A DNA stretch of 34,953 bases from an uncultured Opitutia bacterium (GTDB lineage: Bacteria > Verrucomicrobiota > Verrucomicrobiia > Opitutales > JABJCN01): positions 1 to 34,953 of the forward strand of contig CAJWWL010000004.1 of the NCBI GenBank assembly GCA_913048125.1, read 5' to 3'. Below, in pieces: positions 1-34,953 of this stretch. The notes below the pieces were generated by a model that saw only the letters and a program-made list of their open reading frames with translations, was not told the origin of the DNA and made no database searches. A program made the position numbers and the translations under genes. Within the stretch, counting starts at the first letter, position 1. The number at the start of each line of letters is the position of its first letter.

Positions 1-1
1 A

Positions 2-184
2 AACCCGTTCCGCTCACTCGTACCTACACGCGAGTACAATGGCGCTGACGGTGAGAACCCCACCATTATTCAGTACACTCACGAACTGCCTACCAGCTAT
101 CCCGTAAACGTGGCGACCCACGTTCAAAGGAGGGTGGCTACGCGGTCCCTCCTACCGACTTCCGCTTTCCGGTCTACTCCTTGA
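2..184 (+). CDS. Possible C-terminal end of a CDS entering from outside the window, product unknown
   Basis: Frame 2 is open from the window edge to TGA at 182-184 (NPFRSLVPTREYNGADGENPTIIQYTHELPTSYPVNVATHVQRRVATRSLLPTSAFRSTP*). It would overlap the convergent PQQ gene by about 11 bp. Length alone is weak evidence. Confidence 0.3.
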   Translation, partial: NPFRSLVPTREYNGADGENPTIIQYTHELPTSYPVNVATHVQRRVATRSLLPTSAFRSTP

Positions 185-1418
185 TGTCGTAGCAGTAGAG
201 CATTTCCTGGTCACGGAGGTAGAGGCGTCCGTTGCTGATGACCGGGTGTGTCCATACCTTCCCTGAGGGACTGCGTTGCTTCGTTTGGGGGGTTAACTGG
301 AAACGTCCTCTCTCTTTCCATCCCTTGTAAGAGGCATCAATCAGAACTACGTTGCCCGTTGACTCTTCCACGAGGTAGAACTTGCCGTCAGCACAAGCGA
401 TAGCCCCCTTGGACAAAGCACGCTTTTCATTCCACACCAACTCTCCAGTTTTGAAGTCCTGGCAGAGCCAACCACCTCCATCAGAGTATCCAAAGAGGTG
501 ATTTCCAAATTTGATCACACCACCGTGATGGTTTTTCATCGTCTTGTTAACGTAGACATCCTTGGGCTTAGACCCGCCAAGCTTTACAAGTTTGCAACCG
601 ACACCATAGCCAGAACTAATGTAGACGTGACCGTCAGCGTAAATAGGGGTTGGGATAACAGCAGTACGACCAGTCCACGGGGATTGCCAGAGAAGCTTAC
701 CGTCGGAAGCACGTACACCAGAGAGGGCCTTCTGAGTTAATTGAACGTACTGGCGGACCCCTTCAAATACTATTGGAATGATAGAGGAATACTGAGCTCC
801 GTCAGGAAAAGCTTCTGAACTCCAAACTGTGGTACCATTTTTTTTGTTAAGAGCGACCATGAGACCCTTCTTCCCCCCAGGTGTGCAGATCACATTATCT
901 CCATCAACAAGAACAGATTCACAGTAGCCCCAACCTGGAACTTTACCACCAAAGTCACCAATCAGTTCTTTTTTCCAAACTATGTTGCCATCTGCGACCT
1001 TGGCGCAAACCAACTCACCCTTGGCGGCAAGAGCATAGACGTGACTTCCATCCACAGTCGGGGTACCGCGAGGACCGTCCCCCCATTTATTTTTAAAATG
1101 AGTACCCATCTTTGTGGACCATAGCTTTTTTCCGGTGAGAGCATCGAATGCGTATAGATAGGAGTAGGAGTCATCTAGTCCCATAGTGAATAGCTTCCCG
1201 TCAACAATGGAGAAGCCAGAGTATCCAAGGCCGGCTTCATCGCTTAGCCAGACACGTTTAGGACCATTGTCAGGCCAAGAACCAAGCAGACCGGTTTCTG
1301 AAGAGATATCATTGCGATCAGCACCGCGCCACTGCGGCCAGTCCCCGGCAAACATCTGAAGGGACAGGGCAAGCAAGCTGGTAGTGGATAAAACAGTTCG
1401 AATTAGGTGCTTCATCAT
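174..1418 (-). CDS. Secreted PQQ-like beta-propeller repeat protein
   Basis: N-terminal signal peptide (MMKHLIRTVLSTTSLLALSLQMFAGDWPQWRG). 'WPQWRGADRND' opening plus repeated 'AFDALTGKKLWS', 'KVADGNIVWKKE', 'RASDGKLLWQS', 'DFKTGELVWNE' blades typical of PQQ_2/BamB-like propellers. Confidence 0.9.
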   Translation of the reverse strand: MMKHLIRTVLSTTSLLALSLQMFAGDWPQWRGADRNDISSETGLLGSWPDNGPKRVWLSDEAGLGYSGFSIVDGKLFTMGLDDSYSYLYAFDALTGKKLWSTKMGTHFKNKWGDGPRGTPTVDGSHVYALAAKGELVCAKVADGNIVWKKELIGDFGGKVPGWGYCESVLVDGDNVICTPGGKKGLMVALNKKNGTTVWSSEAFPDGAQYSSIIPIVFEGVRQYVQLTQKALSGVRASDGKLLWQSPWTGRTAVIPTPIYADGHVYISSGYGVGCKLVKLGGSKPKDVYVNKTMKNHHGGVIKFGNHLFGYSDGGGWLCQDFKTGELVWNEKRALSKGAIACADGKFYLVEESTGNVVLIDASYKGWKERGRFQLTPQTKQRSPSGKVWTHPVISNGRLYLRDQEMLYCYDIKE

Positions 1419-1524
1419 GAGTTGGTGTATTTTAGTGATTGTTTAAGAAAGTGAGGGGTGTTGACCTTTTGTAGAGTGTAGGTTTTCTCAACCCGAAAAT
1501 TAGTTTGGTAATACATTAATAGAC

Positions 1525-2079
1525 ATGAATCCGGAAGTTATGAACTACATGGTCGGCTCAGAGGCCGCCCAAGATGTCAATTACACCTTTGTGGAAGCAA
1601 TTGCTAAGGCCCTTGATGAAACCGTGCAGAAGATTGAGGATTGGCGCGGCAAAGCCGAAGATGAAGGTTTTGATTTTGCAGAAAGCAGCATGCAGGCGGT
1701 CCAAGGTCTTGCACTTGCAATCAGTTATGGAGTGGTCGATTTCAGCCAGATAAGCTTCATTGATGCCTGTGAAACTGGTACCATTGCTTACGCGAATGAA
1801 GAAAAGGACGACGATGGCAATGTCATTGCGCAAAGTGATCCCTACTTTGAGGAATATGAAGAACCAAAACCGGGTAACCGTCTCCTCCTAAATATTCGGA
1901 GGATCAAGGAACTTCTCGAGGAACAACAAACCATTCACGAAGAACGGGGCATGGAGTGGGCATCCCCACATGGATGCCCTGAAGACGGACGCAACGCATT
2001 TGATCAGCGATCTCGTCTAATTCAGATGCTGGAGAAAACAGTTGGCAAGATCGAGGCGAATCGCGGGCACTTTGCTTAG
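1525..2079 (+). CDS. Acidic hypothetical protein (184 aa)
   Basis: ATG-initiated ORF with no competing ORF of similar quality. Acidic and helical composition. No family recognised. Confidence 0.7.
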   Translation: MNPEVMNYMVGSEAAQDVNYTFVEAIAKALDETVQKIEDWRGKAEDEGFDFAESSMQAVQGLALAISYGVVDFSQISFIDACETGTIAYANEEKDDDGNVIAQSDPYFEEYEEPKPGNRLLLNIRRIKELLEEQQTIHEERGMEWASPHGCPEDGRNAFDQRSRLIQMLEKTVGKIEANRGHFA

Positions 2080-2144
2080 GAGAGTCAAGCTAGCTCTGAA
2101 GAGTTACGGTTAGAAAGCAAAACTCACCGAGTAAAAATAAACGA

Positions 2145-2176
2145 AAGAACCCGCACCTGGAGGGATGCGGGTTCTT
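2145..2176 (-). terminator. Rho-independent terminator-like hairpin, oriented for minus-strand transcription
   Basis: Perfect 11-bp stem AAGAACCCGCA / TGCGGGTTCTT with a 10-nt loop. On the minus strand the stem is followed by TCGTTTATTTTTAC. The plus strand has no T-tract after the stem. Confidence 0.6.
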
Positions 2177-2396
2177 CGAACAAGGTTTGGGTAGAATTCG
2201 GTTTAGGTGGTAGACTAGTTGTCTGAAACCGAACTTAAAAAAGCCCTTAGAACATGGTTCCAGACGACGACGTCTATAAGGTATTAGCTCTTTCTTTCGA
2301 AGTATTACGAAATTTTTCAAAAATATATGATATTTGTTTCAAACTTGCTGTCGTGAGCGACCAAATTTTAGATATAGAAATCACAACTTAAACATC

Positions 2397-3395
2397 ATGA
2401 AAAAATTCACACTCCTTGTGCTATCCACCTTAACACTTGCTTGGTTGACCTTACAAGCAATCGAACTGGAACCTGAAGAACGCGATGAGATTGAAGAAGC
2501 AGGAATAGAACTATCCGAACAACTAGACGAGGCTCAACAAAACAAGGAGGAACTCTCAGAAGAACTAAAGCACCTAAATGCTGAAGGGGAATTATGGGAA
2601 GCTAGCAATCTCGAACTAGAGCTACACAACGTTGAATTAAGAGTTGAGCTTCTAGAAAAGTTGGTCTCTAGACACAGAGATGTACTCAAGGCGGTCGAAG
2701 GAGACGACATCGAGTTCATGGAGGAGAAGCTTGATGGTTTCCACAGGGCTTGGACCGAAACCGAACTGCGACAAGAGTTGAACGAACTGTCAATGCACAG
2801 CAAGAAGTTGCGCTTAGAAATTAAACAACTTGGCGAAATAGAGGAATATGAGGAGCAGCGAGGGCTTAAACAGGAACTGAGCACAGTCATGGAGACGCTT
2901 CAGGAACATGAAGAGCTAATCGCGCTTTGGTCTAAGTCGGTCGCGGTTTGGGAAACAGGCGATGAAGAAACTGCAGAAAGGTTGGAACAAGAATTCTGGA
3001 ACAAACGTGAAACAGCGGAATCTCAGAGGGAACAAGCACATCTGGAGCTTGAACTCATACGTATCGAGCAACAGCAAGCCAAACTCAAAGCTGAAGCTGA
3101 CTGGCTTGAGAAGCGCAAAGCAAATCTAAGCCGTACTATCACTTCTCATCGTAAACTTGCAGATTTACGCAAACAAGTTCTTCGTGCCTACAAAAGCGGG
3201 GATGAAGACCACGCTCAATCCCTTGAAGAAACCCTCGAAGTTCTAAGCGAGCGTTTCCACATTGAAAACGAAATGCGAAATCTACGCCATGAACTTCATT
3301 TTGCGGAAAAAGAACATGGAACAGAAGGTGAAGTAGCTGAACTTCGTGAAGCAATTCGAGAGTTAAGCGAGGAGTTGAAAAGTCTGCAGGACTAA
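2397..3395 (+). CDS. Exported long coiled-coil protein with about 80-85 aa internal repeats
   Basis: The ORF track begins at 2334, but ATG at 2397 gives a proper signal peptide (MKKFTLLVLSTLTLAWLTLQA). The rest is heptad-rich E/L/K helix. Confidence 0.85.
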   Translation: MKKFTLLVLSTLTLAWLTLQAIELEPEERDEIEEAGIELSEQLDEAQQNKEELSEELKHLNAEGELWEASNLELELHNVELRVELLEKLVSRHRDVLKAVEGDDIEFMEEKLDGFHRAWTETELRQELNELSMHSKKLRLEIKQLGEIEEYEEQRGLKQELSTVMETLQEHEELIALWSKSVAVWETGDEETAERLEQEFWNKRETAESQREQAHLELELIRIEQQQAKLKAEADWLEKRKANLSRTITSHRKLADLRKQVLRAYKSGDEDHAQSLEETLEVLSERFHIENEMRNLRHELHFAEKEHGTEGEVAELREAIRELSEELKSLQD

Positions 3396-3635
3396 ATTCC
3401 CTACTTCCCTGGCTTATTTAGACATTTTGTGGCCCACATCGGCTTAGCCTAAGTCACCTGTCAGAATACAAATGTAGAGAGAGCTAACCCGTGGCTTTTA
3501 TACCCTCGAACTCTGATTGATCTGCACCAACACCAACTTGTATCTTGCAACATTGAAACACGGTTCTTTTTTCACAAAACCAGCACTTCATCGTTGCCAA
3601 TCCTTTAACGAATCTCCTTAACTTCCGCCTCTAAC

Positions 3636-4532
3636 ATGGCTGAATCCAAACAACTCCTTGGCACTCATACTGCGCTGGCCACACCCATGGCTAACCGAGA
3701 AGTCGATTACGCTAGTCTGGAAAAGCTGATACAGACACAGCTGGATGCTGGTATAGAAGGTATACTCGCCGTAGGAACCACAGGAGAGTCCCCCACTCTC
3801 TCTCATGAAGAACATAGCGAAGTCGTTCGAAAGACTGTCGAGTTTGCGAAGGGAAAGAGTCTTGTTGTTGCTGGCTCAGGGTCCAACTCTACCCGTGAAG
3901 CTGAACGCTTATCACGCGAAGCCCAAGAATCTGGAGCGGATGCCCTCCTTTTGGTTGCACCTTACTACAACAAACCGAGTCAAGAAGGCCTCTTCCAGCA
4001 TTTCGATCGTGTAGCTGAGGCAGTCGAAATTCCGATCATTCTATACTCCATACCTGGACGATGTGGTATCGACATCGGTGTAGATACGTGCGCACGACTC
4101 TACGAAAAACATCCTCACGTGCGTGCTATCAAAGAAGCAGGTGGCTCGTGCGAGAGAGTCTCACAATTGCGCCAGAAGCTTGGTGACGGTTATACAATTC
4201 TGAGTGGAGATGACAGCCTGACACTCCCGTTTATGAGTGTTGGAGCAGAGGGAGTGATTAGCGTGGCTTCAAATGTAGCTCCTAGAGATGTTAAGCAAAT
4301 GGTCGACCTTGCAAATAGTAATGACTTCAAAGCAGCGACCAGTATTCACGAACGCCTATACCCACTATTTACTACCCTTTTCATTGAGAGCAATCCCGTG
4401 CCTGTGAAGGCAGTGCTTAAGCATCAGGGAACGATTACCGACGATATTGTTCGCCTTCCCTTAGCGCCACTTTCTGAAGACAGCAGGAATAAGCTTTCGG
4501 CAGTCACGCACAGACTTGGACTCACCAGCTAG
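3636..4532 (+). CDS. dapA: 4-hydroxy-tetrahydrodipicolinate synthase
   Basis: GTTGESPTL motif, APYYNKPSQEGL, Schiff-base lysine context AIKEAGG, LSGDDSLTLPFMSVGAEGVISVASN. Followed immediately by dapB. Confidence 0.96.
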   Translation: MAESKQLLGTHTALATPMANREVDYASLEKLIQTQLDAGIEGILAVGTTGESPTLSHEEHSEVVRKTVEFAKGKSLVVAGSGSNSTREAERLSREAQESGADALLLVAPYYNKPSQEGLFQHFDRVAEAVEIPIILYSIPGRCGIDIGVDTCARLYEKHPHVRAIKEAGGSCERVSQLRQKLGDGYTILSGDDSLTLPFMSVGAEGVISVASNVAPRDVKQMVDLANSNDFKAATSIHERLYPLFTTLFIESNPVPVKAVLKHQGTITDDIVRLPLAPLSEDSRNKLSAVTHRLGLTS

Positions 4533-4535
4533 AAA

Positions 4536-5270
4536 ATGTCTTGGAAGGTAGCTATAATTGGGTCAAAAGGCCGTATGGGAGAAGCCCTGATTGCTTCTGC
4601 GCAAAAGCTCGGCATTGAAGTCGTAGGTGCAGTGGACCAAGGAGATGATCCAGCCCCAGCTATTGAAGCCTGCGACGCGGTCATCGACTTCAGTTTTCAT
4701 AGCGTAACTCCCCAAATCTCAAAAATCGCAGCAGCAAACGAAAAGCCTCTGGTCATTGGTACGACCGGTCATTCTCCTGAAGAACGTGAATCAATCCTCT
4801 CCAATACCTCTTATATCCCAATTGTTTGGGCAGGCAACTTCTCTACCGGCGTCAATATTCTGTTTTATTTAACTCGCAAAGCTGCTGAAGCCACGGGTCC
4901 CGACTTCCAACCGGAAGTGATAGAGATGCACCATCGTCATAAAGTTGACGCTCCAAGTGGCACTGCGGAAGGACTCATCAAGGAAATACGTGCTGCACGT
5001 AATACATCTGAAGATCAAATCCAGCACGGACGACAAGGTATCACCGGAGAACGCCCCATCGAGCAGATAGGCGTACACGCATTGCGCGGTGGTAGTGTTG
5101 TGGGAGAACACACTGTTATGCTGGTGAGTGATAACGAGCGTATTGAATTGACCCATAAAGCTGGCGACCGGACCATATTTGCTGATGGAGCGATGAAGGC
5201 TGCCAATTGGGCCCTAGGTAAACCTGCTGGACTCTATGAGATGCTCGACGTTCTCGGCCTCAATGACTGA
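4536..5270 (+). CDS. dapB: 4-hydroxy-tetrahydrodipicolinate reductase
   Basis: N-terminal Rossmann motif GSKGRMGEAL. VIGTTGHSPEE, catalytic MHHRHKVDAPSGTA, LRGGSVVGEHTV. Confidence 0.96.
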   Translation: MSWKVAIIGSKGRMGEALIASAQKLGIEVVGAVDQGDDPAPAIEACDAVIDFSFHSVTPQISKIAAANEKPLVIGTTGHSPEERESILSNTSYIPIVWAGNFSTGVNILFYLTRKAAEATGPDFQPEVIEMHHRHKVDAPSGTAEGLIKEIRAARNTSEDQIQHGRQGITGERPIEQIGVHALRGGSVVGEHTVMLVSDNERIELTHKAGDRTIFADGAMKAANWALGKPAGLYEMLDVLGLND

Positions 5271-5290
5271 GTAGAAAGACACAACTCCTC

Positions 5291-5908
5291 ATGATTGCAT
5301 CCCTCGAAGGAATTATCGCTGAAGCAAGTCCCACAAATATAGTACTGGAAGTTGGTGGAGTTGGATACGAAGTCCACGTCCCGGTCACCACAGCAGAACG
5401 CCTCCCAGGACTCAATCAAAAGACTAAGCTTCATATACGAGCCATATACCGCGAAGATACGCAGGCACTTTATGGTTTCGCGACCCGTGAAGATAAAGAT
5501 CTTTTCAATGTCATCATCGATAAGGTTAGTGGTGTCGGTCCAAAGATTGCGCTAGGTATACTCAGTCAGCATAATGCAGACACCCTAAAAGCTGCCATAG
5601 CCACAGAAGATGTGAAGCTTCTTTCCAAGTGCCCCGGCATCGGCAAGAAAAGCGCAGAACGCATAATCGTGGAACTGAAGGACTTCATGGGCGCATCCTT
5701 ACTTACTCCCTCCGCAGCAAAAATTGCTGGAGGCACTGCGCCTGCAAATCCTGGCACGAAGGCCCAGAGTTTGCAGGATGCAGTTGCTGCACTCACAGCT
5801 CTTGGCTACAAGTCTGCCGAAGCAGAAAAAGCAGTGCTTAAGGCAATGCAGATGCTCGGCGAAGATGCGGACGTAGAAGCACTAGTTAGAGGCGCCCTCC
5901 AGAAATGA
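5291..5908 (+). CDS. ruvA: Holliday junction branch migration protein RuvA
   Basis: MIASLEGIIAEASPTNIVLEVGGVGYEVHVP N-terminal OB domain, helix-hairpin-helix segments VSGVGPKIALGIL and CPGIGKKSAERIIVELKD, C-terminal UBA-like domain. Confidence 0.96.
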   Translation: MIASLEGIIAEASPTNIVLEVGGVGYEVHVPVTTAERLPGLNQKTKLHIRAIYREDTQALYGFATREDKDLFNVIIDKVSGVGPKIALGILSQHNADTLKAAIATEDVKLLSKCPGIGKKSAERIIVELKDFMGASLLTPSAAKIAGGTAPANPGTKAQSLQDAVAALTALGYKSAEAEKAVLKAMQMLGEDADVEALVRGALQK

Positions 5909-6930
5909 GTAATATTGTCACTCAGACCCCGGTCAAGCACCCCGGGATCTGGCGTGGCGAAGAACTGTTTCAACGCCATGACTGGGAGATCGAACTGACC
6001 CAAGACGACCTAGGTGAACTCGATTCAGCACTCAAAAGCACATCTCACTTGAAGCTGAATCAAATTGACCGTACCAACTTTCAAGTTCCCAAGCTTGGCT
6101 CCAAGCTACTAAAAATTCAGGACTCGCTTGAAAACGGTTCAGGATGCACTCGCATCCTTGGTTTCCCCGTAGAGGATTACGATGAAACTCAAGCGCGCCG
6201 AGTCTTCTGGGGTATATCCAGACACATTGGTTCGCCAGTTTCCCAGAGCGCGGAAGGGGAACGAATCTTCTCCGTACGTGATGCAGGTTATCAGCAAGGT
6301 GACCCCCGATTGCGTGGCCCAAACTCTAGCAACCGCCTAAGCTTTCACAGTGACCGATGCGATGTGATTGGCTTTCTATGCTGGCGACAAGCCCGTTCGG
6401 GAGGCGATAACGAAGTCGTAAATTCCATCGCCTTATATAACGAAATCCTGCTCCAGCGTCCCGACCTAATGGCTGAACTGGTGCAACCTTATTACTACAA
6501 GCGCCATACGGTAGACCTTGGAAACCAGCGCCCATGGTGCCGCCAACCCATCTTCTCCATTCATGAAGGTCACTTTGCTTGCAACATCTTGCGCGTGCTT
6601 ATTGATCGCGCTTATGGCCTACCAGAACTACCTGATCTAAGGCCTGTTCAACTCGAGGCTCTCAACTTCGTGGAAACCACAGCTGCCAGAAAGGATCTAA
6701 ATGTACGGTTCCGTCTCAACCGCGGAGACCTACTCTTCTGCAACAACTTCACAACGCTACATCGAAGAACTGCTTACGAAGACTACGAGGATGAAGAACT
6801 GCGTCGCCACCTCTTTCGTATATGGCTATCTGTACCAAATAGCAGACCTCTCCACCCGCATTTTAAGGATAACTACGGAGCTATTGGCTCAGGGGAAATC
6901 CGAGGTGGAATCCACCCTCCTTCAACGTAA
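5905..6930 (+). CDS. TauD/TfdA-family (clavaminate synthase-like) Fe(II)/2-oxoglutarate dioxygenase
   Basis: HxD facial-triad motif in 'LSFHSDRCDVIGFLCWRQARSGGDN', distal His in 'LLFCNNFTTLHRRTAYED', Arg in 'RRHLFRIWLS'. ATGA overlap with ruvA. Confidence 0.85.
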   Translation: MSNIVTQTPVKHPGIWRGEELFQRHDWEIELTQDDLGELDSALKSTSHLKLNQIDRTNFQVPKLGSKLLKIQDSLENGSGCTRILGFPVEDYDETQARRVFWGISRHIGSPVSQSAEGERIFSVRDAGYQQGDPRLRGPNSSNRLSFHSDRCDVIGFLCWRQARSGGDNEVVNSIALYNEILLQRPDLMAELVQPYYYKRHTVDLGNQRPWCRQPIFSIHEGHFACNILRVLIDRAYGLPELPDLRPVQLEALNFVETTAARKDLNVRFRLNRGDLLFCNNFTTLHRRTAYEDYEDEELRRHLFRIWLSVPNSRPLHPHFKDNYGAIGSGEIRGGIHPPST

Positions 6931-6986
6931 AGCCACTTAGTTTCTACTTCCCAATCGATCCGCCTTCTTCTATTTCCATATCCATA

Positions 6987-8537
6987 ATGAAATCTGCAAA
7001 GTTCCTAATTCTTTTCATAACCCTAACCAGCTTCGTCTCTGCCGACGTAAAGCTCCCTTCAATATTCGGGGATAATATGGTGCTGCAGCAAGGCATCGAA
7101 AACCCCATCTGGGGTTGGGCAGACTCAGGTGAAAAAGTAACCATTCACATCGAGGGTCATGACAAGAAGCTAGACTCTATGGCAGGAAAGTCTGCCCGTT
7201 GGCAAATAAAGTTACCCAAACTGAAAGCCTCTAACGAGCCCATAGAGATCACCATCAAGGGTAAGAATACAATAACACTCAAGAATGTCCTCATCGGAGA
7301 AGTGTGGGTCTGTTCTGGTCAATCCAATATGCAGTGGCCTGTTGATGCTTCCAATGATCCCGACTTAGAAAAACTCTCTGCAAACTATCCAAACATCCGC
7401 TTTATCACAGTGCCTAGAATTGGAACCCAAGAGCCTCAAAATGACTTTGAAGGCCAATGGGAAGCTTGTAATCCCGAAACTGCAGGTCAGTTCTCTGCAG
7501 TCGGTTACTTCTTTGGTCGCCAGTTACACCAGACCTTAGGAGTGCCAGTTGGTCTCATTGATAATGCGTGGGGCGGTTCTGCCGCCGAAGCTTGGATTCG
7601 CCGTGATCGTCTCGACAAACTCCCCGCTGCCAAGCCCTACATGGAACAGTGGAAGAATACCGAGGCAAACTATGACGAAGCCAAAATCAACGCTGACTTT
7701 AAGAAAAAATTGGCTGCATGGGAAACCCGTGCAAAAGCCGCCCGCGAATCCAAGAAGCCCGTACCCAATAAACCGCGTGCACCACGCAATCCTCTTGTTG
7801 GCCAGCACCGCCCAGCGAATCTATACAATGGTGTCCTCAAGCCAATCATTGGCTACGGGATAAAAGGCGCGATCTGGTATCAAGGTGAATCCAACTCTAG
7901 CCGTGCAAAGGCTTACCGTGATGTATTCACCCTAATGATTGAAAGCTGGCGCCAAGACTGGAACCAAGGAGACTTTCCTTTCTACTGGGTTCAACTCGCT
8001 GACTTCAAAGATGAGGTTGCTACCCCCGGCGACTCCTCCTGGGCAGAACTCCGCGAAGCCCAGTCCCTCGCTATGAGACTTCCCAATACTGGTCAAGCCG
8101 TCATCACCGATCTAGGCGAAGCTCACGACATCCATCCCAAGGACAAGCAGAACGTCGCCAAACGGCTCGCCCGCTGGGCGCTTGCCAAAGACTACGGCTA
8201 CGATATCGTTCACCGAAGTCCTCAGTACAAAGCCTTACAGCGCAACGGAAACAAGGTTGTCCTACACTTCGAGCATGTTGGCGGTGGACTAGACACCTTT
8301 GATGTGCGAACACCCATTGGCTTTACACTCGCTGGAAACGATGAAGTTTTCCATCCAGCCAAAGCCAAGATCGTTGGTAAGGATCGTATCGAGGTCTGGA
8401 GTGATGCGGTCCCAAACCCTATTGCCGCTCGATATGCATGGGCTGACAACCCCGTATGTAATGTTCAAAACCGTGAAGGTCTTCCCTTGACCCCCTTCCG
8501 TACGGATGAATTCAAGATGATCACGGATGGTCAGTAG
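6987..8537 (+). CDS. Sialate O-acetylesterase-like (SASA/DUF303) secreted esterase
   Basis: Signal peptide MKSAKFLILFITLTSFVSADVKLPSIFGDNMVLQQ. VWVCSGQSNMQWPV nucleophile block, IWYQGESNSSRA, and AHDIHPKDKQNVAKRLA. Confidence 0.92.
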   Translation: MKSAKFLILFITLTSFVSADVKLPSIFGDNMVLQQGIENPIWGWADSGEKVTIHIEGHDKKLDSMAGKSARWQIKLPKLKASNEPIEITIKGKNTITLKNVLIGEVWVCSGQSNMQWPVDASNDPDLEKLSANYPNIRFITVPRIGTQEPQNDFEGQWEACNPETAGQFSAVGYFFGRQLHQTLGVPVGLIDNAWGGSAAEAWIRRDRLDKLPAAKPYMEQWKNTEANYDEAKINADFKKKLAAWETRAKAARESKKPVPNKPRAPRNPLVGQHRPANLYNGVLKPIIGYGIKGAIWYQGESNSSRAKAYRDVFTLMIESWRQDWNQGDFPFYWVQLADFKDEVATPGDSSWAELREAQSLAMRLPNTGQAVITDLGEAHDIHPKDKQNVAKRLARWALAKDYGYDIVHRSPQYKALQRNGNKVVLHFEHVGGGLDTFDVRTPIGFTLAGNDEVFHPAKAKIVGKDRIEVWSDAVPNPIAARYAWADNPVCNVQNREGLPLTPFRTDEFKMITDGQ

Positions 8538-8563
8538 TCTTCCTTTTTAGATCAACTACATCG

Positions 8564-9487
8564 GTGAAACTTACGTTCTGTTTTCTGCTGGTAGGATCTC
8601 TCCTACTTGGTTGCAAAGAACCAATCTCTGATGCAGTAGAAGTCCCCAATGAATCTGCGTTGGGTCCCATCGTAGAAAGTGTAACTCCAGAACAAACCAT
8701 AGAAAAACCTCCAGCACCCGCCCCCCTCGAAGAAAAAAAACCGAAGCCCAAACCAGCCGAATCAAAGCCTTCTCGAACAGAACCAGAGCCCGAGAGAACT
8801 GACCCGGCAGAGGACAGATCTGAAACCGATCCTTGGCAAATCGCAAACCAACAAAGATCGGAACTGCGCGATCGCATCAATAAGGAGAGGCAAGAAATCT
8901 TGGCTCAGATGCGTGCTCAGTTACGCAAAAAGCAGAAAAGTCTTCAAACCGCTCGCAATATTCGCAACAAAGCCAACAAGCTCAAAAAGGACAAAGATCC
9001 TTCATTCAAGCAGCTAGAAAAAGAAGCCAAGGAACATGACAACCTAGCCAAACAGGCTGAAAATGAACACAAGCAGATTCAGCAACAACTAAAGAAGATC
9101 GCAAGGGAGCAATCCGACGAAAATAAGCGCATATCGGATTGGGCGCGCAAGGAAGCTGAAAAGCTCCGAAAACTGGAGGAAGCCAAGCGAAAGCAAGAGC
9201 AGTTCCAAGCAGAGAAACCTCTTGAAACCGGTCCAATGCAAATAGGTGAAGTGCGTAAGGCACAGGTTCGAAGCATCAATCCTAGACATAAAGTTCTGAA
9301 CCTGTTCAGCGGTTCTAGCGAAGAAGGATTTAGTACTCAAGTTTATGAACTAGGACAGGATGCCGCGATAATCGTAAATGGCGTTCCAGGTCAGTTAGAA
9401 TCCATCCGTTCCGGTAACAACCTAAATTTCTGGGTACATCCCGAAGACAGCTCCACCATTACTTGGCTTGAAGCGAATACAGAATAG
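8564..9487 (+). CDS. Putative lipoprotein with Pro/Glu/Lys-rich linker, coiled coil and small C-terminal domain
   Basis: GTG start. Lipobox LLLG|C in MKLTFCFLLVGSLLLGCKEP. Long charged helical stretch, then a C-terminal domain (GPMQIGEVRKAQVRSINPRHKVLNLFSGSSEEGF...). Confidence 0.75.
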   Translation: MKLTFCFLLVGSLLLGCKEPISDAVEVPNESALGPIVESVTPEQTIEKPPAPAPLEEKKPKPKPAESKPSRTEPEPERTDPAEDRSETDPWQIANQQRSELRDRINKERQEILAQMRAQLRKKQKSLQTARNIRNKANKLKKDKDPSFKQLEKEAKEHDNLAKQAENEHKQIQQQLKKIAREQSDENKRISDWARKEAEKLRKLEEAKRKQEQFQAEKPLETGPMQIGEVRKAQVRSINPRHKVLNLFSGSSEEGFSTQVYELGQDAAIIVNGVPGQLESIRSGNNLNFWVHPEDSSTITWLEANTE

Positions 9488-9493
9488 TCACGC

Positions 9494-10627
9494 ATGGACT
9501 TCCAATTTGCAACCGCCGGACAAATCCTCTTTGGAGATAGCAAAGCCAGGGAGTTGCCCAACCTTGCGAAAGACCTAGGCCAACGCCCTTTTGTCATCAC
9601 CGGTTCCAATCCCGCCCGCTACGATGAAACCCTCGCATCGTTGAACGCAGACAGCTATTCACTGGCTAAGGAACCGACGGTGCCCCTGCTGAAAGAAGCT
9701 GTTGTACAGGCCCGTGAAGCTGGCGCGGACGTTATCGTCGGACTGGGCGGCGGTAGCTGTATCGACCTCGCTAAAGCTGTCGCTGCATTACTATCCAACG
9801 ACGGCGACCTCTTCGACTATCTCGAGGTCATCGGTAAGGGAAAAGCCTTAGAGAATCCCGCCCTGCCGGTAATTGCTGTGCCTACAACCTCCGGGACGGG
9901 TGCCGAGGTCACCAAAAATGCTGTCATCGGTTCTCCAGAGTATGGAGTCAAGGTTAGCATGCGACACCCTAGTATGTTACCAACCATCGCGGTCATCGAC
10001 CCTGAACTCACCTACGGCGTCCCTCCTGAGGTCACCGCCAACAGTGGACTCGATGCGTTAGTTCAGCTAATTGAAGTCTTTCTGACCCGCAAGGCCTCTC
10101 CCGTGACTGATGCACTTGTAAGAGAAGCACTTCCCAAGGGTGCAAAAGCTCTTCCTATTGCGGTCACTGAGGGTGCTAATGCTAAGGCCCGAAGGGATAT
10201 GTCACTAGCAAGTCTCTTTAGCGGATTAGGTCTTGCGAACGCAGGCCTAGGTGCAGTTCACGGCTATGCGGGACCACTCGGAGGACTCATAGATATCCCT
10301 CATGGGGCAGCATGTGCTATTTTGCTGGCGCCTTGCATAAAGTTCAATGCACAAGTTGCAGTAGAGCTTGGTGACAAAGCCTTACTCGGTCGTTTTTCCG
10401 AGTTGGCAAAAATGCTCACCGGGCAATCTGGGGGAGCATCTGAAGTTGTCGACTGGGCAGTAGAGACAAGCGCTAAACTGGGAATAGGGAAACTCTCAGA
10501 CTATGGATTCACAGATAGCCTCATCGAAGATCTCGTACCCAAGGCAATGAATGCGAGTAGCATGAAGGGTAATCCTGTTGACCTCAAAGAAACAATATTG
10601 GATCAAATCCTTCGCGAGGTCTTATGA
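9494..10627 (+). CDS. Iron-containing (group III) alcohol dehydrogenase family protein
   Basis: NAD-binding GGGSCIDLAKAVA, family signature PTTSGTGAEVTKNAVI, metal-binding AVHGYAGPLGGLIDIPHGAACAILLAP. Confidence 0.92.
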   Translation: MDFQFATAGQILFGDSKARELPNLAKDLGQRPFVITGSNPARYDETLASLNADSYSLAKEPTVPLLKEAVVQAREAGADVIVGLGGGSCIDLAKAVAALLSNDGDLFDYLEVIGKGKALENPALPVIAVPTTSGTGAEVTKNAVIGSPEYGVKVSMRHPSMLPTIAVIDPELTYGVPPEVTANSGLDALVQLIEVFLTRKASPVTDALVREALPKGAKALPIAVTEGANAKARRDMSLASLFSGLGLANAGLGAVHGYAGPLGGLIDIPHGAACAILLAPCIKFNAQVAVELGDKALLGRFSELAKMLTGQSGGASEVVDWAVETSAKLGIGKLSDYGFTDSLIEDLVPKAMNASSMKGNPVDLKETILDQILREVL

Positions 10628-10633
10628 ATAATT

Positions 10634-11092
10634 ATGGAATGGCCAGTAATTGAAGGTAAACTCGTGAAAGGTCATCAGGTTGCCTCTGGAATGGCTAATG
10701 ACGATCGATTTCCTGAAGGAACTCTTGCCTTACAAGCCCCGTTATTTGCGGAAATGGGGTTTCCTATAGACCACCTTCACTTCGGCACTTTAAATATTTC
10801 CATAGCACCCAAAGAGTATGAAACCGTCCAATCAATAAGGACGTTTAGGAATATTAGTTGGCACCCAAAGACATCACCTGAGGATTTTTCCTTTTACGAT
10901 TGTCGAGTTCGAATTCCGGGAGAGAAGCTTTTCAAGAAATCACTTGTATACCGCCCGCACCCCGAGACTAAACCTGAGCACTTTCAAGAATCTACGGTGT
11001 TGGAGGTGATAGCCCCATGGATTGAGAATATCAGTTACGGTGTAACCATGGAGCTAGCTATGCCCCCTGAGCAAATTCGAATTGGGAACTAG
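10634..11092 (+). CDS. Small protein resembling CTP-dependent riboflavin kinase (RibK/DUF120 fold)
   Basis: 'IEGKLVKGHQVASG', 'HFGTLNISI' and 'ESTVLEVIAP' resemble the G-rich N-terminus, GTLN motif and EIIAP block of archaeal RibK proteins as remembered. Starts 6 bp after the ADH stop codon. Confidence 0.55.
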   Translation: MEWPVIEGKLVKGHQVASGMANDDRFPEGTLALQAPLFAEMGFPIDHLHFGTLNISIAPKEYETVQSIRTFRNISWHPKTSPEDFSFYDCRVRIPGEKLFKKSLVYRPHPETKPEHFQESTVLEVIAPWIENISYGVTMELAMPPEQIRIGN

Positions 11093-11850
11093 TTGCCTCC
11101 GCCGAGTGCCTCGGAACGTTCTTTGAGAATGACCTTATACTTACGTCCGAAATCTGGATATTTCTCGGACATCTGATCAATGGTTCCTTTGGCTGTGTAA
11201 TAATCACCCATCTCGGCAGTGAGTTCCTTATTGGACTTGGAGAGCAAATTCTTGTTGTTTTCAAGAGTCGCCTGCTCTTCTTCTGTTAAGTCGTCACGAT
11301 CCGCAAAGGCAGAATTTGCACGCTTCTTCTGCTGACGAAGGTAGCGAACAAGACTGTTGTCGTAGAGAACATCTATACGTGGTCGGTTCTCGAGATCGTC
11401 GAGGCGGTTTTTCAGGTTGTTGTTAGTAGACTTAAGGGCTTCGTAGTCGGCCAACAATTTCTGATTCTTTTCCTTGGTGGAGGAAAGTTCTTTTTCAAGT
11501 TGGCGAACGGTAGTGGTTGTATCAGCTGTACTGGCTTTAATATCATCACGTTCCTTAGTGACATCTGATAGTTGCTTCTGCAGATCTAGAAGATCCTGTT
11601 CGAGCTTGGGCTGTTTCTCTGTAAAGGTTGAGTTTTGTTCGGTAAGTAAAGTCACTTGTTCCGAAAGCTCGGTAATTTTTTGATCCTTTTCTGCAACTTG
11701 TGTCTCAAGTCCCTGAAGAGCTTCTTGCACTTTAGTAAGACTATCCTTGGCAGCTGTCAGGTCAGTGCCGAGCTTGTTGTGTTCCTCTTCAGAAATACAG
11801 GAACTTAGAAGAAGTGAGATAACGAGAAGCGCGAATGCATAACGGGTCAT
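11089..11850 (-). CDS. Coiled-coil lipoprotein (253 aa)
   Basis: Lipobox LLSS|C in MTRYAFALLVISLLLSSCISEEE. Long heptad region. C-terminal domain shared with the 11940..12587 product. Confidence 0.82.
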   Translation of the reverse strand: MTRYAFALLVISLLLSSCISEEEHNKLGTDLTAAKDSLTKVQEALQGLETQVAEKDQKITELSEQVTLLTEQNSTFTEKQPKLEQDLLDLQKQLSDVTKERDDIKASTADTTTTVRQLEKELSSTKEKNQKLLADYEALKSTNNNLKNRLDDLENRPRIDVLYDNSLVRYLRQQKKRANSAFADRDDLTEEEQATLENNKNLLSKSNKELTAEMGDYYTAKGTIDQMSEKYPDFGRKYKVILKERSEALGGGN

Positions 11851-11902
11851 ACCTTACCGCGTACAGATTTTTGGGTTGGCTTCAACCCTGAAGTTAAAGA
11901 AA

Positions 11903-11917
11903 GCCTTATTTCAAGGC
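11903..11917 (-). terminator. Weak terminator-like hairpin downstream of the 215-aa lipoprotein gene
   Basis: Minus strand reads GCCTT-gaaat-AAGGC followed by TTTCTTTAAC, about 23 nt after the stop codon. The stem is only 5 bp. Confidence 0.3.
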
Positions 11918-11939
11918 ATTTCGGCTATGAAAACTTGGG

Positions 11940-12587
11940 TTAATCCAAGCGAGACAAAGTCTTAGCCTGCTCGTACTTAGCAGCGAAAGAGGGGTCTGTC
12001 TGTGCCAATATGTCGAACTTCCCTAGCTGGCTGAAATGATTACCGAGCTCAAGCGTGAGTTGCTGGTTGGATTTTGTGCTGCCAGGGTTTTGTTCTCGGT
12101 ACTGCTGGACGACAACACTATCGAATAATGCATCTGCAGCCTTCTCAAATCTAGTAACTCGTGCTTCAGACTCACGAACTTGGTCAGATAGCGCTTGCTG
12201 GGCTGTCTGCTTGTCTGCCTCAAGAGAAGATATTTGCCCCTGTAAAGCATTAAGCTCAGTGTTCTTTGCAACCAACTGAGACATTGCGGTCGCAAGATTT
12301 TCACGGAGAGTCTGAAGCTGGGATTCCAAATCTGCAATTGATGTCTGGACACCTGCTATATCGGAGGTAAAAGCGCCTGTTATAGTGTCATACTTGGCAT
12401 CGACTGACTCTGGAGTTAAGGCATTAGGGTCTGGTTCTTCTTCAACAGTATCTTGGACTTTATTGATGTCCTTTTTTAGACTGGCGAGAATCTTATCAAT
12501 ACGATCAACCTCTTCTTGTTTAACGCCGCAACCGGCTAGTAAGCACAAGAGGAATGAAAAGGTTGTAGTGTGGAAGTGCTTAATCAT
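11940..12587 (-). CDS. Coiled-coil lipoprotein (215 aa), paralogue of the neighbouring lipoprotein
   Basis: Lipobox LLAG|C in MIKHFHTTTFSFLLCLLAGCGVKQEE. Coiled coil, then a C-terminal KSNQQLTLELGNHFSQLGKFD...PSFAAKYEQAK segment. Confidence 0.82.
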   Translation of the reverse strand: MIKHFHTTTFSFLLCLLAGCGVKQEEVDRIDKILASLKKDINKVQDTVEEEPDPNALTPESVDAKYDTITGAFTSDIAGVQTSIADLESQLQTLRENLATAMSQLVAKNTELNALQGQISSLEADKQTAQQALSDQVRESEARVTRFEKAADALFDSVVVQQYREQNPGSTKSNQQLTLELGNHFSQLGKFDILAQTDPSFAAKYEQAKTLSRLD

Positions 12588-12607
12588 ACGAAAAACATAA
12601 AGTAGTT

Positions 12608-12625
12608 ATTGCTACGTTTAGCAAT
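12608..12625. other. Perfect 7-bp hairpin between the giant gene and the 215-aa lipoprotein gene
   Basis: ATTGCTA-CGTT-TAGCAAT on the plus strand. Could be a weak terminator or a 5' UTR element on the minus strand. Confidence 0.35.
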
Positions 12626-12651
12626 TTCGAAAAGTAGAACCGCCTCAGAAA

Positions 12652-15600
12652 CTAGTTCTTCTCAATGAATATGCGTAGGAATTGTTTACCTCCCGCATCA
12701 GCCTTACTAGTCTTTGCACGAGCTTCAAACCGTTCGAACCTACTGGTAGCAAAAGGTTTTCCATCAGGAAGATTAGTTTGAGGCACTCCTTTAAGTGCAC
12801 CCCGGAGTTCGACTTGAGAATCATCCCAAGCAGCGGCGTTGCCGAGGTCAGAGGTTAATTGCACACTGAGATCAAGTGTACTGTCTACCGTAGCCTTTAT
12901 ACGATAGAAGAATATTTTGATGTTGTCACCAGAGTTATCGAATGTGGGGAGAATGGCCCGGTTGGATCTAACTGGATCTCCACCCAGAGCATATTCAAGA
13001 AGGTTGGGAACACCATCGTGGTCAGGGTCCGCAACTGGGGCACGATCCTCGACAGAAAGCTGAGATAGCCCATTGGCTTGCGCCCATTTGTTAAAAGGAT
13101 CAGAACTCTGCACGATCACCTTGCGTGTGACCTGCACAGCTTTGTTACCGGAGAAGTCCTCCACATCATACTTGATGATGAATTCACCGGGTTCAGAAGT
13201 ATCGACCTCGTCGAGGGAACCACCGTCATCAATGAATGGAGTAAGGTTACCGTCAGTGTCATCAAGAGCGGTGGCTCCAAAGTCTTCGTAGACCGAGCCA
13301 ACATCGACGAAAACCTCAGTATCACCAATAAGAGTAATAACAGGGGGAGTGACATCATTGGATATGATGATCTTACGCTCAGCGATTGAAGAATTGCCGC
13401 TAGAGTCAGTTGCGGTGTAGACCAGCGTGTAAGGTTGTACTGATTTCTGCGATGTATCGATACCGGCTGTAGACATCAAAGCATGTATCTGATCCTCAGG
13501 CACAGCCCTTTTATAAATCTGTATTTCATCAATGAATCCATCGAAGAAATAATCATTGCCCGCACCGTTTGCACCAATTGTAGAAATACCTCCGGGACCC
13601 ATATTTATTGGAACGATGGCAGGCATTGCAGTCACAAGTTCACCACCGACGTAGATTGATTTCAAAGTTCCGTCGTAAGTGACAGCCAAGTGAGTCCATT
13701 CATCAAATTCAAAATTGGCGTTGGAAGGTATTCTGGTATCGTTGAGATTGCCCCCTTGAACCAGACGATAGTTGAGCTCATCAGAGGCTTCAAAGTAGAT
13801 TGAATACTGGGTATTGACGGATCCATTAGCTGTCTTCTCAAAAAGAAATCCATCCTGTGCGTAATCCGAAGCTTTGATCCACATTGAAATAGTCATTTTC
13901 TGTAAATCCAATTTGCTAGCGCCAGGCACCAGTATGTAGTCATCAATACCATCCAACTTAATGGATTTACCAAACTTGCCATCCTGCCACGCTTGGTTGG
14001 GTTCCTGAAAATTGTTAAGGGTTGCGTGAATATTGGAGATAGACTCGGTGACCTTGTCACCAGTACCATCATCAAAAGTCCAGTTGGCAATTAGACCTTC
14101 GGGACGCCCCTTTAAGGAAACCTTTGCCGTTACATTTCCATCGAGGGCATCAACAGCTGTGTAACCGGGGTCTTCGAAAGGCTTGCCCACTTCAAAAGTG
14201 ATTGTTTCACCCCCGACTAAGGTTATGACGGGAGGAGTTGTATCAACGACTCGGATGGCACGTTCTCGCCGGGTAGCAGGATTGCCCTTTTCATCGGTGT
14301 AACTGTAAGTAATTCGGTAAGTGCCTAGGGTAAAGTGGTTGACGGTGCCTTCTACTTCGACGGCATTAGCTCCTATCTCCTTGTCGTATCTGTTGAAGAG
14401 CTTGTAACCAGGTTCAACATAGGGTGTACCAGCCTCCCAAACAAGGTCGATCTCACCATCAGAACCTGGTTGAAGTACAATTTCAGGAATAGGAGGATTG
14501 TCCTGAACGATGACAGTACGAGTCGCGGTCGCTATGTTGCCAGCGGCGTCCTCACTTCGATAAGTAACGATATGCTCACCTATTTGGGAGGTATCCAGTA
14601 ACTTTTCCTCCTTAGTGCGACCGTGGAGTGAATAATGTGACTGCAAAGCGCGCATGGCAGTTTCAACAGACTCCTTACTCAGTTCACGATCGTAGAGAAG
14701 AATTCGAGCAACTTCGCAATTGGAGCGCTCCCCCCAGTTACCTCCAGCGGCAATTTGCCCCGGTTTATTCCAAACGTTATTAAAACTCCGGTTACCGGTA
14801 ATACGTAATACACCGTCCTTCCAGAAGGTGGCAGCAGGGTCTGCATCATTATTGACCGTTCCGGCGTGAATGTGCCAATCAATATCGCCGCCGGTATCAG
14901 AGTTGTAGACCCAACCTTCTGGATGCCAAGACGCAGAATTGCCACCGTGAAAGCCGAAGAGCCAATTTCGGGACCGCGAAGATATTATGCGCCGCTTGGT
15001 ACCATCAATGTAGCGAGCGACGGTCAACACTGTATAGCCCTCTTTGTGGTCGTCGAAGTTCTTGGTCGTCCACATCAAGGATTGACCATCAAAGCGCAGA
15101 ACTGGTTCACCATTAAGGGCGTCTGCATGCCAGGTAATTCCAGATCCATTGAAGAGATTCATATGGTGGTTCCTTCCAGAGACATCCAACCAGGGTGTAG
15201 TCACAAGGTCGCCATCTTGTAGTTTGCCCTCGTAGAAAGTTGCATCCAAATCGAGCATAAGGCCAACCTTGGGGAACTCTGCACTGCTTTGTATAGGCAC
15301 CTCCCCATCGAGGCTATCCAAGGCAGAGTAACCTGGCTCAACAAATGTATCTCCAAGAGCTACAACGACTGGTTCAGCACCATTTAGAGTGATAACCGGA
15401 GCAGTGGTGTCACGTACAGTAACCGTACGGTCGAGTGGAAGAGCGGTCTTTCCATCGCCGGACCGATAGGTGTAGGAAATCGAATATGAGCCTAGGGTCC
15501 GTGTATCAACTTCACCTACACCAGGTAGGTTTGCATTGACCAAGGTGCCATCGGGTAGATTGACGGTAGCACCGGGATCGGTGAATTCAGTACCGGCTTC

Positions 15601-18600
15601 ATGGTAAACATTTGCATCTCCGTTAAGTGTCAACAACGGAGCAGCAGGGTCTGGGATAACTTCTACTATGCGAACGTTCTCAGTTACATTCCCGGCAGCA
15701 TCCATAGCATGATAGTAAACCTTGTATTCTCCAGGAACTGAAGTGTCTACGTGTGTACTGTTGGATGCACTCATTAGGGCTACAACCTCACCAGCGCTTA
15801 AGGCCCGCTGGAAGATATAAACATCATCAAGATACTCAGCAAAACGCTGACCGGGCCATGCACCAACGCGCCAGATGTCAGTTTTGCTCTGGATATCAAC
15901 CTTACCAACATAATCACCATCCACGTAGTATAAAGTCTGTTCATCCTTACCTACCGCAGCGATGTGATGCCAACCAGAGTAGTTACTGGCAGCCATGTGA
16001 AAGCCAGTACCCTGAAAACCCTTGCCGCCAGCACTATCGTAAAGGCCGAGGTTTGTCTGACCATTTTCAATGATAATCTGGTGGTCATTTGCCTGTCCCC
16101 TGAAAAGAGTTCTCCAATTGGAAGCATATAACTTCTTGAACCAGGCAGCTGCAGTCCAAGCATCACCAATGTCGACAGGACCAATTTCCATCCGAGCGTT
16201 TGCACTAGCTGTTGGGATATGCAGACTACCACCGGACCGTCCATCAGTGCTCCAACGGGCACCATCAATAAATCGCCCTGGGAACTGGCCACCCTCAGAT
16301 GTATCTTTACTAGGTTCCTGAGTATCGTCGAATGAATAGTAGGCTACGGCATCTTTAGGTCTGGATACTAGAGCTGCATCACTGTCAAAGGAGTCCGTGA
16401 CAGTTGCAGCGGGATCCTCCCAGATCTGACCAACAATAAGTGTCACCTTCTCAAGTCCTCCTTGTGGGTGCGGTTTTAATGTAATTGTGGGCGCTGAGGT
16501 ATCCGTCACGATAACCGTACGAACCACTTCAGAAGCAGCCCTTCCGGCACCATCAGAGTAATTGTAGGTAAGTGTATACTCGCCTGGAGTGTTGATATCG
16601 ACAGTCCCCTCGCCTTTCAGATCAGCTTCTAGCACATTACCGCCCATGTCAGTAACCTTGGCTCCTGGGTCAGTGAAAGCACTTCCTGCCTCATGATGAA
16701 CCTCAAAACCACCCTCGATGGCGATAAAAGGTAAGCTGGCATCCTCCACAACAACAACCGTGCGAGTGGCCCGTGCTTCGTTGCCCGCCTGATCAGACAC
16801 AACGTAGTCGTAGCTATAAGTACCAGGAGTGCTGGTATCGATACTAATCGAGGGAGAGGCTAGCCAAAGTCTACCCTGTTCTGCAGGATAGATGACGGAG
16901 CGCAACCCACCGGGCAACTGGACTGAAGGCTGAAACCGAGCACCACTGGTATATTCCATGAAGAGAATTGCCACTGGGTAAAGCCCCTTTGAGAGATTTA
17001 CTTTACGGTATCCATTACGCCAGTTGGAAACAAAGGATTCAGAACCCAAGTCGCCAGTAGCCTCGAAGATACCGTCTTGATCGAGATCCACCCAGAAGGC
17101 CATTCGGTCATCAATGTCGCCATTACCAAATTCATACTGACCGTCTGTAGGCGCATTGAAAAAGCCCCTGAAGAGGACTTGATACTGGTCGTTACGATTG
17201 ATGGAAGGTGCAACAGCTCGAAACTGACCATCATTGAATAGCTCAAGTGTACCAGAATAAATTGTGGATTCACCTACGGGGTCTGTAGCCAACAACCCTT
17301 GGTTTCCATCGATGTTCATCAGGGCATCGTTGGATTGATTCATAAAACCCACCACGTCCAAAGCACCAGCGGTATATTTCAATGGATCAGGAAGAGTGAA
17401 TTCACCATCAACGAGATCAGAGGCGGTAGCACCAGGATCCTCAACAAGTGCGTCTTTTTCGACTTTAATGACAGCATCACCGAGCAGTGTAATAACAGGC
17501 GGTGTAGTATCAACAACCGAGACAACCCGAATCCTTTCAACAGCCGGACGACCCTGTGAATCCTGAAAGTTGTAGGTTATGATGTACTCACCAGACTCAT
17601 TGCCACTTGGTGTACCAACTACCTCGATTAGGGAAGGATCAAGACTGTTGCCATCTCCATCGATCAAAGCAGCACCTTCATCCTGGTAAGGGATTCCAGC
17701 TTCATGCTGAACAACAGGATCCCCAAGCATATTAATTGCGGGAGAACCGGGCGCGGGAATAACTTGGACAGTACGGGTTTGGGTTACGCGATTTCCAGAT
17801 GAGTCCACAACAGCGTAGCGAATTTCAAAGTCACTCTCAGAGGAAGTGTCAACCGGACCCCGAACGGGTGCATCGTCCTGAAGGCCATATTTATTATTGA
17901 GGTAGTATTGGAGAGCATCGATTTCGCCATAAGAGAGGACTCGATCGTAAATGAGAACTTCAGAAACCAAGCCACTTGCAGCTTCACGAGTAGTTTGCCA
18001 ACCGCCGAGCTGAAACTGGCCAATATCACCAGTACGATTAGGAATTAAAGTGAGGTCCACACCATCACCCCAGAATTGACAGCGCCCACCACCGGCAGTG
18101 CCGATATTGAGGTGAGGCTTGGTGTCAGCAGGTTGCCAGAGATCTTGTCCGGCTACCCAACCTGCGGGATGAAAGCAGTTTACATGGTTATTGTGATAAC
18201 CAAAAATCCAGTTATGAGTTCGAGAGGCAATAAGTCGAAGATTGTGATTGCCATCGTAACGTGCGACTGAAGCAACCGTGTAGCGCCGACCAAAAGATGT
18301 GGTGGTGGCAAGAAAGGTTTGACCATCAAACTGAACGGCAGGTAAGCCTCCCGTATCGCTGGCAACATATCGACCAGTACCGATATTGTTGTCGAGATGA
18401 TTACCCTGTCCGGATATATCACGCCAGAGCGAGACAGGGTCACCATCTTTAGCCAAGGGGATACGTGAAGCGTCGAGGTGAAGGACCAAACCTCTGTCGG
18501 GGTAGATGCCGGAGGTCATAATGGGGATGGCACCATCGACGTTGTCGGTGGCGGTCGCCCCAGGGTCAGTCCATTTCGAACCGAGGTGAACGGTCATTTC

Positions 18601-21600
18601 AGCCTCGCCTGCAAGGGTTAGCACCGGTGGTACAACGTCAGTGACGAGAACTCTACGAACAGCGGTAATTGCAGCAATACCATCTCCATCAACAAAATTA
18701 TACTTGAGCGTGTAAGTGCCAGGAACCGTGGAATCAACAGTTCCTGAAATAACTATAGAACTAGCGTCCAAGACATTGCCATCCTTGTCCTCGACAGTTG
18801 CTCCAGGATCCTTCCACTCGGCACCTGCAGCAAGGGTGATAGCGCGCTTACCCTCAAGATGGATAGCGGGAGCACCCTTGACACTTTCGACTATAAGGGT
18901 CCGTACTGCCTTGGTCTGGTTACCTGCTTGATCGGTAGCAGTGTATTCGATAGAGTGCTCTCCAGCTTGGGATAGATTAAGTTCGGTAACCTCGACCCAG
19001 AGCCCGTCTTGTGAGGGATCGGTAGGATCAATGGTCGCCATAAGTGCCGGACCAGCACCTTCTGGTGTACGAAAACTGGCACGGATTCTTGAACCACCGC
19101 CACCTTCCATCTGACCGATAGCAACCTTATAGTACCCTTTTCTAAGATGGACGGTGCTACCACCTTCGATGACTCCATTGTTCATCCATTCAGATCCGAA
19201 GTCTCCATTGCGTTCGAAAGTGCCATCTTGATCTAAATCGACCCAGAAGGTAGCCCAGTCATCACGTCCAGTGATAGCGAACTCGTACTTGCCGTCGACC
19301 CGAGCGTTAAAAGTAGAAGTGAAAAGGTTCTGCCACTGGTCATTGCGTTCAATACCTACACCAGCGGCACGAAAAGAGGCGTCACCTTCAAAGTATAGAG
19401 GACCGTCGAGATAGTTCTGACCAGAAGGCTGGTCTTGGAATAGACCGCCATTATCATGGAAATAAAGACGCAAGTCACTCCAGCCTTGCTGAAACCCCCT
19501 GTGGAGAATGCGGTTTTTTTGAATAAGTGAAGTTAGTACCTCGACAGAACCATCTGCAAGATCGATGGCAGATGCTCCGGGATCGATAAACTCACCTCCA
19601 ATAGGAATTCGGATCGTCTCCCCTCCAACCAAATTGATGGACGGTGCAACCGTGTCGACCACGGTAACTTTTCGTTGTACGGATATGGCACGCAGGCGCT
19701 CAGATGAAATGAAGTCGTAGGTTAGATTATAAGTGCCGGGGCGCAACGTATCAACATGACCAGATGTGTTAACACCAGAAGCGTCTAGAGTATTACCGCC
19801 AGCATCAGTTACAATAACTCCAGGATCTTCGAAAGTGGAGCCAGCCTCTAAAGTCAGTTCCGTATCTCCCTTGAGAGTAATGACCGGCAACGTACTACCC
19901 TCCTCCACGACTACCTTGCGAGAAGCAGTGGAAGTGTTACCGGCTTTGTCTGCGGTGATGTATTCCAGAGTGTAGATGCCCGGTGTGTTAACATCCAAGG
20001 CTGTAGCAGTCGTGACCTCACCAAAGTCTAGACCATACTTGCCATCAAGAAGGCTTTGCACGGCGATCAGTTCGATTTCTGAGAGCTTACGATCATAGAA
20101 GAGAAGCTCTGCCACTTCGCATCTGGAGAGTTCGTTGTTATCGTTATACCCGCCAAGCTGAATAACACCAGGACTGAAACTACCAGGATTGGCTCCAGAT
20201 TTATCTGAACAGATGAGCTCACGATCGACCCAGAAAGTCCCAAGTGCATCCTCGCCGATACTACCAGCATGAAGGTGCCAACTTGTGTCCGAACCGCCCT
20301 GATTCCATATCCATCCGTTTGCATACCATCGCCGATAAGTGTTTCCATGAAAACCGAACAACCAGTTCATACCTCTAGATGAGATGACACGTTCGCTATC
20401 ACCCCCGGTGTAACGAGCTACTGAAATTATGGAATATTCCTTCGTGGTGCTGAAGTCCGTTGTTGTCCAGAGAAGGTCACCTCCATCAAAGCGAACGACG
20501 GGGCGTCCTCCAACAACATCAGCATGCCAAGTCGGGTTGTCCTTAACGTTGTCTGCATCATTTCCGGCGGGGGATAAATCAGACCAACTGTTAACCACGG
20601 AACCCTCTTCAAGACCATCAATTTGGCCAGCGTCCAAGTGCAAGACAAGTCCCTCGTTGGGGATTACTCCAGCACGGATAACTCGCACTTCGCCGTCCAA
20701 AGCATCTATGGCGCGTGCTCCTGGATCTGAAAACTCAGAGCCTTTCTTGTGAATAATAGGACCACCGACCAAAGTGATAACAGGAGGTGTCGTGTCGACG
20801 ACATGCACGGTTCGCGAGATCTCGACAGCCTTGGTTCCGCTGGTACTGGTGTAATTATAGGTAATGGAGTACGTACCTAGAGTAGATCCATCTGGCACTC
20901 CGGCAACTTGGACAAACGCAGTAGGCAAGGTCTGGCCGCTTCCCGTTGTAAGGGTGACACCAGCATCCTCGTATGGAGCTCCAGCCTCGTGGGTAATTTC
21001 AGCATCTCCAACCAGAGTCATGATTCCAGCTTCAGGATCAGGTTCCACGATTATGGTACGAAGAGCTACGTCAGAATTACCTGAGCTATCTGTTGCAAAA
21101 TAAGCAGTTTTCCAACTACCTGGAGAGGTGGTATCGATCTTGGTATTACTGAAGGGAAGGCCCTTGAGTTCGTCTTCAGAAAGAGCACGCTTAAAGACAT
21201 AAAACTCATCCAGATACTCGGCGAAATGCTGGTCAGCACCCCAGTTACCGACCTTGGTAACCTCGGTAGTACTTTTACGGTCTGAGGAGGTGGCGTAGGC
21301 ACCGTCTTTGTAGAAGTAGGTTCGATCTCCCTGACCCACAGCGGCAATGTGTGACCATTGAGCAGTCTGGCTAGGACGAATGTAAAAACTTGAACCACGC
21401 CAGTCTCCACGACCATTCACGAAGGTCCCTAATTGGTTATTGTCTACATGAACGATAAGCTGATGGTCACGAGAACTGCCACGGGTCAGAGTCTTCCACT
21501 TGCCCGCTCCGTACAGGTTTTTGAACCACACCGCGATCGTCCACTCATCAGCAAGATCAACCTCATTGCCACCTAAGTCGAGACAAGCACTTGGCAGTTG

Positions 21601-24600
21601 TGGAATATGAAGTCCATGACCATAGCGTCCGGGTCCACCACCCATCGCACCCGCCATGGGAGTGGCGTTGGCATGGTTGCCAGAGCTGTCTAATCCAGCT
21701 GCCTCAGCATCATTGAAAGAATAGTACACCACTGCGCCCTCAGGCATGGTAGAGTATTCGATTTCATCGTCTGCATTATCAGAGACAGTAACACCGGGCT
21801 CTTCAAAGTCTTGTCCGATGAAAAGCTTGATCGTGTCCCCACCAGCGAAGGTGAATATAGGCGGTTTATCATCTATGACGCGAATCTTGCGAACGACTGG
21901 TTCAGCAATACGCCCATCTGAGGTGTAGCTGTAGGTAAGCAGGTACTCACCCACTTTTGAACTATCGATATCACCTTGAATCGTGAGTGCGTTTGGATCT
22001 GAACCAGCGGGGTCAGTAATAACTACACCGGGTTCTTGAAAATTATCATCCACGGAGAGGGTGACCTCAGCTTCCCCCTTCAAGGTCAGCACTGGAAGAT
22101 CAATGTCTTCAACTACGTGGATAGTGCGAGTGGCAACAGAGCGGTTCCCGCTAGAATCTGAGGCAGTGTAGCGGATCACGAATGTTCCTGGCTCACTACT
22201 ATCAAGGCCGATAATGTGATCATCCGGTGTCAATCCGTTAAGACTGTATTTGGAATTTAGAAAAAGTTCGACTAGCAGGCGATCTTCTTCGGGCAAAACA
22301 CGATCAAACAGTAGAATCCGAGCCACCTCTGCATGCGAGGGCTGTTCTCCCTTGTTTCGCCAACCACCAATTGCGAAGAGACCTGGCTTGAAATTACTGT
22401 TGTTCGACCCTCGACCACCAAAAACCTTCTGAACACCATCCTTCCACAAAGAGCCTTCGGGGTCAGATTGGTTACCCATTGTTCCAGAATGTAAATGCCA
22501 CGCTTTGCTCTGATCATTGTCTGTATTTACGATCCAACCTTCCGCATACCAGGCAGCAGTGTATCCGCCGTGGTATCCGAAAAGCCAGTTACGACTCCGA
22601 GATGAGAAAATACGGCCCATACGCTCTCCAGAGTAGCGAGATATCGTAAACAGGGTGTAGCCATTGGTTAGGTTGTCGAAGTTACGGCTGTTCCACATGT
22701 AGGTGTCGCCGTTAAAGCGTAATACTGGCTCCCCATTGAGACCGTCTTCAATCCAATCTGGACCAGGACCGTCATGATTCGACATATGATTTCCAAAACC
22801 GGAAGAATCGGGCCAGGCATCAGTCAATTTGTCTCCATTACCAAGAGAATCCTTCAAACTGGCCGCATTGAGGTCAAGAATGAGGCCAGTCTTTGGGAAA
22901 CCAAGATCATCAGCTACGAGAACTTCACCGTCAACAAGGTCAGTAGCGGTGGCACCAGAATGCTCCAGCGTATCCCCGACCTTAACATGAATCACCGCTT
23001 CACCACTTAAAGTAATTACAGGAGGTGTGGTATCTAAAACTGAAACCGATCTAAAAACGGGTTCTGCAATTAAGCCGTCAGCATCAGTGTATTCGTAGGT
23101 CAGGGTGAAATCACTTGTCTGGCTACCGTCCTCTGGAAAACTTACCTTACCAAGGAGGTTTGACTCTAATACATTTCCTTCGGAATCAGTGGCTTTAGCT
23201 CCAGGATCTGTGAACTCCGTACCAGCCTCATGCTGAATCAATGTATCACCATTGAGGACAACTACAGGACGATCAGTATCAGGTGTTATGATAATTTTTC
23301 TCGAGGTTGTGCCTAGATTCCCACTGGCGTCGCGCGCTGCATAGAGTAGATTGTATGTGCCAGGAGTCGTGAGATCTGGCGCTGGAGCGTCTAGTCCATT
23401 GAGTCCATACTTCGCATTAAGATAGGTTTCGACGCTGTTGCGAACATCAGCATTTACCCCGTGGTCGTAAACTAGTACTTCTGCAATAAAACCCCAACCG
23501 GGCTGAGACCCATTCTGATAGCCGCCAAACTGTAGTTGCCCAATCTGACCATTACGAGAAGAGTACTGTACCTTCTCACGGGTGTCAGCGTAGAATCTTG
23601 TATTATGGTCACCGAGGCTAATAGCAGAGTAGAGGTGTGGATCCTTGGTAGCCGTAACGTCGGACATGTAGACCCATTGATCAGCATGCATACGGTCCTC
23701 ATAGCCTCTGTGATAGCCAAGAATCCAATTATTAGTGGCAGAGGAAATAAGTCGCTCATTACTACTACCCGAAAGGCGGGATACCGAAAAGATAGAGTAA
23801 CGGTTATTGAAGGATTTTTGCGTTCGAATAAGATCCTGCCCATCAATCTGAACAGCAGGGCGTCCGTTGAGAGCTTTTAGCGCTAAAGTAGGCTCTCCAG
23901 CAAAAGCGCTGGCATCATTAAATTGACCAGAAAGATCGGGCCATTCTGTAAAGACCTCTCCATCGGATAGATTTAGTCGGCTCGCATCCAAGTGCAGAAC
24001 CAAACCCTCTCTGGGAAAGCCTAGATTGCTGTAGGCAGTCAACGCAGCGCCAGAGTCGTCGGATACAGTCACACCAGGATCATTGAAGTTTTCGCCAAGC
24101 TTCAACGAAATCTCGGAATCCCCAAGAAGGGTCAAAATAGGCGCCTCCCGATCGACAACGACAACCGTACGATGGACGACCTCGGCAGGAATACCATCTG
24201 CATCAACGAATTCGTAAGTGAGAATATGCTCTCCCAAAGTGGAGGTATCCACAGTACCTGCAACCTCTACATCATTGGCATTCAAGTCCTCATTGAATGC
24301 ACTCTTGACCGTGTAACCGGGTTCGGTGAATTCAGAACGGATTGAAACTTCCATGCGAGGTTCACCCAGTAGTGTGATGACAGGCAGGTCTATCGAGTCT
24401 ACTACAACAATAGTCCGCTTGGCTGTAGTCTCGTTTCCAGCAGCATCTACAGCACGGTAGGTAATTTCATACGAACCCGTCTTGTCCAAAGCCATTGGCT
24501 TTTCGATTCCCCACATTCCCTTCTGGTTCACTGCTCCAGGATGAATAATTTCACGAACGGAGCGGTCCTTGTGCTCTACAATGGTCACCCATTGTCCACC

Positions 24601-27432
24601 TTCTTCAGTCATCACATCGATGCGGTAATCCGTAGGTAGACGGTCTCCGTTGCGGCCAATCCGATCTCTAGACCAAACGATGCGGTCAATGGTCATCAAA
24701 TGGGGAAGATCAATCTGCACCCAAGCGCTAGTTGTGTGAGCGCGCCAACTGAAACTGTTTCCGTATAACCCGTCGTTGATTTCGTTCAGGTTATGAGTCG
24801 CATCGTTTGCGGATGAACTAGCTGTTGCTACCGAACCTAAACTAGCCAAAGCAACGTTCTTTCCTCCAGAAAAAATTTCAAGTTCATCGATGCAAGGCTG
24901 GTGTTGATTCACCTTATCTACGACAAAACGAACTTTAAGTGCCTCCACGGGATCGAATGTCTCGGTATTAGCCAAAGGAGTGACAATACCCGGCAATCCA
25001 AATTCTGCACTGAGGCGACTACCGTGAGAGGATTCCAAATGAGCAATAGCAACTTTGTACACACCAGGTTGTAGCTGAACCTGACCATATCCGAACCGGA
25101 TACTACCATCGATCCATTCAGAACCATTATTGCCATCGAGTTCGAAGACACCATCCTGATCCAAATCGAGCCAAAAGGATCCAAGATCATCTGGCCAAGG
25201 CATTCCAAATTCATAAACGCCGGCTGTTCCAGCACGAAAAACTCCAGTAAAAAGGTTCTGGAAGTTATCGTTGATAGTGATCCCTGTACCCAACGCATTG
25301 AATGCGGCATCCCCGTTGACTTCCATTCTTCGCTCAAAAGTATTTTCTCCTGCAGGCTTAGCTTCTAGCAAACCACCGTTGTCATCCAGAATCATCAGGC
25401 TATCTGGACGACTGGCCAGCATGTAGCCTCTAGCATGAAGTTTATCCCATTCATAGAGGGAACTATCCGCAAAGATGACACCATCAACAGCATCCTCAGC
25501 AGATGCACCCGCGTCAACGTACGGATTACCGAGAAGATGTCGAACCTCTGACTTGCCATGGAGTGTAAGAACTGGAGGCACGTTATCAGCAACAGTAATC
25601 GTACGGAAGACTGTCTCAGCGGACCGACCCTCTGCATCAGTAAAATTGTAAGCTAGTATGTATGTGCCATCTGCACCTCCGTCCACAATACCGTCTACCT
25701 TGATACCTGAGGGGTCCAGAGAATTGCCATCCGCATCGGCAACCGTTGCACCGACATCATTGTACTCGGTGAGTACTTGATGCTGAATGAAGGTTTCGCC
25801 ATTTAGGGTTATCACCGGGGCAACTGGATCGAAAATGCGGACCGTGCGTTTCGCTTCCGCTGAAGCGCCAGCTGAGTCGGTAGCCAAATAATTAACAGTC
25901 CAGTCGCCAAGAACAGAGGTATCGATGGTCTCTGCAATCAACCTACCACTACTCTGATAAGCAAGCAAAGCAGCGGCATCATCTAGAGCAACCTTGTAGA
26001 TACGCAGGTCATCTACACGCCCTTGAAAACCTGCGTATCCATCGCGCCAACCGAACTTAACATCCACGACCCGATCACTAAAAGACTTCTGGTCGTCATT
26101 ACCTGTGAAGACCGACAGACCATCCTTGTAGAGGGTAGTTACCCCATCGTTGAAGCTGAAAATCCAGTGACTCCACTCACCATCAGGCAATGAGTTGGGC
26201 TGCGTAACATGGGAGTTGCGCCAGTCACCTTCCAAATTCCAACGCAGGCGAAGCTTAGTTCCCTGACGCTCAATTAATGCTAAACCGTCCGCCCAAAACA
26301 CATAATTGCCACCAGTTGGGCGCATCCAAAAGGCAATCGTTCCAGAGTTGGTATTCTTCAAGCCATCAAAGTCGTCAGCCTGAACATAATCATCGCCGTC
26401 CACCTCAAGCCCCCAGCCTAATCGACCAGTCATACGCTGGGGGTCGCCTTTAAGTACGCCAACCGTACCCGGCAGCACAGAGTCGTTTACCTCGGCGCCT
26501 GAGTACTCATCCAAATTCCACAATGCGGCGAGATTGCTATCAATCTTTGTGGCAGGCTGGTAAATTGTTCGTGTAATTTCCGATATATTACCATCCTCTT
26601 GATCTTGTGCAGTGGCGCCCTGCTCTTCGTATGCTCCACCTAAAGGCATTCGAACCAAAGACTCACCTACCGGAGTCACGACTGGGAGATGATTGAAGTC
26701 ACCCTCTCCATTATTGTAGGCAAGCGCTACCTCTTCAGCATTAAGAGCAACCTTGTACAACCGTACATCGTCAATAAACCCTTCGAACCACGAACCATTG
26801 CCATTGTCGTTGTTGGCACCAATGTAGAGATCGTTTTTCGAGTAAGTCAGATTACTGACCACACCAGTGGTTTTAAGCTCTCCATTGACGTAGGTGGCAG
26901 AAGTTGAGTTACCGTCATTAGTCAGTCCGACATGCACCCAATCGCCATGTGACAAGGAACGATAATCACCTGCGCCAGCATTACCATTACTACCATCCTT
27001 GTAACGATGGTGGATAAACCAAGCATCGCGGTTGGAATCTCCTGCCCAAAAATTATAATGCCGCCCAGGTCGACCAAAAACGCCTGCCCAACCCTCGTTA
27101 CCTTTGACAGATTTCAGCCAAAGAGTGACGGTGTAGGCTGAGACATCCATCGAAGGATCGTACTCCACAGTCACCTTGTCACCATTGCCATCAAACTCAA
27201 GCGCCTTACCAAAAGGAGCGTCTACAAGAACAGGTCCTCCAGAAGTCTTACCATCTAAACCATTCGCCGAAAGGTCGTTAACAGTTGAACCATCCAACTC
27301 TGCAAAATCAAACCACAGGACAAGGTCATCCGGACGTACATTTGGACGTATCTGTGCACTGAGGCTAGAGGCAAACAAAATGCCAAGAGCGTATCTGGTC
27401 AACTGAAGCCAGTTAGCAATTGGTAGAGACAT
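12652..27432 (-). CDS. Giant secreted multidomain protein (4926 aa): split DUF5011-like Ig repeats carrying LamG, concanavalin-like and PA14-like inserts, discoidin-like domain, and C-terminal 'DxDxDGVPNLLEYALGGDP' region
   Basis: Single uninterrupted ORF. Signal peptide MSLPIANWLQLTRYALGILFASSLSA|Q. Many 'PPVITLxG...FxDPGAxAxDxxDG' and 'DTSxPGTYxxxYxAxDxAGNxxxAxRTVxV' segments. Multiple LamG-type modules ending in 'FEGFIDDVRLYKVAL'-like sequences. Confidence 0.95.
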   Translation of the reverse strand: MSLPIANWLQLTRYALGILFASSLSAQIRPNVRPDDLVLWFDFAELDGSTVNDLSANGLDGKTSGGPVLVDAPFGKALEFDGNGDKVTVEYDPSMDVSAYTVTLWLKSVKGNEGWAGVFGRPGRHYNFWAGDSNRDAWFIHHRYKDGSNGNAGAGDYRSLSHGDWVHVGLTNDGNSTSATYVNGELKTTGVVSNLTYSKNDLYIGANNDNGNGSWFEGFIDDVRLYKVALNAEEVALAYNNGEGDFNHLPVVTPVGESLVRMPLGGAYEEQGATAQDQEDGNISEITRTIYQPATKIDSNLAALWNLDEYSGAEVNDSVLPGTVGVLKGDPQRMTGRLGWGLEVDGDDYVQADDFDGLKNTNSGTIAFWMRPTGGNYVFWADGLALIERQGTKLRLRWNLEGDWRNSHVTQPNSLPDGEWSHWIFSFNDGVTTLYKDGLSVFTGNDDQKSFSDRVVDVKFGWRDGYAGFQGRVDDLRIYKVALDDAAALLAYQSSGRLIAETIDTSVLGDWTVNYLATDSAGASAEAKRTVRIFDPVAPVITLNGETFIQHQVLTEYNDVGATVADADGNSLDPSGIKVDGIVDGGADGTYILAYNFTDAEGRSAETVFRTITVADNVPPVLTLHGKSEVRHLLGNPYVDAGASAEDAVDGVIFADSSLYEWDKLHARGYMLASRPDSLMILDDNGGLLEAKPAGENTFERRMEVNGDAAFNALGTGITINDNFQNLFTGVFRAGTAGVYEFGMPWPDDLGSFWLDLDQDGVFELDGNNGSEWIDGSIRFGYGQVQLQPGVYKVAIAHLESSHGSRLSAEFGLPGIVTPLANTETFDPVEALKVRFVVDKVNQHQPCIDELEIFSGGKNVALASLGSVATASSSANDATHNLNEINDGLYGNSFSWRAHTTSAWVQIDLPHLMTIDRIVWSRDRIGRNGDRLPTDYRIDVMTEEGGQWVTIVEHKDRSVREIIHPGAVNQKGMWGIEKPMALDKTGSYEITYRAVDAAGNETTAKRTIVVVDSIDLPVITLLGEPRMEVSIRSEFTEPGYTVKSAFNEDLNANDVEVAGTVDTSTLGEHILTYEFVDADGIPAEVVHRTVVVVDREAPILTLLGDSEISLKLGENFNDPGVTVSDDSGAALTAYSNLGFPREGLVLHLDASRLNLSDGEVFTEWPDLSGQFNDASAFAGEPTLALKALNGRPAVQIDGQDLIRTQKSFNNRYSIFSVSRLSGSSNERLISSATNNWILGYHRGYEDRMHADQWVYMSDVTATKDPHLYSAISLGDHNTRFYADTREKVQYSSRNGQIGQLQFGGYQNGSQPGWGFIAEVLVYDHGVNADVRNSVETYLNAKYGLNGLDAPAPDLTTPGTYNLLYAARDASGNLGTTSRKIIITPDTDRPVVVLNGDTLIQHEAGTEFTDPGAKATDSEGNVLESNLLGKVSFPEDGSQTSDFTLTYEYTDADGLIAEPVFRSVSVLDTTPPVITLSGEAVIHVKVGDTLEHSGATATDLVDGEVLVADDLGFPKTGLILDLNAASLKDSLGNGDKLTDAWPDSSGFGNHMSNHDGPGPDWIEDGLNGEPVLRFNGDTYMWNSRNFDNLTNGYTLFTISRYSGERMGRIFSSRSRNWLFGYHGGYTAAWYAEGWIVNTDNDQSKAWHLHSGTMGNQSDPEGSLWKDGVQKVFGGRGSNNSNFKPGLFAIGGWRNKGEQPSHAEVARILLFDRVLPEEDRLLVELFLNSKYSLNGLTPDDHIIGLDSSEPGTFVIRYTASDSSGNRSVATRTIHVVEDIDLPVLTLKGEAEVTLSVDDNFQEPGVVITDPAGSDPNALTIQGDIDSSKVGEYLLTYSYTSDGRIAEPVVRKIRVIDDKPPIFTFAGGDTIKLFIGQDFEEPGVTVSDNADDEIEYSTMPEGAVVYYSFNDAEAAGLDSSGNHANATPMAGAMGGGPGRYGHGLHIPQLPSACLDLGGNEVDLADEWTIAVWFKNLYGAGKWKTLTRGSSRDHQLIVHVDNNQLGTFVNGRGDWRGSSFYIRPSQTAQWSHIAAVGQGDRTYFYKDGAYATSSDRKSTTEVTKVGNWGADQHFAEYLDEFYVFKRALSEDELKGLPFSNTKIDTTSPGSWKTAYFATDSSGNSDVALRTIIVEPDPEAGIMTLVGDAEITHEAGAPYEDAGVTLTTGSGQTLPTAFVQVAGVPDGSTLGTYSITYNYTSTSGTKAVEISRTVHVVDTTPPVITLVGGPIIHKKGSEFSDPGARAIDALDGEVRVIRAGVIPNEGLVLHLDAGQIDGLEEGSVVNSWSDLSPAGNDADNVKDNPTWHADVVGGRPVVRFDGGDLLWTTTDFSTTKEYSIISVARYTGGDSERVISSRGMNWLFGFHGNTYRRWYANGWIWNQGGSDTSWHLHAGSIGEDALGTFWVDRELICSDKSGANPGSFSPGVIQLGGYNDNNELSRCEVAELLFYDRKLSEIELIAVQSLLDGKYGLDFGEVTTATALDVNTPGIYTLEYITADKAGNTSTASRKVVVEEGSTLPVITLKGDTELTLEAGSTFEDPGVIVTDAGGNTLDASGVNTSGHVDTLRPGTYNLTYDFISSERLRAISVQRKVTVVDTVAPSINLVGGETIRIPIGGEFIDPGASAIDLADGSVEVLTSLIQKNRILHRGFQQGWSDLRLYFHDNGGLFQDQPSGQNYLDGPLYFEGDASFRAAGVGIERNDQWQNLFTSTFNARVDGKYEFAITGRDDWATFWVDLDQDGTFERNGDFGSEWMNNGVIEGGSTVHLRKGYYKVAIGQMEGGGGSRIRASFRTPEGAGPALMATIDPTDPSQDGLWVEVTELNLSQAGEHSIEYTATDQAGNQTKAVRTLIVESVKGAPAIHLEGKRAITLAAGAEWKDPGATVEDKDGNVLDASSIVISGTVDSTVPGTYTLKYNFVDGDGIAAITAVRRVLVTDVVPPVLTLAGEAEMTVHLGSKWTDPGATATDNVDGAIPIMTSGIYPDRGLVLHLDASRIPLAKDGDPVSLWRDISGQGNHLDNNIGTGRYVASDTGGLPAVQFDGQTFLATTTSFGRRYTVASVARYDGNHNLRLIASRTHNWIFGYHNNHVNCFHPAGWVAGQDLWQPADTKPHLNIGTAGGGRCQFWGDGVDLTLIPNRTGDIGQFQLGGWQTTREAASGLVSEVLIYDRVLSYGEIDALQYYLNNKYGLQDDAPVRGPVDTSSESDFEIRYAVVDSSGNRVTQTRTVQVIPAPGSPAINMLGDPVVQHEAGIPYQDEGAALIDGDGNSLDPSLIEVVGTPSGNESGEYIITYNFQDSQGRPAVERIRVVSVVDTTPPVITLLGDAVIKVEKDALVEDPGATASDLVDGEFTLPDPLKYTAGALDVVGFMNQSNDALMNIDGNQGLLATDPVGESTIYSGTLELFNDGQFRAVAPSINRNDQYQVLFRGFFNAPTDGQYEFGNGDIDDRMAFWVDLDQDGIFEATGDLGSESFVSNWRNGYRKVNLSKGLYPVAILFMEYTSGARFQPSVQLPGGLRSVIYPAEQGRLWLASPSISIDTSTPGTYSYDYVVSDQAGNEARATRTVVVVEDASLPFIAIEGGFEVHHEAGSAFTDPGAKVTDMGGNVLEADLKGEGTVDINTPGEYTLTYNYSDGAGRAASEVVRTVIVTDTSAPTITLKPHPQGGLEKVTLIVGQIWEDPAATVTDSFDSDAALVSRPKDAVAYYSFDDTQEPSKDTSEGGQFPGRFIDGARWSTDGRSGGSLHIPTASANARMEIGPVDIGDAWTAAAWFKKLYASNWRTLFRGQANDHQIIIENGQTNLGLYDSAGGKGFQGTGFHMAASNYSGWHHIAAVGKDEQTLYYVDGDYVGKVDIQSKTDIWRVGAWPGQRFAEYLDDVYIFQRALSAGEVVALMSASNSTHVDTSVPGEYKVYYHAMDAAGNVTENVRIVEVIPDPAAPLLTLNGDANVYHEAGTEFTDPGATVNLPDGTLVNANLPGVGEVDTRTLGSYSISYTYRSGDGKTALPLDRTVTVRDTTAPVITLNGAEPVVVALGDTFVEPGYSALDSLDGEVPIQSSAEFPKVGLMLDLDATFYEGKLQDGDLVTTPWLDVSGRNHHMNLFNGSGITWHADALNGEPVLRFDGQSLMWTTKNFDDHKEGYTVLTVARYIDGTKRRIISSRSRNWLFGFHGGNSASWHPEGWVYNSDTGGDIDWHIHAGTVNNDADPAATFWKDGVLRITGNRSFNNVWNKPGQIAAGGNWGERSNCEVARILLYDRELSKESVETAMRALQSHYSLHGRTKEEKLLDTSQIGEHIVTYRSEDAAGNIATATRTVIVQDNPPIPEIVLQPGSDGEIDLVWEAGTPYVEPGYKLFNRYDKEIGANAVEVEGTVNHFTLGTYRITYSYTDEKGNPATRRERAIRVVDTTPPVITLVGGETITFEVGKPFEDPGYTAVDALDGNVTAKVSLKGRPEGLIANWTFDDGTGDKVTESISNIHATLNNFQEPNQAWQDGKFGKSIKLDGIDDYILVPGASKLDLQKMTISMWIKASDYAQDGFLFEKTANGSVNTQYSIYFEASDELNYRLVQGGNLNDTRIPSNANFEFDEWTHLAVTYDGTLKSIYVGGELVTAMPAIVPINMGPGGISTIGANGAGNDYFFDGFIDEIQIYKRAVPEDQIHALMSTAGIDTSQKSVQPYTLVYTATDSSGNSSIAERKIIISNDVTPPVITLIGDTEVFVDVGSVYEDFGATALDDTDGNLTPFIDDGGSLDEVDTSEPGEFIIKYDVEDFSGNKAVQVTRKVIVQSSDPFNKWAQANGLSQLSVEDRAPVADPDHDGVPNLLEYALGGDPVRSNRAILPTFDNSGDNIKIFFYRIKATVDSTLDLSVQLTSDLGNAAAWDDSQVELRGALKGVPQTNLPDGKPFATSRFERFEARAKTSKADAGGKQFLRIFIEKN
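13097..26545 (-). repeat. Array of 12 long protein-level modules, each a DUF5011-like Ig domain split by an inserted domain and followed by an unsplit DUF5011-like domain, closed by an uninterrupted copy
   Basis: Insert N-terminal boundaries read at about 26545, 25463, 24030, 22905, 21746, 20670, 19532, 18512, 17382, 16363, 15283 and 14113. Spacing is about 1.02-1.17 kb, except 1.43 kb for the module carrying an extra domain. Positions estimated by hand. Confidence 0.85.
24540..24900 (-). other. Discoidin/F5-F8 type C-like domain within the giant protein
   Basis: Translation PCIDELEIFSGGKNVALASLGSVATASSSANDATHNLNEINDGLYGNSFSWRAHTTSAWVQIDLPHLMTIDRIVWSRDR resembles F5/8C domains ('A.ASS....A..indG...', 'WvqIDLg....i.rIvw.rd'). 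Confidence 0.75.
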
Positions 27433-27608
27433 ACAGGAGGAGTGAAGGAATTAACTACACTAGGTGTCCGCGCACGCGAGTGCAAGTAAGTTTAATTTAG
27501 GGGGATTGAGCAGTTACCTCAAAGGTGCACACAGATGGTTAGTCTGGACATTTTCTTGAATCAAAAGTCATCTTGTCAGGGACAAATCTAAGTCATCAAA
27601 TTTTAAGG

Positions 27609-28604
27609 ATGAAATTCTCTAGAACTATAATTTACGTTACATTTGCATTAACTTTTTCGACAATACATGCAGCAAAGCTGAAGATCTTTGTCATGGCAGG
27701 ACAGTCCAACATGGAAGGTGCTGGTGTCATTCAAATCCATCCTAATAGCCGTAATGGCGGCAAGGGTACATTGGAGTACCTCTCCAAAAACAACCCCCAG
27801 AAGTTCGGACACCTGTTACAAGATGACGGTTGGATAGAACGTAAGGATGTGTTTGTACGCTATGGAAGTCGCAAAGGACCCCTTAAGCCGGGCTTTGGCT
27901 TTCGCTCATCTTCAATTGGTCCGGAATTAGGTTTCGGCACTGTGGTGGGTGATGCTCTAGAGGAACCTGTGCTACTAATTAAAACCTGCTGGGGAGGTAA
28001 AAGCTTATACACTGACTTCCGTCCACCTAGTTCGGGTATGCCTGCTAAAGAAACTCTCGAGAAGTGGCTCAATGGGGCACGTCGCAAGAATCCAAATGCA
28101 ACCTTGGAAGATGTAAAAAAGCCCATTGGACACTTTTACCGCCTCATGCTTTCGGAGGTTTCTGATACACTTGAGAACCTAGATGCATACGCGCCTGATT
28201 TCCGGAACAAAGACTACGAAATTGCTGGTTTCGTCTGGCACCAAGGATGGAATGACGGTCTTTCGCATGTTACTGTAGCCGAATACGAAACGAACCTAAC
28301 CAACCTGATAAAGGATCTACGTAAAGAATGGCATACACCAAATTTACCTGTGGCCATCGCAGTGAGCGGGTTTGGTGGATGGAGTCAGAAGATTGATAGA
28401 CGCTTAGGGATCATCAAAGCACAACATGCAGTAGCTAAACTGAAGGAGTTTAAGGGGACTGTAGCTAGCGTAGAAACCCGAGGCTATTTCCGCCCTCGAG
28501 AGGACTCACCCGGAGGGCAAGGGTATCATTGGAACAACAATGCCGAAACCTACTATCGGATTGGTGAAGGATTAGGAAAGGCAATGGTCACCCTGTTGAA
28601 ATAA
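27609..28604 (+). CDS. Secreted SASA/DUF303-family carbohydrate esterase-like protein
   Basis: The ORF track starts at 27573, but ATG at 27609 (preceded by AAGG) gives signal peptide MKFSRTIIYVTFALTFSTIHA. KIFVMAGQSNMEGAG nucleophile block and FVWHQGWNDG. Confidence 0.88.
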   Translation: MKFSRTIIYVTFALTFSTIHAAKLKIFVMAGQSNMEGAGVIQIHPNSRNGGKGTLEYLSKNNPQKFGHLLQDDGWIERKDVFVRYGSRKGPLKPGFGFRSSSIGPELGFGTVVGDALEEPVLLIKTCWGGKSLYTDFRPPSSGMPAKETLEKWLNGARRKNPNATLEDVKKPIGHFYRLMLSEVSDTLENLDAYAPDFRNKDYEIAGFVWHQGWNDGLSHVTVAEYETNLTNLIKDLRKEWHTPNLPVAIAVSGFGGWSQKIDRRLGIIKAQHAVAKLKEFKGTVASVETRGYFRPREDSPGGQGYHWNNNAETYYRIGEGLGKAMVTLLK

Positions 28605-28630
28605 TCTAGACATTCCAGGTGGTTAACAAA

Positions 28631-28662
28631 AAGACGGATGCCCATTTCAGAGCACCCGTCTT
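28631..28662 (-). terminator. Rho-independent terminator of the rhodanese-like gene
   Basis: Minus strand reads AAGACGGGTGC-loop-GCATCCGTCTTTTTG: an 11-bp stem with one mismatch followed by a T-run, just downstream of the stop codon near 28696. Confidence 0.8.
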
Positions 28663-28695
28663 AAGGTAAATTGAAGAAATTTGGCTAAGCTCCAA

Positions 28696-29094
28696 TCAGC
28701 CTTTTTTCTTTGCAGCCTTCTCAGCCTTTTCGCCGGCCTTTAGCCAACCAGAAATTCCAGCAGAGAGGTGCTTTACATTAGTGTAGCCAAGCTTTTCGGC
28801 GGCTCCAGCGGCGCGTTTGTATGCACTGCAACGAGGACCACCACAGTATGCAACAATGAGAGTGTCCTTGTCCTTGGGAAGAACCTTAGCGAGGTCCTTG
28901 CCGACTTTAGAAAAATCATGTGCGCCAGGAATATGACCCTTTGCAAAGCGGTTGCTGCCATTAACGTCGAGAAGGACAACCTTCTTACCGTCGATAGCCT
29001 TCTTAAGCTCCTTGATGCTAACATCAGGGTACTCACCAGCGAAAAGGTTAGCGGCAAACAATGCTGCAACGAAGAATGCGAATACTTTTTTCAT
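28696..29094 (-). CDS. Exported rhodanese-like domain protein
   Basis: ATG at 29094 gives signal peptide MKKVFAFFVAALFAANLFA. LDVNGSNRFAKGHIPGAHDF, IVAYCGGPRCSAYKRAAGAAEKLGYTNVKHLSAGISGWLKAG (active-site loop CGGPRCS). Confidence 0.92.
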   Translation of the reverse strand: MKKVFAFFVAALFAANLFAGEYPDVSIKELKKAIDGKKVVLLDVNGSNRFAKGHIPGAHDFSKVGKDLAKVLPKDKDTLIVAYCGGPRCSAYKRAAGAAEKLGYTNVKHLSAGISGWLKAGEKAEKAAKKKG

Positions 29095-29239
29095 AATTGG
29101 GGTTTTGGGTTTCTGAGTTCTGGTTCTAATGCACAATGTGCAGAGAATTATAGCCTGAAATGCTCAGGTTGGGAGTTTTTTTGTAGGTAAGGGTTACGCT
29201 TGGCAATCTCCGAATTGTTTATAGGGGTGGGTTTAGGAA

Positions 29240-30736
29240 ATGAAAATGCTCAAGCTTCTAAACATCACATTGTTCACATCGTATCTTCTGGCATTGGCCT
29301 CAATCAGCAGTGCAAAGCCAGCTTTTGATAAAAAACCCAACTTCATACTCGTCATCACTGATGACCAGGGTCATGGACCGATTGGAAGACATGGCCACCC
29401 CTGGATAAGGACTCCAAATCTTGACGAACTCTACGATACCAGCACCCGATTTGATCGTTTCTTGGTAAGCCCGACTTGCTCCCCTACCCGTGCTGCAATT
29501 ATGACAGGCCGCCACCCTCTCAAAAATGGTGTAACTCACACGATACTTGAACGTGAGCGGATGACCCTAGACGCAACCATATTGCCTCAAGTGCTAGCAA
29601 AAGCTGGTTACACCTCAGGTATTTTTGGAAAATGGCATTTAGGAGACGAGGAGCCCTACCAGCCGCACAAGCGCGGATTTGACGAGGTTTTCATTCATGG
29701 TGCCGGTGGAATTGGACAGGCTTACAAATGCTCGTGCGCAGATGCTCCCGGTAACAAGTATTTCAACCCGACAATCCGACATAACGGCACGTTTGTTAAG
29801 ACAGAGGGCTACTGTACTGACCTATTTTTTACAGCAGCTTTAGGATGGATGCATAGAGTTAAAGAAAAGAACCGACCATTCTTTGCCTACATAACCACCA
29901 ACGCTCCTCATGGCCCTTTTATTGCTCCTCCCAAAAACACAAAGCATTTTACCGATCTAGGGTTCAACGATAGGACTGCAGGATTCTACGGAATGATTGA
30001 GAATATTGATGAGAACATGGGCAGGCTTATGACCAAGCTAGAGGAGTGGGGACTTTACGAAAACACAGTCCTAATATTCATGTCTGATAACGGAATGACT
30101 GCTGCTGGTGCAGGCCAGGGCAAACTAGGAACATCTAAAGAAGGCCAACCCCTGCATCATTATAATTCCGAGATGAAAGGTCACAAAGGCTCATCGGATG
30201 AAGGAGGAGTACGAGTTCCCTTTTTGATGCGCTGGGACAGTGTTCTGAAGCCCGGCAATGAAGTTAAAAAAATTGCAGCTCATATCGATATCCTTCCTAC
30301 ATTTGCGGATATTGCAGGTATCGACAAGCTCCCGAACAAGCAGATTGAAGGTCGTAGCCTAGTGCCACTTTTAAAAGACCCGAAAGCAGTCTGGAAAGAC
30401 CGTTATCTATTCACTCAGAAAGCAAGATGGAAGACAGGATCTGAGCCGAACAAGCACCAATGGAAAGCCTTCGCGGTACGTAATCAACGTTACCGGCTGG
30501 TAGAAAACAACCTATACGACATGGTTAAGGATCCAGGGCAAACGCACAATATTGCGGCTGAGAATCCTCAAGTTGTGAAGGAACTCCGTACCGCCTATGA
30601 CAAGTTCTGGAAAGAGGCACGACCACTAATGGTCAACGAAACCGCTCCCATGTCTCGCACTCGCCCCTACCACGTGCTGTATAACAAACAGATTAAGGAA
30701 TCCGGCATCCCTAAATGGAAGGCTCCAAAGTTCTAG
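29240..30736 (+). CDS. Secreted type I (formylglycine) sulfatase
   Basis: Signal peptide. NFILVITDDQGHG metal site, CSPTRAAIMTGRHP formylglycine motif (CxPxR), GIFGKWHLG, MSDNGMT. Confidence 0.95.
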   Translation: MKMLKLLNITLFTSYLLALASISSAKPAFDKKPNFILVITDDQGHGPIGRHGHPWIRTPNLDELYDTSTRFDRFLVSPTCSPTRAAIMTGRHPLKNGVTHTILERERMTLDATILPQVLAKAGYTSGIFGKWHLGDEEPYQPHKRGFDEVFIHGAGGIGQAYKCSCADAPGNKYFNPTIRHNGTFVKTEGYCTDLFFTAALGWMHRVKEKNRPFFAYITTNAPHGPFIAPPKNTKHFTDLGFNDRTAGFYGMIENIDENMGRLMTKLEEWGLYENTVLIFMSDNGMTAAGAGQGKLGTSKEGQPLHHYNSEMKGHKGSSDEGGVRVPFLMRWDSVLKPGNEVKKIAAHIDILPTFADIAGIDKLPNKQIEGRSLVPLLKDPKAVWKDRYLFTQKARWKTGSEPNKHQWKAFAVRNQRYRLVENNLYDMVKDPGQTHNIAAENPQVVKELRTAYDKFWKEARPLMVNETAPMSRTRPYHVLYNKQIKESGIPKWKAPKF

Positions 30737-30793
30737 TTTCTCAAACTAAGGACAACGCCTGAACTGCCTCATGGAATAAGTCTGTTTGCTATT

Positions 30794-32314
30794 GTGTCTA
30801 TCCAGCCCATCTCCGCCGAGGAAGCAGTTCGTCTCATTCCTGATGGTGCGACCCTTGCAACCAGCGGCATTCTAGGTGCTCAACATCCAGAAGCCCTCAC
30901 TGCAGAACTTGGACGCCGCTATCTTTCGAGCGGCTCACCAAATGGATTAACCCTTGTAAACTGCGCCGCCCAAGGCGATGGGGCCAACCGCGGACTAAAT
31001 CACCTAGCACACGAAGGCCTTCTTAAACGTGTTATCGCAGGTCACTGGGGACTTATGCCCAAGGTTGCCAAGCTGGCTATCGACAATTGTATTGAAGCCT
31101 ACAATCTGCCACAAGGAGTCCTCTGCCAGTTGCTCCGCGATATTGCTGCTGGCAGACCCGGCTGCATCACACATGTTGGCCTAAATACCTTCATCGACCC
31201 GATCCACCAAGGCGGCCGATTGAATGCGAGCACAACTGAAGACCTGGTTGAACGAATCAAAATCGATGATAAAACTTGGCTCCGCTACAAGCCCTTCCCT
31301 ATCAATGTAGGACTTATCCGCGCTACCGAAACTGACCTCAACGGTAACCTTTCTGTTTGTGAAGAGGCTGTTTCAGGAGAAATCCTACCGATAGCTCAGT
31401 GTGTGCGAAATCACGCCGGGATTGTCATAGCACAAGTAAAACGCGTTAGGGATACCCCGATTCCACCACATCATGTCGCAGTGCCAGGTCACCTCGTGGA
31501 CCACATTGTAATCGCAGATGCTGCTGATCACACAACCACCCTAGGTCACGCCAACGACTCCAGTCTCTACAACTTCTCAAAATCTGCTCCTCCTCCACCT
31601 CTTCCAAGTGATGATATAACTCGGCAAGTCATTGCTCATCGCGCATGTGATGAACTCCGTTCTGGCCAAGTAGCAAATTTAGGCATCGGGCTTCCTGAAG
31701 AAATTGCAGTCCAAGCCGCAAGGCGAAGTTTGCTTGATTCAATCACCCTGACTATAGAAAGTGGTCCTATTGGTGGAATCCCACTCGGAGGACTAGATTT
31801 TGGTGCTTCCAGAAACCCTGAGGCAATCATCGACGCCCCAGCACAATTCGATTTCTATGATGGCGGAGGTCTTGATTTCTCAGCATTGGGTGCGGCCGAA
31901 ATTGATGCGTTTGGAAATGTCAACGTTTCGAACTTTGGGGGTCGTCTTGCTGGTGTTGGCGGTTTCGTTAATATTTCACAAAATGCAAAGAGATTGGTCT
32001 TTTGCGGAACCTTTACAACTGGAGGACTTAGAACCAAAATTGAAGGCGGAAAACTACGCATAGAACAAGAAGGTAGTATTCACAAATTTGTCCAGAGAGC
32101 AGGTCAAGTTTCCTTCAGTGCAGAACAAGCACTAATGAAGGAGCAAGATGTTATCTATGTAACCGAACGTGCAGTCTTTCGTCTTATCGATTCAGGCCTC
32201 CAGCTTGTAGAAATTGCTCCAGGGATTGATGTTCAAAAACAGATCCTAGATCTTATGGACTTTACACCAAAGATCGAAGAAACCTTAGAGTTCAAGCTTC
32301 CAGAAATTCAGTAG
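30794..32314 (+). CDS. Acetate/propionate-type CoA-transferase family I (YdiF/Pct-like fusion of both subunits)
   Basis: GTG start. Two-half architecture: N-terminal 'AEEAVRLIPDGATLATSG' and second half 'IAHRACDELRSGQVANLGIGLPEEIA'. Catalytic Glu context LTIESGPIGGIPLGGLDFGAS. Confidence 0.88.
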   Translation: MSIQPISAEEAVRLIPDGATLATSGILGAQHPEALTAELGRRYLSSGSPNGLTLVNCAAQGDGANRGLNHLAHEGLLKRVIAGHWGLMPKVAKLAIDNCIEAYNLPQGVLCQLLRDIAAGRPGCITHVGLNTFIDPIHQGGRLNASTTEDLVERIKIDDKTWLRYKPFPINVGLIRATETDLNGNLSVCEEAVSGEILPIAQCVRNHAGIVIAQVKRVRDTPIPPHHVAVPGHLVDHIVIADAADHTTTLGHANDSSLYNFSKSAPPPPLPSDDITRQVIAHRACDELRSGQVANLGIGLPEEIAVQAARRSLLDSITLTIESGPIGGIPLGGLDFGASRNPEAIIDAPAQFDFYDGGGLDFSALGAAEIDAFGNVNVSNFGGRLAGVGGFVNISQNAKRLVFCGTFTTGGLRTKIEGGKLRIEQEGSIHKFVQRAGQVSFSAEQALMKEQDVIYVTERAVFRLIDSGLQLVEIAPGIDVQKQILDLMDFTPKIEETLEFKLPEIQ

Positions 32315-32357
32315 TAATTTGCAGAAATCTCAGTGTGCAAGATACGATAAACCTAGT

Positions 32358-34250
32358 CTAGTTAAGTTCCCAACGAAGGTTTCGAAACTCTGGTGCATTA
32401 CCCTGCCATTCTGCACCTAAGCGAAGAGGTTTCATCTTTGAATTACGAGGCGGCCTTAAATTTTCAGAGTGATCTAAACGTAACTGCTTAACTCCTCTCC
32501 AGCTTTTGAGTGGCGTCAACTCCACATCCTTGAAATCATCAACTGTAAGCTCAAACTCTTGCCAAGCATCCCCTCCAGATAGAGCTAGTTCTGTAGCAAA
32601 TCGATCCAACCCAATGGTTAATTTATTCTCAGATTGAGAACGAACCCCTAAACAAAGCTTTCCCTTCAAGGGAGGGCTCCATGCCTGAGAGTAGAGCTTA
32701 TTAGTTTTGATTCCCCACTTATCTGGATTGTAGGAGAACCACTCCTTTTTCCATGCACCCTTGAAATCCTCAATAACTAGCGACTTCTTAAGTGATGTGG
32801 CAGATCCAGCATCATGTAATTCAGCCGCGGCGACGGTTTCCATTAAGGAAGACAAGGTGAAAGATTTTGTAGAGTATTCTGAGTAGTAGTATCCCACTGC
32901 TGATACAGAATTTCCGATTTTATAAGACGCATTTGCGTAGACCCAAAGAGGCTTATCAACCGAGTAGATTTGAAGACTAGCTTCCAGTTGCCCATCGTGC
33001 ATTGAAACTGGTGCGTGGTGCCAAAAACGATGCTTGGTATTTTCCAAATCTAATTTTTCACCAACTCCCTTACCGTGCTGAGTGTAAAAGATATCAAGAG
33101 AGTCCACTTCCCTAGTTTCATCAACCGAGATCCTTGCTAGGGGAGATTTGCCCTCGGGAAGTGACACCTCGAGTGTTGGAGTCTTTGGCATAGAATACGT
33201 TCCCTTAAGGTGCTGATCGAACCACAATTGGGTAGCAACCTCGTAAGGAGCCGTGTCCTGATGATTTCCATGGGGCGAACAGGTCACACGCCAATCTTTG
33301 GATTTAATCTCTTGGACAGCAGTTTTCAGATCGTTAATTCGTCCATGAAAATCATTAGATGGACTAAGGAAAATAATAGGGCACTTTAAATTCTTGAGGC
33401 TGGGAGGATCGCTTACCGTATTGAGGTGAAGAGGATTTTTCGAGTAGCGATCACTAATACCTCCGCACGAGGGTGCAGAAGCTTTCACGCGATTGTCCGA
33501 ACCGGCAGTTAGAACGGTCAACTTGCCTCCCATGGAATGGCCATAGACTCCAAGCATTGATCCATTGACCTGCGGTTGTTGCTCAAGAAAGGTCAACGCC
33601 CTTCTAGCACCCAAGGCAGCCAGAAACCATGAACTATTTCGAGGCGACTCAATCGGATCAAGTGTCCAATCCGCAACTGGAATTTCTCGAAAGGCGTCTT
33701 TGCCATTACGGCTCGGAGCATGATACCCATCTAGTGCGCCCCAGTCGGTAGTAAGCTTGTAACTGGGATGATCCCTATTTCCTTCCCAAAAAAGATTAAC
33801 GTCATTGGGTCTAACAGTGTATCCGGGAGCAAATATACGACCTGCCCATGAAATGGAAATGGATGCGTACCCTCGCTTAGCATTGGAGAGAGGAGCTCGA
33901 TAGTCCGCATATTGTCCACCTCCATGTATTTGAACAAGACCGGGTAGGCTTTTGCCATTTTTGGGATACCCGTAAACAGCCGCCATCATCGCCTTTTGCC
34001 CTTTAAAAACACCGATTCTGTATCGAAGAACCTTGAGCTTCACTCCATCCTCTTCCCACTCCTTGAGGATTTCAACATCCAGAGGCTCAGCTTTTGGGTC
34101 GAAGCCGATCCACATATCTTCTAACGATGTCGGTGCAACCGAACCCTTCAACGCCGGAAGGGTATCAGGTAATTTCAAGTCCCCATACGAAATTGAGAGT
34201 ATAGAGGCAAATAATATGAGTGGAATAGGTGGTAATTTTACTCCGATCAT
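32358..34250 (-). CDS. Secreted alpha/beta hydrolase, acetylxylan esterase-like, with C-terminal extension
   Basis: Signal peptide MIGVKLPPIPLILFASILSISYG. GLVQIHGGGQYADYRAP oxyanion region, nucleophile elbow GVYGHSMGGKLT, PHGNHQDTAPYEVATQLWFDQHL containing the likely catalytic His. The last ~150 aa look like a carbohydrate-binding-type beta domain. Confidence 0.75.
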   Translation of the reverse strand: MIGVKLPPIPLILFASILSISYGDLKLPDTLPALKGSVAPTSLEDMWIGFDPKAEPLDVEILKEWEEDGVKLKVLRYRIGVFKGQKAMMAAVYGYPKNGKSLPGLVQIHGGGQYADYRAPLSNAKRGYASISISWAGRIFAPGYTVRPNDVNLFWEGNRDHPSYKLTTDWGALDGYHAPSRNGKDAFREIPVADWTLDPIESPRNSSWFLAALGARRALTFLEQQPQVNGSMLGVYGHSMGGKLTVLTAGSDNRVKASAPSCGGISDRYSKNPLHLNTVSDPPSLKNLKCPIIFLSPSNDFHGRINDLKTAVQEIKSKDWRVTCSPHGNHQDTAPYEVATQLWFDQHLKGTYSMPKTPTLEVSLPEGKSPLARISVDETREVDSLDIFYTQHGKGVGEKLDLENTKHRFWHHAPVSMHDGQLEASLQIYSVDKPLWVYANASYKIGNSVSAVGYYYSEYSTKSFTLSSLMETVAAAELHDAGSATSLKKSLVIEDFKGAWKKEWFSYNPDKWGIKTNKLYSQAWSPPLKGKLCLGVRSQSENKLTIGLDRFATELALSGGDAWQEFELTVDDFKDVELTPLKSWRGVKQLRLDHSENLRPPRNSKMKPLRLGAEWQGNAPEFRNLRWELN

Positions 34251-34356
34251 TACTTCTCGGGGATAGGTTTATTCGTATTGCAAATAATTCGGGCCAAAAA
34301 AAAGTGGGCGCTAGACAAATATCTTAGAGTGATCTAGAGGCAATTATGAAACGATA

Positions 34357-34379
34357 AGCGGGTATCACATTAACCCGCT
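34357..34379. other. 7-bp hairpin upstream of the right-edge gene
   Basis: AGCGGGT-atcacatta-ACCCGCT, about 15 bp before the ATG. No T-tract on either side. Confidence 0.35.
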
Positions 34380-34394
34380 AAATCACAACACATA

Positions 34395-34953
34395 ATGATG
34401 GAACTTCCTACTAAATCAAAATACGAAACCAATGCAAACAACAGGGTCTTTGAGAAGTTTGACCTTGTTCGACTTTTAACCACCTGCTTCGGCAAAGGAT
34501 CCGGTGAAAATGTCTGTGTGTTGATCGATCTGCCCGACCCCAATGAAATAGAAGAGTTTCGTTTTCTCGGCGATAGCAGACTATCGATTCAAAACTACGG
34601 ATACGAGGTTTTTTACAAGGCATTTCAAAACGGTGCTCTGGAGGCAATGAATTGGAAGGGTGGCGATTTGTTTGCGTACAAAGAAACAGGTGGAAGCAAC
34701 CTCGACATGGAGGACGAGTGTTATGATCCTAAGGGTAACGAACTTAGCCTTGATGCCGACATCTACCCAAACTACGACATCATTCTGACAGTATCAACTT
34801 TTTCTGCGACCGCTCCCCTAACCGCAAAGTGCAAGGAATTTGGTTTCCGAGGGGCCACACTTCATGGGTTGAATCAGATCATACTTGATTCGGGTCTCTC
34901 AGTGAATTACGAGACTGTCAGCGAAGAGGCTGAGAAACTTAGGGTTGGTCTTA
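34395..34953 (+). CDS. Partial CDS, M29 (aminopeptidase T)-like peptidase, runs off the window
   Basis: Open to the window edge, so absent from the ORF track. Translation MMELPTKSKYETNANNRVFEKFDLVRLL...STFSATAPLTAKCKEFGFRGATLHGLNQIILDSGLSVNYETVSEEAEKLRVGL; the 'S.T.PLT..ck..G.RGAT..g....ML..G...dYe.v...A.kl' layout resembles M29 peptidases. Confidence 0.6.
   Translation, partial: MMELPTKSKYETNANNRVFEKFDLVRLLTTCFGKGSGENVCVLIDLPDPNEIEEFRFLGDSRLSIQNYGYEVFYKAFQNGALEAMNWKGGDLFAYKETGGSNLDMEDECYDPKGNELSLDADIYPNYDIILTVSTFSATAPLTAKCKEFGFRGATLHGLNQIILDSGLSVNYETVSEEAEKLRVGL

Follow-up and report, generated by a model that had tools for sequence, protein, structure and literature searches.

A 14.8-kb gene on the minus strand of the window (the whole stretch of 34,953 nucleotides analysed here, from an uncultured Opitutia bacterium) encodes a 4,926-residue protein in which 12 DUF5011-type (PF16403) Ig-like domains, each split by a whole inserted domain, strictly alternate with 12 unsplit ones, giving 24 in total. 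Profile matches and predicted structures support the reading that the opening and closing halves of every split domain form a single Ig fold that closes around its insert. Its most probable role is that of a multivalent surface adhesin of the lectin type, with a presumptive binding activity.

The giant gene and its alternating array

The gene (P0001; 12652..27432, minus strand) starts with ATG and is free of internal stops. The N terminus of its product, MSLPIANWLQLTRYALGILFASSLSAQ, resembles a Sec signal by eye and is followed by a LamG-like domain lying outside any Ig (26698..27330, minus strand; TafC/LamG-like match at residues 35-243, with LamG_3 matches in the protein). At the opposite end, a domain with a calcium-loop-like motif, 'DPDxDGxxNLLEYALGG' (12655..13101, minus strand), is common to all four giants of the host genome and to several smaller proteins; matches to it, partly incomplete, number 20 in the host genome and 29 in that of the sister species. 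This sharing is consistent with a candidate sorting or anchoring tag. Over the whole giant, PF16403 (DUF5011, Bact_surface_Ig-like) scored 858.8 bits against a curated cut-off of 27, with the unsplit copies each exceeding the cut-off and the split copies matching as two halves. Also above their Pfam cut-offs were PF13385 Laminin_G_3 (274.6 bits, five stretches), PA14 (46.1 bits, cut-off 24) and Big_3 (68.9 bits, cut-off 21.2), while GLEYA, F5/8C and NCBIfam LapB_rpt_80 matched as well.

A 77-position Ig profile built from 12 complete DUF5011-like domains resolved the protein into a string of opening half, insert, closing half and complete Ig, repeated twelve times, (N C U) x12. All 12 opening halves cover the profile from position 1 to 33-44, and all 12 closing halves run from 37-49 to 76-77. 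The independently built PF16403, run over the genome, returned the same halves in the same frame (roughly 1-31 and 40-71 of its 71 positions), in line with the discontinuous per-module matches that a sequence-only reading of this DNA had called for. That reading had described twelve Ig domains each interrupted by an inserted domain, an unsplit domain after each of them (12 complete copies, 51-94 bits each) and the LamG, PA14 and DUF5011 families, all of which hold, with the exception that one class of LamG-like inserts, termed 'LHLDA' below, gave no Pfam match in the copy tested. Its extent of 13097-26545 needs a small correction: the array spans 13111..26685, so that the upper limit was set too low, missing the first opening half (26578..26685). 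The proposed insert size of 170-230 residues was slightly off as well, inserts measuring 183-238 residues and once, in module 2, 328 residues. The array period averages 377 residues.

In the direction of transcription (all coordinates on the minus strand; Ig domains and halves assigned by profile), split Ig 1 (25834..26685) holds a LamG_3 insert (25939..26577) and has empty-site homologues; unsplit Ig 1 follows at 25591..25818 (76 bits, profile 1-76). Split Ig 2 (24400..25575) carries a PA14 insert (24484..25467) holding an F5/8C domain (about 24565..24828, by Pfam), ahead of unsplit Ig 2 (24154..24384). Two LHLDA inserts, classified by BLAST as were those of modules 5, 6, 8 and 10, come next, in split Ig 3 (23287..24141; insert 23383..24033) and split Ig 4 (22111..23022; insert 22207..22920), each with its unsplit partner (23038..23268 and 21874..22095). 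Split Ig 5 (21046..21861) contains a LamG_3 insert (21142..21747) and precedes unsplit Ig 5 (20797..21024); split Ig 6 (19906..20784) contains an LHLDA insert (20023..20679) and precedes unsplit Ig 6 (19657..19887). The Pfam-assigned PA14 insert (18979..19539) of split Ig 7 (18889..19644) is followed by unsplit Ig 7 (18643..18870), the LHLDA insert (17875..18522) of split Ig 8 (17758..18627) by unsplit Ig 8 (17512..17742), and the PA14/GLEYA insert (16846..17394, by Pfam) of split Ig 9 (16747..17499) by unsplit Ig 9 (16507..16731). The array closes with split Ig 10 (15658..16491; LamG_3 insert 15772..16377) and unsplit Ig 10 (15415..15639), split Ig 11 (14506..15399; LHLDA insert 14617..15294) and unsplit Ig 11 (14245..14487), and split Ig 12 (13363..14232; LamG_3 insert 13462..14103) and the terminal unsplit Ig 12 (13111..13344; 89 bits), which has a short loop where the others are split.

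We counted 35 split domains in a set of six proteins or fragments drawn from two assemblies (four in the host genome and two loci in the Opitutia assembly SI073_bin56), with opening halves stopping at profile position 30-44 of 77 and closing halves beginning at 33-50. The same break recurring 35 times in this set can hardly be put down to chance.

The Ig fold around the inserts

Relatives with an empty insertion site bear directly on whether the flanks of an insert belong together. Three related proteins, namely L164 and L156 (both from the sister species, G002) and the C15 giant, have a first Ig of the array type that is whole and bears a short loop; the equivalent first Ig of the window protein is occupied by a 213-residue LamG domain. 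When this insert was omitted, the best match of the window flanks was the empty L164 domain (48% over 175 residues). The terminal Ig of the giants likewise retains a short loop at the split site. At the sequence level, the empty-site relatives settle the question in favour of one fold.

AlphaFold2 was run on two LamG-type modules, 11 and 12, from shallow alignments (7-8 sequences) and with middling pLDDT: module 11 together with both unsplit neighbours gave a pLDDT of 77.5 and a pTM of 0.54, and split module 12 alone (opening half, insert, closing half) 74.4 and 0.70. In the split Ig, strands are predicted at 2-5, 10-12, 24-27 and 35-41 before the insert and at 268-275 and 281-289 after it; in the unsplit Ig, at 2-5, 10-14, 24-27, 33-38, 50-56 and 69-76. 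With four predicted strands before the insert and two after it, spaced like those of the unsplit Ig, the insert thus appears to stand in for the loop that joins strand 4 to strand 5. In sequence and predicted strands alike, the Ig fold is discontinuous around a whole domain, as in a split Ig-like domain.

Alternatively, the flanks may form no common Ig at all, with the halves acting as linkers or pairing with a neighbour (for instance, a closing half packing against the next unsplit Ig) and the LamG and PA14 domains arranged as beads on a string. The halves score just 4-29 bits each. Yet all breaks coincide at a single position of the profile, with the missing part found after the insert each time, complete insert-free homologous domains occupy the equivalent position, and the number and spacing of predicted strands match the unsplit Ig. 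Moreover, the neighbouring Ig domains are already complete and therefore have no need of extra strands. We regard this arrangement as very improbable. Separate linkers or complete domains at the flanks were the outcome that the sequence-only reading had set beforehand as speaking against its proposal of inserts within the Ig fold; found instead were complementary, colinear parts of one profile, which, with the insert-free homologues and the predicted four-plus-two strands, bear out a single fold around each insert.

Insert classes, relatives and precedents

By BLAST, the 35 inserts fall into LamG_3 (16/35), LHLDA LamG-like (10/35) and PA14 (7/35) classes and two singletons; the window protein holds four, five and three of these classes, respectively, one PA14 copy having a nested F5/8C. 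The LHLDA copy tested (module 11) had no Pfam match beyond the Ig at E<=0.01 and is not PF13385 Laminin_G_3, but its predicted structure matches ConA-like lectin folds in Foldseek. For the LamG_3 module model, the best Foldseek match was domain 4 of the arabinanase AbnA, followed by sialidase lectin modules, pentraxins and CBM40. Matches of the modules to clostridial neurotoxin binding domains were dismissed as reflecting only the shared ConA-like lectin fold. The same inserts occur in other genomes without these Ig halves, which argues that they are autonomous domains, and some copies may have lost binding. Identity between Ig halves was 0.418 within and 0.408 between insert classes (p about 0.05), that is, there is next to no sorting, and hence one host type carries unrelated inserts. 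The GC content of inserts (0.486) and Ig parts (0.498) gives no sign of a recent foreign origin.

A second level of nesting, a domain within PA14, has moderate support. Module 2 is doubly nested, with F5/8C placed between the PA14 body and its terminal 'IxPxxxxQxGxW' motif. L079 and L027 have this motif too, in PA14-like copies that lie outside Ig domains of this type. An LHLDA-like LamG (by reading) seems to occupy the corresponding position within a PA14 (by Pfam) of L164. Together, these patterns prompt a tentative reading, to which we give somewhat less than even weight: one loop of a fixed Ig host would act as a socket that takes unrelated binding domains (LamG_3, LHLDA-type LamG or PA14), inserts could hold a second socket (PA14 with F5/8C or LamG), and the lineage would re-arm a mixed lectin array by inserting or replacing whole domains at fixed points. 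In the C38 giant (L010, residues 2463-2946), one Ig seems to hold, besides the usual LamG insertion, a second one of ~440 residues that lies between its first strands.

The host genome contains four such giants, and relatives occur in another species of the same genus. Modules in collinear positions are of the same insert class in both species (C15/L156, C199/L157 and window protein/L167), so that exchange must be old or slow, apart from the difference in the first module. Full split modules were present in two of the three genomes of the family, the third being 61% complete. We surveyed 390 evenly drawn genomes of the phylum with profiles that run from the opening half through the insert to the closing half, often scoring the best 6 candidates per genome, so that rare cases could be missed. 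LHLDA matched in 83 genomes, PA14 in 37 and LamG_3, at E<=1e-20, in 127; of the matches listed, those covering the split form in full length all belonged to the window's own genome. The inserts are thus common in the phylum, while the split form with these inserts was seen, among the matches listed, in this genus only. Viral contigs scanned with the PA14 module gave no match.

Searching 385 genomes of the class with the Ig unit retrieved tandem unsplit arrays. Giants found in this way in G642 proved to be plain tandem arrays of unsplit domains; two of them, L150 and L151, each exceed 5,800 residues with more than 20 consecutive unsplit DUF5011 domains. In L129 (G572), a DUF5011-like Ig is broken after 'DPGAS' by an RCC1 propeller, twice (residues 128-463 and 646-1001), differing from the giants in both split site and insert, and in L055 (G365, another family of the phylum) an LHLDA domain seemingly lies inside a Pfam-assigned DUF2341. 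These two cases indicate that domain insertion into such beta-sandwich hosts is not confined to the genus; among the genomes searched, it is the serial arrangement with lectin-type inserts of this kind that was limited to it. A 14,967-residue open frame near 3958000 of G115:C1 (L067) has LHLDA-type repeats separated by fibronectin-III-like stretches.

A ligand-binding domain is also inserted in an Ig-like domain in the integrin beta hybrid domain and in the pilin RrgA, each time as a single insertion and in families unrelated to that of the giant. Split Ig-like domains are a recent discovery, made in a small number of Gammaproteobacterial RTX adhesins, and are reportedly hard to spot without structure prediction. 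In Aeromonas hydrophila AhLap, Vibrio cholerae FrhA and Marinomonas MpIBP, they project a ligand-binding domain away from the adhesin axis, and one published module binds fucosylated glycans (PMC12077191, PMC10865825). The giant shares with these adhesins a discontinuous Ig holding a domain (ligand-binding in the RTX adhesins), PA14- or sugar-binding-type inserts and extender Ig domains in between. However, AhLap has two split Ig-like domains plus other split domains (PMC12077191), as compared to 12 alternating with plain Ig domains here, and FrhA has one, around a sugar-binding domain, in which the part ahead of the insert amounts to one strand of about 12 residues (PMC10865825), leaving the bulk of the Ig after the insert, whereas about 35 residues (strands 1-4) precede it in the giant. 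RTX nonapeptides (GGxGxDxx[LIFV]) had no match in the window protein or the five related proteins and fragments. Unlike the RTX adhesins, the giant thus lacks RTX repeats, seems by eye to have a Sec-type signal (RTX adhesins have a C-terminal type I secretion signal and lack a signal peptide at the N terminus), uses DUF5011-type hosts and includes LamG-type inserts and a second nesting level. As nesting itself is already published (PMC12077191, PMC10865825), the earlier view of repeated nesting as unusual stands for the serial, alternating, multi-insert form, the only new part, and not for nesting as such. We found no description of a serial split-Ig array in the literature searched, most subscription journals lying outside the search.

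Proposed function and genomic surroundings

We consider the protein probably to be a fibrillar adhesin that is exported by the Sec route and exposed at the cell surface, with socket and spacer Ig domains forming a rod that presents sugar-binding-type domains. Most types of adhesive domain in fibrillar adhesins are present a single time in each protein, with PA14 listed as adhesive and Big_3 as stalk (PMC8286594). Through PA14 and Big_3, the giant combines at least one adhesive Pfam domain with at least one stalk domain, as fibrillar adhesin-like proteins do (PMC8286594). Like these, LapB-type repeat proteins included (PMC8286594), it pairs a tandem Ig stalk with adhesive-type domains, and it matches LapB_rpt_80, but its 12 adhesive-type domains sit within stalk domains. 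In the proposed rod of 24 DUF5011-type Ig domains, plain spacers would alternate with sockets. A socket would be a single Ig fold in which a whole sugar-binding-type domain takes the place of the loop from strand 4 to strand 5, be it LamG_3, the other LamG-like family or PA14, the latter alone or holding F5/8C. The chain would run through strands 1-4, bud the binding domain sideways and then add strands 5-6; since it returns to complete the Ig, we propose that the binding domain is tethered to the rod at both ends, with its far face outward. Twelve side domains, one per ~377 residues, would yield a multivalent binder of mixed specificity, with polysaccharides, algal or detrital surfaces and other cells as candidate targets. 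This reading draws on the folds matched by the inserts, on the ligand-binding domains projected by published split Ig domains and also on the SASA esterases and the sulfatase encoded nearby on the opposite strand. Surface location, rod shape, carbohydrate binding and adhesion are all what we infer from these features.

A PF16403 match is no proof of surface exposure, and it is compatible with an S-layer-like or matrix role. The giant could instead be a mainly structural split-Ig protein, of an S-layer, sheath, cell-cell matrix or stalk, in which LamG and PA14 domains serve lateral assembly. Four giants in a single genome, regular spacing and weak similarity to the Ig part of an algal mastigoneme protein (9b4h) would suit such a role, which we nevertheless deem improbable, as unrelated insert folds in mixed order fit varied ligands better than a lattice and match carbohydrate-binding modules.

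The neighbourhood raises another possibility, namely a substrate-capturing scaffold for polysaccharide degradation that holds sulfated or acetylated glycans by the esterases and sulfatase encoded nearby. Two SASA-family esterase genes (6987..8537 and 27573..28604) and a sulfatase gene (29240..30736) lie close by and suggest a glycan-using organism, and the top structural match of the LamG_3 insert is an arabinanase domain. These enzymes are, however, encoded on the opposite (plus) strand with nothing to indicate co-regulation, and the conserved order runs the other way, from the giant to two coiled-coil lipoprotein genes (11940..12587, directly downstream, and 11089..11850, both on the minus strand), whose orthologs keep this order behind the 3' end of the orthologous giant in the sister species (G002:C129). 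A degradative scaffold therefore seems unlikely. The two lipoproteins have related C-terminal ends and may anchor the presumed adhesin or help its export.

Compared with the RTX adhesins, the giants belong to another phylum, use another Ig family and a different split point and have no RTX repeats, which suggests that the principle arose more than once. They offer natural controls within one gene set, with sockets that are empty next to others that are filled and a single host type bearing several inserts, which allow testing Ig-loop splitting as a general route to the sideways display of a binding domain. They also provide a sequence rule for finding such proteins, complementary half-matches of one profile roughly 150-350 residues apart, applicable to annotations that now list fragments only.
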